Assembly: GCA_038503065.1 (NCBI GenBank)
Contig: JBCAMK010000006.1
Span: 372,001-436,000, forward strand
Direction of reading: 5' to 3'
From: Paragyromitra xinjiangensis
Lineage: Eukaryota; Ascomycota; Pezizomycetes; Pezizales; Discinaceae
Length of the DNA: 64,000 nucleotides
The notes under the pieces were generated by a model that saw nothing but the letters and a program-made list of their open reading frames with translations, searched no databases and was not told the DNA's origin. A program made the translations under genes and the position numbers. This document shows, piece by piece, positions 1 through 64,000 of this stretch. Positions within the stretch are counted from its first letter, which is position 1; every line of letters starts with the position of its first letter.

Positions 1-1832
1 TGCGCATTGGAGCTATAGGGGGTTTTGTCAACTTTTGAGTGTGGGCGCTGGGTTGGGTCAGGGAAGGTGTTTTTGGAACATTTATTTCGGCATGTATTTC
101 AATCTAATGTGATCAAATTCTTCGGCTTTTTTTCGTTTTCCGAGAGTCCTAGAATACACCTTAGCATCGTTGAATTGTGGATTTGTAACACTAGGAAATC
201 TCCCGTATTAATCTAACTTCGGGAAGTTTACAAGAGCCGTTTCTGCACATATACATCAATAGCGGACAGAAGAACGGAGCGATCACTGAGCTTCACTTGA
301 AGGGGCATCGAAAAGACACAGTGCGGTGTGTTAATCCAGTAGCTTGGATAATCTGCCTAACCAAAGTTGTGACACCAATAGGTGGTAATGAATAAACTTT
401 TCCCGATATAATTCTGCACTAGCACCCTCCTCCTCTTCATCTCAGCCTTCTTAGATATCTTACACCTGCTGTCGGCTGATCCATGAAATATTTCCAAAAT
501 TAGTAACCCCTAACCCTATGTCGCTTATGTGGGAAGGAATCCCGAGGGGAGTACAATTAACCAACGTCATACCGGAACCAGAAGCTTTAGTGCCTGGTGG
601 AATCTTGTATTTGGGGCGGATAGGTGATGAGTAGACGTCAAAGCGAAATCGTGAGCGGTAGCCGGAGGGGCTTGATCACAGTTAAGATGCGGCTCTGCGG
701 GGAGCAAGCGTTAAGCGAGAAGAAAAGCATTCTTGCCTGAACAGGGGTTTGGACGACAGTGGCCATCATTGTCGAAGTTGATACGAACTCTTGAATGAGT
801 AGCTATAGAGCGTAGCAATCACTTGAGAACAAAAACACCTTCCTCCAACAATATGGTGGAGATGCTGGTGATTGTCGAAGTGGGTCACGACAAAGTTTGA
901 CTGATGGTAGTTGCACAGACACTATCCCTTCACGCGCGATCGCTAAGGCTCCAAACTGCTCAGGTGTCGATGGATGATCTGGAACATGAAACTAGAGATC
1001 AGTCGATCTTGAGCAACTGGCAATTAATGGAACCCATTAGAAGAAATGAGAACGGGATCCACGGTATTCTTTAAACAACGGGCCAATCTTCGGTCGATAC
1101 CGTTTTATAGCCTAACGCCTACCTCACACCCGTAGGGGTGTTGGGGCAGAGAATTGGCGCCCCCAATGGATGTATTGAAGTTTTCCGGGTTGCTTCTAGG
1201 GAGCATCCGAGCCAAAATCATGGAACCTCACTCGCTTGTGACCGGTTTTTGATTGTTGGAAGGGCTTCCTAATCTGGCATCCGTAGTAGGCTCTGGTGGG
1301 GAGGACATTGGAAGTCCCAGGGGTTCGCGAGTTCTCATCTGATAGTATGCGTGCTTTGTGTATAAATTCGGGCCCGGGCTAAAGCCGGGAGTCGATAAAT
1401 CAAGTACCGATATCTACTTTACCATTTAACACCTGCCGTTTCTTCGGGTTCAAATCTAGACTTGAAAAATGGTTAAGTTAGGTAATCAGTACCTGCTCTC
1501 AGCTTGTACCGATGTAATTACATCTTTGAAATAATACAATACGTGTAAAATACACATCTTGATCAGGTGAAGTTCTGGGTATGTGAACTATATATAGATG
1601 TTTCAACCAGCAATCGTCGAAACCCTAAACCTATCTCCCACCTCACCCTTTAACCTTTGGTCATGAGACACCACAAGTCTTTGGGTTTACCTAGGGTTTT
1701 GGAGGAATACATGAAAAATTAGGGAAATTCAGATTTCAGGCAAGGGACTCTCCGCAGCTACGACATTGGTCATCTCTTCTGCTCCAGAGCCTGAGATATA
1801 GTACGCCTACCTGCGTCTACCTGCGTCTGTAC

Positions 1833-1934
1833 GCCCAGTACGCCCATACTATCGCTCTACTGCTCGCCCTAGTACATCCCTATGCCCAGTACGCCCGTAC
1901 GATCGCTCCGCTGCTCACTCCAGCACGTCCATTC
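1833..1934. repeat. Two tandem copies of a 51 bp repeat
   Basis: A unit starting GCCCAGTACGCCC at 1833 is repeated at 1884 with about eight to ten substitutions. The flanks (1801-1832 and 1935-1960) contain further partial pieces such as TACGCCCA and CTGCGTCTAC. This is a small degenerate minisatellite in intergenic DNA. Confidence 0.6.
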
Positions 1935-2472
1935 GCCCATACGCCCATATACTACCTCCACGCGCAATCCAGCGAAGTCGAAACCCTAACCCTCGCTTAC
2001 CCCCGGAAAAGTCCTAGTACTCCCAAAGCACAACCTCTGGAGAATTTAGATCACAGCTTCCGTAGTCGATGACAATAAAAACAAGATGAATATCATTTAG
2101 CACTGGAGAACATAGGGAACTTACTCTTGTTTATTATTCGTCCTCCAGGTTGCTCCCTACGGCTGTTTGGTTGCAGTGTCAAATTGACAAAGGTGCCAGG
2201 ATTTTTCTTACGGGTCTGTACTCTATCGAATCTGTTCTTGGGATACATGGAAAGTAATTACTGGAAAGAAATCCTCGAAGCTGAATCTTCAATCTTTCGT
2301 CTCCTGCCCATTTTTGATTACCAGACGAGCTAAACGATCGTGGTAGGCTCGCTCTATCTCGCGGTCAAAGAGCGCAGATCCCTTAAATATTGCATATTGT
2401 TTACTTCATTATTGGGCTGCGTCGCCTTCTACACCTAGAAAAAGCCACATGGAAAGGAAATAATTCATACTC

Positions 2473-2545
2473 ATGAGACATCACTCGTCACCAAGGAGCA
2501 ACCCACTTACAAGGATTATAAGCTTGGCGTGGTTGCCTGAATTAC
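2473..2545 (+). promoter_or_regulatory. Duplicated upstream block of BTB-MABP gene 1
   Basis: Two short segments here recur upstream of all three paralogues. One reads roughly CATGAGACATCACTCG (also 5463 and 27887). The other is a GGCTTGGCATGGATGCCTGA-like palindromic segment (also near 5757 and 27959). Their retention may mean promoter function or simply that the duplications included the 5' flank; the sequence alone cannot tell. Confidence 0.4.
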
Positions 2546-2619
2546 CCATCTTTACCATTTTCTCGTATCCCAGCATTCCCGGCTTCTGAGTTAAGACCAC
2601 GAAAAGCAGCACCTCTAGT

Positions 2620-4120
2620 ATGGATCTAGACAACTCAATCCCAACTCTAACCAATGATCTTTTCACCAAGTTCGGAAGGTCCCACCCTAAGAGCCCCACC
2701 CCCACTCACCCGCTAACATCTACTACAGATCTACAACTTCCGAAATATTCGAGCTAGTAGCCGAAGACAACGCACGATTCTTCATCCACAAAGACATCTT
2801 GACATCCCAATCACGACCATTCCAAGACGCCACAAGGGGAGAATGGAAAGAAGCCAGAGAGCGCAAGATCGATCTCAAAGACTGGGACGGGGATACCGTT
2901 GCCCGACTGGTTCAATTCCTATATACCGGGGATTACCAATACCCCGACCTAGTTCTGATACCTCCAGTTCCGGAACCAGCTGAATTAATTAGCGAGAGCG
3001 CAAAGCCACGACCGCAGGAAAAGGCGCCGGAACCCACATTCGATGGTAGTCGTCGTCCCTTTACTCCGCTAGATAAGTGTCTAGAAGGATTGGTTTCCCA
3101 CGTTACAAATGAGCGTCTTACGGATTTTGAAAGATTACGCAGTTTTGATGGATCTAAGTCCGATTATGGGGATGCTCTCCTCTCCCATGCTAAGGTCTAT
3201 GCTCTCGCCTGCTATAAATGCATTGAGGGCCTGAAAAATTTGGCACTAGAGCGTCTTCTTCGGACCCTACTAGTCATGAAAGCAATCGAGCCAGGCTCTC
3301 ACCTACTGCTGAATATCGTCGACCTAGCACGCTACACATATGCTAATACCACCTGCCGCGTTAACTCCACAGAGCCACTCCGGAAACTCGTCTCCCAGTT
3401 CATCGTGCTGAACTTCACGTCTTGGCAGGGCGAGCCGGCGGCGGGACGACTCATGTGTGAAGGGGGTGATCTAGTTCAGGATGTGATGGCGGGGGTGTCG
3501 AGAAGACTTGTAGATTTAGCAGTGCCTCAAGTGATCCCGGAAAGACGGTTTATTTCAGGATTGAAGGTGGTTTTTTTCTTCTAGGGTGTTTGTGGCGGGT
3601 GGCTGATATTTGGTTTTAGGTGGTACGCGGTCAAACTGCGCCGTCTGGTTGTGTTCAGGATCTGTATGGGAAGGACCCTCAATTGCGCTACCGAAATACC
3701 CCCCCGTACGTTACCTCTCAAGTTAAACCAATACTCATTAACCCCTACGAGGATCATGGGGTATAATGACTGGCTAGGGATCTGTTCCACATCTTAAACA
3801 TCTAACTTTCATACAGTGCCTGGTTCGTCCCTAAATACACCACTAGAAAAGATGACGCCTGCATATCATTTGTAACACCTCGCACTCGCCCGGGTTCTTT
3901 CGACGCAGAAATTGCTGCCCATAATTTTGGAGTGACTATCTCTATAGCCGGAATCAAGGAAACATGGGTGATGGAAAAGGTGGTAGAGGTTGCGTTGGTG
4001 CGATTCGACAACAATTTGCTGAATTTAACTTCTGTTGTAGGTTTTACCGGTATGAGCCCTGATATTGGAATAGATGGGACATTTCTATACCTGGTTTGGA
4101 AGACGGTTAAGGTCACTTGA
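2620..4120 (+). CDS. BTB domain protein with C-terminal MABP-like repeats, paralogue 1
   Basis: Predicted four-exon gene of about 428 residues: exons 2620-2678, 2729-3566, 3620-3705 and 3817-4120. Exon 1 gives a 19-residue leader starting at the only in-frame ATG. Exon 2 begins with a fungal-type BTB/POZ domain (about residues 25-105; SEIFELVA, RFFIHKDIL, VARLVQFLYTGDYQYPD), followed by a helical region typical of fungal BTB proteins. Exons 3 and 4 encode a beta-rich tail with VVRG, AWFVPKYTT, KVVEVALVR and LYLVWKTVKV. This resembles the MABP repeat pattern (inferred, no search run). BTB domains mediate dimerisation and cullin-3 or transcription contacts, but no partner can be inferred. The model is supported by two paralogues (5891 and 28096) with identical intron positions and phases. 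The frame is intact, so the gene is probably functional. Confidence 0.8.
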
Positions 4121-4396
4121 TAGGCTGGGTGTATGGCTAGGTTTAATGATGATAGTTATGAAGATACAGACCGCACATAGTCTGTTTCTCGGATCGATGT
4201 GGTGTAGATGAGGTTAGATGTTGGATGTTGATGGTGGGGTATTACTAAGTAGAGGTTGGGGTGAGATGAGGCTGATTAAGTATATTCGGAAAAGATATGG
4301 CGTATGGTAGGTTAGTAGAAGGTGAGAGAACGATGGACACGGGGGCGGGAGAGGAGGATGAGGGTAATGGTGAAGTTGGAACGATTGACCTCTACA

Positions 4397-4545
4397 GGGA
4401 TCGTTACTTAGTCATGCAATACGGTGAGATGAACGGACCCTAATTATAAGACGACCACAAGGAATATTTCGTAGTAACTAATCAAGAACGATATTAAAGT
4501 AAGTAGAGAGGAGCTCTCTGAGCCTGAACTGTTCGGGCAGCAATG
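4397..4545 (+). repeat. Dispersed repeat, copy A (partner at 58056-58203)
   Basis: About 149 bp with roughly 85 percent identity by eye to 58056-58203 in the same orientation. Shared runs include TTAGTCATGCAATACGGTGA and CCTAATTATAAGAC. No terminal repeats or coding sequence were seen, so it may be a fragment of an unclassified element. Confidence 0.75.
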
Positions 4546-4604
4546 ATTGTGGTGGGAAGGATGAAGGCTGCGTGTTAGGCTGGTAGAGAGGCGGGGGGAT
4601 GTTA

Positions 4605-4643
4605 GTCTCGTGCCCAGCCCCATACTACCGAAGGTTGCTACGC
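4605..4643 (+). repeat. 39 bp perfect repeat, inverted copy at 38167-38205
   Basis: Begins GTCTCGTGCCCAGCCCCATA. All 39 bases match the reverse complement of 38167-38205; similarity continues weakly on both sides. A third, partial copy lies at about 43850-43882. Probably fragments of an unidentified interspersed repeat. Confidence 0.8.
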
Positions 4644-5487
4644 GCCGTGGGTGTATTCTGAGTTTTTTGCTGCTGCCTTTAGATTCTGTGGGCAGCGCTG
4701 AAACCCCACCATAAGCTTAGTAGTATGACAGCCGCTGCCAGCAAGAGAACGACTATCGTACAGTAAAGATCACAGGATGGTTTCAGTTTTGGGTTAGGGT
4801 TTCTTTTGCCTTCTGGTGATGGATCATCGCGTTTTACTTGTCCGTCCTGACGCCGATGGCAATCAAGATCACCCTTCCTACTCCGTATCTCCTTACCTCT
4901 TCCAGGGCATTCCTTTCACCCACTAGGAGCCGGGGCTACTTTCAACGTGCCTAATATCGGTAAAAACAATTTTTTTTGTTAAACAGGATACCCCTGTCCT
5001 ATAGCCACAACAGAAGTTGTTATTTACTAAACGGGAGTAGCTAATACATGCAAAAACAATCAGTCTCGGTAGGCTTAGCCAAAAAATTTATTTTTGCTAG
5101 GGGCGAAATACCGAATTTGTGAGACAAGCGTCGGTACACCGTCTGTCTTGCGATATCCTCCACTACTCAATCGTAAAATTTAGTTTGAAACTGTAGGAAA
5201 GGAGTAGCCGCAACGAAATCCCAGGATTTTCTGCCGCTGGCCCTCTAACCATAGTTAACAGCACTAGTGGATCAACCTACACCTCCAGACTCTAGTTCTA
5301 AACCTTCAATGAAATCCAATCCTAGATCATCGTGAATGTAGCGGGGCAGCTCCAAGTTTATCTTACTTCCGAGGAATTCCGGGTCTCTTGGGTCGAGGAT
5401 TCACGCTTGTATCTATGCCGCCTCCTATACTACAAGAAGTTACCTCCAATGGAAAAGAAACTCATGAAACATCACTCGGCGCTAAGG

Positions 5488-5727
5488 AGCTCACGGCGGA
5501 TGGCAGACAGGGGCCTAGGCTGGGCAAGAACTACTCAAGCGGCCGGAATCTCTTCAGGTCACGTGGTTGCCACACCCAACGATTTCCCTCAATTCCTACT
5601 AGACTTGGCGTAACGTGACCTGAAAAGATTCCGGCCGCTTGAGTATGGATAGGGTACGGGTTTTGAGGCTCTGCCCAGCCTAGACCCCTGTCCGCGTCCG
5701 ACCATATCCGCCGTGCGCCTGTGAGCT
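5488..5727. repeat. Foldback (inverted-repeat) element upstream of BTB-MABP gene 2
   Basis: The left arm (5488-5564) and right arm (5612-5727) are inverted copies. Both contain TACTCAAGCGGCCGGAATCT, CAGGTCACGT and the CAGGGG(C/T)CTAGGCTGGGCA block. The right arm has about 30 extra bases and the loop is about 47 bp. The element lies between two upstream blocks that sit closer together in paralogues 1 and 3, so it looks like an insertion into the 5' flank of gene 2. No clear target-site duplication was found. Confidence 0.7.
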
Positions 5728-5890
5728 ACTAGTACTGTAAAAGGATTACTCTGCAGGCTTGGCATGGATGCCTGAATGTACCGAAACTTATCTCTACCTT
5801 TCACCCACATTCCCGTATACTTCCTCTTCCTTTCCCAATCCTACCAGCTAGCCTCGTACCCAGAGGCCACGAAAAAACAGTATTCCCAGT

Positions 5891-7433
5891 ATGAACCAGG
5901 AAAGCTCTGCACCAACCCTAAACCACGAGCTGTTCACCAACTTCGGAAGGTCTCATCCACAAGTAGGAACCCACAACCGACAGTTCAAAAGCACTAACGT
6001 ATTCCGCTCTTAGATGCGCAACCTCCGAAATTTTTGAGCTAGTCGCCGCAGATAACACACGATTCTATATCCATAAAGACATCCTCACATCCCAATCGCA
6101 GCCTTTCCAGGAATCCACAAGAGGAGTACGGAAAGAGGAGCGCAGGATTGAACTTAAGGACTGGGATAGCGATACCGTTGCTCGACTAATTCAGTTTCTG
6201 TATACGGGGGACTACCAATATCCTGATCCAGTTATAATATCCGCAGCCCCGGAACCAGAAGTGATTGGCGAAGACGCAGATCCCCGGCCGCAGAGAGTGG
6301 AGCCGGAATCCCAACTACCTTATAATCGCCCGCTTACTCCGATAGGTCAATGCTTGGAGGGTTTGGTGTCTCCTATTCCAAACAATCGCGTTTGGGATTA
6401 TGAGAGACTGGGGCGCTTTAGTGGATCGAAGTGCGACTATAAAGTTGTTCTGCTGTCCCACGCCAGTGTTTATGCTCTTGCCTGTGATAAATCTATCGTG
6501 GCTCTGCAAGTCTTGGCACTAGGGCGACTCTTAGAAGTAATATCCACAATGAAGCCGATTGAGCCAGGGTCTCAACTACTACCCAACATTGTCGACCTCG
6601 CGCGCTACACCTATGCCCATACAGTCTGCCGCGCTGGGTCCAAAGAGCCACTCCAGAAACTCGTCTCCCAGTTCATTGCGCTGAACTTCGCGGTATGGCA
6701 GACTGAGTCGACGGCAATAGAGCTGATGGGTGAAGGGGGGGATCTTGTCAAAGATGTGATGGTGGGCGTGTCGAGGATGCTTATGAGTGTTGTAGCGCCG
6801 GAGGTGGTGCCCGAGCTGGTCCCGGAAAGAGTTTTTATCTCGCGGTTAAACGTTGGTATTCTCTTTGAAGCTTTTGGGTGGCCTGGCTGATAGTTGGTTT
6901 AGGTGGTACGTGGAACTGCGGGTCAGAGTCCGCCGTCTAGGCATGTCCAGGTTCTGAACAGCAAAGATTCTAGCTTGAACTACCCACTTCCTTCCCCGTA
7001 TGTCACCCTCCCCCATTGAAAAGAGAAGATTGGCGGCTGCACTCACCTCCTTGACACCAGCGAGTATCGTGGAGTGTAAAAGCTATCCTCCAATCCGCAT
7101 CTCATACCCTGCGTTATCTAACCGTTTCCTAGCGTCTGGTTCGTTCCCGAGTACACCACCCAAGAATGCGATGCCTGTACGACATTCCAAAAACCTGGCA
7201 CCGGTAGGAAAATAGTCTGGGATGGCTCCGGGGAAGACACGGGGCTCGCCCTCTATCTAAAGGCATCGAAGGAGAAGTTAGTGAAGAAAAAAATCACAGA
7301 GGTTGCGTTAGTACGTTGCGAGACCACATCTTTAGATCTCGCTCTGGTTGCGGAGTATAGTGGGATGAGCGCCGATATTGGACGCCATGATACGTATCTC
7401 TATTTGGTTTGGAAGTCGGTTAAAGTTGCCTGA
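5891..7433 (+). CDS. BTB domain protein with C-terminal MABP-like repeats, paralogue 2
   Basis: Four-exon gene of about 430 residues: exons 5891-5949, 6014-6851, 6903-6997 and 7133-7433. Exon 1 is again 59 nt and exon 2 is 838 nt, as in paralogue 1. The BTB domain carries TSEIFELVAADNTRFYIHKD and ARLIQFLYTGDYQYPDP. The C-terminal domain carries VVRGTAGQSPP, VWFVPEYTTQECDAC, KITEVALVR and LYLVWKSVKVA, two units resembling MABP-type beta repeats (inference). Exon 3 ends at a GTATGT donor that paralogues 1 and 3 share or nearly share, which fixes the last junction. The gene lies 1.8 kb downstream of paralogue 1 in the same orientation, so tandem duplication is likely. All frames are intact. Confidence 0.8.
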
Positions 7434-8892
7434 TGGGAGTATATGTTGGATATCGTGAGGGTTGGATATATCTCCCAAAATCTGACTTTCAGCGCTCGTC
7501 TTTGAAGCGGCATGAAGTTACTTGAGATATCCCTACTTTGATTGCGTATTAACACTTGGGATAAGTAAACTCTAGCAGCATACTCCCAGGTGCTTCGTCT
7601 CGCACTGTATAGCTGTGGAGGGATTGGCCAATTGGCTGGAAGAGTTTGGTATTCGTTGAGTTTCTTACCTTATGTCCCGAACAGGTTGGAATACATCCCT
7701 AATCTGCGGAATTTCTATCGAGTGATAATCCATGATGTCAGAACACCTGATCTTTGACCACTCGGTGGGGGTGGTTGCCAGAAAATCGCACTCACGTTTG
7801 TGCGAGCGATCCTTGAGTAATCCGAGGAAAGGGCCAGAATACAAACCCTCTGTATATAGCCGTGATGATGATGTCCCATTTTATTCAAGCGTGATGATGC
7901 TCACTCTCGGTCCTCGAGTGCGCAACGGGACGATAATCCCCGACACATTTCTTACCCTCTATTCCTCTCTGATACAAATCCACAAACCGTAAATAGCTCC
8001 AACATCATTTTAAACCAACTACTCATCCCCAACCTCCTTACACGTCGCACGAAAACCTCCAGTACCCATCCATCTCCCGTAATAGAGGAGGAATTCGGTC
8101 ACGTAGGAAATGCTAAACTCGTCAGGTATAGCACAAACTAAGGTGGTTAGGTGTTGGTAAGAAGCAAGCCAAGGTGGTGTATTTAACATGTGAGGATCGC
8201 CATACCACACTTTTAGGTAAGGATGAAATGCGAACTATAGTAGTTGAGATGCTGCTCGCGAGGAATGTTAATGCTGCGGTGGGTGGTCACCACTATGGGA
8301 ACGAAGGTATGGGGTATGCGGAGGGTATTTGGTTGGTGGCTGGAGATGGCGGCGATTAGGAAGAAGAAAACTTGGAAAGATCTAGGCTCAGTAGGTTGGT
8401 AGAGTTAGGAAGCCAGTAAACGTGAGATGGAGATGGGCTTGGCGCCCAAGACTAGGTATGAGAGAAAGGTGAGGACAAAAGCGAGGTTGAGGTGGCTGAG
8501 GTCTGGGGTGGATCGTTAGGTACGGTAGTGGGGGAGGTGACGAGTGGGTCCTTCGTCGGGCAGCAGCGAGGCCATGCTAAGATTAGACCCATAGCAAACA
8601 AATGCAAGACTCTTAATATCACCGGGAATCTAAAGAGCCCTAATAAATCAGAACCATATCGACAGAAGCTCTTCCCCCCGATCACGTTTAATTCCTCCAC
8701 ACGTGATATCCACCTCCAACAGCCAGATTTGCCTACCGAGGAATTGTACACGTAAGGCTCCCACAGGCAGCCATAGCGAAACAGACCAGAGAGAAAGATT
8801 TATTCTTTACCTTCTCTCTAGATATAGTATCTTCGACAGCATGAGAGAGGAAGAAGAAAAACCGAGAAAGATCTCAAAAGGGAACCTCTATA
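7434..8892. other. Intergenic region without a convincing gene
   Basis: Only short frames without recognisable domains are present. The right end (8893-8896, TATA) is the target duplication of the Ginger-like element. Confidence 0.5.
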
Positions 8893-9100
8893 TATATGTT
8901 CTGACCCGTTTGTAATAATGGCCGATTTTCAAATCGGCCGGCCGGTTTGTAAATGGGGCAACTTTGAAAATCGGTTGACCGGTTTTCAAAGTGTTTTTTG
9001 TAGTTGGCCGGTTTTCAAAGTGTATTTTTAAGCGAGGGTGATCATTGTCTCACTCAAAGCTTGGACCAACCTAAGCTCGCTAAAGTACACTCAGGGCAGA

Positions 9101-9280
9101 AGCATCCCACTCAGATCGATAGCATCCCACTCAGGCCAATAGCATCCCACTCAGGTCGATAGCATCCCACTCAGGTCGATAACATCCTACTCAGGTGAAA
9201 AGCATCCCACTCAGATTGATAACATCCCACTCTGACTGATAGCATCCCACTCAAGACACAAGCATCCAAATCTCACTTGC
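9101..9280. repeat. 20 bp minisatellite, nine units
   Basis: Exact 20 bp periodicity from 9101, consensus AGCATCCCACTCAGGTCGAT, with variation mainly in the last six positions; the ninth unit is degenerate. It lies in the left untranslated part of the Ginger-like element, just upstream of the plus-strand gene. There are no spacers, so it is not a CRISPR array. Confidence 0.9.
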
Positions 9281-9352
9281 AACACATGAACATTGTTCAC
9301 ACGGAATCACACTCCCCCAAACCCCTGATCTCAATACACAAGAGCAACAACC

Positions 9353-10215
9353 ATGAATGCGACCGTGACAGCTGCCCCTTTTGGCTACAAAAAGAATGGT
9401 ACTCCGAGAACTAGGCGCCCACCAGGTACCGGACCACGCTACAAAAGTTCAGTGAAGATTGGTTCCGCAAACAGAGTTCAAGTTACGCGTACCCCTATTG
9501 CTCCCATTACACCACCACAGCCACCAACGACTATTTGTCCTATTCAAGAATGCGGCTTGGATTTCACAGATACCAAAGACCCGAAGAATTCACTTCTTGT
9601 TCATGTTAGATACAAAGCGGGAAAGGGGGACACACATCAGCAAAAAAAGATATTTGTCTTCAGGACCTTCAGGTGCAATATGGCCTTCTGGAAGACCCTG
9701 AAGACCCTGAAGACAAAATCTCACTGGAAGACAGAAAATATGTTCCCGGATTTGGCTGAATGATAACATATCAAAAGTGAAAAATTGTCTTCCAGTCCTT
9801 CAGATGCAATATGGCCTTCTGGAAGACACTGAAGGCCCTGAAGACATAATCTCACTGGAAGACAATTACTTTTTTTGCTGATGCAAAGCATCAGTTGGAA
9901 TTGGAAAAAATGAAAAAAGCCAGAAAGACTGATCGTGAGTACAAATCAATTTTCTAACCATACAAAAAGACAATAGGACTAACAAACATAGCTAAAATCT
10001 TGCAAGCAAGAAAGAATGCACGTCAACGAGAGTACAGTGCCAGAAATTTAGAGAGGGTGGAATATGAAAAAAAATTGTCCCGTGGTAGGGTGAAAGCTAG
10101 AAATATTTTGAAGAAGGAAGGAAAAGAAATAGACCCCTCTCGTGTGGAAAAAATGGCAGAGGAATATGTCAACAATTTATGGAAAATGCAAAGAATTCGA
10201 GGAGATACAATGTAA
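9353..10215 (+). pseudogene. Ginger-element passenger gene: zinc-finger-like / basic coiled-coil protein, interrupted
   Basis: The frame opens at ATG 9353 with a basic, proline-rich segment and a C-x5-C plus His pattern (CPIQECGLDF ... LLVHVR) that could bind zinc. It is cut at 9633 by a 249 bp CATCAGC element. Beyond the insertion the sequence encodes a charged helical segment (HQLELEKMKKARKTD). A 59 bp intron follows (about 9934-9992, GTGAGT to ATAG with an ACTAAC branch site). The last exon is basic (QARKNARQREYSARNLERV ...) and stops at 10215. Removing the insertion leaves the two parts out of frame, best explained by an indel in the run of G at 9621-9630. No family was recognised. It is convergent with the RTC4-like gene. 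Confidence 0.5.
9635..9883. mobile_element. CATCAGC-family MITE, 249 bp, copy 1
   Basis: Termini CATCAGCAAAAAAA and TTTTTTTGCTGATG, flanked by CA on both sides (9633-9634 and 9884-9885). Internally it has two similar units of about 95 bp rich in GGAAGAC/GTCTTC motifs, around a centre containing GGCTGAATGATAACATA. It has no coding capacity. It interrupts the plus-strand passenger gene of the Ginger-like element and is nearly identical to the copy at 10816-11064. Confidence 0.9.
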
Positions 10216-10815
10216 TAGTACTACAAGTGGGTTGTGTAGGTAGGTGTGGAATAAATAGTGGAGAAAGTATATGGAAATTTAAAAATGTAAAAAAAATTGG
10301 TTAAAAGGACAATTTAACGTCGTCGCCTTTGTTGTCAAACACCCCCATGAGTCATAGTTCCTCCTATAGGCTCAAATAAAGCCAATATTTCCTCTGTATC
10401 AAGTTGTTCTCCATATAGACGAGCTTTTGGATCATAAAGAATTGTTAATGCATCATCATAATCAATCTTCATATCCAAACTTATCATATGAGTAAGCACC
10501 TCAGGTGCAATAACTTCCAAAACCAGTTTCGTAACACCAGAAATATCCAAGTCTTCATCGGTAAATTTTCATCTAAGGTGGCTGTCATGGTACCAGGTAA
10601 TGTGTGGTAATAACTCGATTTGTGCTGTAAAAGCAAATTTAAATAAAAATATTAGTATTTTTTCCTATCATGAGTGTAAATAGTGATTTAAATAAGGGGT
10701 ATAAAACCTGCTACGTAGTATCCCACAGGGACTTGTGTATTCTCATTGAATGCATTCTCAGAGATGCTCATACGAGGGCCAACAGTACGGCCTGCTTGAG
10801 CTTCAATTCGAGCTT

Positions 10816-11064
10816 CATCAGCAAAAAAAGATATTTGTCTTCAGGACCTTCAGGTGCAATATGGCCTTCTGGAAGACCTTGAAGACCCTGAAGACAAAAT
10901 CTCACTGGAAGACAAAAAATATTTTCCCGGATTTGGCTGAATGATAACATATCAAAAGTGAAAAATTGTCTTCCAGTCCTTCAGATGCAATATGGCCTTC
11001 TGGAAGACACTGAAGGCCCTGAAGACATAATCTCACTGGAAGACAATTACTTTTTTTGCTGATG
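10816..11064. mobile_element. CATCAGC-family MITE, 249 bp, copy 2
   Basis: Same length and nearly the same sequence as 9635-9883, with the same orientation of internal units. Flanked by TT on both sides (10814-10815 and 11065-11066). It is inserted in the RTC4-like coding frame, which re-opens when the element and one TT are removed. The near identity of the two copies suggests recent amplification. Confidence 0.92.
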
Positions 11065-11403
11065 TTGATGGCTTTTATAAAAGTCAAGTGTTTGATAAGA
11101 GTCTATCGTTCGAGAAATTATATTTTCCAATTGCCGGACTCTATCTTCAACTGCAGAGGTAGTACTAGCTTCACGCAGCCATGGAAGTGAGGGATATTTT
11201 TGTAAGATTGCATGTTTGAGCGTATCAACTATGTGCTGGCCGTGGTTTCTTCCAATTCTTTCCATTGAGCTATCTGTTAAGTCTTGATTATATAATTATT
11301 TCATTTATTGTTAGCTGTTGTTTAACTTCCCCCACGGCTTTTTAAAAATAATATAGAAAATTGAACTATACCTATACCTGACTCATGCCTAGTACCAGAG
11401 GTT

Positions 11404-14400
11404 CATCAGCAAAACTGATTCTGATCCTGGCTTCTACTTCCCGGTCCCGCGTTCTCCTGGAGGTCTGAGCGTTGGTGTGGGAGAGTCCTGAGCACAACTG
11501 GATCAGCCACCCGTCTTGTGGTCTATTTTGGTTACTACAGGACAGAAGGACTGTGCTCCCATACACACTGTGGACCTCACCTACAAACCCATGGACCCTC
11601 ATGAGCCTTTCCGGAGCTTTCTTTGCCCACAGTTCATGGTGCTCTCCGGAGTTGCGTATCTCCCCCCAGTACCAATCAGGGTCCGCTTTCTTAGCTCCAT
11701 GGCGCTCTCTGGAGCTGTGTACCTTCCCCCAGTACCGATCTGAACACCACTGAAGTGTGTACCTGCCCTCTCCCAGTCCCCTGAAGTGCGAACCTCCACT
11801 TCACCAGTACCCTGAAGTACGTACCTGCTCTCTATTAGGGTCTCGAATTGCGCACCCTGCTGACGGGAGATCGCAGGATCTCGCTTGCAATTGAGTCAAT
11901 AACCCTGGCCCTAGGGACTTAGCGAATTTTTGGTAAAGGTCTTTTGCTGCCACCCGTACTGTTGCCACGTTACCCCTTTTCTCTTACTCCCACCCATCCA
12001 CACCCATCCACACCCATCCACACTCCCTATTACCCTTCCCTCCCTACTATGCAGTTACATGAACTTTGCTAACATCGTGACTTCAGTTCCAACATCCCAC
12101 ATACATTCGGACATCATTGACAGCAGACATAGGACCCTATTACATCAGACCTCGCCTGGTCGGACCCCTTCAGCCGCAGACCCCTTCAGCAGCAGACCTC
12201 GCTCACTTCCACAGCCTGCTGAATCAACTGCCTGAGAGCCTCCCGAGCTGCCTCCGAATCCTGCTGAATTGACTGCCGAATTGACTGCTGAATAGACTTC
12301 TGAATTGACTCCGAATTGGCTGTTTCCGAGCCTCCGAATCCTGCTGAATTGACTGCCGAATTGACTCCTGAATAGACTCCGAATCAGCTGTTTCTGAGCC
12401 TCCGAATCCACTGCTGAATTGACTGCTGAATTGACTGCTCAATAGACTCCAAATCGACTCCCGAATAGGCTCCGAATTGACTGCTGAATAGGCTCCTAAA
12501 TAGACTCCAAATCGACTCCAAATCAGCTGTTTCTAAGCCTCCGAATCCTGCTGAATTGACTGCTGAATTGACTCCTGAATAGACTCCGAATTGACTCCTG
12601 AATAGACTCCAAATCGGCTCCAAATCGGCTGTTTCTAAGCCTCCGAATCCTGCTGAATTGACTGCTGAATAGGCTCCTGAATAGACTCTGAATTGGCCGT
12701 TTCTAAGCCTCCGAATCCTGCTGAATTGACTGCTCAATTGACTCCTGAATAGACTCCGAATAGACTCCCGAATAGACTCTGAATAGACTGCGGAATAGGC
12801 TCCTGAATAGACTCCGAATTCTGCTGAATTGACTGCTGAATAGGCTCCCGAATAGACTCCGAATCAGCTGTTTCTAAGCCTCCGAATCCTGCTGAATTGA
12901 CTGCCGAATTGACTCTGAATCGGCAGTTTCTAAGCCTCCAAATCCTGCCGAATTGACTGCTCAATTGACTGCTGAATAGACTCCAAATCGACTGCGTGCC
13001 AGCGCCTGAAACAACTGCTGAATAGCAGACCAAACAATTGATTTAGGCACAGGCGGGTTTAGTGCGGGGGGGGGTTGTGTTATACCTATGGCTATAGGCG
13101 TGCAGTGGTCTCCCTGTTACCCTACCTACGTAGGGAGTTACCCTACCTTCCATTTGGTCACCTTCCCGTCTTCGTTGGACCCCTCTGTGGCTGCCTGTTG
13201 CGATATTGGCCTTCCCAGCCTATTCCCAGGCAGTTACCCTGCCTTCCCCGGTTACCCGGCCGTTACCCTGCCTTCAGCAGCGAGTAGATCGAGAAGGGGG
13301 GACACCCGCAAAATATCCGCGTCCCGGAGACTAAAAGTAACCCTTTGGTCGTCAACGGCGCCCTTCCCGCGGAACGTGACCCGGAGGGTATGTATGAGAG
13401 GTCTTCATAGGGCAACTTGGGGCGCCGAGTCACGTGGGCTATTCGGATTAGTCATCAGAGGTCTCCTGCCCGCGCTACGGGGCTCCAAACACCAGCTGTC
13501 GCAACAAAACGATATCGTGTAACCACCTACTCGATCGGGCGAACGCAACCGTCGCAATCGTATCATCGCCACGGCGATCCGAAGATTACTGAACGAGGGG
13601 TAAGCGTTGGAAGTTGGAGATATCGAACGTAATAGGATGTCGGATAAATGGATAAGCGAGTTAGTTCAATTTGTAATAGTAGATAGTTTAGTCCGTCGAC
13701 CAAGCTACAAAGAACACACAGTAGTAAAGAGGACGGGATATAAATACTCTTGCATTGGACGTCAATTCTGAGTCGATCATCATCGGCAAGAACGAGCCTT
13801 ATCAATATTATTTTGTTACCAACATACTTTGTTCCGCGATAAATTCTCCATCGTATCGAGTTGTTTAAAGATAGCTTCGCGCTTCAACACTCGTGTCCTT
13901 CCTATTGAGAAAGTTCTTTCAACGGAACAGCCCCGACCCTTATCTCGCTTAAACTATCGTTCTTTGTGCGGTTCATGCAAGTTGTCAGGACGTGCGCTCG
14001 GGTATTGTGCTACGGATAGTAGCCGGTCGAGTTACAGAGTCTAGAGAGCTATCTAAAGCTTCGCTTAGAATTCAGTAGTGGTGCGAAGTACCGGTCTTAC
14101 AGGTTGCCTCTAGTGGCGACTGCTTGATTTTGTACATAGAGATCCTATAGTATAGCTTTTCAATATACGTAGCCAAATTGATACCAATAATCATGAACAT
14201 TCGTGTACCCCTAGTAGTAGTATTATTGGCGCCCTACAGCCGCTCTATAAGCAACCTACAAGCGACAGTGTGGTCCACAGGAATTGATAGAGCTCCAAGA
14301 AGGTCCGCCATCTATGGTAGGTGGTCCAGGGAGGTCCACGAGGGTCCGTGAGAAGTGTTGTGTGGTCCAGGAACCGTGTGCAAGGGTCCTTGGGATATGG

Positions 14401-14492
14401 CTGTTCCATGGACTGGCACTTGCCTCCATCTGGTCCGCGCTGTCCATGAGGGTCCGGGAGCGCCCGGGAGCCGAGAATCGGTTTTGCTGATG
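11404..14492. mobile_element. Large CATCAGC-family element, 3.1 kb, non-coding
   Basis: Left end CATCAGCAAAACTGATTCT, right end the inverse AGAATCGGTTTTGCTGATG; flanked by TT (11402-11403 and 14493-14494). The interior has short repeats (11640-11830, CTGAAGT/CCAGTACC), a large GAATTGACT minisatellite (about 12225-13020), a GC-rich part (13080-13520), an LTR-like stretch and unique sequence. No transposase frame was found, so it is presumably moved in trans. It splits the first exon of the RTC4-like gene. Confidence 0.85.
12225..13020. repeat. GAATTGACT minisatellite with higher-order structure
   Basis: Built from 11-13 bp modules such as TGAATTGACTGC, TGAATAGACTCC and CGAATCGGCTG. They are arranged in units of about 60-120 bp, each beginning with TTTCTAAGCCTCCGAATCCT (near 12309, 12389, 12530, 12630, 12698, 12870 and 12928). 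The open frames on both strands here are a by-product of the repeat, not genes. Confidence 0.85.
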
Positions 14493-14743
14493 TTGTACCA
14501 GTATGCATTGCAATGTTGCTTGCAGATACTGTCGGCAGTGTGGGATTGGCTATACTCGTATTCACCCATTTTCTTTTTTGTTTAGAGGCTTTTGTGAGAC
14601 TGGTGTTTGCCTGTACTGTTAGTTGTAAGCATGGTGCAAACTGCTATGTGGCTTTAATTGTAGGAGAGTTACCATGATCGTGATTTTCTGAACTATCATG
14701 AACATTAGTGGGGCGAGAAACTATTGCTATTTCGGTTCGGTTC

Positions 14744-17541
14744 TCAAGAGGAGATAGATTCCCAGTCATGTTCATCCGAATGACAGTAAACTGAACATTT
14801 GACTTGGTTTTTGAGGCACCGACAGCGCCCTTGACACTTGTTCTTACAATTGCACAAAATACTGATACGATCAGATGTAGATTGATGACCAGCAGCTGCA
14901 TGCAAAGAGATTTTGGTTAATATATTTCCTAACCTTCCAGCAACATATTCCCGTTCACTGTCTGGAATTCTGAGCAGCTGATTTGTAGGATACCAACGAT
15001 CAAGAACACCATATTGGCATTGAAGTTGATATGTTTTGCAGTTTTTGACTTTGATTACTTTGTGTAACGGGGGTGGTCCTCTAGACAACTGCTAAGGCTA
15101 GGTAGGAAAACGGCCGTTGCTTATACTAAAGTCAGGCTGAGATCTTAAAGTATTTTCGTGCAGTATACTCAATAATCTTAAGGGTGGAACTCGGTAATTC
15201 TCTTCACTAGGTCTCTGGTTGAAGATGGAGAAGAGCAACTGGTGGCGGGGCTCGCCAGTACTTGTAGTACTGCATGCTCGCCGCCTCTACTCAGTTCTAC
15301 TCAGCTGGGGGATCCGGTTAACCCTGAATCCTGTCAGTGATCATGGGCGGTTCCCTTCGGAAGTGTTCTCTCACATTCCGCTGGAGTTCTGCACCTCATG
15401 TGCAACCGCTCCTCATGCACTGCTCTACCAGTCAGGACTCTATGATCCGCCAGCCTAGTCCTGTAGGACTACTTGCATGGCGCTGATCAGTCCATAGTTG
15501 CGTCAGGTGTCCGCTAGAATAGTTCTCCCAGTTGCGCCGCCTATCAGCCATAGCTGGTGGGGCATGCACAGGTGGATTTGGAACTCAACCACATCTCTAA
15601 GTGTTTGATGTCATCGGAGATCTGCTACAGGCCTGTCAGCCTTAGCACCTCCAGATGTTCCTAACCACCAGGTCAGCAGGGTACTGGTGTTCCCTAGCAT
15701 GTGGTAGCTACTCCACTCATGCTGGTCCTTGTACCTCTCCGTCTGCCCGGGTCTATTCTACCTTTCGCATGTAACAGCCTTGTGGGTCCGTTACACTTTG
15801 CATAAAAGCCGTGATGGATCCGTAGATGCTCGATCTAATCTTGGAACAGCAAGACTAACAAAATCGCCAGGTAAAAACACTTCTACTCGATTCTGCCGAG
15901 AATGTTTTTGAACCATTTGATCACGTGCATGAGCTGCACGTACTTGCACTTCTCGCTCGATTGTCGTTAAAAGTGCCGGGTCAATAGGAAGTTGACTCTC
16001 AAATACCCCGTAGCCTGCCTCCTCAAATTCGGCTTTATTTTCATTAGTAATGAATAGGCTTTAAAAAGCATGGATAATTATTACCTCCTGTATCAACAAG
16101 ATTTTCATTTGAGGTATCATAATCTCGGTCAAAACTGTAAGTGGTTTGCCAGCCATCAATTTCTGTCCTTTCCTGCCCCTTCACGCTCTCATCTGAAATG
16201 TCCTCATTTGGTATATCATCTTCAATTGCAGTTGGACGATTCCAAGATTCCAATTTCTCTGGCCAACGTGGAGCTCGATTAAACATGATTTCGTATGGTG
16301 GCTTTCCTGTAACTGAATGTGTTTGCAAATTCATAGCTAATGCGATTTCTGGCAATGCGGTTGCCCAAGCAGGTGATTTGTTGTCTAGCTTCCACGCTTG
16401 AAGTTTTGCTTTAAAAGTCCCATTAGCTTGTTCAACCAAACCTTGTGTCTGAGGATGTCGTGGGCGGCCATTAATGACTTTTATTCCATGATTTTTCAAC
16501 AAGACCAATAGAACTCCTTTGAATTCTTTCCTGTTATCGCACTGCAAAATCTTTGGTGGCCCAAAACATCCAATCCATTAAGCAACATTTGTAGCGACTT
16601 CGTTACAACATTTGCTTTTGAGTGCAATAAGGGAGGTATACTTGCTGAAGTGGTCGCGGATATGTAACAGCCATTTAAATTGACCATCAGGTTCATGACG
16701 AAGATCTACCAAATCAATCTGAACTCGTTCCAAAGTGAAGTTTGAAACAATTGGTTCCAGTATCCCTTTTGATTGCTTTGCTCGGTTAACCATACAGGTT
16801 CTCCATCGTGTCAAAAGCCATAGTACATCATCGCGTACAATGCCGTAGTATTCCTTCTGAATTGCTTTGTATGTTTTTTTGTAGCCAGCATGTGCTAGAG
16901 TGACATGAAATTTCTGTATAATGTTGAATATTTCCGAATCGGTTACTGCTGGTCGAGCAGGGAGTTGATGTTTTGTGTCTGCTTTCCGAAAGACCTGGCC
17001 ATCCGTGTACTGATAGTATTTGTAGGCATAATTCCGTTGATTGTGCGCTTTTTGATGTTCTGTAGATCCTGTTTAATATGAGAGTACACAGTTAAAATTT
17101 TCTCTGAAAACTTTTGTGGTCGGCTCCAGCTAAAAATTTGAATAAGCAATCACCTACCTTTGTCGCCTGGCATTGCATTGTCTGGAAACATAAGCCAATT
17201 ACGATAGCTTTCACGTTCGTCAAAAGTAAACCATATTTTGCTTTTGTTGTCAGATGCAGTCAAGTATGTATGGAAATCGCATTGGGTTTCAATGCTGAAA
17301 CAAGGCTCAGGTTCCGAGAGATGACCACTCAAATTTGAAGACATACTGATTGTTGTTGTGTAATAATGCTTAAAAGAATCGCTTGAAGTTTTACCGGTAG
17401 ACAGGGTATGTGGGGTAGTAGATAAAGCAGCTTGCGACTCGGACAGAGCAAGATCAGTGAATGTGAAAAACTGCGATGATAAAAGTATGCTAGGTTGATG
17501 AGTTTTATCAGTGGGAAGGTGGAGGACCAGCACATCAGCAA
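14744..17541 (-). pseudogene. Ginger-type transposase (integrase family), inactivated
   Basis: Minus-strand gene with an 89 bp intron (17069-17157), a second intron near 16028-16087 and a solo LTR at 15063-15795. In order: an N-terminal region (17541-17158), an HHCC-like zinc region (HVTLAHAGY ... RWRTC), and a DDE integrase core with D in VQIDLVDLRHEPDG, D in LQCDNRKEFKG and E in TQGLVEQANGTFKAK. Then come an FLPGDFVSL(A)VPRLDRA motif and a C-terminal cysteine cluster (CNCKNKCQGRCRC ... CSVYCHS) as in Ginger/KRBA2-like proteins. Defects: an in-frame TAA at 16578-16580 between the first two catalytic Asp, Trp in place of the first Cys of CxxC, the LTR insertion, and separation from its 5' end by the element at 17533. 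Excising the LTR with one CTTTG restores the frame. Confidence 0.85.
15063..15795. mobile_element. Solo LTR, 733 bp
   Basis: Starts TGTAACGGGGG and ends CCGTTACA, flanked by the 5 bp duplication CTTTG (15058-15062 and 15796-15800). TG...CA ends and a 5 bp duplication are typical of LTR retrotransposons. Its position inside the Ginger transposase frame, which re-opens after removal, confirms the boundaries. The parent superfamily cannot be told from the LTR alone. Confidence 0.9.
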
Positions 17542-18845
17542 AAAAACGGATTGTCGCCCGGTCCGCCTAATGCATCAGGCGCCCCAGGTGGTCTGGGCGG
17601 AATATAGCCCTCCCTCAGGCTGTAAAATTTGCTCTTCACATCTGGGTGACAGTTTACCAGAGGTCAGCATGGGGGCGCCCTAGGTTCAGGAGGCTATTCT
17701 CTGGGCGACCACGGAGGGTTGACGAGCGTCTGGAGGACAGCGGGGGGAGAGCAGCGCGCCCACAGAATCACATTTTCAGCAGGTCGCCCTATGGGCTAGT
17801 TTGGGAGTTTTCACCTGGCCTGGCACCATATGCTTGTTTACAATCGTTCTATTATTTCTATGGATCTATATATAGTTCTATATGTACATGTATCTGTTCT
17901 TCGTACTCTATGGGTAGGGGGGGGGTTGAGCATCGAATTGACGACCTGGCGGAGGCGGCGGAAGCTCAGGCAGTGAATTGACCATATGGCGCAGGCAGCG
18001 GAGGCTGCTGCATCAAATTGACCATGTGGCGCAGGCAGCGGAAGCTCAGGCAGCGAATCGACCATATGGCGGAAGCTCAGGAAGCTCAGGCAGCGGATCG
18101 ACCATATGGCAGAGGCAGCGAATCGATCAATTGACTGAGGCAACAGAAGCTCAGGCAGCGAATTGACCATATGGCGGAGGCAGCGAATTGATCAGCATAT
18201 TGAGCTCGCTTAGGCGGAAGCAGAGGAAGCTGAACCAGCAGATCGAAGCGAGTCTAGGAGGCATATCAGCGGGAGTCAAATAAACGGAATCAAGACGTTA
18301 CCTGGAAGGTTCTTTGCAAGCAGAGCTCGTTACTTTGAACCTAAATGTCACGATGTCAGCGGTACAGCGAGGTAGGGGATGGGTGGGAGTGAATAGGGGA
18401 TGGGTGGGAGGGAATAGGGGGAAGCAATAGTAGGAAGGACGGGAGAGGTGGAGATTGGTGTCTTATTAGGCGTTGCTTTGGCGACGGCATGGCGACTACT
18501 AAGCGATGACTAAGCGACCTGGAGATTTTTGAAAATCGCTAAGTGCCTGGGGGGAGGCGAGGTGAATTTCGCTAAGTCCCGAGGTTTTAGAGACTTAGAG
18601 AAAGAAAAAAAAATTCAGTCGGGCAGCCTGCTGAATTTCGCTAAGTGCCACATCCGGGTGCGGGTGGTCACAGCTAAGCTGCAGCTGTGCGCCAGGAGGC
18701 CGGAGCGCTGTGCAGCCTGCGCCCACACAGGCCAGCGCTTGGAGCAGCTCGCCTAGGCGATCTGGAAGGCCACAAACGCAGCAGGTGGAATATGGCCTTC
18801 CAGAAGACAGGATAGTGTCGGGGCGACTTTTTTTTTTTGCTGATG
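17533..18845. mobile_element. CATCAGC-family element, 1.3 kb, non-coding
   Basis: Left end CATCAGCAAAAAAACGG, right end CGAC followed by a T run and GCTGATG; flanked by CA (17531-17532 and 18846-18847). It contains a minisatellite (17930-18240) and a right part rich in CTAAG and purine tracts, with TATGGCCTTCCAGAAGAC near the end, a motif shared with the 249 bp MITEs. It separates the Ginger transposase from its 5' end. Confidence 0.88.
17930..18240. repeat. Minisatellite of ATTGACCATATGGCG / GGAAGCTCAGGCAGCG modules
   Basis: Imperfect repeats of about 35-60 bp built from two modules, ATCGACCATATGGCGGAGG and CAGCGGAAGCTCAGGCAGCG. They account for the overlapping open frames on both strands. 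The repeat lies inside the 1.3 kb CATCAGC element. Confidence 0.8.
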
Positions 18846-19075
18846 CAGGTGGACATGTGGACACTTAGCTTTTAGCGTGCTTATGTATTCCCTTTTAGTT
18901 TTACTTGTTGCTGTGAAAAAATTTTACTTTGAGTATCGGCCGGGTGCAAAATTTACTTTGAAGATCGGCCAGCCGATATGTAAAGTTGCACGGTTTGTAA
19001 ATAGGCTGAACCATTTGTAAAGCGGCCTGGCCACTTTGTAAACCGGCATTCTTGGAATATGGGTCAGAACATATA

Positions 19076-20793
19076 CAAGCAAAATCCCCTATGGATTACG
19101 TCACCCTTCCACCATCCTAGTTCAGCCTCATGACCACAAACTTATCTAAGCAACAATGACTTTCTTATCTCAAGCACTTCTCGTCCACAGCCATGGCTAG
19201 AGTTAGGTGATGTGTATTAACTCACAAGCCCATCCATGGCCGATTTGGCACCACATTCATAGTTTACTCAGGCCAAACCTACATGTAGTCTTATGCCCAG
19301 TGCCACTGGGCAGCTTGCAGCGCGCAGCAACCCATGGTAGGTGGGGATGGGGACGAGCCTATGTCAATCCCCCCAAAGTACCAACTCTTCCAAAAATAGA
19401 ATGAACCCTAAGCTGTATGGCACCGAAAGTCTAAAATGTGGACAATACCAACGAAGTATGCAACGCTCTTGGCATCAATATTAGGCATTCTTCTGAGGGT
19501 TATAGCTGAAAACTTAGATCACATGCAACTAACGTGCTTTGCTACGTTCTCAACCCTAATCCTGCCACCAAGAGCGTTGCATCCTTGTTAGTTTTGTCTA
19601 TATCTAGACTTCCGGAGCCATGCAATAAAATCCATCCTAACTCCAATTGGGTGTTTACAAGCAGCCGCCTGGGGTAGCACAAAGAGGAAGTGAACCACTA
19701 CTGCGCAATAACAATCTAGGGGCAGGGGCGCCAAAACTATATATCAAAAATCAAGACGCATCGCGATAAAAATCTACACTCCTCGTAATTGAAAGACACT
19801 TACACGTAACTGTTGATTTCGTCCCTACAGTATCTACTGTTTTATAAGTAACTCGGATTTTATAGTCCAAATAAGGTTTTTGTCTCAGCCACCTTTCCTC
19901 GGGGGTTCGGGAGCATGTTCAAATTGATATTGGAGCTGAAATCAGAAGTTCACAGACCCTCCCTTGAGCTCAGGGACATTTTGAGACATTGACCTCCTCA
20001 AGAGTCCTCATTGAGCAAGAATTAGCGGAAAGCTCACGCTTTTACATTCGTCGAGCACGGACTTTGTCTCAAACTCTATTTTGACCCTCAAATGGCTTAT
20101 CCCTTACGCTGGTAATGCTGCCAACTTCCTTCCGAACAGGTCTTGGAGGGTCTTAGGTGTGTGGCTTGCGTGTTTTTCTCATCCTAATACGGTTTGGTTT
20201 CTCGGATTAATGTTGACAGCATCAGAGGACCAGCGTAAGAGATAACCCAGCAAATACGGTATCTTGAAGCCACTTACCCGCCATATTTCACAAGTCTTGA
20301 ATAGTAGGATACACTGCGGCCTCTGTTTTACCCTAGCTCTAGCTGCCATTCTTCCCTGGTTACTTTCCTCTACTATCCCGATAATATTTTTCCTGTACAA
20401 TAATCTTAAGCGCACGATAAGCATGTTGTACAAACTTCACTTTTGGTGTAACAGCGGCCCGCGGAGCCTCACCGCGCTTAAAGGAATAATTTGATCAACC
20501 ATAAAATGGCATCTCATACTCTGCTGAACGAAGTTTTGTTACAACCTTGTGGCCTGAATATCAAAAAGTCACAATCTTAACGAAATACTAGCACGTGGAT
20601 CTTCTACTAGTAACTCTACGATCGTCTTTGCCAGTTATTCTGTCTTACATCTAGACCTTAATTATTGATTAACATAACTGTGACGGTGGAAGCTCTGGTG
20701 CTTCTCTATGATTAAGCGATTTTGAGTTACCGAATTTTGAGATCCTGTGTGCTTTGTATCTACTATTCAAAAATAAATCGTAACTTGTTGGTG
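19076..20793. other. Region between two transposons, no gene recognised
   Basis: Host-like sequence between the Ginger-like and Tc1/mariner-like elements. The only open frames are below 85 codons and have no recognisable motifs. Confidence 0.45.
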
Positions 20794-20795
20794 CA

Positions 20796-20913
20796 CATCA
20801 GCAAAAAAAGTAATTGTCTTTTAGTGAGATTATGTCTTCAGGGCCTTCAGTGTCTTCCAGAAGGCCATATTGCATCTGAAGGTCCAGAAGACAAATATCT
20901 TTTTTTGCTGATG
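20796..20913. mobile_element. CATCAGC-family MITE, 118 bp deletion derivative
   Basis: Both ends match the 249 bp MITE in opposite orientation (left AGTAATTGTCTT, right AAGACAAATATCT), but only one of the two internal units remains. Flanked by CA (20794-20795 and 20914-20915). Loss of one unit by recombination between the repeated halves is the simplest origin. Confidence 0.9.
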
Positions 20914-21789
20914 CATAGCAGGACTAACTACCACAGCGCCACAACCACAGCGCCACAACTCTATTATTCTGTAAGGTTTATCCGAGAATTCTAAAGTAGA
21001 ATACCGATTGTAATTTTGTGGCTGAAGTGTTGCCGTATTGCAAACAATAGTGGAGTTTGAAGAGTTTCAGTTACTGCTTAGGTGAACCTATAACGTATTA
21101 TACCGTGTACCCGATCACCATTGTGTAACCGATCACAAAAATATTAAAAATAAAAATGCCACTTATGATAACCTAGGACCCTCCCTCTACCTGTTTCTCT
21201 CACTACGTAGTGCTGGGTCTTTCTAGATATATAGTGCATGAAGCGATTAACGTGTACCTATATGTGACCTATAATGCAACCGAGGCCTAAGCGCAAGCTG
21301 GGTGTCGAGTGGGTTAGTGTTTTTGCTCGCTTCACCAAAAACCATCTTTTATTTCCAGAGCGCGCAGGTAGGCAAGCAGGCAAAAGCGTGGGTGCATATG
21401 CGTGGGTTTACAGGTTAGGGGATGGGTGGATGGGTTGATGCGTGTTGATGTGGGAGTGCGCCCGAGGCCTTTTAATGGTATAAAGAAAGGGGATTTGTTC
21501 CAGTTCACGAGCAATGCGAGTGGACTTTCACGAGCTGCCGGACTTCCTCGTCTGGGCCGGAAAGACGAGAAGGGGATGGCCCCAATCTATAGTAGTTAGT
21601 AGACACGGCTTGCCGGCGTGACGTGACACGGTAACAGTAGGTAACGTGGGATAGAAAGACATGTAAATGTTCAACTATAGAAGGCCACAGCACATATTTT
21701 TGCAAATATAAACTATGCAATGTACCAGAGTCCTTCATCTTTTATCCATCACATTCCTCCACCACATATTTCTCCCATTATTACCAATC

Positions 21790-22181
21790 ATGCCTCCGAT
21801 CCGAAATTCGCGTCTCGATCCCAAACAGAAACGGCTCGGCGATCTCTCTACATGGTCGAATGTTTACCACAAATTCCCGGATATTGCAGCGTACGAAACA
21901 CAGAACTGGAGCTGGCGCTTTTGGGCTTATGTTAATGAACCAGCTGTTAGTACATAACATTAAAGGGGATAAAATAATAGTAACTAACAAGTAAATAGAT
22001 TGCTTGGGATATCGGAGCTCTATTTGATCGAGAGAACTACACTGTGGGCGAGGATTCTGACTGGATGTGGTTTATGACCTATTTGAAAAGGCAATTGAAA
22101 GAGGAAACCAAAAATTTGACGAGAAAAAACCATTTGCGTATTTTATTGAAGGAAGCAAGAAGGATTACTAGGATGTGGTAG
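21790..22181 (+). CDS. Small companion protein of the Tc1/mariner-like element
   Basis: Two exons (21790-21945 and 21999-22181) give a 112-residue protein. The 53 bp intron has GTTAGT and AAATAG borders and a TAACTAAC branch site. The protein begins MPPIRNSRLDPKQKRLG, is rich in Trp (NWSWRFW, DWMWFMTYL) and ends with a basic helix (KNHLRILLKEARRITRMW). No known domain was recognised. It is divergent from the transposase at the other end of the same element and has no stop or frameshift, while the transposase is broken. A DNA-binding or regulatory function is possible but not shown. Confidence 0.6.
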
Positions 22182-23666
22182 AGTTGTGTTATAAATGCGG
22201 AGATCTATTTATTTTCTAAGAGTTAATTTGCTAATAATTAAATTTGTAATTGAGAGAAACATACCAATGATAAATTCACATGTTTTCTAAAATCATAAGG
22301 TTTCGCGATCTGAAACATGCCTATGACTTTTATAAACCCGTTTAAATTCCTCTGTTCCATATGTGATACCATCCCGATAACCTTGCATAATTCATTGAGT
22401 TTTGTTCCAATACTTCCATATTAACCAATCCGGCACCGATTTCATTGCCTTTTGGTACAATATCTCGTAACACAGTAATACTGTACCCACAATTTTCGTG
22501 AGCATATTGTTTTGCTGCACCCCAATAGTATTTGATAAAGTTGAGTTCACAATGAAATTTAGGATAAAATATTACTTTATGACCATGGCCTTCAATAGCT
22601 TCCTGCAATCGCCCTTTCTGTGCATGACAATCAGGTTGAATTGCCATTAAAGATTGAGCAAAGCATTGTCCTTGGCGAAGCATAATACAATCTTCTATTC
22701 GTGTATCATGTTCTTTCCCATCAATCCCAATATGCTTGCATTTTAGCCGTAATCCCTTTTTCGGCCAAAGTTTTCGTTCGCAAAGCACCCTTTTTAAGCC
22801 TTTTGGCTTTCCTCGCCACTCCCGAGGAATAGTGACATCATTGATATCAAAGGTCATGACTTGATGACGTCCATTGAAGAACCCATCTCGCATATCAGGT
22901 TGTTTTCCACCAGGCGTTAAATTCATTTTGCTTGCCAATAAAGCTTCAGGTGCAAATGACGCATGACTTGTTGCATTGTCAAATAGAAATACTGCTTGGC
23001 AACCAGGATGAGCGCTTTCGAATATTGGAATTGCCTGTTCTAGTACTTGTTCAATCAAATTCTCACAAGTCCACCAGGTATCTCCCCCGCATTCTAAGTA
23101 CTCTGTTGCAAATCGTTGGCAAGTTGGTAAGTCACAATCTGGCACTGAATCAGGAATTTTGAGTCGTCCAATTGGAGTTAAAAACTCAGACACCATGATT
23201 CCCTGTCCTCGTGTTTTTGATTGTAGTGGCATTCCATTGTTTTCTACCCATTGTTGGTGACGACAGTCGTTTGCGTTGAAAGTGCATTCATCATGTGTAA
23301 CCATTACTTGTACTTTTCCTTTCATAGGTACCTCCGATCCTGGATCTGTTAATGTGAATGAGTGATCAATATTTAAAGCCCAATGCCTCGATGTGGGCTG
23401 AAGGGCTTCAAGAGATGGTAAAAACTCAGATTGCCGATAACTTATTACACTTTCCCGATCATGACCATCTTTATATACTCCCTTTTTAACATCCTTCCAA
23501 TCATATCCTAATCGATGTAACCAAGTAAAAGCTGATCGAGATGTTAAACTGAGTGGCGTGGAAGTATTCAAATCAAGCAGTGGATTTTCTAAACCAACAA
23601 TTGTAGCATGTGTCAATTATAAGGTTTCTTCATCATGTTCTGCTTGTTTTGATCGCCAGTAACTAA

Positions 23667-25983
23667 CATCAGCAAAAAATTCGTTCCTCAACAGAAGTCA
23701 GAGTGTTGGTCACGCCTCGGCTGCCTCGCTGTGCCTCACTGGAAATTTCATGATCTTGTTTCTCCTCGCTGACCTCGCTGCAACTTTAGGAGCACTCCCC
23801 GTCCTCGCTGGCCTCAGCAGAGATTAGGATCATGGCCTTTGTCCTCTGCAGAGATCAGGATGACGTTATGCGTCCTCGTAGAGACAGCGCTCAGCTCTGG
23901 CCTTGGTAGAGGGTCATTTGGGGCAGGAATTTGGCCGCTGCTTCTAGGGCTCTAAATAGTGGAAATACGCTTGATTCGCTATCTCTATATCTATTGAACA
24001 ATAGCTATGTATAGAATTCGCTATCTACAAGTCACTCTAGGACAATATTTATGTACAGGCTTCTTCATTCATATGCACCAATGTCCCAATCACCATCCAC
24101 ACCGACACCGAGCCCAGACCGCAGACAGTGGGTCCAGCAGCTAGGCAAGCCTGGAGACAGCAATAGGAAGTCAACGAATTGAGCAGTTAGGCGCACCTGG
24201 AGGCAGCTTAGGAAGTTAGCGAATTCAGCAGCTAGGCGCGCCTGGAGGCAGTAATAGGAAGTCAGCGAATTCAGCAGCTAGGCGCGCCTGCAGGCGGCAA
24301 TAGGAAGTCAGCGAATTGAGCAGCTAGCCGAGCCTGCAGGCAGCAATAGGAAGTCAGCGAATTCAGCAGCTAGGCGTGCCTGGAGGCAGTAATAGGATGT
24401 CAGCGAATTGAGCAGCTAGGCGCGCCTGGAGGCAGCAATAGGAAGTCAGCGAATTCAGCAACTAGGTGCGCCTGGAGGAGTCGGCGAATTCAGCAACTAG
24501 CCGAGCCTGCAGGCAGCAATAGGAAGTCAGCGAATTGAGCAGCTAGGCGCACCTCCAGGCAAATAGTAGGAAATCCAGCGAATTTGGCTGCTAGGCAGGC
24601 TCAGGAGGGATCGTGGAAGAGGAGGAACAGCGGAGGGTAGGCGAGTCGACCCGAATACCTGTAAATAACACGTGTTAGCAAGTGATCAGCCAAAGACTTG
24701 GAGGAGACCTAGGAAAGCAGAAGATCGCGAGATTTGCAACAGGCGGAGGACGGAGAAGGGGGAGAGGTTGCCTAAATCAGAATGAGGATATTTCTTGTAG
24801 GGTAAATCCGCTTACTAAGCCTGGCTGAAGGGAACCATATTTTTTTCGCAATGCACTTCAACATTTATTTTGGCTGTGTTCTCCATACATTTGAGATGCT
24901 GATTTGCATAAAGAATAAATCAAAGTTCGGTACAAAACGAGTGATTTGGTGTGGCTTGATTCCGCTTAACCGGCTGCCAAGCTTGCCTCTTGGCGTAAAT
25001 TTTCCCTGCTCCCAACCTCCTCCCAACCTCTTGCCTCTATCCTCCTACCCCTATCCTCCTGCCACTCCACCTCACGATCTTCAGCTTTCCTAGGTCTGCT
25101 CCAAGTCTTTGGCTGATCATTTGCTAACACGCGTTATTTACAGGTATTCGGGTCGACTTGCCTACCCTCCGCTGTTCCTCCTCTTCCACGATCCCTCCTG
25201 AGCCTGCCTAGCAGCCAAATTCGCTGAATTTCCTACTATTTGCCTGGAGGCGCGCCTAGCTGCTCAATTCACTGACTTCCTATTGCTGCCTGCAGGCTCG
25301 GCTAGTTGCTGAATTCGCTGACTCCTCCAGGCGCGCCTAGCTGCTGAATTCGCTGACTTCCTATTGCTGCCTGCAGGCTCTGCTAGTTGCTGAATTCGCT
25401 GACTCCTCCAGGCGCGCCTAGCTGCTGAATTCGCTGACTTCCTATTGCTGTCTCTAGGCTCGCCTAGCTGCTGGATCCACTGTCTGCAGTCTGGGCTCGG
25501 TGTCGGTGTGGATGGTGATTGGGACATTGGTACATATGAATGAAGAAGCCTGTACATAAATATTGTCCTAGAGTGACTTGTAGATAGCGAATTCTGTACA
25601 TAGATATTGTTCAATAGATATAGATATAGCGAATCAAGCGTATTTCCACAATTCAGAGCCCTAGAGGCAGCAGCCGATGAGTGACTGAATTCCTGCGTGA
25701 CGTGACCCTCCAGCGAGACCACAGCTGAATGCTGTCTCTCTAGAGACGAAGAACGTCGTCCTGATCTCGGCCGAGGATGAAGAACGTGGTCCTGATTTCT
25801 GCCGAGGACGAGGGTCGTGGTGCTGCTCCTCGGTGGAGGTCAGGATCTTGCTCATGCCTCGGCAGAGATCAGGATCTTGCTCATGCCTCAGCGGAGGTCG
25901 GGGCGTTGTTCATGCCTCTGCAATTCATAAGTTTCCTCGGCGGCCTCGGCGGCCTCCACAGAGGAATGAATTTTTTGCTGATG
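23667..25983. mobile_element. CATCAGC-family foldback element, 2.3 kb
   Basis: Ends CATCAGCAAAAAATTC and GAATTTTTTGCTGATG; flanked by AA (23665-23666 and 25984-25985). Most of the interior is a long inverted repeat: left arm about 23931-24735, right arm about 25068-25676, differing mainly in minisatellite copy number. No transposase was found. It splits the Tc1/mariner-like transposase. Confidence 0.9.
24112..24600. repeat. Minisatellite in the left arm of the foldback element
   Basis: About nine imperfect 46-50 bp units containing AGGAAGTCAGCGAATTCAGC and AGCTAGGCGCGCCTGGAGGC. The inverted counterpart at about 25205-25480 has about five units. The AscI-like GGCGCGCC octamer recurs in most units. 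Confidence 0.85.
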
Positions 25984-27277
25984 AACAACCGCATTTGCTA
26001 GTCCTTGTCCAGTAACATGTAATATAAAGTTTAGCATATACTATCAATCAATTAACAAATCAAGTTATTCACTTTTTCCTGCAACTCCAATATACTTTCG
26101 TGCAGCCAACAAAGTCCCTTCATCTTCCAACATACTCATTACTTTACCCGTCCTGCCTTGATATCCCAATGGTATTTGCCTTCTTTTTATCCACCCTTTC
26201 TCATGACGGAGGATTTGTTCTGATACAACTCGACCTCTTTGAAAAGAATTTGCAATTTGCAGGGCTAACTCTTTACGTGGCACAAGTGGTTGCATAACTT
26301 GTACTCGTAGAAATTGTAGAACTTGTTGGTGTCGGGGTATATCTTGTCCATGTAGTTTATTGCATTTTGAATTTAAAACTTTGGATAAATCCGTGATAGC
26401 TATGTAACGTTAACTTAATTCTAAGCTAGTCAATAAATAAATCATTAATTGGGTTATACCGGCTGTCAATATTTCAACTCTAGCCATCGAAGAAGATTGA
26501 ACCCTGATAGGCCATGTTTCAAGCAATTTTTGAATGCTAAGCTTATCGCCTGGCAATACAATTGCATTATCTGGTACAGATATTTGTACATTTGTTACTA
26601 GCAATGGTAGTTGACCGATCTCAGTTGTTGAGGAGTTAAGATCTGTCTCCGAATGAACACTCAAGCTCAAGTTGTTGAAATCACCCGTTAAATCTCTTAA
26701 TGCTAGCTTTGCTTCTTCTTCTAGCTGTTTCTTTTTCCGCCGCCATATTGTTTGTCGACAGACCTGTTTTACAGGAGTTGTTGTCAATGTATCACTTGTG
26801 AAGGTTGAGGTATCCGTGAATGGTAAATCCACGCCTGATGGGATGTCAGTGGGTGTTGAACAAGTTCCAATACAGTTTTCATTGCCTGTAGACAAAGGCG
26901 TTATTGTCTGTCGTTCAATTATTTGTTGTTTTCGAATTTGTGCTGCTTTGCGAGCTGCAATGCATTTTCTGTTTGGGCGTGTCATGTTTGTTGTGAAGGT
27001 TTAGGGGTTGTATACGTGAAAGTACCAAGATTAGATAGGCTAGATTTACACTCAGACCTCTTCAGGTGAGACCTTACGATGTTGCATTTTTCTTACTTTT
27101 TACGGAGATCTCCATACAAAATCAAAATTTTCAAAATTTAACATCATAATGAAAATTTGTACCAAACCTCATCTACAACCGACTACTAGTAAATCATCCC
27201 CAGGAAATCATATGGTCGATTAATAAATGTGATAGTGAGGTGTATGACAAATTTTATTACTTTTTCAAAATTCAGTA

Positions 27278-27524
27278 CATCAGCAAAAAAAAAAAGTGGC
27301 ACTTAGTGCCTCTGAAGGAATGTGGCCTTCCAGAAGATCAGGATGCACTGGGTGCCAAAATGATACTGGGTGCCAAAAATATTGTTACCGGATTAGGCTG
27401 AATGATAACATACTAAAAGTGAAAAATTGCACCTGGTACTTCTGAAGGAATGTGGCCTTCCGGAAGATCAGGATGCACCTGAAGACCAAAACGCACTGGG
27501 TGACAATTAATTTTTTTGCTAATG
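27278..27524. mobile_element. CATCAGC-family MITE, 247 bp, diverged
   Basis: Left CATCAGCAAAAAAAAAAAG, right TTTTTTTGCTAATG with one substitution in the terminal heptamer; flanked by TA (27276-27277 and 27525-27526). It keeps the centre (GGCTGAATGATAACATA, AAAAGTGAAAAATTG) and two flanking units, but the units have diverged to GGCACTTAGTGCC-type sequence. It looks like an older subfamily than the 249 bp copies. Confidence 0.88.
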
Positions 27525-28095
27525 TACACATTAATCGCTTCCTCCACCATATCTAGATAGCCATCAGAGGCTTTAGAATGAATTTCATCCATTTCATTCC
27601 AGATCTAAGATGACACCAGAAAGCAAAGCCGCTACCTCATCAACAACCTGAAGTGTGACTTTTTAGAAGCCTGCCACATCTAGTTGGTTTTGTACTTTTG
27701 TTAAGGCCTGTATGGTGGTTTGTTGATGGCTAAAGCATCAAAAATTATGGTCTGAAGCAGTTCTGGGCTTGGACCTGATCGGTTACACGATGATTATCGG
27801 GTACACGGTATAATACGTTAAGTCACACCCCTTTCTAGCAGTTTGGTCCCACCTTCCTTTACGGCCACCACCAGGAGAAATCACTCATGAGACATCACTC
27901 GGCGCCAAGGATCGTCCCTTTGCAGGATCTCAATCAGGAGATCTCCGTGGGGTGTTGCAGGCTTGGCATGGATGCCTGAACCACGAAAGTCGTTTACTAG
28001 TACCTTTCCCCCGCATCCCTCTTTTTTCCCGTTTTCCTCTATCCACACATAGTTTCCCTTCCAGAACTAGGCAAAAACAGACGACGTCCTCCAGT

Positions 28096-29585
28096 ATGGG
28101 TCAAGCAAGCACAGTACCAACTCTAAACATAGAGCTCTTCGCCGACTTTGGAAGGTTTAAACTAAAATAAGAAATCCACAACTCAGGATCCACGATGACT
28201 AACGTACCGTGCTCCCAGATGCACAACCTCCGAGGTATACGAGCTCGTATCTTCAGATAACAAACGATTCTTCATTCATAAAGATATCCTCACGTTCCAA
28301 TCGCAGTCGTTTCAAGAAGCCGTGAAAGAAGCCACAGGGCACAAAATTGACCTTAAAGACTGGGACAGCGATACTGTTTCTCAAATGGTTCAGTTCCTAT
28401 ATACCGGTGACTACCAATATCCTGATCCGATTCTAATATCCCCAGCCCCGGAAGAAGCGGATGGGAGGGCAAAGCCTGAGCCGAAGGGGCGGGTTCCGGA
28501 ATCCCTACGCGGCAATGAGCCTATAGACCCGCTACATAAGTTTCTACTAGGCTTGCCTCCCGCTCCTAAATGTCACCTTTCGGATGCTGAGAGACTTTGC
28601 GGCTCCAAGGGAGCCAAGTTCGACTATGGAGATGCTCTTCTTTCTCACGCAAGTATCTATGCCCTTGCCCGCTATAAATCTATCCCGGCGCTGCAACATC
28701 TGTCATTCCATCGTCTCTGGTTAATACTATCCATGATGGAACCAATTGAGCCAGGGTCTCACGCCGGCCTCAACCTGGTGGATCTGGTACGCTTCACCTA
28801 TACAAATACCGCCCGCCCCATTGACTCCAGAGAGCCCCTCCGTGAGCTTATCTCTGAGATGATTGCAGAGCTTTTTCCGCGCTGGCAGGCCGAGCCGGCA
28901 GCAGTGGAACTGATGTGTGAAGGAGGGGATTTCGTTAGGGACGTTATGGCTGCGATGTCGAGGAAAATTGCGGATGATGTAAAATCACCTCGGGTGATAC
29001 CCTCTCAGGTGCCAGAGCCTCAGGTGCCATCGACAAAAGTTTTTATCTCGAAGCTAAACGTTGTTACTCCCGTTGGATTAACGAAGGGCTAGCTGATGAC
29101 TCGGTTTAGGTGGTGCGCGGATCCGCCGGCCAGAGTCCACCATTTGGTTATGTTCGAGCTTTGCACGGGAAAGACTCGAGTCTTAGTTACCCACATTCTT
29201 CACCGTATGTTATCCACTCCTAGAGAAAAACCCACGATCCCAATATCCGGTCGCGGGCAAGGACTGCACTACCTCCATCTCACACATACTCCCCAACCCG
29301 CATCACAGCGCCTGGTTCGTCCCTGAATACAGCACCAACTCGCAGCACGCATGCACGAAATTCTGGGAAACCGTCGCTCAACCTTTCATGGCCAGGTCTC
29401 CCCAGTATCTAGAGGAAGTTAGGGACCAGTCGGTAGCGGAGAAGATTACCGAAGTTGCGTTGGTGCGTGGTGATGCTGGGGTTTTGGATCTGGCTTCGCT
29501 TGCGGGGTATAGTGGGATGAGCACTAATATTGGGCGGAATGGGGTCTTGCTTTATCTTGTTTGGAAGTCAGTCAAGGTTCAGTGA
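28096..29585 (+). CDS. BTB domain protein with C-terminal MABP-like repeats, paralogue 3
   Basis: Four-exon gene of about 423 residues: exons 28096-28154, 28219-29059, 29110-29204 and 29309-29585. The 59 nt first exon, phases and junction motifs equal those of the two upstream paralogues. The BTB part carries TSEVYELVSSDNKRFFIHKD and VQFLYTGDYQYPDP. The tail carries VVRGSAGQSPPFGYV, SPAWFVPEYST, KITEVALVRGDAGVLDLASL and LYLVWKSVKVQ, which reads as two MABP-like repeats (inference). All frames are open. It lies just beyond the right end of the Tc1/mariner-like element, which may have brought new upstream sequence. Duplicated upstream segments (27887 and 27959) are retained. Confidence 0.8.
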
Positions 29586-31543
29586 TGAGTTGCTTTGTCT
29601 CTAGCTTCGGGGATGGTAAAGGTGAAGGTTTGGATAAATCGTCCTTAGTTGTGCCTTTAGCGTCTAGTATTTCACTCCGATCTGAGAGCTCGATGCTGAT
29701 GCCTTTCCAAAGATTGTCAAATACGGTAAGCCTCTAGTTTATCTCTCTAATACATTTTCTAAGTGGTAGGTGGGTCGCACTACCTATCTCCCTTATCGTT
29801 CGGCTTGTAATTTGATACCACCGCGGTGGATAGGCTTCGTGAAAGATCCTGAAATGCATAACTTATATTCAACCTATTCATGGGTCAAGTGAATTCAACC
29901 CCCCACCCTGTCACCTAGACCCACTCACCACAAGCTAGAGAAGGAGGAGCAACATTAGCAGATCACTAGGTCCTCAATCAAACAAATCCTTAGCTTCGTG
30001 TAATCTTTGCCGAGTGACGCTCTGAGATGCCATTTCCGCTGCTGTGAGGGCCACTCTGGGAGGGTTTGTAGGCAATCTAGCTTGTTGGCGTTGCTGGTGA
30101 CCTTTATAGCGTAATTGGAGAAACGATGGAAACTGGAGCTTTTTTGCGTAACTATGTCATGAACAATTCTTCAGGAGTACGATGCTCAGTCCCAGCCCTG
30201 GACCACAGCCCTGGACCATACCTTCCCGTTTTCTTCTCCAACTGAGAGCCTCTGAGCCGCAAAATATTCCTACCCGCTTTCCCACACGACAAACCTACAA
30301 CCTCCACTGCATCGGCCTGTGGGCTTAGGGCTGTGATGTTACTTTTGAGTAGGTCGATGCGTGGTTACTGTCGCGGCGATAGGGCGGTGGAGGGTGGTTA
30401 AATTTAGTAGGAGGAGTGATAGGATAAATAAATAAAGGCGGTCGTGGAAGGGGTTGGAGTGGCTAGTAAGCTTGTGAGGTTATAAAAGATGGGTTTGGGA
30501 GGCTGGAGAGAGGCGAGGATAAAGACGGGGTTGCGGGGACTAGTGTCTGGTTGTACAGGAAGAATATGGGAGTGGTGAAGGAGAAGTAGGGGCTTATCTA
30601 GCGATGGTGGGGTTAAGCTGGTGGTTTCGAAGTGGTTGGTACTTTTGTTGTCGAGGTGGGTTTCGCTGGTCTGTTTCGATTAGTAATGGTAGAAAGGGTG
30701 AAGGTAACTGGGGCTACGAGATTGGGGCTGTGGGTTTCGCAGGTGGACAAGCTGGTGGAACATGGTATATGGTACATCTCCGACCACCATAGTAGCCGCA
30801 CGAGGGATATAAGGATAGCCTTCTTCCAATCGACCAAGACCAAAACATTTGGTAATGAATATCAGCTCAAGATCTCAGCCAATCTGAACCTGTGACCAAA
30901 CTTGCGCGACGGTAGTTGCTTCTTCAGACGAAACTCCCAAAGCACTTACCTCGATCAATGCTGCTCGAAATTGAATGAAAATTTAGGCTATCCCCTAGAT
31001 CGTAGCTCCTCACGCACCGAAATTCAATACCTTGGGCTTTAGGCGCTTGATTTTTTCGGGGGGTCTGTAGCCTGAACTTGCTAATTATAGAAGGGGTAAT
31101 AGGCCTTGCCAAATCTCTGCTTATGAATTCCCAGCTGCAAAACACAAGGGTTCGCGGGGAGATGTGTTGAATATGCCAAGCCGAGCTGTTTCGAATTTGC
31201 TGACTGAAGGCCGTGAAAACACTCGACTACGGTCTAGAGGATATAGTAGAACATATCATAAGCTTAGCAGTATATGCTGAGATTTATCCTAGGATAAACA
31301 GTCAATACATTGGCTAGGTTGCTTAGAATAAGATGCTGGGTTTGTCAACCCCGAAGGCAGTAATTTTAATCTTGGGAGTGACATCCGTGAAAATGTGTGC
31401 CCAGGACATCTATCAAATTAGATGTAAATGAAAGAAAATCAGAGACCGAACGTACACATGGATAACTTATCAATCTTATCTATGCGCCAGGGGTGAGGGT
31501 AGGCCTTGGAAGTGCGATAAAGCTCCCCCTGACGCTATATTGT
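29586..31543. other. Intergenic region without a convincing gene
   Basis: Contains GT-rich and polypurine stretches (30350-30760) that create overlapping open frames on both strands of low complexity. No motif or paired splice structure supports a gene. Confidence 0.45.
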
Positions 31544-31679
31544 CATCAGCCATGGTAGCCTAATGGCTACTGTGTCGCCCAGAGGGGCCGGGGGAACGCA
31601 GGTTCGATTCCCTCCCAGGGTAGAGAAATCTTCACGCACTGGGTGAAGGTCAACAGAAGAACCTGTCTGTGACCTTTTT
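31544..31679 (+). repeat. tRNA-derived SINE, copy 1
   Basis: The 136 bp sequence has perfect internal RNA polymerase III promoter boxes: A box TAGCCTAATGG (31556-31566) and B box GGTTCGATTCC (31601-31611). It ends CTGTCTGTGACCTTTTTG. A near-identical copy is at 38904-39040 and a diverged inverted one at 40760-40863. The multiple copies and the 3' body beyond the tRNA part favour a SINE over a tRNA gene. No clear target duplication was found. Confidence 0.8.
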
Positions 31680-33864
31680 GCTTCGTTTAATAAATTATTT
31701 AGACACATGATATTTTAGCAGCTCACTTGAAATAGCATTAATCCACCCGATAAAACATAGAAAATGAACAGAGGAGCCCCCTGTACAGCATTCATGCGCA
31801 TTCGACTCCACTCGATCGGAATGATGCACCACTCGCCAAATCTCGTTCCCCCCCTTTGTTGGTCAACCATAATTTCATCGACCCCGAGCATCACAAACAT
31901 CCCCAACACTCCACTCCCACATCTCCACATCGCCCAGCGCCTGCTCATATTATAAATGCCGCTCTGGGTCATCCCAGCTTGTCCCACGCTTTTCCCTATC
32001 CAACGGCGGCGGGCCGGCCTAACCCAACAGGCAACCACGCAAAGAAATTGCTGTATCTCATCAGAAGACGCCTTCGAGCTGCAGCCATCTTCAATACCAT
32101 AGCTCCACTCCCACTCCCACGAGACTACGGACGGAGATAATAAGATTTACTACACATCTGCAGCACTTCTACTATGGTGTACTAATCCGAGACCGCATTA
32201 GAATGGCGTCTACGTGGCACTAAACTTTGGGCTGGGACTTTGCTTTGGTGCTCGTTTGGCAGCTGTGTCATGTTGGGACCAGATTGTAAATCTCGGCGTT
32301 GAATAGAGGGAATCACAGGGTGGTGTGACGAAGGACATTTACTTGAAGGCCTAAATACTGAACGTGTCATAGAACGTTCACGCCGCGCCTGCTAGTCTAA
32401 GTGGATCTTGTTGAGTTGATCCTATTTCTATCGGATGTTACTATGGTCTATATGGGGGACCTGCTGGGTCGCATGCTGCTGAATCCACTGCTCGACAACG
32501 CTTAATTGATAGCCAAACAGCACCCAAATCATTGCTTGAATAGCTGCTGTATTGGTTGTGGCAGCTTGCGAGCTCATGCGGGGTATCCTCCACTCTGACG
32601 TTTCCTATGAGACACGCCTGTACGATCGAATATACTCTTGCTAGAAGGGTTGATCCTATGAGTTGTGAGATGAGAAGTTCTTCGGTTCTACATCGTCTAA
32701 TCAGGACCTGACGAGCCTCCTCGCTCCCGTCCACAGTTCCGGATCGTTCAAGCGCGCGAGAGAGGACAATTACTCCTTCATGACTTCTTGCAAGCTTGGA
32801 AGGTCAAGGAGACTCAGAAGGCTCATGGTAACAATATCTTTTCCTGGATGAGTGCTTGATAACTGCTCGCTCCGCATGAGGCTTATAGCTCAGCATGCTG
32901 AATCTCGGAGTTCCAGTTCATCCCACTAAACATACCATTGACCGTTTTGGACAAGCATAAGCTACGCCTCAATGTGCCGTTGTGCTGAGGGAGTAAGCTT
33001 TAAGGATCGAGAACTTGGTAGAGGGGACTGAGGGGAACATACAGGAGGCGCTTGGGTTGTCAAATAGTTTATTGCTTGAAGTTGTGGTTCGGTGTGAGAG
33101 CGGATATACTATCGGAGGCAATTGTCCCATTTTCGACGTTTGAGCGTGAATTATGGCCTTTTCACAAATAATTTTGTATCATTATTTTTCTCCATGCGCA
33201 TGCATAGAAAAACTCATGAAAGTTCCACAATACAAGCGTTTCACCCCTTACACGCGATTTTTTTTTTGTTAGAACAAATATGTGGATACCGCACACAGAA
33301 CTTTCACTTGTGGTATCGAAAAATGCGCGTGTAGGTCTTGTAATCATGGTATCTATTTTGCTATCGATGTCACGGGGCGAAAATTTCCGACTTAACGTAT
33401 AAGCCCTATACACCGCACTGAAGGATTGAATGATAGAAACAAAAGTACAAAGAACTGCGGAATATGAGCCTCCAACATTTTTACGCATTGTTCATCGTTA
33501 GATTTAGTCCGGCTTGCGAGGTCCAGCGATGATATCGGCTGTTGTGTGAGGTTAGCAAGACTCAAACACCTCAAAGTATCATTCTAGACCTCTGAAAGCC
33601 AGGGGAGTAAACCCAATCTCTCCCCCACATGATCCCCACCCAATCTATCACATGTAGACTTACACAAGCCGTGAACTTCTTCAGTCCATATACCGTGCTC
33701 CATCGTTCGTGATTAGCCATCTCAGCCTAGCTAATGCTCCAAACACCCCATTCAACAAGCAATATTCAACAGAATGTACTGTCAAGTTCAAAACAGAAAT
33801 AATGTGTCGCGATAGCTCTCCGTGGTTCGCCTTCATCTTGTGATCGACAGAGTCCCTTACCTAT
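31680..33864. other. Intergenic region without a convincing gene
   Basis: Several open frames below 110 codons occur on both strands without recognisable motifs. The right limit is the terminal repeat of the piggyBac element. Confidence 0.45.
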
Positions 33865-34036
33865 CCCTTCGCTCGTAGCAACGGGTTTTAGAGGGCTTTG
33901 AAGCCCTCGCCAAATAATTCGCTGCCTGTATTTCCACACCCGATTTACTCCGAGCTCTCAAAATTTATGCAGGTAATTTCTAGTATGTAGGGAATACTCT
34001 AGGCTAGGGGGGCTCAAGGTTGAGTGCCTAGAAATC

Positions 34037-34044
34037 TATAAAAA
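34037..34044 (+). promoter_or_regulatory. TATA box of the piggyBac transposase
   Basis: TATAAAAA lies 75 bp upstream of the ATG at 34119, inside the element, in an otherwise pyrimidine-rich leader. Confidence 0.5.
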
Positions 34045-34118
34045 CCCGAATTCCACACCTGTACTTTTTCCCATAGTAAACCCATCCTTCAGCTTTACCC
34101 TCCCATTTCTCCACCACC

Positions 34119-35996
34119 ATGACAGACCGTGTCCTCCGCCCACGTGTAGCAAATACTAGCTACTACATACCACCGATTGATTCACTGCCACCAGCCCATG
34201 CCCACAAGAAGCCATCTTCTAAGATCCCCAAAACCCGCATCATGAAATCTCACTCGCGTTTTCGGAACCGCCAGATTTCCACAAAAACCCCATCGAACAT
34301 TCAATCCTCGCTACCTAAAGCTCCATATTTCGCACCCTTCATACACTCGAAGCCTCTACACAAAGCTCAAAACCGGTTGCCACTCTCTTTGCGTACCCTA
34401 AATGTGATTGGACCACGTCATATCTTTGATTTGTTCTTTTCTAAGGACATTTTGAAACTTATGACACGCAATACAAACCTGTATGCTGCTAAAAAAAGAA
34501 AACAAGACCCACAGAAAGAGGAGAGCAAGCTGGGAAGTCGGTCATGGAGGCCAGTAACAGTGGCGGAATTGGGGTGCTGGTTTGGGATCATAATATATAT
34601 GGGGTTAGTGAAGGAGCCTGCTGTTTCAGACTACTGGCGTGGAGAGCATGATATTTTATGGCCACGCCATGACTTTTGTGACTACATGAGCCAGACCCGA
34701 TTTGAAGAGATCAAACGGTACTTTCATATCTCCCATCCAGATGCACCCAAGCTGTCATCAACAGGGCAACGACTATGGCATGCAAAAGTGGATCCACTTC
34801 TTGATCGACTGCGGTTTGCTTCACAACAGTACCGCATCCCTGAGTCAAATGTTACAATAGACGAGGCTATGATGCGCTTTGTAGGTAGATCCTTTGACAT
34901 CTGCAAAATGCCAGGCAAGCCTATTGAGATTGGGTACAAGTTTCATTGCCTAGCAGATCATGGGTATGTCTGGGATTTCTGGCCGCATTCTGGATCAAAA
35001 GATGGATATGATCCCCTACCTCCGAATGCAACTCAACCCACCCCTGGTGGCCTTACTCCTACTGGGGCCATGTGCCTGCACCTAGCCAAACAGCTCCCAT
35101 ACGATTCCAAAGCCTTCAATATCTATACAGATAACTATTATACAACTTTGGACCTGCTATCAAATTTTCGTGCTATTGGCATTGGTGGATGTGGGACTAC
35201 TAGACGGGACAGGACTGGCTATCCAGAGGAGTTAAAAGTACCCGCCAACTCTGAAACAAAAGTAGAATATCACTTCACTACTGGTGCAGTTGATCGGGGG
35301 GTTGCTACACTACTTTGGTATGATAATGCTCCTGTATCATTGATGACTACATTGCATACCTTAACAGGACGCAATGCTGTGGTCTCAATGGATCGAAACA
35401 GGCCTAGCCGCTCGAATCCTGTTGCAGCCCGAGAGGTATTTAGGGATGCTGCTAGCCTGAAACTCAATATTCCTACTTGTGTTGCAGATTACAATCGCAA
35501 TAAGGTGGGGGTAGATGTGGCTGATCAGTATCGCTGTTACTACTCTACCCAATTAATCACTAGACGCAACTGGTTCCCTATATTTTTTTGGGTGCTAGAC
35601 ACAGTCCTGATTAATGCTTTCATCATATACCGTGATTTAAATCAATATGATGGGCTCCAACACAAGGATTTCCGAATGCAAGTTGCCTGGGAGCTGATTC
35701 TGCAAGGGCCTCGAAAACCTAAGTCTCCTAGCCAGTCAAATCCACCACCATCGGGGCCTTCAATTCCTACCAAAACCTCCGGAACTAATTCTCAATCAGC
35801 TCTGCATCTCCCCGTCTGTGTCTCAGCTGAAGAGAGAAGAGTTTGCTTCTGTTGCCGTAGGAGGGAAAAGGAGGAGGGTGGACTGCTGGATAGTAGGTAT
35901 TTACCAAAGACTCAGTGGAAGTGTGAAGCCTGTGATGAACCTCTCTGCTTAACAGGGTCGCGAAATTGTTTCTATGAGTATCACTGTACTTTCTAA
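34119..35996 (+). CDS. piggyBac transposase, apparently intact
   Basis: Single-exon gene of 625 residues. It has a basic N-terminus, then a DDE_Tnp_1_7-type core from about residue 90 to 530. Predicted catalytic aspartates are D248 (VTIDEAMMRF), D338 (IYTDNYYTT) and D466 (NKVGVDVADQ), matching the three Asp of piggyBac. A C-terminal cysteine/histidine zinc-binding region (CFCCRRR ... CEACDEPLC ... YEYH, about residues 575-622) is the usual end-recognition domain. No stop, frameshift or intron was seen. It is flanked by inverted repeats within 260 and 115 bp, so the element may be or recently have been autonomous. Cut-and-paste transposition is the expected activity. Confidence 0.93.
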   Translation: MTDRVLRPRVANTSYYIPPIDSLPPAHAHKKPSSKIPKTRIMKSHSRFRNRQISTKTPSNIQSSLPKAPYFAPFIHSKPLHKAQNRLPLSLRTLNVIGPRHIFDLFFSKDILKLMTRNTNLYAAKKRKQDPQKEESKLGSRSWRPVTVAELGCWFGIIIYMGLVKEPAVSDYWRGEHDILWPRHDFCDYMSQTRFEEIKRYFHISHPDAPKLSSTGQRLWHAKVDPLLDRLRFASQQYRIPESNVTIDEAMMRFVGRSFDICKMPGKPIEIGYKFHCLADHGYVWDFWPHSGSKDGYDPLPPNATQPTPGGLTPTGAMCLHLAKQLPYDSKAFNIYTDNYYTTLDLLSNFRAIGIGGCGTTRRDRTGYPEELKVPANSETKVEYHFTTGAVDRGVATLLWYDNAPVSLMTTLHTLTGRNAVVSMDRNRPSRSNPVAAREVFRDAASLKLNIPTCVADYNRNKVGVDVADQYRCYYSTQLITRRNWFPIFFWVLDTVLINAFIIYRDLNQYDGLQHKDFRMQVAWELILQGPRKPKSPSQSNPPPSGPSIPTKTSGTNSQSALHLPVCVSAEERRVCFCCRRREKEEGGLLDSRYLPKTQWKCEACDEPLCLTGSRNCFYEYHCTF

Positions 35997-36229
35997 TAGT
36001 TTCCTGTATTTTTTTTGATTTTTTTTGGCCTTGTACGTAGTAATAATAGTTCGCTCGATCTCGTTGCCATGCATCAAAATCACCCGCAAATCAGGCTACG
36101 AGCGAAGGGATATCCCATCATTCCCATGTTGTGTTCATTTCCAATTGTCTGTCGCGCAGAAAGCTTAGCATGCTCAGATACGCTCTAAGGAGAACGAAGT
36201 AATGTGACCCACGGTGAGAGATAAGCGGT

Positions 36230-36830
36230 GTCTAGGCCCACTTGCGAGGCTACGACCACTCGCTCCAGCCTACCTCCTTCAACTAGCTTGAGAACATGCT
36301 CTTCAAACTGAGATGTAGCATAACCTTCGATCGTCACGAATAGTAGCGGAACGTCTGCGACAGCCTCTCCTTGCTAATGGTGGCACTGTATACTCGCCCG
36401 GGGTCAAGTCAGCAAACCAATAATTCATCCCCAATTACTATCATTATATGGCCTACATCCATTGCCCTTCTCACCATATCCGAGCATAAAGATAGGTATT
36501 GTAGTATAACTACCGTAGCCCCGGCATCTCTTAGCTTCGCAGGCCAGAAAGGGAGCAGCGTTTCCCCTCCTCCGGTTGGCAATACTACTACCAACAGGCT
36601 CACACTCTCAAATACCGCCTTTAGCGCGTCAAATTTTCCGTTGGACCTAAAACGCCTCTCATTGACGAACAATGCTATCGTTACACTCTTGCATTTCTGT
36701 TTGGTGATCTCGTTTTCTTGTGCATCTGCTATCGCTCGGCTTGTGAGGGGCGTCCTTATAACTTCATTCCCATATCTCATCACTTCGACATGTGGCCCTC
36801 CTCTAGTAGTGCTCGCTGCATCTAGATATT
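36230..36830 (-). pseudogene. Fragment of a RecQ-like DEAD/DEAH helicase
   Basis: Reading leftwards from about 36830: GGPHVEVMRYGNEV, then KFDALKAVF and VVVLPTGGGETLLPF, which is helicase motif I with Glu (GAA) in place of the essential Walker A Lys. After a stop and a frameshift near 36400-36340 comes VPLLFVTIEG ... FEEHVLKLVEGG ... LERVVV, the segment that normally leads into the DEAH box, which is missing. Similar helicases occur in fungal subtelomeres and some mobile elements. This copy begins within about 120 bp of the piggyBac right end. Confidence 0.65.
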
Positions 36831-38166
36831 CAGCAGAATGTCATCCTCATGCTCATCGTTCCTTGGTTTCGCCATGCCGTCATTTTCAGGAGCCCCTCTC
36901 TAGCTCACATATCCTGCATGATTGGAAATGGTGGTGTATATAGGTAGGATTGGATAGTTCACTTATTAGCGATATGAGATAATCTAGCTGTGAGATGGAA
37001 GGTCAAATAAGTCGGAGTGTTCTGTTCGTCCAATTTGGATCGATAATGTAACCCGCTATCTTCGAGCAGTGGGTTGAATGAATAGTTATAGTGTAGGGTC
37101 ACTAACAACCAATATCAACGTGGGAATTTGTCCGTGAGTATTTCTGTGCGGTATTCAAGCTTGGATACCAGAAATAACCTGGAGAGGAACCCTGAAGAGT
37201 TGTAACCAAACAAAGAGAGTTATTGAATAGAGTCCTGGAATGGAAGTGTATGGGTCGGCAATTGCCCGCTGGTGTGTCGATTTCCCCCCTGCGAACTTTG
37301 CGCCTAATACGACCAATGGTCGCTCATGTCCTCTTAAAGCGGTTTTATCTCTAACTAGGCCCATTAGTATCCAGCGGGATCCCTTAGGAGATCACATACA
37401 CGTATAGCTCGCTGAACATACCTTTTTACTCGTACGTCGCTTAAACATGCCTTTCTATTCACTAGGATCTATCTTCATCATCGAATAACTCAAATAACTC
37501 GCCGATTTTCCCCATGATGACTCCGTAGCGATGCAGCTGCGATGGATGAAAAGGCCAATTAAAAGACACGTTCGCATCAATGGCAATATCTTCCCTCTGG
37601 TGAGCGGATGATGCTGAATAAATTGACACTTATGGCACTGGGCTCGGGATTTTTGGTGCCAAATGCGGTGATGTGGCTTCTCGTTTTGACATGCATGCTG
37701 AGATACCTTGTACGTGATCGGTTCGGTTTGAAATGATGCAGGAGGTCGTTAAACTGAAGGTCGCTGAAAATAGAACTTGAAGAGGAAAGGGGCGGATCAA
37801 AGGAGTAGCAGATTGTCAACAGCGTTCGGGAATGGAGTGCGAGAATTCGGGGTGGTGAAGGCTATGAAGCTAGCAACGTGGCGTTGGGAAATTGGAACGA
37901 CGGAAGAGAAGACAAAGGGAAGAAACTTTTCAGTGACATGACAGATTTTGTTCCGTATCTGCACGCTTATCAAGGCCTGCAGGGGAAACCCTAAATACAA
38001 CCCACTTGCGGTATTATATCTCAGCGGTAGAGTATATCTCCTCTTAGGCTAATGTGCGACTAACGCATCATCAATTCTATGGCCTGTCGCCGCAATTCCC
38101 GTTTTAGTGTTGATTGAATATCAACCACAAGAAGAAAAGCCCAAGAAAAGCACTGCCACCTCCGGT
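36831..38166. other. Intergenic region without a convincing gene
   Basis: Short open frames only, none with a motif. No repeat structure recognised. Confidence 0.45.
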
Positions 38167-38205
38167 GCGTAGCAACCTTCGGTAGTATGGGGCTGGGCAC
38201 GAGAC
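38167..38205 (-). repeat. 39 bp perfect repeat, inverted copy of 4605-4643
   Basis: Identical over 39 bases to the reverse complement of 4605-4643, 33.5 kb away. A related GGCTGGGCACGA piece follows at about 38283 and a partial copy is at 43850-43882. Confidence 0.8.
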
Positions 38206-38903
38206 TATTGCCATACCTGTCCGTCTCCTGAGACAACGAGCTTTCCTACCCCACGCGCTGAAGGACGCTTGGCGCGCAGCACGGGCTGGGCACGAAGCTA
38301 TCCCGCGACTGTAAATGCAGGATGATTGGCAACGGCAATGAAAAAAAACAAAAGTTTAATCCACTTTTCGAATTTAATCTACCCTCATGAAACCGTATCT
38401 CCCCGCAAATACAATTCATTACCTGTTCATGTCTGCTATCCACGAAAACCAAAAGTTCCTTTCCGACGAGGTCCTGAATCTAGCGACCTAATCCCTCTGC
38501 TACCAGCAGCGAGGCCGAGAAAAGACACGCAGCAGCTCTGCGCTTGTGCCTACGCAGAGAGTAGCAAGGGTCACAGGAAGGCATACAAAAACCACCACAC
38601 TTGAAACAGCCTGGCAATCTTGGAGATCAAGTACCTTTATTTGTAGCCTGGGAGGACATTAAAGTAGCCAGAAGCGTGGATTAGATAAAAATGAACGAGC
38701 CTTGAGGGTAGATCAAACCAGATCTTATCCATCCACCTTGAATTAAACCGCTGATACGGAAAGAATGTATATCGATATTAGTGAGATGGGGTGCGGAGAC
38801 AGGGTTTGACCTTAGTCCATGATAGCACAACTAATCAATCTTATCAGAACACAATAGAAGGGTACAGGAACGTGCCATAACACCTGTTTCAACACCATAC
38901 CAC
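38206..38903. other. Intergenic region with a partial repeat
   Basis: A 92-codon open frame at 38326-38604 has no recognisable motif and is probably spurious. The stretch is otherwise featureless up to the SINE at 38904. Confidence 0.4.
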
Positions 38904-39040
38904 CATCAGCCATGGTAGCTTAACGGCTACTGTGTCGCCCAGAGGGGCCGGGGGAACGCAGGTTCGATTCCCTCCCAGGGTAGAGAAATCTTCACGCACT
39001 GGGTTTAGGTCAACAGAAGAACCTGTCTGTGACCTTTTTT
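38904..39040 (+). repeat. tRNA-derived SINE, copy 2
   Basis: Very close to the copy at 31544 (only a few differences, for example TTAACGG in the A box and GGGTTTAGG in the body). A box TAGCTTAACGG and B box GGTTCGATTCC both fit the pol III consensus. Ends GACC followed by a T run. Confidence 0.82.
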
Positions 39041-39948
39041 GTTTTTTAGTGCATTCTCTCTGAAGGCAGAATATCGTTGGATAATCGATATTAATCACCC
39101 ATTACCAAAGGAAGCAAAGAGGGTCTGATTGTCCGATGACGGCTCCCGTACTCCAGAATAAGGGATGATGGAGGTAATATATATACTCCATCCTGAGTAG
39201 GCGTTCCTGTTCCTACTAACTTCTCTCCTCTTTCATGCCATCACCACTACAACTACTAGTGATGTCGCTCACCACCACTTCATCTTCTGATACTAACCCC
39301 AAATTCCTGATCAGCCACATCACAAAAATCTCATATTTCTCCTAGACTCAGACTCAGACCCCTCGTTTGGGGATAAGAACAACCAACCATTCGGACACAA
39401 GTGCAGATTACGAGCGCGAGGTGTCTGCTCGACCGTCGTAAGCTCGCAGAATTTACCATCATGGGAGAGTCATCATGGCGCCTCAAACTTCCCACAGTCT
39501 CCTAGTTACCCCACTCTGGGGCTTTTGAGTTCATCAAATCCTCATTACATTTTGGTTTTTCTCGAAGTCTTCAAATGAGGGAAATATACACTTCTAGAGG
39601 CACTGACGAAACAAAGAATTGCGTGAACCTTGAAGATACAGGAGTTCATGGGCCAATAGAGACAATCTACCCTTTGTCAGGGTAGATAGAAGCTTGAATT
39701 AAAGCCCCGCTCGTCCTAAAATCCAAGTTCCACGAGTCTTGGTTTGATAACTATACTTCTCATGTCCAGCCCAGCCTTGTTGGCGCTAATCACATCTGCG
39801 ATCTTATCAGATTGCCGATTAGGGGTTGTTACCCTAAGGCTTGCTACTTTCTTCTTGATGCGGTCGGTATATATTAAGTCGTAACTCACACGCAACCACC
39901 TGGCTTTGGCCGCTCGTACATAGTGTAGGGGAAAAAAGAAACCAAAAA
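39041..39948. other. Intergenic region, nothing recognised
   Basis: No gene, terminal repeat or tandem repeat could be supported. Confidence 0.4.
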
Positions 39949-40050
39949 ATTCGTGATCGAGGCGGGATTCGAACCCGGGTTGACTAACTAGTTTTTCCAC
40001 GAAATACTTCGAGACCTTATGGTCCTTCACTAACAGCCGCGCCGACAAGC
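39949..40050 (-). repeat. tRNA-like sequence, probably decayed
   Basis: On the minus strand a perfect B box (GGTTCGAATCC) follows CAACCC and is followed by a T run (ATTTTTTGG). The T stem has a mismatch and the A box region is poor, so this is more likely a tRNA-derived relic or a long-variable-arm tRNA remnant than a working tRNA. Confidence 0.4.
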
Positions 40051-40759
40051 AGGAGCAACAGACCTAGGACAACGGTGCGTTCCAAATAGAACTGCCATAC
40101 GTTTATCTCACGATTACTAACATCATCCTGCAGACCCTCGAAACCTCCCCGCAATAACTGCCACATCGTGATCTCTGTACTACCCGGACCATAGAATTAG
40201 ATTTTGGGGGAAGGAAGGAACACTCACCCATTTGAACAAAGAGAGGTTGAACGCATTCGGTATGATATGCCACCGTTGAAGTGACACTAACTTACCTGTT
40301 GAGCATCTTCAGGCAGCTTTGGCGGGTAGAATTTCCAGTGGTGAAACAACTCTGACGTCGGATGAAGTAGATGCTGTCAGGACTTCTATAACATGGTTGC
40401 AACCTACATGGCCACAGGTTCTCTTAGCAGTCCGCTAAGTAATAAGTAAGGGTTACCCCTCGCTTAACCGAGACTTCTCGCCTGCCCATAGAACATTCCT
40501 CAACAGTAAAATATAGTGTCGAGAGCTTGATTGGTTGGGCAACGGCTCTAGCAGATGTCAAAATACAAAGAAACCTTGTTCCCAGCCCGTGCATGCCTGA
40601 ATCTTCTACTTAGTTCTACAATGAGCTTGCCTTCCAAGAAACTGTTTCATACCAGATTATGAAGCCACCTTCAACGCCTAGTTAATATCGATTACCGAGT
40701 GACGTCATGTGCACAATGGCATGCTCAAAAGAAAAGCAAAAGGGCGCAATTAGGCTAAC

Positions 40760-40863
40760 TTGCGAGCCTTAACCCGGTGCGTGAAGAGCGATGTCCCCTG
40801 GAAGGGAATCGAACCTATGTTCCCCCAGGCAACATAGTAACTATCAGGCTCCCATAGCTGATG
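40760..40863 (-). repeat. tRNA-derived SINE, copy 3 (diverged)
   Basis: Reverse complement aligns with copies 1 and 2 from CATCAGC(C/T)ATGG through GGTTCGATTCCC to CTTCACGCACYGGGT. The A box has decayed (GAGCCTGATAG) and the 3' body is only weakly similar. An older insertion in opposite orientation. Confidence 0.7.
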
Positions 40864-43800
40864 ACAGGAAATTTCCTACCGCACTTTATAGGCCTACGAT
40901 ATCCTTCTATGGTGTTTAGATAAGATTTATCAGTAGTACTACCATACGCCTTGGTAACCCAATTTCCGCACTTCCCTTTACTGATAGATATAGACTTGCT
41001 GTTTCCGGCCGCTCTACCACTATCTTACGTCCGTTGTCGCCTCTGGTCTCTATCTTCTCTCTTAGTAACATAACCAATGCTGGAGCTGGGATTGTCCAAA
41101 TGCGGCTTAAAATTGGGGTCATCGCAGCAAGCACTCTCACTATATTCGCAATTCAAGTTCCTCTAGTACTCAATTGCCCCTCAATCAATGTTCGCAACGG
41201 GGCAGTCCGTCTGATTCTGACCCTAGGACTACACAGACTAGCTTGTAGTCCGTCCTAACCAGAGCTCCTAGACGGAGTATGGACTACACAGTAAGGGCAC
41301 CGACTACCGCCCACCCTATAGGCCCCTCTTGGTGCTCCTTGGCAGCCTCGGCATATTTTTATTAGCCCAAATCTCCAGATATCCTCAGGGATCTACAAGG
41401 TGAAGTACTGTTAATAGAGTCAGGGCAAGGATCGCGGGGCCCTATGGTCTCACGGTCACCTGCAGCGCTGTGGATCCCCAACACTGGACGGACTATATAC
41501 CATAGTCCAGCCCAGTCCTAGCTTTCTGTAGTCCGTCTGTAGGGCCCTACCGTCCGCCCCGGCCCGTTACAAACACTGTCCTCACCCGGGCTGCCGCCAG
41601 TTTCTGGTCCCCATCGCCCATGGGATTCCAGGTACCCATGGTAGGCGAACGCGAGTACACGGCCTGCAGATTTCATGCATGCACACGTTTGTAAAAATCT
41701 CTTATTTCTCGGATTTAGTTTATTTATGTTTCTTAGTGGCTTAGGCTAAGGGAATCATCATAGTTTCTGAGTGGCAGGCTGCACCCTGTTGCAGGGACGA
41801 ATACCGAGAAAGTATCATCTCCTTTCTGTTATTTCGGTAGCTTCGTTACACGGGAGGGAAACGAAATACTAGCGGAGTGCTCTAGTTGTATGAAAATACA
41901 GGTTTCGTGCCGGTAGTGTGCCTGGTGGCACCGCTAGATATGCATATTATTACAGCTAGTAGGCTCCACAAAACATTTACGGTGATGCGCTGGCCATAAT
42001 TCATTCAAAAACATTAGTACATTCATCTTGTGATAGTAGTTCTGTGGCGTTCCTGTAAGGGACTTGAAAAAGCGCCCGTGCCGCCTAACAAGAAGTAAGC
42101 AGGGTACTCGTGGTCTAGGATAAGAACCTGAAAACATGGGTGGTGAATTTGTATGGCGAAATATCCGTGCACCACTCCGTAGCATACAAAGCCACACGCC
42201 CCACGTTTTCAGGTTCTTTCCTAGACTATGAGTATCATGAGCACGATCGACCTATGAAGCACAAGATGGGAAGAAGCCATACAGTACTTCCTGGGGTCGG
42301 GGAATCTCCAACGCCTCAAACAGATCTTACCAATCAGTTTGCCAATTCTCGCGCCACCGCGTTCTCAACCCCTGGCAAGACGGCAGCTCGGCTAAAAGAC
42401 CGAACCTCGGCAAAGCTTGTTTTGCACATGACTTATCACATTCTCGAAGCGGCTGATCTAAGTTAAGCATTGAACACTGTGACGAGCCGCGACGGGCCGC
42501 GACGGGCCGTAGTAAATTAGAGTTAAGCGAGCTACCCCACACACGAATCGGAATATTCGCCGTTTACCGTTCTCTCGATGTCAGGTAATGGGGAAGGGAT
42601 TTCGCACCCCTTCCCTGGCCATTGGAATCTTACCCATCTGCAAGCTAAAGTTCTTGTAGCGTGGTGCTTTGTGAATAGGATTTTATTGGCCCATAGTTAA
42701 GAGTGCACGCCCATTTACCCCGCACATAAATTCTTTTGTGCGGTAATTAACCCCACTTCAGCTCTGAAATCCAGCTGAAAACCACCGTGCTGTAAGTGCG
42801 TGGGTACAAGGGCTCACTTTTGTGACATGCTTGCAGCATGTCATGTTGCCCGGAGAATTAGTTCTGACGCAAAAGGCTCAGAGAGCATTTTATGGTACTA
42901 GTATCTCCGATTTATGATTAGAAGTGCCACTCACGATCTAGCGGCTCAGAATTTTGAGTGATAATTTCTAATATGATTGTATGCCCCACCTACCGTCTCA
43001 AAACAGTTCCCTGTCTGTTATGCAAGGCGTTAAACCAGCCTGTTGCAGATATATGTGGCTAGCCATTGCTGTATACTCGAGTCAAGGGGGTGAAAATGGG
43101 GCTGCGGGGGTGTCCCCTCTATCAGATCACCGTACACAAACTGTTAGACTTCCATATCCCTTGTCTCGGTAAAGTAGAACCTCGTTGCCCAATCATGGCA
43201 ATGTTAAATGCGAGTTGGCCGAATCTCAGTACTAAGGGTAGACCCAATCCCAGCGATGGTAATTGAGCGGCATCGTAGGCTCAGTGATTTAACGGAGAGT
43301 GGTGCTCGTTCCCATCCTCATCGCTTATGGGTGCGGTGTGCTGGAGAGAGAATCGATAAGTTAGTAGATCAATGCCAAGCATCACCCGCCACCTCACTAG
43401 CAGAACCAAGATGATATAAATTTTACGAATTTTTGCGCCATGACGTGGTACCAAAGCCCATGATTACCTACCGTTAAGATGGCGCCTATGCATCAACACT
43501 ACGGCGATGGAGGGATTCAGCTGCCATTTGCGTTGTAATCTATTCAACTTGGTTTACCCATTGAGCGTCATGCATTAAACCAACAAGCATAGAAATCAAT
43601 ATGAGTATAGATTATGGACTCAGTCTGGGATTCTAGCCCATTTCGAAATCGCCAAAGTTTTATGTGAACGCCCTAGTGCGGGATAGTCACTGAAATATTT
43701 GAAATTATCTGTTGTGTGGAATCCTGGCTTAAAAGCAATGGAAAATATAACATCTTATTTTGGGCTTGCTGGGGCTAACGTGGGTGCCGATAATAATAGC

Positions 43801-44345
43801 AAATTTTATTTCGTAGGAAAAGGTAATGACCATGGAGCAAAAAGTGTTGTGTAGTCTTATGGGGCTGAGCACGAGACTATATTGCATAGTGAATATTCTT
43901 CCTGGAGAAGTGGCCAGGCTTACCCGGAACTATGTGCGCGGATCGTCAAGTGGATGCTGGGCCATTAATACCTTAGCTTGCTCTGAATCTAGGGGTTCCA
44001 GAAATGAATTCACGCATACAAGGGTATCATACGCGGCAGTTTCCCGCATATGTCGTGCATGCAGCGCGGTAAAGCTGCAGAAACCATAATCCTTCAGCGC
44101 CGTAGGTTGTTGCATAGAGGTATCGCCCTTATCTTCAGTTGTGATAACGGCGGTTATTCATGTGGCATTGGATCCCATCTCCCAGGGGCACTGATTTCTC
44201 CTTCTAAGCGGCGAACCCAAGCTTGCTTTGTTCTTCTATTTAAACTCGTCAATCTCACTTCTTGCTTCTCTTCAGATTACCATCCTCTATCAATTCCACA
44301 ATATTCTTTACGTACTATTTTAGTAACCGACCTTTGAAGCACAAC
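40864..44345. other. 3.5 kb intergenic region, no gene supported
   Basis: A GC-richer part at 41200-41640 repeats TAGTCCGT/ACGGACTA-type pieces. About 43850-43882 is a partial copy of the 39 bp repeat. Open frames up to 116 codons have no recognisable motifs. A TATTTAAA near 44237 lies about 110 bp upstream of the glucan lyase start and may be its TATA box. Confidence 0.45.
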
Positions 44346-47300
44346 ATGGCAGGACCCGATGATCGTATTAACTTCATCACCGCTGAGAAATACTTCGAGA
44401 ATCTCAGTGCGTGGGAGGGTCCCGATGAAGTGGTAGCGATTCTCCAAGACCCTCCTGCTGATATTTCCGATCCGGAGTATTGGCGTGGGGTTACTCTTAA
44501 ATTTGAACAGGGCGAGCTTTGTGTTATCCAGTTCATCAGACCTACCTTATGGAGAGTCCGGTTCGATCCTACTGTCAGGGACCTCAACGATTATGGGGAC
44601 CTCAACACGTAAGTGGTGGTAATTCGTAAAAACCATGCTTGAGAGTACTAATTACTGGGTTCTTCTCGCTTTGATAGTCGAACTATCGTTGGGGACTTCA
44701 CGTCCACGCTTATACGAGACCTAGATGATTACAATGGGATTAAATGGGAGACTAAACTGGAACAGCTGCAAGATGGTTACTGGGTCTTTAAGGTAGATTG
44801 CCTTCCCAGCGAAGATATTTTCTCTGTTAACCACTTGTGAATATCTTGTTAGTCTGTAGTAACCTCCGTTACCGAACACAGCCGTGGGCATTATGAAATG
44901 GGGGAAGGCGTGAGCCTCTATCTTTACGAAAAGCCATTTCGCATACAGGTAAGTTCTCATTTTTCGTGCTTATATTAGCGGGATGTGATAACTGACTCGC
45001 AGTACCGTCCAGGCTACACGTAGCCTGAAACCTGTGAAAGAACTCTACCCCATCCCAACTATTACCGATTCGGGTCAATCCAGGGTTAGGGCTGTTTGGA
45101 ATACCTCTGAACAAACGTTTCGCTATCAACTAGACCCAGAGCACGACATGCTGAAGAGTGTGACCTTAGACGTCATTAAGGCTGGCCATGGGGAGTTTGT
45201 TGGCTGGGGTGAACAAGGAGGTACAAGCTTTATGAAGAAGCCTTCGTTCATGAATTATTTTAGTGCGTACCTGCCTAGACCACTAAATCTCGCGTTGACT
45301 ATTCTTTTACTAAATATTTTGAAGACTCGGACAATATGCAGTACAGACAAGTTTACAATAAAGGTTCCCTCGATCCACGAGAGCCACTGTATGTCACTTT
45401 CATTGCACTTTAAACTGTTTTTCGATAGTCAAAAAATAATTTACTAAATTCTGATCGGTGATAAGGTACCACTCCGATCCATTTTGGTTGGATCTCAATT
45501 CCAATCCGGAGCACATGAATGTTACGGCCACTTTCATCGACAACTACTCTCAGATCGCCGTAGACTTTGGGAAGACGAACGCGGGGTATATCAAGATCGG
45601 TACTAGATTCGGGGCTATGGATTTATACATAATTTCTGCCGATACGGTGGGTGATATTGTAAGGTCTGTGCTTGAAATGATCCTATCTTTTTCTGCCTAC
45701 AGGTGGTGACAGGATAGTATGCTAATTAAATTCCTCAAGGCTTTACACTGGGATTATTGGGCGCTCGTCCTTGAAACCAAGATATATCCTTGGGAATCAT
45801 CAGTCTTGTAAGTCCAGAGTTTCTTAAAAAGTATTATGCAAAATCCAAACAGGTGACTCCAACTTGGGTATGGGTAGTTATAACCCATTGATACAAAACT
45901 CATCTGTCACTTCAAGGTAAGATCATCCCTTCCTGAACCTTCTCAGGGCTACTATTCTTGTTAGTGGCATCCAGCCCTTGGATTATAAGATGGTCATGCA
46001 AGATGAGATACAGTACGCTAAAGTCAACCACCATTACTCAACGAAAAATAATGCTATTGACTGATTCCCCCGCCCGGATTATGCAGAACACTTTGATCGA
46101 CTCTATGAATGATGACCTTATGCCTGTTCGTGTCTGTCTAAACTAACTCTCCTACGTATGTTGAAGGCTACGGGTATATGGACCAACAATCGCTCTTTGC
46201 TGTTATCAAACAGTATCGAGATGCCAAGATTCCACTCGACGGGTTGCATATTGATGTCCCTTTCCAGGTAGGATACTCTCATCAAGCAGATTCTTTCGGA
46301 CGGCCGAAGCCAGAGCTAACTTTTGCGTTTGCAGAATAACTACCGTACCTTTACAATAGGCGAGAATAAATTCCCAAATCCCAAGGATATGTTTCGCAGG
46401 ATGAAGCAAGATGGTATAAAATGCTCTACGAACATCACCCCCGTTATTAGTGCAAACGATCTCGGCGGCGAGGGATACAAAACCCTTCAAGATGGCCTAA
46501 CCAAAGGGTGAGTCATTCCGACGCTTGATTCTTCCGTTTAAAAACCGCAGAGCTCAAAAATATGGTATTCCCGGTAGGTACTTCATCAAGGACCATAGAT
46601 ATGCCAAAGGGGCACCTGAAAATCCATATGATGTGCGGTATATGTGCTATGGTGGAGGAAAAAGAAACACAATCAACCCTAGTAATAATTCGGGGCTTCC
46701 CGAATTTACGAATGATAACGGAGAGGTTTACCGAGACCAATAGTATGTCCTTCGCTGCCGTTTCTAGGGTCATACTAAAGATTTTAGTGATTTTAAGGAG
46801 CAGTACAACTCAGGGCGCCCATATCGTGGCGGGGTTAGCTACGGATATAGTGATGGCACTGTTAGTAACACCACATCAACGTGATTACTTTCGATTATGC
46901 TGACCTGCATTGCTTGACATAGCCGGGTCATTACGCGGATCTAAACGACAAGATTGTCCGTAAGTGGTGGGGAGAGCAGTATGAATATCTTTTCAAAATG
47001 GGGCTTGAATTTGTGTGGCAGGATATAACAACTCCGTCCATCGGTGAACAATACGGAGATATGAAAGGGTATAATCCACGACATGCAGCATTTTCTAACA
47101 AGCCACGAATTCTCACGAATCTTTGATAGATTTCCTTCTCGCCTATTGCTCGACATCCATCCTGGGAATAACGCTCAACCAGTACAAAAACTCGCAATCG
47201 AGACTTGGGCGCTCTACTCATACAACCTCCATAAAGCAACCTTCCATGGCCTTAATAACCTCAAATCTCGCGAGAATAAACGTAACTTCATCCTCGGACG

Positions 47301-49024
47301 CGGTAGTTTTGCCGGTATGTATCGCTTCGCTGGCCTTTGGACTGGGGACAACGCAAGTTCGTGGGACTTCTGGAGAATCACGGTTCCCCAGGTGCTTTCG
47401 ATTGGCCTCAACGGTGTCTGTATAGCAGGGTCCGATACAGGCGGCTTTGAGCCATTTTCGCCGGCAGAGGGTATAGAAGAGAAATATTGCGACCCAGAAT
47501 TGCTCATCAGATGGTATGCTGGTTCAACACTATTGCCATGGCTCAGAAGCCACTATGTTAGCAGAGCACCCAAGGGAGGCGAGAAGAAAAAGTGGTTTCA
47601 GGTAGGCCGATGCACTGTTAGGTAGTGTTCTAGGAAGTGAAGTGGATGACAAATTTTCCTGCAGGAACCATACGCCTATCCAATACACTTCGAAGATCAT
47701 CGGAAACGACCAAACCCCACTCTCGATGGTCAAGCATGGCTTTATTATGGTGCGCAGTACATTACACAGTACTTTATCCAGCTCAGGTACTCGCTACTTC
47801 AGGTCCTTTATGATGCTATGTTTGAGAACCAAATGCATGGTTTACCAATTGCGAGGTCGATGGTATGTTTCTATCCGTGATTTGATATACCCCAGAGTGG
47901 TCAATAAGTCTACGTTGCTGACATAACTGGAAAATACACCGCTTAGCTCATGACAGACCCTCAAGATACCACCTTCTTTAACGAAAGCCAAATATTCCTC
48001 GACGACCAATACGTTGCCGGCCAAAACTTACTCATTGCGCCTATCATGCACAGCCGTAGAGAGAAAGGCCATGAACAAGAGCAAAGGGAAATTTACCTTC
48101 CACTCGGGTATTTCTGGTACCCATCCAATTTAAGACCAGTTCCCTCCCAGAGAGTTGCATTGGAACCAGCCATTTCAGGTGGCAGTGTGATAGAGCGATG
48201 TGCAAATATTCCTTCGTACCCAGACCACCCACCCGGAGATCTGAACAAGCCCAAGCCTGACCCAAGGGGGTATCACTCCGTGTTACCATCTTTTGTGAGG
48301 GAAGGTAAGACAGACTAGACCGAACCCCATATGTTCGTTTTTGCTGAAGCTACACAGGTTGCGTCATTCCACAAATTGAACCTCGAGACTACATCGGAGA
48401 CGCGACACCTAATCCTATCGAGTTCCACGTCTACCCGTTCATTAGGACGGGGCACTCGCGGAAATCTGTAAGAATTCGAGCCCAACCCATAAACGTAAAT
48501 ACTCTGCAACCGCTAAATCTGAGCCGAACAGGAGTACACTACCTATCTAGATGACGGTGTTAGCCGCAGCAGCGAACCAAAAGACATCAGGCGAACACGG
48601 CAGATTATTGATACTAAGAAGCGCAGGGGGTTGGACGTTACCGCGCTGGAAGCGAGGAAATACGACGAATACCGGGCCGTAACCATCCTCCACGTATTAC
48701 CACCCTGATTCACTAATTTCATCTTGTCTATTTCTGTATTGATACTTTTTGTGGTTTTAGGAAATGACGGCCACCACCCGCACAATTAGTATCACTCGGA
48801 AAGCAAAAGATGGGGACTACGACCCAGCTAAAGAAATCGGCCACGAGTTCAGCATCATTCTCTGGTATGACCCATACCATTTCGGGCCTGGCTATACTGT
48901 AACTATCACACCAGCTGTTAGCATCGAGAAACATGAGGACTTAGGGCTGAAGGCGGTAGTCATCAAGGTGAAGGAGACATTGGGTACTACAGAAAACATT
49001 GTTCTAAGAGTGGAGAAAAGTTGA
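44346..49024 (+). CDS. alpha-1,4-glucan lyase (glycoside hydrolase family 31)
   Basis: Degrades starch or glycogen from non-reducing ends by elimination to 1,5-anhydro-D-fructose (family knowledge). Eighteen exons keep one frame of about 1095 residues: 44346-44608, 44678-44792, 44853-44948, 45013-45262, 45325-45388, 45466-45663, 45740-45807, 46167-46267, 46335-46507, 46551-46742, 46788-46860, 46923-47068, 47130-47601, 47665-47862, 47947-48304, 48358-48467, 48532-48678, 48761-49024. Diagnostic segments: LWRVRFDPTVRDLNDYGD, GHGEFVGWGEQGG, GLEFVWQDITTP with predicted nucleophile D565, and IAGSDTGGFEPF with D682. The closest remembered sequences are the Morchella lyases, similar along the whole length. 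There is no signal peptide, so it is intracellular. The interval between exons 7 and 8 (45808-46166) is unusual; see findings. Confidence 0.92.
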
Positions 49025-50420
49025 TTGTTGTAGCTATGGGATGACCTTGCTAGCTGTAGCAGAGGCCTCACTGTCTCGAAAGGAATTTTCTTTCGTTTTA
49101 TTCCTACGCTTAGGAAAGCGGATATTTGTGCTAGAAATTGAATCGCCTTTTTTTCCACCTAGCCGATAGCCTCGAATTTAGTATCCAAGATGCTAACAAT
49201 CATTACTATTCTTGCGAACACGAAGAAATTCAAACTCTACCGATACTTATCAGTCCTAGAAACCTAACCCTGAAACTACTAAACACTTCGCACCCCCCTT
49301 TAATTTCCCTTACCATGGATCATCTTATCACAGGTTCTGCGGGCGTGAAAGAAAACCGTGACCAATTATAGGTAAGAGCCTACCTAATTGCTACTGGCAT
49401 TAGGTTAGTCTTTTTACTGTGTTTTTCTCATCGCCTCCGCTTTAAGGTACCACTTGTAGTAGTTCAAGTATCGCGATATAATGGGACGCTACAAGACCGA
49501 CCCCACTACTGCACAACACTCCCCAACTGAACGTAAGTCACCCCGATTTAACAAATGGAGAATCACTATTGCTTTAAGTGATGATAGTGAAACATGTTCA
49601 ATGGTTCGTACAATCCTGTTGATCCGAGACCTCGAAGCCGCACCAGCCTGTTAGCTGGAACCCTACGCCTTCTAGGCACACTCATGTAGGCCCCCGCACC
49701 AGAAGCATGCGCATCAGACGCTTCATATTATCTATTCAATCATGCACCATCACTCAATGTTGCTCCTAGAGAGTAAGTTAAATTTCTTCTTCTTATTTAT
49801 TGAGAAGATATTTTGTATCACCCTCATGGTTTATGAGTATCTTCCTGTTTTGTTTTTGACCTTTCCTCGATTTTGTACGAGATTCATCGCGCCTCCTATC
49901 CAGTTTTGTCACACCCAGGAGTGGCTCTGACTTGAGAAATGAATGGTCGCTTTTATCCAAGCAACCCACGGCGGTGATACAATACACCACCGGGGCCTAC
50001 TCAAATAAAACCACAGATAAAGATATATAAGAGTATGGGGGTTTCCAAGACGAGAGATATAAGGTTATTCTTAGCAAAGACTAAATAAACCTCACTGCGC
50101 TTAACGAATGGGTTATTTCGACTGCGGGAACAAGACAAGCTATTGGGTTACACGCACGCACGGTTGATTGGCTGAAAATCCCTGTCTGGTGTGAGCCTTG
50201 TTGCGGGACGGGCCGCTGCCATTTCGATAGATGGCGCAGGGGTATGGAAGATAAGCGAGTGCGGAATCGAATCTGCATGTTGCTTTGAGCCGCATTAAGC
50301 TGGAGATCACGTTGTTCAGGGTTAGGGCCTAAGGATGAGTCAGGCCAGCAAGACCGGGTAACTAGCTTAATACCCTCTGCACTTCCTCCACCTTCACCTC
50401 CTCGCCTAAGGTATTCACCA
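49025..50420. other. Intergenic region without a convincing gene
   Basis: No supported coding sequence. The last 100 bp are pyrimidine-rich and could be leader of the next gene. Confidence 0.45.
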
Positions 50421-51718
50421 TGGCATATTCTAGATCAACAACACAGTCAACCTCACCCCCTCTCTATAGCTCCATCATCTTCACAGCCCCAATCACACTC
50501 CCCCGAGCCCTCAACACTGAGTACTCCTATCCCGCGATCAGTCTCGAAGCGCTCACGGCCTTACAACCGCAAAACAAGCGAATGCGGAACAGAAGCCTCC
50601 CGCCTCTTCTCTACCCTCCTCGAAGCCCACCAACAAAACCCCCTCGTTGAACGTCCAATCATAGTTCGTAACGTCTCACTAGGCACCTGGAAGTATTTCC
50701 TTACCAAGCATGGCCAACACCCCGCATTCAAGATTTCAAAGTAACTTACTACCCTTCTACTCCCCTCCTCCTTTAGCCCACCTCCCTGATCACATCTCGC
50801 TCCAGATGGGAATACGACAACGGAAAAGTAATCGCTGTCCCCCTTCCCCTCCCATTCCACAACATCGCACCTACAATCTTAATCAAATACTTCTATTTTA
50901 ACCTCCGAACCACCGGCCTCGCCAACCGCGAGCGTATCTTTTCCCTTAGACTAACCTACGAAAGTAAGTCCCCCTTTAATCCACCCCCAAATCCAATTCT
51001 AACCCTTCACTCCCTATCTATAGACATGACCAAACGTGGCCCCTCTGGCATCTCTACCCGCGAACCCAACGTCGCCATCTGGACCCCCGGTTTCCATCTG
51101 GGCGTCGTCCCAACCTTAATCTGGGAAGTCACACATACCCAACCCCGCTCCTCTTTTCAGAGAAGAGCTAAAATGTGGTGTCGTCGCTACGATGGACAAG
51201 TCCGCGTTATTATCTTTCTCAAGTACCTTCGTAAGAACCCGCTTACCGATCGCGCTTCTATTTTGGAAGTTTATCGTCCTGTTTGCCGGAACGGGAGATG
51301 GACTGCTGTTAAGGATGGACCGACGTATGAGTTGTTTCCGGTTCCGGCGAATGCGGGGGGTGAGATGGATGCGGTGCCGCTTACCCTTGAGGACTATCTT
51401 GGGGCTGGAAATACTTGTGGTGGGCAGATTGATCCGGGGAGGAGGTTTGATCTGCCGTTGGGTCTCGTGAGGAAGACTATTGAGGAGATTGTCGGAGTTA
51501 CGGTGGCGCGCTTGGCGTATAGGTCTCCGTCTGATGGGTCGGGTGTTGGTGGGGATATGCAGGTGTCTGTTAGTGAGAGTGGAGGTGGAGATGGTTTGAG
51601 TGGACTTGAGGATGGGATGGATGTGGAAGGAGGGGGCGAGTCGACTGAGGTGGTGGATTATGAGGAGTTTGGAAGCGAGTGGGATGCGACGATGAGTGAT
51701 GTTAGTGATGATGTTTAG
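50421..51718 (+). CDS. PD-(D/E)XK (Uma2-like) fungal protein, 5' end uncertain
   Basis: Three coding exons: about 50421-50743, 50808-50952 and 51026-51718, joined by GTAAC...CAG and GTAAGT...TAG introns. The first part is Ser/Pro-rich. Then come SECGTEASRLFSTLLEAHQQ and LGTWKYFLTKHG, followed by KWEYDNGKVIAVPLPLPFHN and EPNVAIWTP ... PTLIWEVTHTQ ... RRAKMWCRRYDG with VRVIIFLKYL. This E-Y-x-G-K / P-N / WEV / Y-x-G-x-V-R order matches the restriction-endonuclease-like fold of Uma2-type proteins common in fungi (inference by eye). The expected catalytic Asp is Asn in EPN. The acidic tail (about 60 residues) ends at 51718. An in-frame ATG for exon 1 was not found; ATG 50420 is in another frame, so an upstream exon or an indel is likely. 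Confidence 0.6.
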
Positions 51719-53418
51719 GTGGTAAGAATAGTGGGTAGGGGGTGTATGATGATAATCGGGGTTTTTTTCGGATGCTGCGGTTTGGGTTAGGTTTGGTGTC
51801 TAGGTTATTGTGAATTTGTGGTGATAGGGGTAGCACCGTTGCTCTAGCGGCGGTAATAGAGGGAGTCCTGTTCGGGTGATTAGTTTGCCTGGTACATGAA
51901 GGGATAACGGGTGACGGTAGGGTTTAGTTACGCACAAAGCAAGTCTATTCGATCGCTGGAATACAGGTATTTTGGGGCGGAGGCTACCTACGATGAAAAC
52001 TGTTGTCCTTTGGCCGTTTCTGGAACACAGATATTCCTCATCATAGTTGGAGTCAGAGTGGGCATGGGCTTGTAGTAGCTGTAACTCGGGAGTCTGGGGT
52101 AAGAGAGTGGTTTCGGGTTAGTTTGGGGTCGAGAAGAGGGAAAATAGAACAGGGGGAAGATGGAGCTTTGTTTCTCCGTTTCCAACAGTTACAGACCCCA
52201 ACAGCGACGACAAGCTGCAACAATCGCACACATTACATGCATAGGAAAATACTACAGACTGAAGGGAAGCACGTTTTCGATCACGGCATGAATCTGCCGA
52301 TGAAAACGGGTTTCGGCGGACCTACTCTCAATAATAGGAATCTCATCGGTGCTGATTAATTGAAAGCCAGGGTTGAAGCTTTTGCGCAAAGTATCTATCT
52401 CGCTAAACTGGGGATTTCCGGCCACCGCGTGAGCCACCTCACGATCGCCAATTGTGTGGCTTACCCCGTGGTCAGAGATTGGGGGGGTCTTCTCGGATTA
52501 TTTACTCGTATGATATTTCTGAGTTGGCCCGACTCTGCAAAGGGAACGAGAAGGAAGTATCACTTGACTAGAAATATATAGCTTGTGGAAGGTAAAGCAA
52601 GAATACCCTGACGATAGCAACAACAGTGCATTGTGATGACTACATATAGCAATTCTATATGTCATGCGCTCTTTACAACCTTCAAAAAGTCGGATCTAGT
52701 TTGGAATTTTGGTGACGAGGTGGGGCATTTAAATATGGCTCTAAAGCCAACACGCCATCAACCCTCTGTTGACATTCGTTCGTGAGATGGCCGTTAGAGA
52801 TTTTAGATCCTCTCCGGTGCTCGTCGTTATGGGTGACGTTCTTTTGCTGGTTCTCCGCGGAGGGGAGAGAGGCTAATGTCTCTAAACCCGCCGGAAAGAA
52901 TTTCTGGTTATGCTAGACCTGGCAATTTGAATGTGATATCAAGTATAGGTTCTTCGCAATGTAATTTTTGTTTAAACCACCATCAGGAGATGCCAAACCG
53001 ACCTATACTTCAAGAAACTGGTGTTTGCCCTCAGGTGTGTTCTGCGCCAACTACTGGAGCTGGGGGTTTCTGGCGCAGATGAAGTAGATGGCCGGATGTA
53101 TGGGGTAAGGTTTGTTATAAGGGCTGTTGAATCTCGTAGTGTTCGCTGTCTGGAACTACTTATTTCTAGGTCTATTAGGGGTGTGGCACGGAGAAATATA
53201 ATTTTGCTAAGGCGGTAGGCTTTGCCTTTCGGTGTTGGTGTTAGTTTATATCATCTGCATACAAGGTGGGTGTCCTAGGAAATATTTTGACCAGTCCGTT
53301 CAGGCTCGGATGTGTGGCCGGAAAAAAATAGTTAGTCAACAGTCTGGGCATTTTTGAAACACGGAGAGGTCTGGTACAATAATATTTAATGCTACACAGA
53401 ACACAAAAAATAAAAAAT
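51719..53418. other. Intergenic region without a convincing gene
   Basis: Only unsupported open frames of 60-120 codons, including overlapping ones at 51988-52581 and 52876-53218. No motif was recognised. Confidence 0.45.
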
Positions 53419-53529
53419 AAATCTACCAGGATTCGAACCCGGGTCTCCCACCCTTTTAGGTGACTGCTTTGATTCTTCCACTGTATCGCACAGAAGCAGC
53501 GAGGCGCCTTACCACTAGACCATAGACTC
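53419..53529 (-). tRNA. tRNA-like gene with an unusual insertion, or tRNA-derived SINE head
   Basis: On the minus strand: a 7 bp acceptor stem (GAGTCTA with TAGATTT, two G-T pairs), a D arm, perfect A box TGGTCTAGTGG (53512-53522), a T arm with one G-T pair and perfect B box GGTTCGAATCC. A T-rich stretch follows, as for pol III termination. The middle is about 111 bases in all, too long for a standard tRNA: some 40 bases lie between the D arm and a possible anticodon hairpin (TCACC/GGTGG with a six-base loop). The amino acid cannot be assigned. Confidence 0.5.
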
Positions 53530-55301
53530 ATGTTTATACTTCCATCCTTGGGGTACATAAACCAACCCCGCACTCAGCACCTGACCATTCTAAACTCTAC
53601 GCAGCGGTTTCAGCTACCTAGCATAACTTTGTAACCTACTTTAGGAATGTATGTAAATACCTGACCGATGACTAACTATTTTCTCCAGCCCACATACAAG
53701 CCTAGACGAGGCTAATTTTTGATCAGGCTTTCTGAGTTGTTTTTCCGATTCCAGAAGGGGTCTTTTGTACGTCTATAGTAAAGTATTGTAAGCGGTGGGT
53801 GGCAACGATTTGATGTAAAATATCAGTGGAATCGTGTATAATGGAACCTTCGTGTGATTTACTTTCGAGTATGATAAAGCGGCGGACTGGCAGGGTTACT
53901 AGGTGTTAGGAACTGAAACTCTGGAAATGATAATATTTGTTCTTCATTTACCGGATCTTTCTCTCGTGCTAGGTAGTATCGATACAGCGAACTATAAACC
54001 TTTCCCATTTACCCTAGCTACCTGAAACCCTTGCACTTTACCCTATGAACTTATTGTACCAAACCACGGGTGACTAGATCTCCCGAAAAGGCCTTCTTGA
54101 TTTGGAATTCCTGTAAGGATGCTCAGAGGAAAGATTATCCCGAGCACCGAACTAGGGCCATCCAATGAGTGGCAAGCCACCACGCAATTGATATAGATCC
54201 TCGTAATCTAGTGTCACCGCTCGCCTAGACGTTCGCCACACTCACCCATAAGTCTTGGTTGCAGTATAAGTGAAGGTCCTCAACCTACTACTCTCTTGGG
54301 CTATCAGTTCTTCACTACACGCTGCCTTTTCTGCTACAATAGATACGATGTTTTGTCGACGGTTTATCTCAAGGCGAGTATTCTATGCCGGTAGCTCTTG
54401 AATAACCCCAGTCTCCCACCTGCTGGGCCTGGATCACATGATTCGCCCTCTTAGTATATCATCACGCACCGTCTATATGAGACGGATAGTTGAATGCACC
54501 TGCCATAATTTATAGCACTTCTGTCTAAGACTTCCTCGCCCGATCATAGCACCGACGGCATGGAGAAGTATCGAGATCAAGACCAAATCTCATTATCAAT
54601 CATGGTATAGATAATATTGCCTCGGGGCGCTATGTTCCATATCTCCTCTTAACTTCTCCCGATACTCCCTCAATCACTTTATGACCAATTGTAACAGAAA
54701 ACTCTTCATTCTCAATAAGTGATTTTATAGATTCAACCGTCCAACCGGCAAGGTGCGCCGTGTCGTCGGAATAAATAAAATGGCACCGAAATGCACATAC
54801 CAAGCTCGTGAAATGGTATTATAGAGCTAATACGTTAAATGTTGCTGAGCTCGGAGGATTTCACATGCGTGAGCCGGAACAAAGTTGTCTCCGGGGCCGA
54901 ATCCCGGGAATCCTTGGACCTGGGAAAGATCTGCATTTAAGCTCATACCTCATCGCTGCAGTATATAAGGTAACTGTGACTAAACCTTGCTCGGCTTATG
55001 TTTCCGAGAGTGGCATGAATACTCTATGCAATACGCCGTTGCATGATCTACGTGCATGTGTGACACAGTCGGGATAATTCCAACCGCTTCGGTTTAAATA
55101 TGTGCGTTTTCCGCAAAGCTTAATCTAAATCTTTTACCCCACATTTAGTATTTTCTAATCATAGAAATATAAGTTTTATAGCACGGTAAGTTAATTAAAG
55201 TGGATGATCGCTGGGTTAGGGTTCGACAATATATATAGTCTTCAATCCTCACCTATTGCCAAATGTAAATATCAGCAAATTGCGCTTCGTTAGCCACCAA
55301 G
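53530..55301. other. Intergenic region without a convincing gene
   Basis: No supported gene. ATATATATAG at about 55230 lies about 70 bp upstream of the AA9 start and may be its TATA element. Confidence 0.45.
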
Positions 55302-56270
55302 ATGCGTCTCCCAGCTGCTATCTTAACAATAAGCTCCCTTCTGGGGCTCAGCGCTGGACATGGCTTCGTGCAGCAGCTGAAGGTCGGAAACGAGTATATC
55401 CCGACGTGGAACCCGTACAAAGACCCCCAGAAGAAGATCGAGCGGATCACCCGGAAATTCGATGACAATGGACCTGTTACAGATGGTGGATATACTGTCA
55501 GTACTCCAGCGCTCTAATCTATACATTGTATCATTCCTTTTTGACTTGTACTCACCGATAATAGGGACCCAACATTACTTGCAATACCGGCGGAAACATA
55601 CCATCTAATCTTACCACTCCTGTCCCTGCGGGCTCACAAGTCACGTTCCTGTGGACAGAGTGGGCATCCGATCATCCCGGCCCAATAATGACCTACATGG
55701 CAAAGTGCCCTGGGAAATGTTCAGCCTTCAAAGGAGATACCGGTAAAATTTGGTTCAAGATCCACCAGGAAGGTTACAACGCTTCATATGAGGTACCCTG
55801 GGCGTCGAAGCGTTTATAGACACAAAATAGGTACTGAAACGCTGTCTCCTTCATGCTCGAACGTATATTAACCAATGGTCAGCACTTGGGCTGTAACGAT
55901 CCCGAAAAGCATATCCAGCGGCGAATACATCCTGCGACATGAAATTCTTGGACTACAACGTGCCTCTAAATCCGGTCTCGCACAATTTTATCCCGGCTGC
56001 CACCAAGTTACGATCACCGGTGGAGGATCCGCTAATCCGACAGGTGTTGCATTCCCGGGTGCCTATCCGTTGGATGATCCTGGTGTAAGCATTGCCTCAG
56101 CTTGCGTCTCAAGTGCATATCACTAATTTAGTGTAGATTTTGCTTGAATACCGCGATATCTCAGCGACTAACCCATACACTCCCCCAGGTAAGCTATCAA
56201 TGGTATTTCGGTTACAGGATATGAGTTTACTGATATGAATCTAGGCGGCCCTGTCTACCAAGACCCGTAG
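55302..56270 (+). pseudogene. AA9 lytic polysaccharide monooxygenase with an in-frame stop
   Basis: Copper enzyme family that oxidatively cleaves cellulose outside the cell. Five exons: 55302-55496, 55565-55830, 55883-56084, 56137-56188 and 56245-56270. A signal peptide (MRLPAAILTISSLLGLSAG) precedes HGFVQQL, whose His would be the N-terminal copper ligand. Further AA9 signatures: FLWTEWASDHPGP (second His), CPGKCSAF, WFKIHQEG, STWAVTIP, YILRHEILGL and the QFYPGCHQVTITGGG segment, then ILLEYRDISATNPYTPPG. TAG at 55817-55819, just before the second intron, interrupts the frame; all other junctions are in phase. So this is a recent pseudogene, or the stop is a base error. Total coding length (about 246 codons) is normal for AA9. 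Confidence 0.85.
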
Positions 56271-58055
56271 ATTGAGCGTTTGGCGGATATCCGAGCTAAG
56301 TCGTGTTTTCTGTCGAGTAGTTATTCCTTATAGCTGTCAAAGAGAGCCAGCAGTATTTGACATAGCTTCCTTGGGATGAAGCTTTGGTTGCCTTGGTTGC
56401 CTTGGGGCCATCGTACATAGCAAAATACAAATATTTTGTGCAATGCCTATTTGAATGGCTGATTCTTCTAGAGTAACGGAATGCGAGGCATAGATGAAGC
56501 CCTAAGTCGCCCACTCGAAATAGAAATACAGTTAATGCCGGTTGTTTAACTTCGATTTGTTAGTATAATAGTGCAAACTATTCTCGGGACTTTGTCATTA
56601 CCAAATCTCATAAAGAGCCAGGTGCGATTTCGCGGTTACGCCTCTGCGACCCGTTTTCTGGGCCCAGGCTATGGGGCAACCGCCGAGAGATCCTAGCATT
56701 AGTCCTACATCTGCTGTCAGTGAGGTCTAGATCCGCTGTAACACCAAGAAAACGTACAGGAGAGGAATCTAAAGTGGCGATTTGAGCTATGTTCAAAACA
56801 AGGTGGTAGAATAGGGCTAGTAGAGGAGGAATAGATGGGTATACTATACGGACTTCCCGTTTAATTACCTTGGGCCCACGAGATCAGTAATATCTTGAAT
56901 TGCTTGGGGGATATGCAACACTCTTGCGTAGTAAGTATATATCTGCAAAGCCGTAAAGCAGAGTTTTAGAGTGGACATAGACCATCCTGGCACGGAGTTT
57001 GCTTCCTAGCAGTTGCTGGGGATGTAGAAAGGCAGAGACTGAATTTTACGTGACCCTAATGAAGAACTCCTTTCGAGCGAGACTTTAAGTTGTTTTAAAA
57101 ACTGAAGCTCCTTCCAATTAGACGAGGAGATTCATGAAATATCACTCGCACTTTTCGGCAAGATTTTACCGGAATACCGTGGGGACTCTTCAAATTCGTA
57201 CTAAAGCCTAAAGTGTAGCGTGCACTTGTTCAGCTCCCGATCCTAAATAGCGCTGATAATCCTGAATCTCCTGCCGGATAACTCAGGACGGGCTGAGTGT
57301 AGGGATAATTGCTGAGTGATATGGAGATGTGGTGGAAGTAGAGTTAATATTTGCCAAAGCGCTTGGCTTGTGACCTGAGTGAGACATTGCGATGACGGGT
57401 ACCGCTGATCTTTGATGTTTGTGGCAAATTTAAGCACCTGAAAAGTTCCCGCCTGAAGTTCGAAGATTATCGATAAGGCGCCGGGCACGGATTAGAAATA
57501 AAACTTACTAGAAATATTTCAAGATTTTAAATCAAAAAAAAGAAGAAAGGCCTTGCTACGGAGGTGAGGGCTACGAACATTATCTGTAGGATCAGGCACC
57601 CGGGGTGGGACGTACTTCGAGAGGCCCGATGCCAAACCTTCAATACGATTTGGAACGTTGCGTTTAAGAAAAGTTTCAATTTGCCGTTTGATGAATCTGG
57701 CTTACGCTATAAAATGCAGGTTCGGTAGTAACTGTAAGTTTAGTCAGTATCGAAGCGACGCGCGATGTAGAACAGTGAACATCAATTGAGACCTAGGGGG
57801 TATTAGGGAGCACGGCCTTGTGGCAAGGTAGGAGACCTGGAAAAATTGTACGTACCAGAACACTAAACGCCACATTACTTGACCTGGTCGCTGCGGTTTG
57901 GAAAAGGGCTAGAAAAATAAATTCATGTGGGTAAACATCCTGGCTGGGTCTCACTTCAAGGGTGAATGCTTATGAGGCGGAAATTGGCTAGGTGTATGAC
58001 GGTCATAGGTGATCACTGATCACTCGACGGATGTTGGCCCTAGCGTGTTGTGCAG
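56271..58055. other. Intergenic region without a convincing gene
   Basis: No supported gene or terminal repeat. A TCATGAAATATCACTCGCA piece at about 57132 resembles the upstream block of the BTB-MABP genes and may be a fragment of that duplication. Confidence 0.4.
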
Positions 58056-58203
58056 GGGTCGTTGCTTAGTCATGCAATACGGTGAGATGAACGGAGCCTA
58101 ATTATAAGACAACCACAAGAGATATTTCGTAGTAACCGATCAAGGACGCTATCAAAGTAAATAGAGAGAAGCTCTCTGAGCCTAAATTGTTTGGACAGTA
58201 ATG
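58056..58203 (+). repeat. Dispersed repeat, copy B (partner at 4397-4545)
   Basis: Direct-orientation copy of the 149 bp repeat, with about 20 substitutions and a 1 bp length difference. The sequence outside the two copies is unrelated. Confidence 0.75.
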
Positions 58204-59084
58204 GGGCTGTATGTTTTGTGGACGCATAGAGTATCACTCATTGCATAAGCGCCTGCACATGTAGTTTAGTGTGCCGTGTTGGGCAAGGAAATTAATGTAT
58301 GGGCTCATCTGGTAGTTGATAAATTCCGCTATGATCTGTACACGTGCTTTATTCCCTCGTGGTATAAGCATTTCGTTGAAGGGAGACATTGTACGCCTCA
58401 CGGGTGAACATGGTTAGAGTATAAACCCCCCCTCCTTTCGATCGCCCTCTCTTCTCTCTCTATAAGGTTCCCTCGCATGCTCTTTGTTAGGTCTATTGTT
58501 ATACCGCAGTATTTCTATCCTTTAAGACTGCCGCTTCCCTACTCTTGGTGTGCTTCTGCTTTGTGAGGTTTGTCTGCTGGGTGGTTTAGCGAGGCCCACA
58601 GCACAACATACTAACTACATTATACCCATAATAACTTACACTAAACTTCTTCTGTTCCATTCAAAAGGGGGTAAACTAAGAAATAAACGTTACGGCAAAA
58701 ACAGTGGTTCAGTTAACGCTTCGCCCTTCGCCATATCGGCCCCTAGCAAGATTCAGGAGATAGGTTCGGTTTTGCTGTTCGGATCTCCGTATGGTTTATT
58801 CTTATTTTCTAGATGGCTTGATCCCCTCAGCTCATCCCCGTAGTCTTGTAATCATCGTTCGTTCTAAACACCCCCCCCCCACCAGTCAGCCGATTGTGAA
58901 TAAATTGACTGGCCACGTGACAAACTATGTTGCGAGACTAACACTCACGTGCCCAACTTTACTTTGAATCTTGCTTGATACGGAATATATTGGTACAATA
59001 TTTGGCCAACTTTCTTTCCCGCAATTATTAAGATGGCATGGCGATTTAGGTATTATGAAAAGCAGCAGGCGGAAAGACACTTTG
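58204..59084. other. Intergenic region, nothing recognised
   Basis: A 97-codon open frame at 58550-58843 has no motif. A run of ten C occurs near 58870. Confidence 0.4.
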
Positions 59085-59162
59085 GTGAAGAATTGAACCC
59101 GTTCGCTAGTCAATCTAATCAATGGCAGGTGAGTATACCAACCACTATACTGCACGGCATTC
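59085..59162 (-). repeat. tRNA-like relic
   Basis: Minus strand has GCAGTATAGTGGTTGGTATA, a good D-arm/A-box segment of the Asp/Gly tRNA type, then CTCACCTGCCAT with a GCC-like anticodon loop. It ends in a poor B box (GGTTCAATTCT) and an unpaired T stem. Probably a decayed tRNA or SINE. Confidence 0.4.
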
Positions 59163-59351
59163 GAAACTTGTTTGGATTTGCGCGCTAAACTGTTTTAGGT
59201 TATGCTTCCAGCCCTGATCAAGCGCCTTGATCGAGCCTAGTCCCCTCGCGGGATGACTCATCAGATATCGCTTGATTCACCGGCTCAAGCAACTCACCAC
59301 AACAAACGACACTCAGCTACTTGCCACTTCGATTGCCTGAGACTTACCGTA

Positions 59352-59507
59352 GTAACACGAGAGAGGGAACCTCACGCTAATACTTTAGAATTCTTTCTAC
59401 AGTCAAGGCGTCATTCAAAAGGGCCAAAGCAAAGCGGAAATTTCTCGCTGCCTTACCTATAAAGGCAGTTCTAACGTTTTGGCGCGAGGTTCCCTCTCTC
59501 TAGTTAT
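59352..59507. repeat. Short inverted-repeat (MITE-like) element
   Basis: Ends GTAACACGAGAGAGGGAACC and its inverse GGTTCCCTCTCTCTAGTTAT. The inverted similarity spans about 40 bp on each side, enclosing about 75 bp. No clear target duplication and no coding capacity. Confidence 0.65.
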
Positions 59508-62493
59508 CACGACATCATACTTTCCCAGTAGCACCTCTTCCGGCCTTAAGAGAAAACGCGATATCGAGGGGCTAGGATTCATAACAGAAACGATCTGAAT
59601 TGATCAGGCACAACAGGGGAAAATTCTATGCTAGGCTACGCAATTAAAACAATTGATAGCTTACATCCTGATACAGATAATGATGGATAGTAAAGAAGGC
59701 GCGGATGGGGATGTGTCTACTGAAGCATCTGCATCCGAAATAGTAGCACAGGTGTCGCAATATGCTTTTTCATATTGTGTTAAATATTCACTGATATGCA
59801 GAGAACCAATAGATGCTCGAAGCGATCTCACCATACCGTCACACGATGGATAGCGGTATGTTTCTCCCGCCAATACGAATGAGCTAGGGAGAATTGAGAT
59901 CGGTAGTGTTTCTAGCGGTTGCCTCCACCAACAACCGCTCTAAGTTTGCAGGTGTCTTATCAAGTCGCGCCCAGCACTTCTACCCACATACCCCTTCAGC
60001 ACCACCTCCACCACCTCCTTCGTCTCTGGCCATGAACCCCTTTCTCAGCGCCTTCTCACCCAACCCCATCTGCCGGCCGGCATTTTGCCTTGCTCATCGA
60101 TCTGTTCCACTTCCCCTCTGACTCACACTCCTCGGTTGAGCTCAGTCTTGACTAGTAGTGCTCCATTTGCGGCAATACAAAGAATTGGAATCTCCTTTCT
60201 CGACAAGCAAAATCCCAGCATACAGGATCTCATTTGCCCGTTTGTTCAAACCCGCCGCCCTATTGACCAACCCATAAACCTCTCCATTGAGTTGGGATGC
60301 ATTTTCCCACTTCATCATAGCTTTTTCCAGCTCTCCCTCGGGAAGATCTCCACTAGGTCTTCCGCCCACAAGGACGAGAGAAAGTTCACTGAAGACGAAA
60401 GGATTTACCCCTCTCAAGACATTATCCGCATTGCACGCTGCATGTTGATTGTGCTATCCCTTACTTCGATGAACATGCTACCTGCATCAGCTGCTAGAAG
60501 TGCTCCAGCGGGGAGACTGCATTCTCCTTTAAGGATGTCGAATAGGGCTGGGTATTAACTGTAGTAGACGGGCTACACAGAATCTAGAAGGTTAAAGGTT
60601 TTTATCATGAAGATTGTCGGGGAAGGGTAATTCGATCGCAAATCTTGCTGGTTCCGCAGAAGCTTGGTTGAGAAGATGTAAGTGAGTTTGCACCAGGCGA
60701 AAAGCTGAGAGTTCTAGCTAGGAATAGGATACCCTAAGAAGAACTGTTAGTGAGTCTAACTCTTTGGAGCCTAAAATCTGTGGATTCCGGTGAAGGGCAG
60801 CTCTTACAAAGGTCACATTGCAGCCAATTTTCGCCTGTCTAAAGGCAGCGGGATAAGGAGCCGATCATCCCTTACTCGGCCCAATTCCCGTTCCAGAATA
60901 GGGACTTAATTTTGTGGGAAAAGTGCCACAGGGCTGTGGGGCGAGATAGGTGGATGGTTGGTGTTGTAGGATAGGAGTGGAAAGAAGGAACGTTGTGCCA
61001 CTAAGATCTCGTGTGACCGATTACATCATATCTTGGGGAGAAAGGACAATATAACTCGAGAGCCGTAGAGCTCTCAACTAACCTATTATAGGTTTCTATG
61101 TTTAACGACATGTTTCTCTCCTTATCCTACCAACGCCCCCCCGATTGACAAAGAATAAAACGAGCACAACATCTCCGTGAAGCTCGATCCCTAGTCACAA
61201 GCCTCTACTTCCGAGCCCGAATCCTGATGCTGAAGCGGGAGCCAAATCCGGAGAACACTTAAAGAAAATAAATAGAAACACTTCTGCGAACATAGACCTG
61301 CGGATCTGGAGATATGTCACCATTAGCAAGCGGCGTGGATGGCTATTAAGCCAGAAAGAGCAGAGCCAGATACGGAACAATTGGCACATCAAGGGGCTAG
61401 TGCAGCGTTGGAGGGGTTAAGCTGCACAAACAAATATATTTAGACGAGCAGAGTTGGGGTTATTAGCGTAATTCTCACCCGAGTATAGTTGGTTGCGTTC
61501 CAGGAATCGGGGTAAGTTCCTATGCGGGTTTCGCGTCGAGCGGTATTATTCGTGATCGGGAGTTTGCGTGCATTTGGTTTAGCAACCGAGTTGGGCTCCA
61601 AATTAGAAGTTCGCCAATTTCAGAGGGAAAGGGTTGCGGAAAATAGCAAAAAAGCCTCCGCATCTTGCTCGCTCTAGTCACGCTCTTCAAACTAATTAAA
61701 GCCCTTCTCAGATGCCATAGATGGGAGAAATATAAGATTGAAAGTCTAGATTCTTGTAGTGTGTATGGTTGCGGCTGGTCACTAGCTCTCATGCAGGTCT
61801 GTCAAAGGTCTTCTCATCCCCTCCGATGGCATTAGGAATGGTCAATCGCAGGTAAAAGATGTGAGTTAAGATCAATAGACTGAGAGCTATCTTTCACTAG
61901 TATTTTTATCATTTCTTGCTAGAATCGGCGGACTTTCAATTTGGTGTTCCATTCAGTTGCTAACTCAAAAAAACGTAAACTTTTGACCATGAACAACGAT
62001 GAAATGGTAAGATACAGATAATTCGGGTGATAAAGGATAGAAATAGTGACCTAGCCCAGCGAGGCTTCTCCGAGAGGCTTGATGTTCCCTCGACAAATGC
62101 TCGTACCGCGAAGGAGTAAAATAAAGTCTGAACAACCGCCAATAGCTCGGCCGCCTCTCTGTCATTGAAGCCCTTACCACGATTTTGAATGTCGTGGAAC
62201 AGATGTCTGAAGTTTATCCGGGGTATATTATATATGGCTTTGCAAACATTGCGCATGCCCAGTTGACAGCTCATGAGCATGCTGGCCCGACAGCATTGAA
62301 TCTGTCTCGACTGGTGATGGCCGAATTCCAGGGTTTGGCACTTGTTGTGATCAGGAACGCTTTGCCAATACTCGTCGCCAGCCCGATCACCCGCTAGAGT
62401 AATACCAGTAGGCGCCATATGATGGAAACCTGGATACAAAGATACCAATGAAGACTGTAGTGACTCAACTGTCGAGTCAAAAGGCCTCACCCC
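59508..62493. other. Region with weak minus-strand coding traces only
   Basis: At 60140-60550 two minus-strand frames read like protein (SLPAGALLAADAGSMF and LEKAMMKWENASQLNGEVYG with NKRANEILYAGILLVEKG). They are separated by a stop and a gap too short for a normal intron, so this may be a pseudogene fragment of unknown family. The 176-codon minus frame at 61960-62490 has no recognisable motif. Nothing else was supported. Confidence 0.35.
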
Positions 62494-62700
62494 CTACGGT
62501 TTGGTGATTCTTCCCGGATAGTACTCCTCAATCGCTGCCGCTAGACCAAACACCAGAGCAGCCACGGTCAGAATGCAATATGCTACCATCCTAGCTCTCA
62601 TCATGATGAATGTTGTGTCCATCCAACTCCAGGATAATTTCTTAATACGTTCTTTTTCGTGCCATGCCGGATCAAGGTACTCGCCCACTGCGGTTGTCAC
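62494..62700 (-). CDS. Possible small membrane protein, partial
   Basis: Encodes about 68 residues containing WHEKERIKKLSWSWMD and one clear hydrophobic segment (MVAYCILTVAALVFGLAAA), followed by EEYYPGRITKP and a stop. The 5' end is not defined: upstream the frame meets a TGA. A GCAG acceptor near 62683 and a minus-strand segment at about 62720-62850 (MNTALKAPHSVYGLIEP) could be a preceding exon, but the phases do not fit cleanly. Unknown family. Confidence 0.35.
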   Translation of the reverse strand: MTTAVGEYLDPAWHEKERIKKLSWSWMDTTFIMMRARMVAYCILTVAALVFGLAAAIEEYYPGRITKP

Positions 62701-63126
62701 AAGTTTCCATGTTCCGAGTCAATAAATTGTTACTCGAGTAGTGCTAGTGCTCGAGCCAGGATGCATGGCTATAGCTTGATAAACGACTGGCTCAATAAGT
62801 CCATAGACAGAGTGTGGAGCCTTGAGTGCCGTGTTCATTCTTTCATTCAGAAAGGCCTTCCGGATCCGTGGCTTTCGATCATGGTACTGGAAGCCAATTG
62901 GTTGAAATATCGGCGCTTGGAATTATCGTAAGCACGACGTGCGGAAGAATGACGGTCAGGAACGTTCGGTGCTTTGTTAGTGGGTTGTGTTGCTCGCTCG
63001 GTTGTTGTGTGTAGCTTGTTTTTTTATAGAGAAGGTATTTAAGGGAGGAGGTCATATGGCGGGACTTCTATACAGTGGACAGGGTAATTCTCAGGTTGAG
63101 AGCACAACATCCGCTAGCGATGCTGC
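62701..63126. other. No supported gene
   Basis: Apart from the possible upstream exon mentioned for 62494-62700, nothing recognisable was seen. Confidence 0.35.
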
Positions 63127-63790
63127 TTAGGGAGATTGTGTGTCTGTGACAGACAGTACTCCTGGCCGCTGCACACTAGATACGCCACCACCCTTCTCAG
63201 AATTTCCATCGCCTCCGTCGTAATTGTGTTTCAAGTCCGTCACATCCGTAACCGGGTCTTCAATCCCATCCTCGTATAGCTCGTCTGTAAACGAGCTTTT
63301 ATGGACCTCCTTGTTAATCTTTTCAGCCAGTCAGTATTCTCTCAAATTCTTAGTGGGCTGCTGTCAGCATCTTCCGCAGAATGGTGAAGAGGCCTGGACG
63401 GAGGTTACAAACTCTCCCTCCAGCTGTGCTCCGAGGGCTAAAACGGATTCTGACGAGGTACTCTGGGTTATTCCACTTCGTCCTGGTCGTCACCCGCAAT
63501 CGAGCGGTTTAACTTGAAAATTTTATCATGCAACAGTTCACGTCTGGACGAAGCAACCAATCATTTGTAGCCACGCGCCCGCCCAGCTCTTGTGTTACTA
63601 GTATCTACCAACCAAGGTTTATTTACCCCGCTTCTATTCACTTCGTGATGAACAACTGCTCGAACAACGCTATCATTAGCAAAGAGGTTGGCAACACGAG
63701 GGATACTGGTTTCCAAGCTCATCGTCTCCAAAGACGAGTATCGCAGCAGCGCTATCGGGATTCAGCGATTAACGCGAAAAGTAGGGCTAG
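63127..63790 (-). pseudogene. Unidentified minus-strand gene or gene remnant
   Basis: The last putative exon (63127-63318) reads INKEVHKSSFTDELYEDG then DPVTDVTDLKHNYDGG and ends at a TAA; an ACTGAC branch site and AAAAG acceptor precede it. Upstream, an open minus frame from about 63760 starts MSLETSIPRVANLFANDSVV and continues through LHDKIFKLNRSIAGDD, but is broken by one TGA. The reading patterns look protein-coding, but intron borders are not all clear and no family was recognised. Confidence 0.35.
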
Positions 63791-64000
63791 CTGAGAGACA
63801 CAACACGAGACCAGGACAGGCGATCCAGCGATGTTGTGGAGAGTGAGGTGTCAACTGACCATGCCGACACCGAGTGGAAGGGGGCAACGGGGAGAAAGGA
63901 TAACTGTGCCTTTATGCGTTGCGGGTGAAACTGTGACAGGATGGTGGAGAGGGGTGGAGGGGCGAAAGCAAATGGGGAGGCGGGGCGAGTAGTAAGAGAG
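63791..64000. other. Window end, nothing recognised
   Basis: Purine-rich sequence without a supported feature; a gene could continue beyond the window. Confidence 0.3.

Follow-up and report, generated by a model that had tools for sequence, protein, structure and literature searches.

The window analysed here, a stretch of 64,000 bp from Paragyromitra xinjiangensis, contains seven elements of 118 to 3,089 bp bounded by CATCAGCAAAA...TTTTGCTGATG, i.e., with CATCAGC..GCTGATG termini in 7/7, and this raises the question of which transposon family they belong to and which transposase moves them. An earlier note on this DNA had placed seven such elements, each between two identical dinucleotides and with a single substitution in one copy; all were found again at the same positions (Table 1), with identical dinucleotides in 7/7 cases. 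The sole substituted end is the right end of 27278-27524 (at 27524), which reads CATTAGC on the minus strand. Sites matching CATCAGCAAAA with at most one mismatch numbered 17 in the window, versus 1.66 ± 1.30 in shuffled sequences (n = 100, maximum 5). With a probability of about 0.95, we consider these elements to be non-autonomous cut-and-paste PlavakaB transposons of the CACTA/Mirage/Chapaev/Transib group, comprising MITEs (118-249 bp) and longer derivatives.

Table 1. Elements sharing the CATCAGC ends, their internal features, and autonomous copies elsewhere in the genome (positions without prefix are those of the window).
Feature	Position	Length (bp)	Duplication or flanking sequence	Remark
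MITE	9635..9883	249	CA (9633-9634 / 9884-9885)	
MITE, 9635 family	10816..11064	249	TT	98.8% identity
Non-autonomous element	11404..14492	3,089	TT	length includes later solo LTR
Degenerate tandem array	about 12261-12982			in element 11404
Solo LTR (TG...CA)	~13078..14101		GGTTG at 13073-13077 and 14102-14106	nested within element 11404
Non-autonomous element	17533..18845	1,313	CA	
Degenerate tandem array	17930..18194			in element 17533; 40-bp unit with GAATTGACC
Non-array core block	18330..18604			in element 17533; common to elements with three different end sets
MITE	20796..20913	118	CA	shorter opposite-orientation form of 9635 family
Non-autonomous element	23667..25983	2,317	AA	
MITE	27278..27524	247	TA	right end with one substitution
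Autonomous element	C1:1659341-1668416	9,076	TC/TC	
Autonomous element	C2:1578384-1587666	9,283	TG/TG	encloses PF18759 matches
Autonomous element	C2:2817033-2826347	9,315	GA/GA	encloses PF18759 matches

The seven elements had been supposed to share only their ends. This does not apply to the MITEs: 9635 and 10816 are copies of one family, 20796 is an inverted and shorter version of it, and between 27278 and 9635 the identity is 73%. The 249-bp MITE (9635) has at least 43 matches in the genome, at least 25 of them full-length at ≥95% identity (itself counted) and at least 24 at ≥98% (lower bounds, 40 of 71 candidates being scored), and these close full-length copies speak for its recent mobility. 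The 3.1 kb attributed to element 11404 are correct as its present length but not by origin: judging from the sequence, the solo LTR, whose boundaries were read off the printed sequence, is foreign to the transposon and was inserted later into an element of roughly 2 kb. A relative of this element, L017:1454-3379, measures 1,926 bp. The solo LTR (13077-14101) is matched by locus L010 at 97.5%, and its further copies carry or adjoin PlavakaB-type insertions (L010, L030). Element 23667 presents long inverted repeats (23812-24130 versus 25478-25807, 85%), and its relative at C1:3013610-3016340 holds a nested 247-bp MITE.

Other features were detected around these elements. A 638-aa open frame at 34080-35996 (+) matches the piggyBac-type transposase DDE_Tnp_1_7 over its full length (E 2.7e-58), and retrotransposon integrase fragments (Integrase_H2C2, rve_3) lie at 16044-17072 (-). 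BTB/POZ domains were recognized in three frames, each about 300 aa long and all on one strand (2691-3584, 5967-6890 and 28199-29092, +), which are possibly a local gene family.

The dinucleotide rule also held for most of the paired ends compared across the genome. In the 48.2-Mb genome (22 contigs), exact 11-mer ends occur 854 times (434 + 420), versus 17 (8 + 9) for the pattern read backwards. Fetched loci, which are not a random sample, were placed on contig coordinates and their ends paired with nesting allowed; this gave 69 pairs, reduced to 68 after one zero-length artefact was dropped. Flanking dinucleotides were equal in 56/68 pairs, versus a mean of 7.6 and a maximum of 17 after random re-pairing of left and right flanks (2,000 shuffles). 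In the 12 pairs without a match, the cause could be one insertion nested in another, copies that recombined, or mutation. Twelve dinucleotides were represented among the 56 (TG 10, TT 8, TA 7, CA 7, TC 6, AA 5, GA 3, AG 3, AT 3, CT 2, AC 1, CG 1), with a weak symmetrical target preference, C-TA-G (C before in 22/56, T first in 31/56, A second in 22/56, G after in 22/56). A match over 3 bp was found in 1/68 pairs and over 4 bp in one pair, which is few enough for chance; for MITEs alone, 24/28 pairs matched over 2 bp and 0/28 over 3 bp.

Empty sites were also found. When flanks were joined with one copy of the dinucleotide and compared with the fetched sequences, an empty counterpart at >90% identity was obtained for eight distinct insertions. 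The junction is clean in five of them (TA at C1:2828030, AA at C17:879639, CT at C15:1732223, TA at C15:1747547 and GA at C6:1419323). The others show a one-base gap at the junction (AG, C1:3014761, whose counterpart is window element 23667), lie within a short tandem repeat (TG, C2:2829450) or have a mismatch inside the dinucleotide (TC, C22:660208). The seven window insertions had no empty site among the fetched sequences. The element inserted at C1:2828030 (1,852 bp) lies inside a Plavaka transposase gene, apparently in a putative intron; the matching empty site was found in autonomous element C2:1578384-1587666 (99.5%). The empty sites supplied here fix the duplication length at 2 bp.

None of the seven window elements carries a transposase, as had been noticed, but the genome itself does hold transposase-bearing copies, so that the driver was rightly placed elsewhere. 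Three elements of 9.1-9.3 kb with the same ends (Table 1) enclose a Plavaka transposase, PF18759, above the curated cut-off. In C1:1659341-1668416, it is in two pieces, probably exons, with Pfam Plavaka matches of 9e-16 and 1.3e-54. At least 125 stretches of the genome match PF18759 (123 of 168 candidates being scored), and some genes contain more than one of them. Where the listing of exact ends is complete (C1, and C2 to 2,876,247), 11 Plavaka loci were counted. Three are enclosed by exact end pairs whose duplications match, and the remaining eight may be disrupted, carry modified ends or represent different Plavaka families. A fourth autonomous copy is suggested on C15, because of the geometry and because the MITE at C15:1732223 has its empty site in the C2:2817033 element.

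In the summary of a 27-sequence alignment of the transposase, C140 and C143 are invariant, and H411, H415 and E435 are conserved at ≥90%; the catalytic D and E were assigned by inspection. The fold was modelled with intermediate confidence (mean pLDDT 74), and a sequence search of the PDB gave no match. Among the 120 homologues listed, eight are named by organism, from Maublancomyces gigas (61%), Morchella (38-55%) and Kalaharituber pfeilii (38%), all Pezizomycetes. For one other frame of the window, the sole homologue named by organism (1 of 16) is also from Maublancomyces gigas (37%). On the strand opposite to the transposase, at least two of the three autonomous elements have another long reading frame, possibly for an accessory transposition protein. 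It measures 640 aa in one (L027:3973-5895, -) and 512 aa in another (L023:5773-7308, +). The two are alike by eye; the former has a weak, sub-threshold Tri-helical match and the latter none.

The earlier note did not recognize the family, and its guess of Plavaka-like elements was good. The available excerpts of Kojima (2025; PMC12730594) give CATCA..TGATG termini and 2- or 3-bp duplications as the signature of PlavakaB families, and therefore the present family, which is thus known in kind, was assigned to PlavakaB on its termini, duplication length and PF18759 domain. The likeness extends to a Plavaka transposase in which C(2)C and H(3-4)H motifs precede the last E; however, the Plavaka families of these excerpts were reconstructed from Agaricomycotina, whereas the host is here a Pezizomycete, and none of the three autonomous elements contains a Tet_JBP match (the genome has 4, of which 2 are above cut-off). 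From the same source, PlavakaA has a Plavaka transposase and 2-bp duplications but TGT..ACA termini, which our elements lack, and EnSpm/CACTA shares the CA..TG ends but has, in Puccinia families, CAC..GTG termini and 3-bp duplications, neither of which characterizes our elements. Identity with Transib/RAG1 is about 12%. Transib and RAG1 are also unlike our elements in their 5-bp duplications and CAC.. ends, and plant CACTA elements resemble ours in having subterminal repeats and a second protein beside the transposase.

Plavaka has already been published outside Basidiomycota, in Rhizophagus and the protist Amoebidium (excerpts of PMC11075540, PMC11244446), and a Marasmius genome paper (one of PMC9674265, PMC8290104, PMC11075540 and PMC11244446) mentions, in its excerpt, Plavaka end motifs characterized in the supplement. 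In one open-access library, no listed paper concerned a family with this end motif by title and abstract, and no record of PlavakaB in Pezizomycetes was seen among the listed papers naming Plavaka (with Morchella, only PMC12730594); there was no paper on Plavaka and MITE and, by phrase search, none on common interiors with different ends.

Given the ends, duplications, empty sites and autonomous copies described above, a RAG1-fold DDE transposase would bind the CATCAGC ends together with family-specific subterminal sequence, excise the element and join it to the two target strands with an offset of 2 bp; repair would then duplicate 2 bp of almost any sequence, with the weak preference mentioned. 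The window copies would borrow the transposase from such autonomous copies. The outer 103 and 91 bp of element 17533 match C2:2817033-2826347 at 86% and 84%, and one of the ends so matched has 56 exact copies; this element most likely uses the transposase of that family. The driver of the 249-bp MITEs is a guess, as they have only subterminal stretches of 21-30 bp in common with the same autonomous element. A search with the last 100 bp of the 249-bp MITE (40 of 65 candidates scored) returned no autonomous partner for the 9635 family. A candidate partner on C12 turned out to be a 136-bp MITE flanked by TG at either end, with another Plavaka gene nearby.

Could another superfamily account for these ends? 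A 424-aa open frame at 22342-23616 (-), possibly a Tc1/mariner-type transposase, has a sub-threshold DDE_3 match (27.0 bits, cut-off 28.6), so such elements may occur here, and TA accounts for 7/56 matching duplications. However, 49/56 are not TA, 12 different dinucleotides are represented, and a single copy of AA, CT or GA is present at clean empty sites. It is thus extremely improbable that the elements are Tc1/mariner or pogo-like MITEs duplicating TA, and the earlier note was right to set Tc1/mariner aside on the variable duplication. ISL2EU, of the PHIS group, and Mirage also make 2-bp duplications, and either might drive the ends. Harbinger relatives leave 0, 2 or 3 bp according to the excerpts of PMC12730594, which also give CATCA..TGATG as the PlavakaB terminus; with a Plavaka PF18759 transposase enclosed above the curated cut-off, such a driver appears very unlikely.

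Nine longer non-autonomous elements with three end sets have in common a core that consists partly of tandem array and partly of other sequence. The non-array block 18330-18604 has identities of 82-97% where the ends are its own (75% for one additional short piece) and of 73-82% where they are those of the C1 autonomous copy or of the third end set; none of the three autonomous elements matches it. Another group of array-bearing interiors connects 11404 and L017 to elements with C2:1578384-like ends (69-70%). The interiors are apparently non-coding: in 8/15 longer elements, the longest frame does not exceed the range obtained with 20 shuffles, and in the 7/15 where it does (23667, L009, L013, L017, L025 and two in L028), the longer frames were treated as non-coding because they cross tandem arrays, where several frames are often open together. 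Rfam gave no match in window 9000-28500.

We give an even chance to the reading that these elements are modular, with a core (GAATTGAC-like tandem array and flanking non-array block) joined to at least three end sets, two of them from different autonomous PlavakaB families, the transposase being switched by exchange of ends. The common core could instead come from a distinct repeat that inserted several times or from faster divergence of the ends, a prospect that we place a little short of even. The core is rich in tandem repeats and only 73-82% identical between families with different ends. These ends are still weakly similar, more so than shuffled sequence (z 3.2-5.7), in keeping with their divergence from a single end. 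On the other side, the core has a single orientation relative to the A-rich end across the nine elements compared, and similarity between families drops at a common boundary, from z 19-33 inside to the weak values just given outside, versus no drop within a family (about 31 on both sides, n = 1). The five cross-family comparisons are not independent as all use element L010, and the comparison with the third end set (L013) stops at a different point. Exchange of ends is our preferred explanation of the common core, at even odds.

These data probably place PlavakaB, with complete autonomous copies and apparently recently mobile MITEs, in an ascomycete class. Also, a RAG1-fold transposase with 2-bp duplications is a useful comparison for Transib and RAG, whose duplications are of 5 bp. 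The core common to elements with different ends constitutes a testable case of non-autonomous elements changing transposase; if true, a parasite of one transposase could come under a different one through an exchange of ends, its core being retained.
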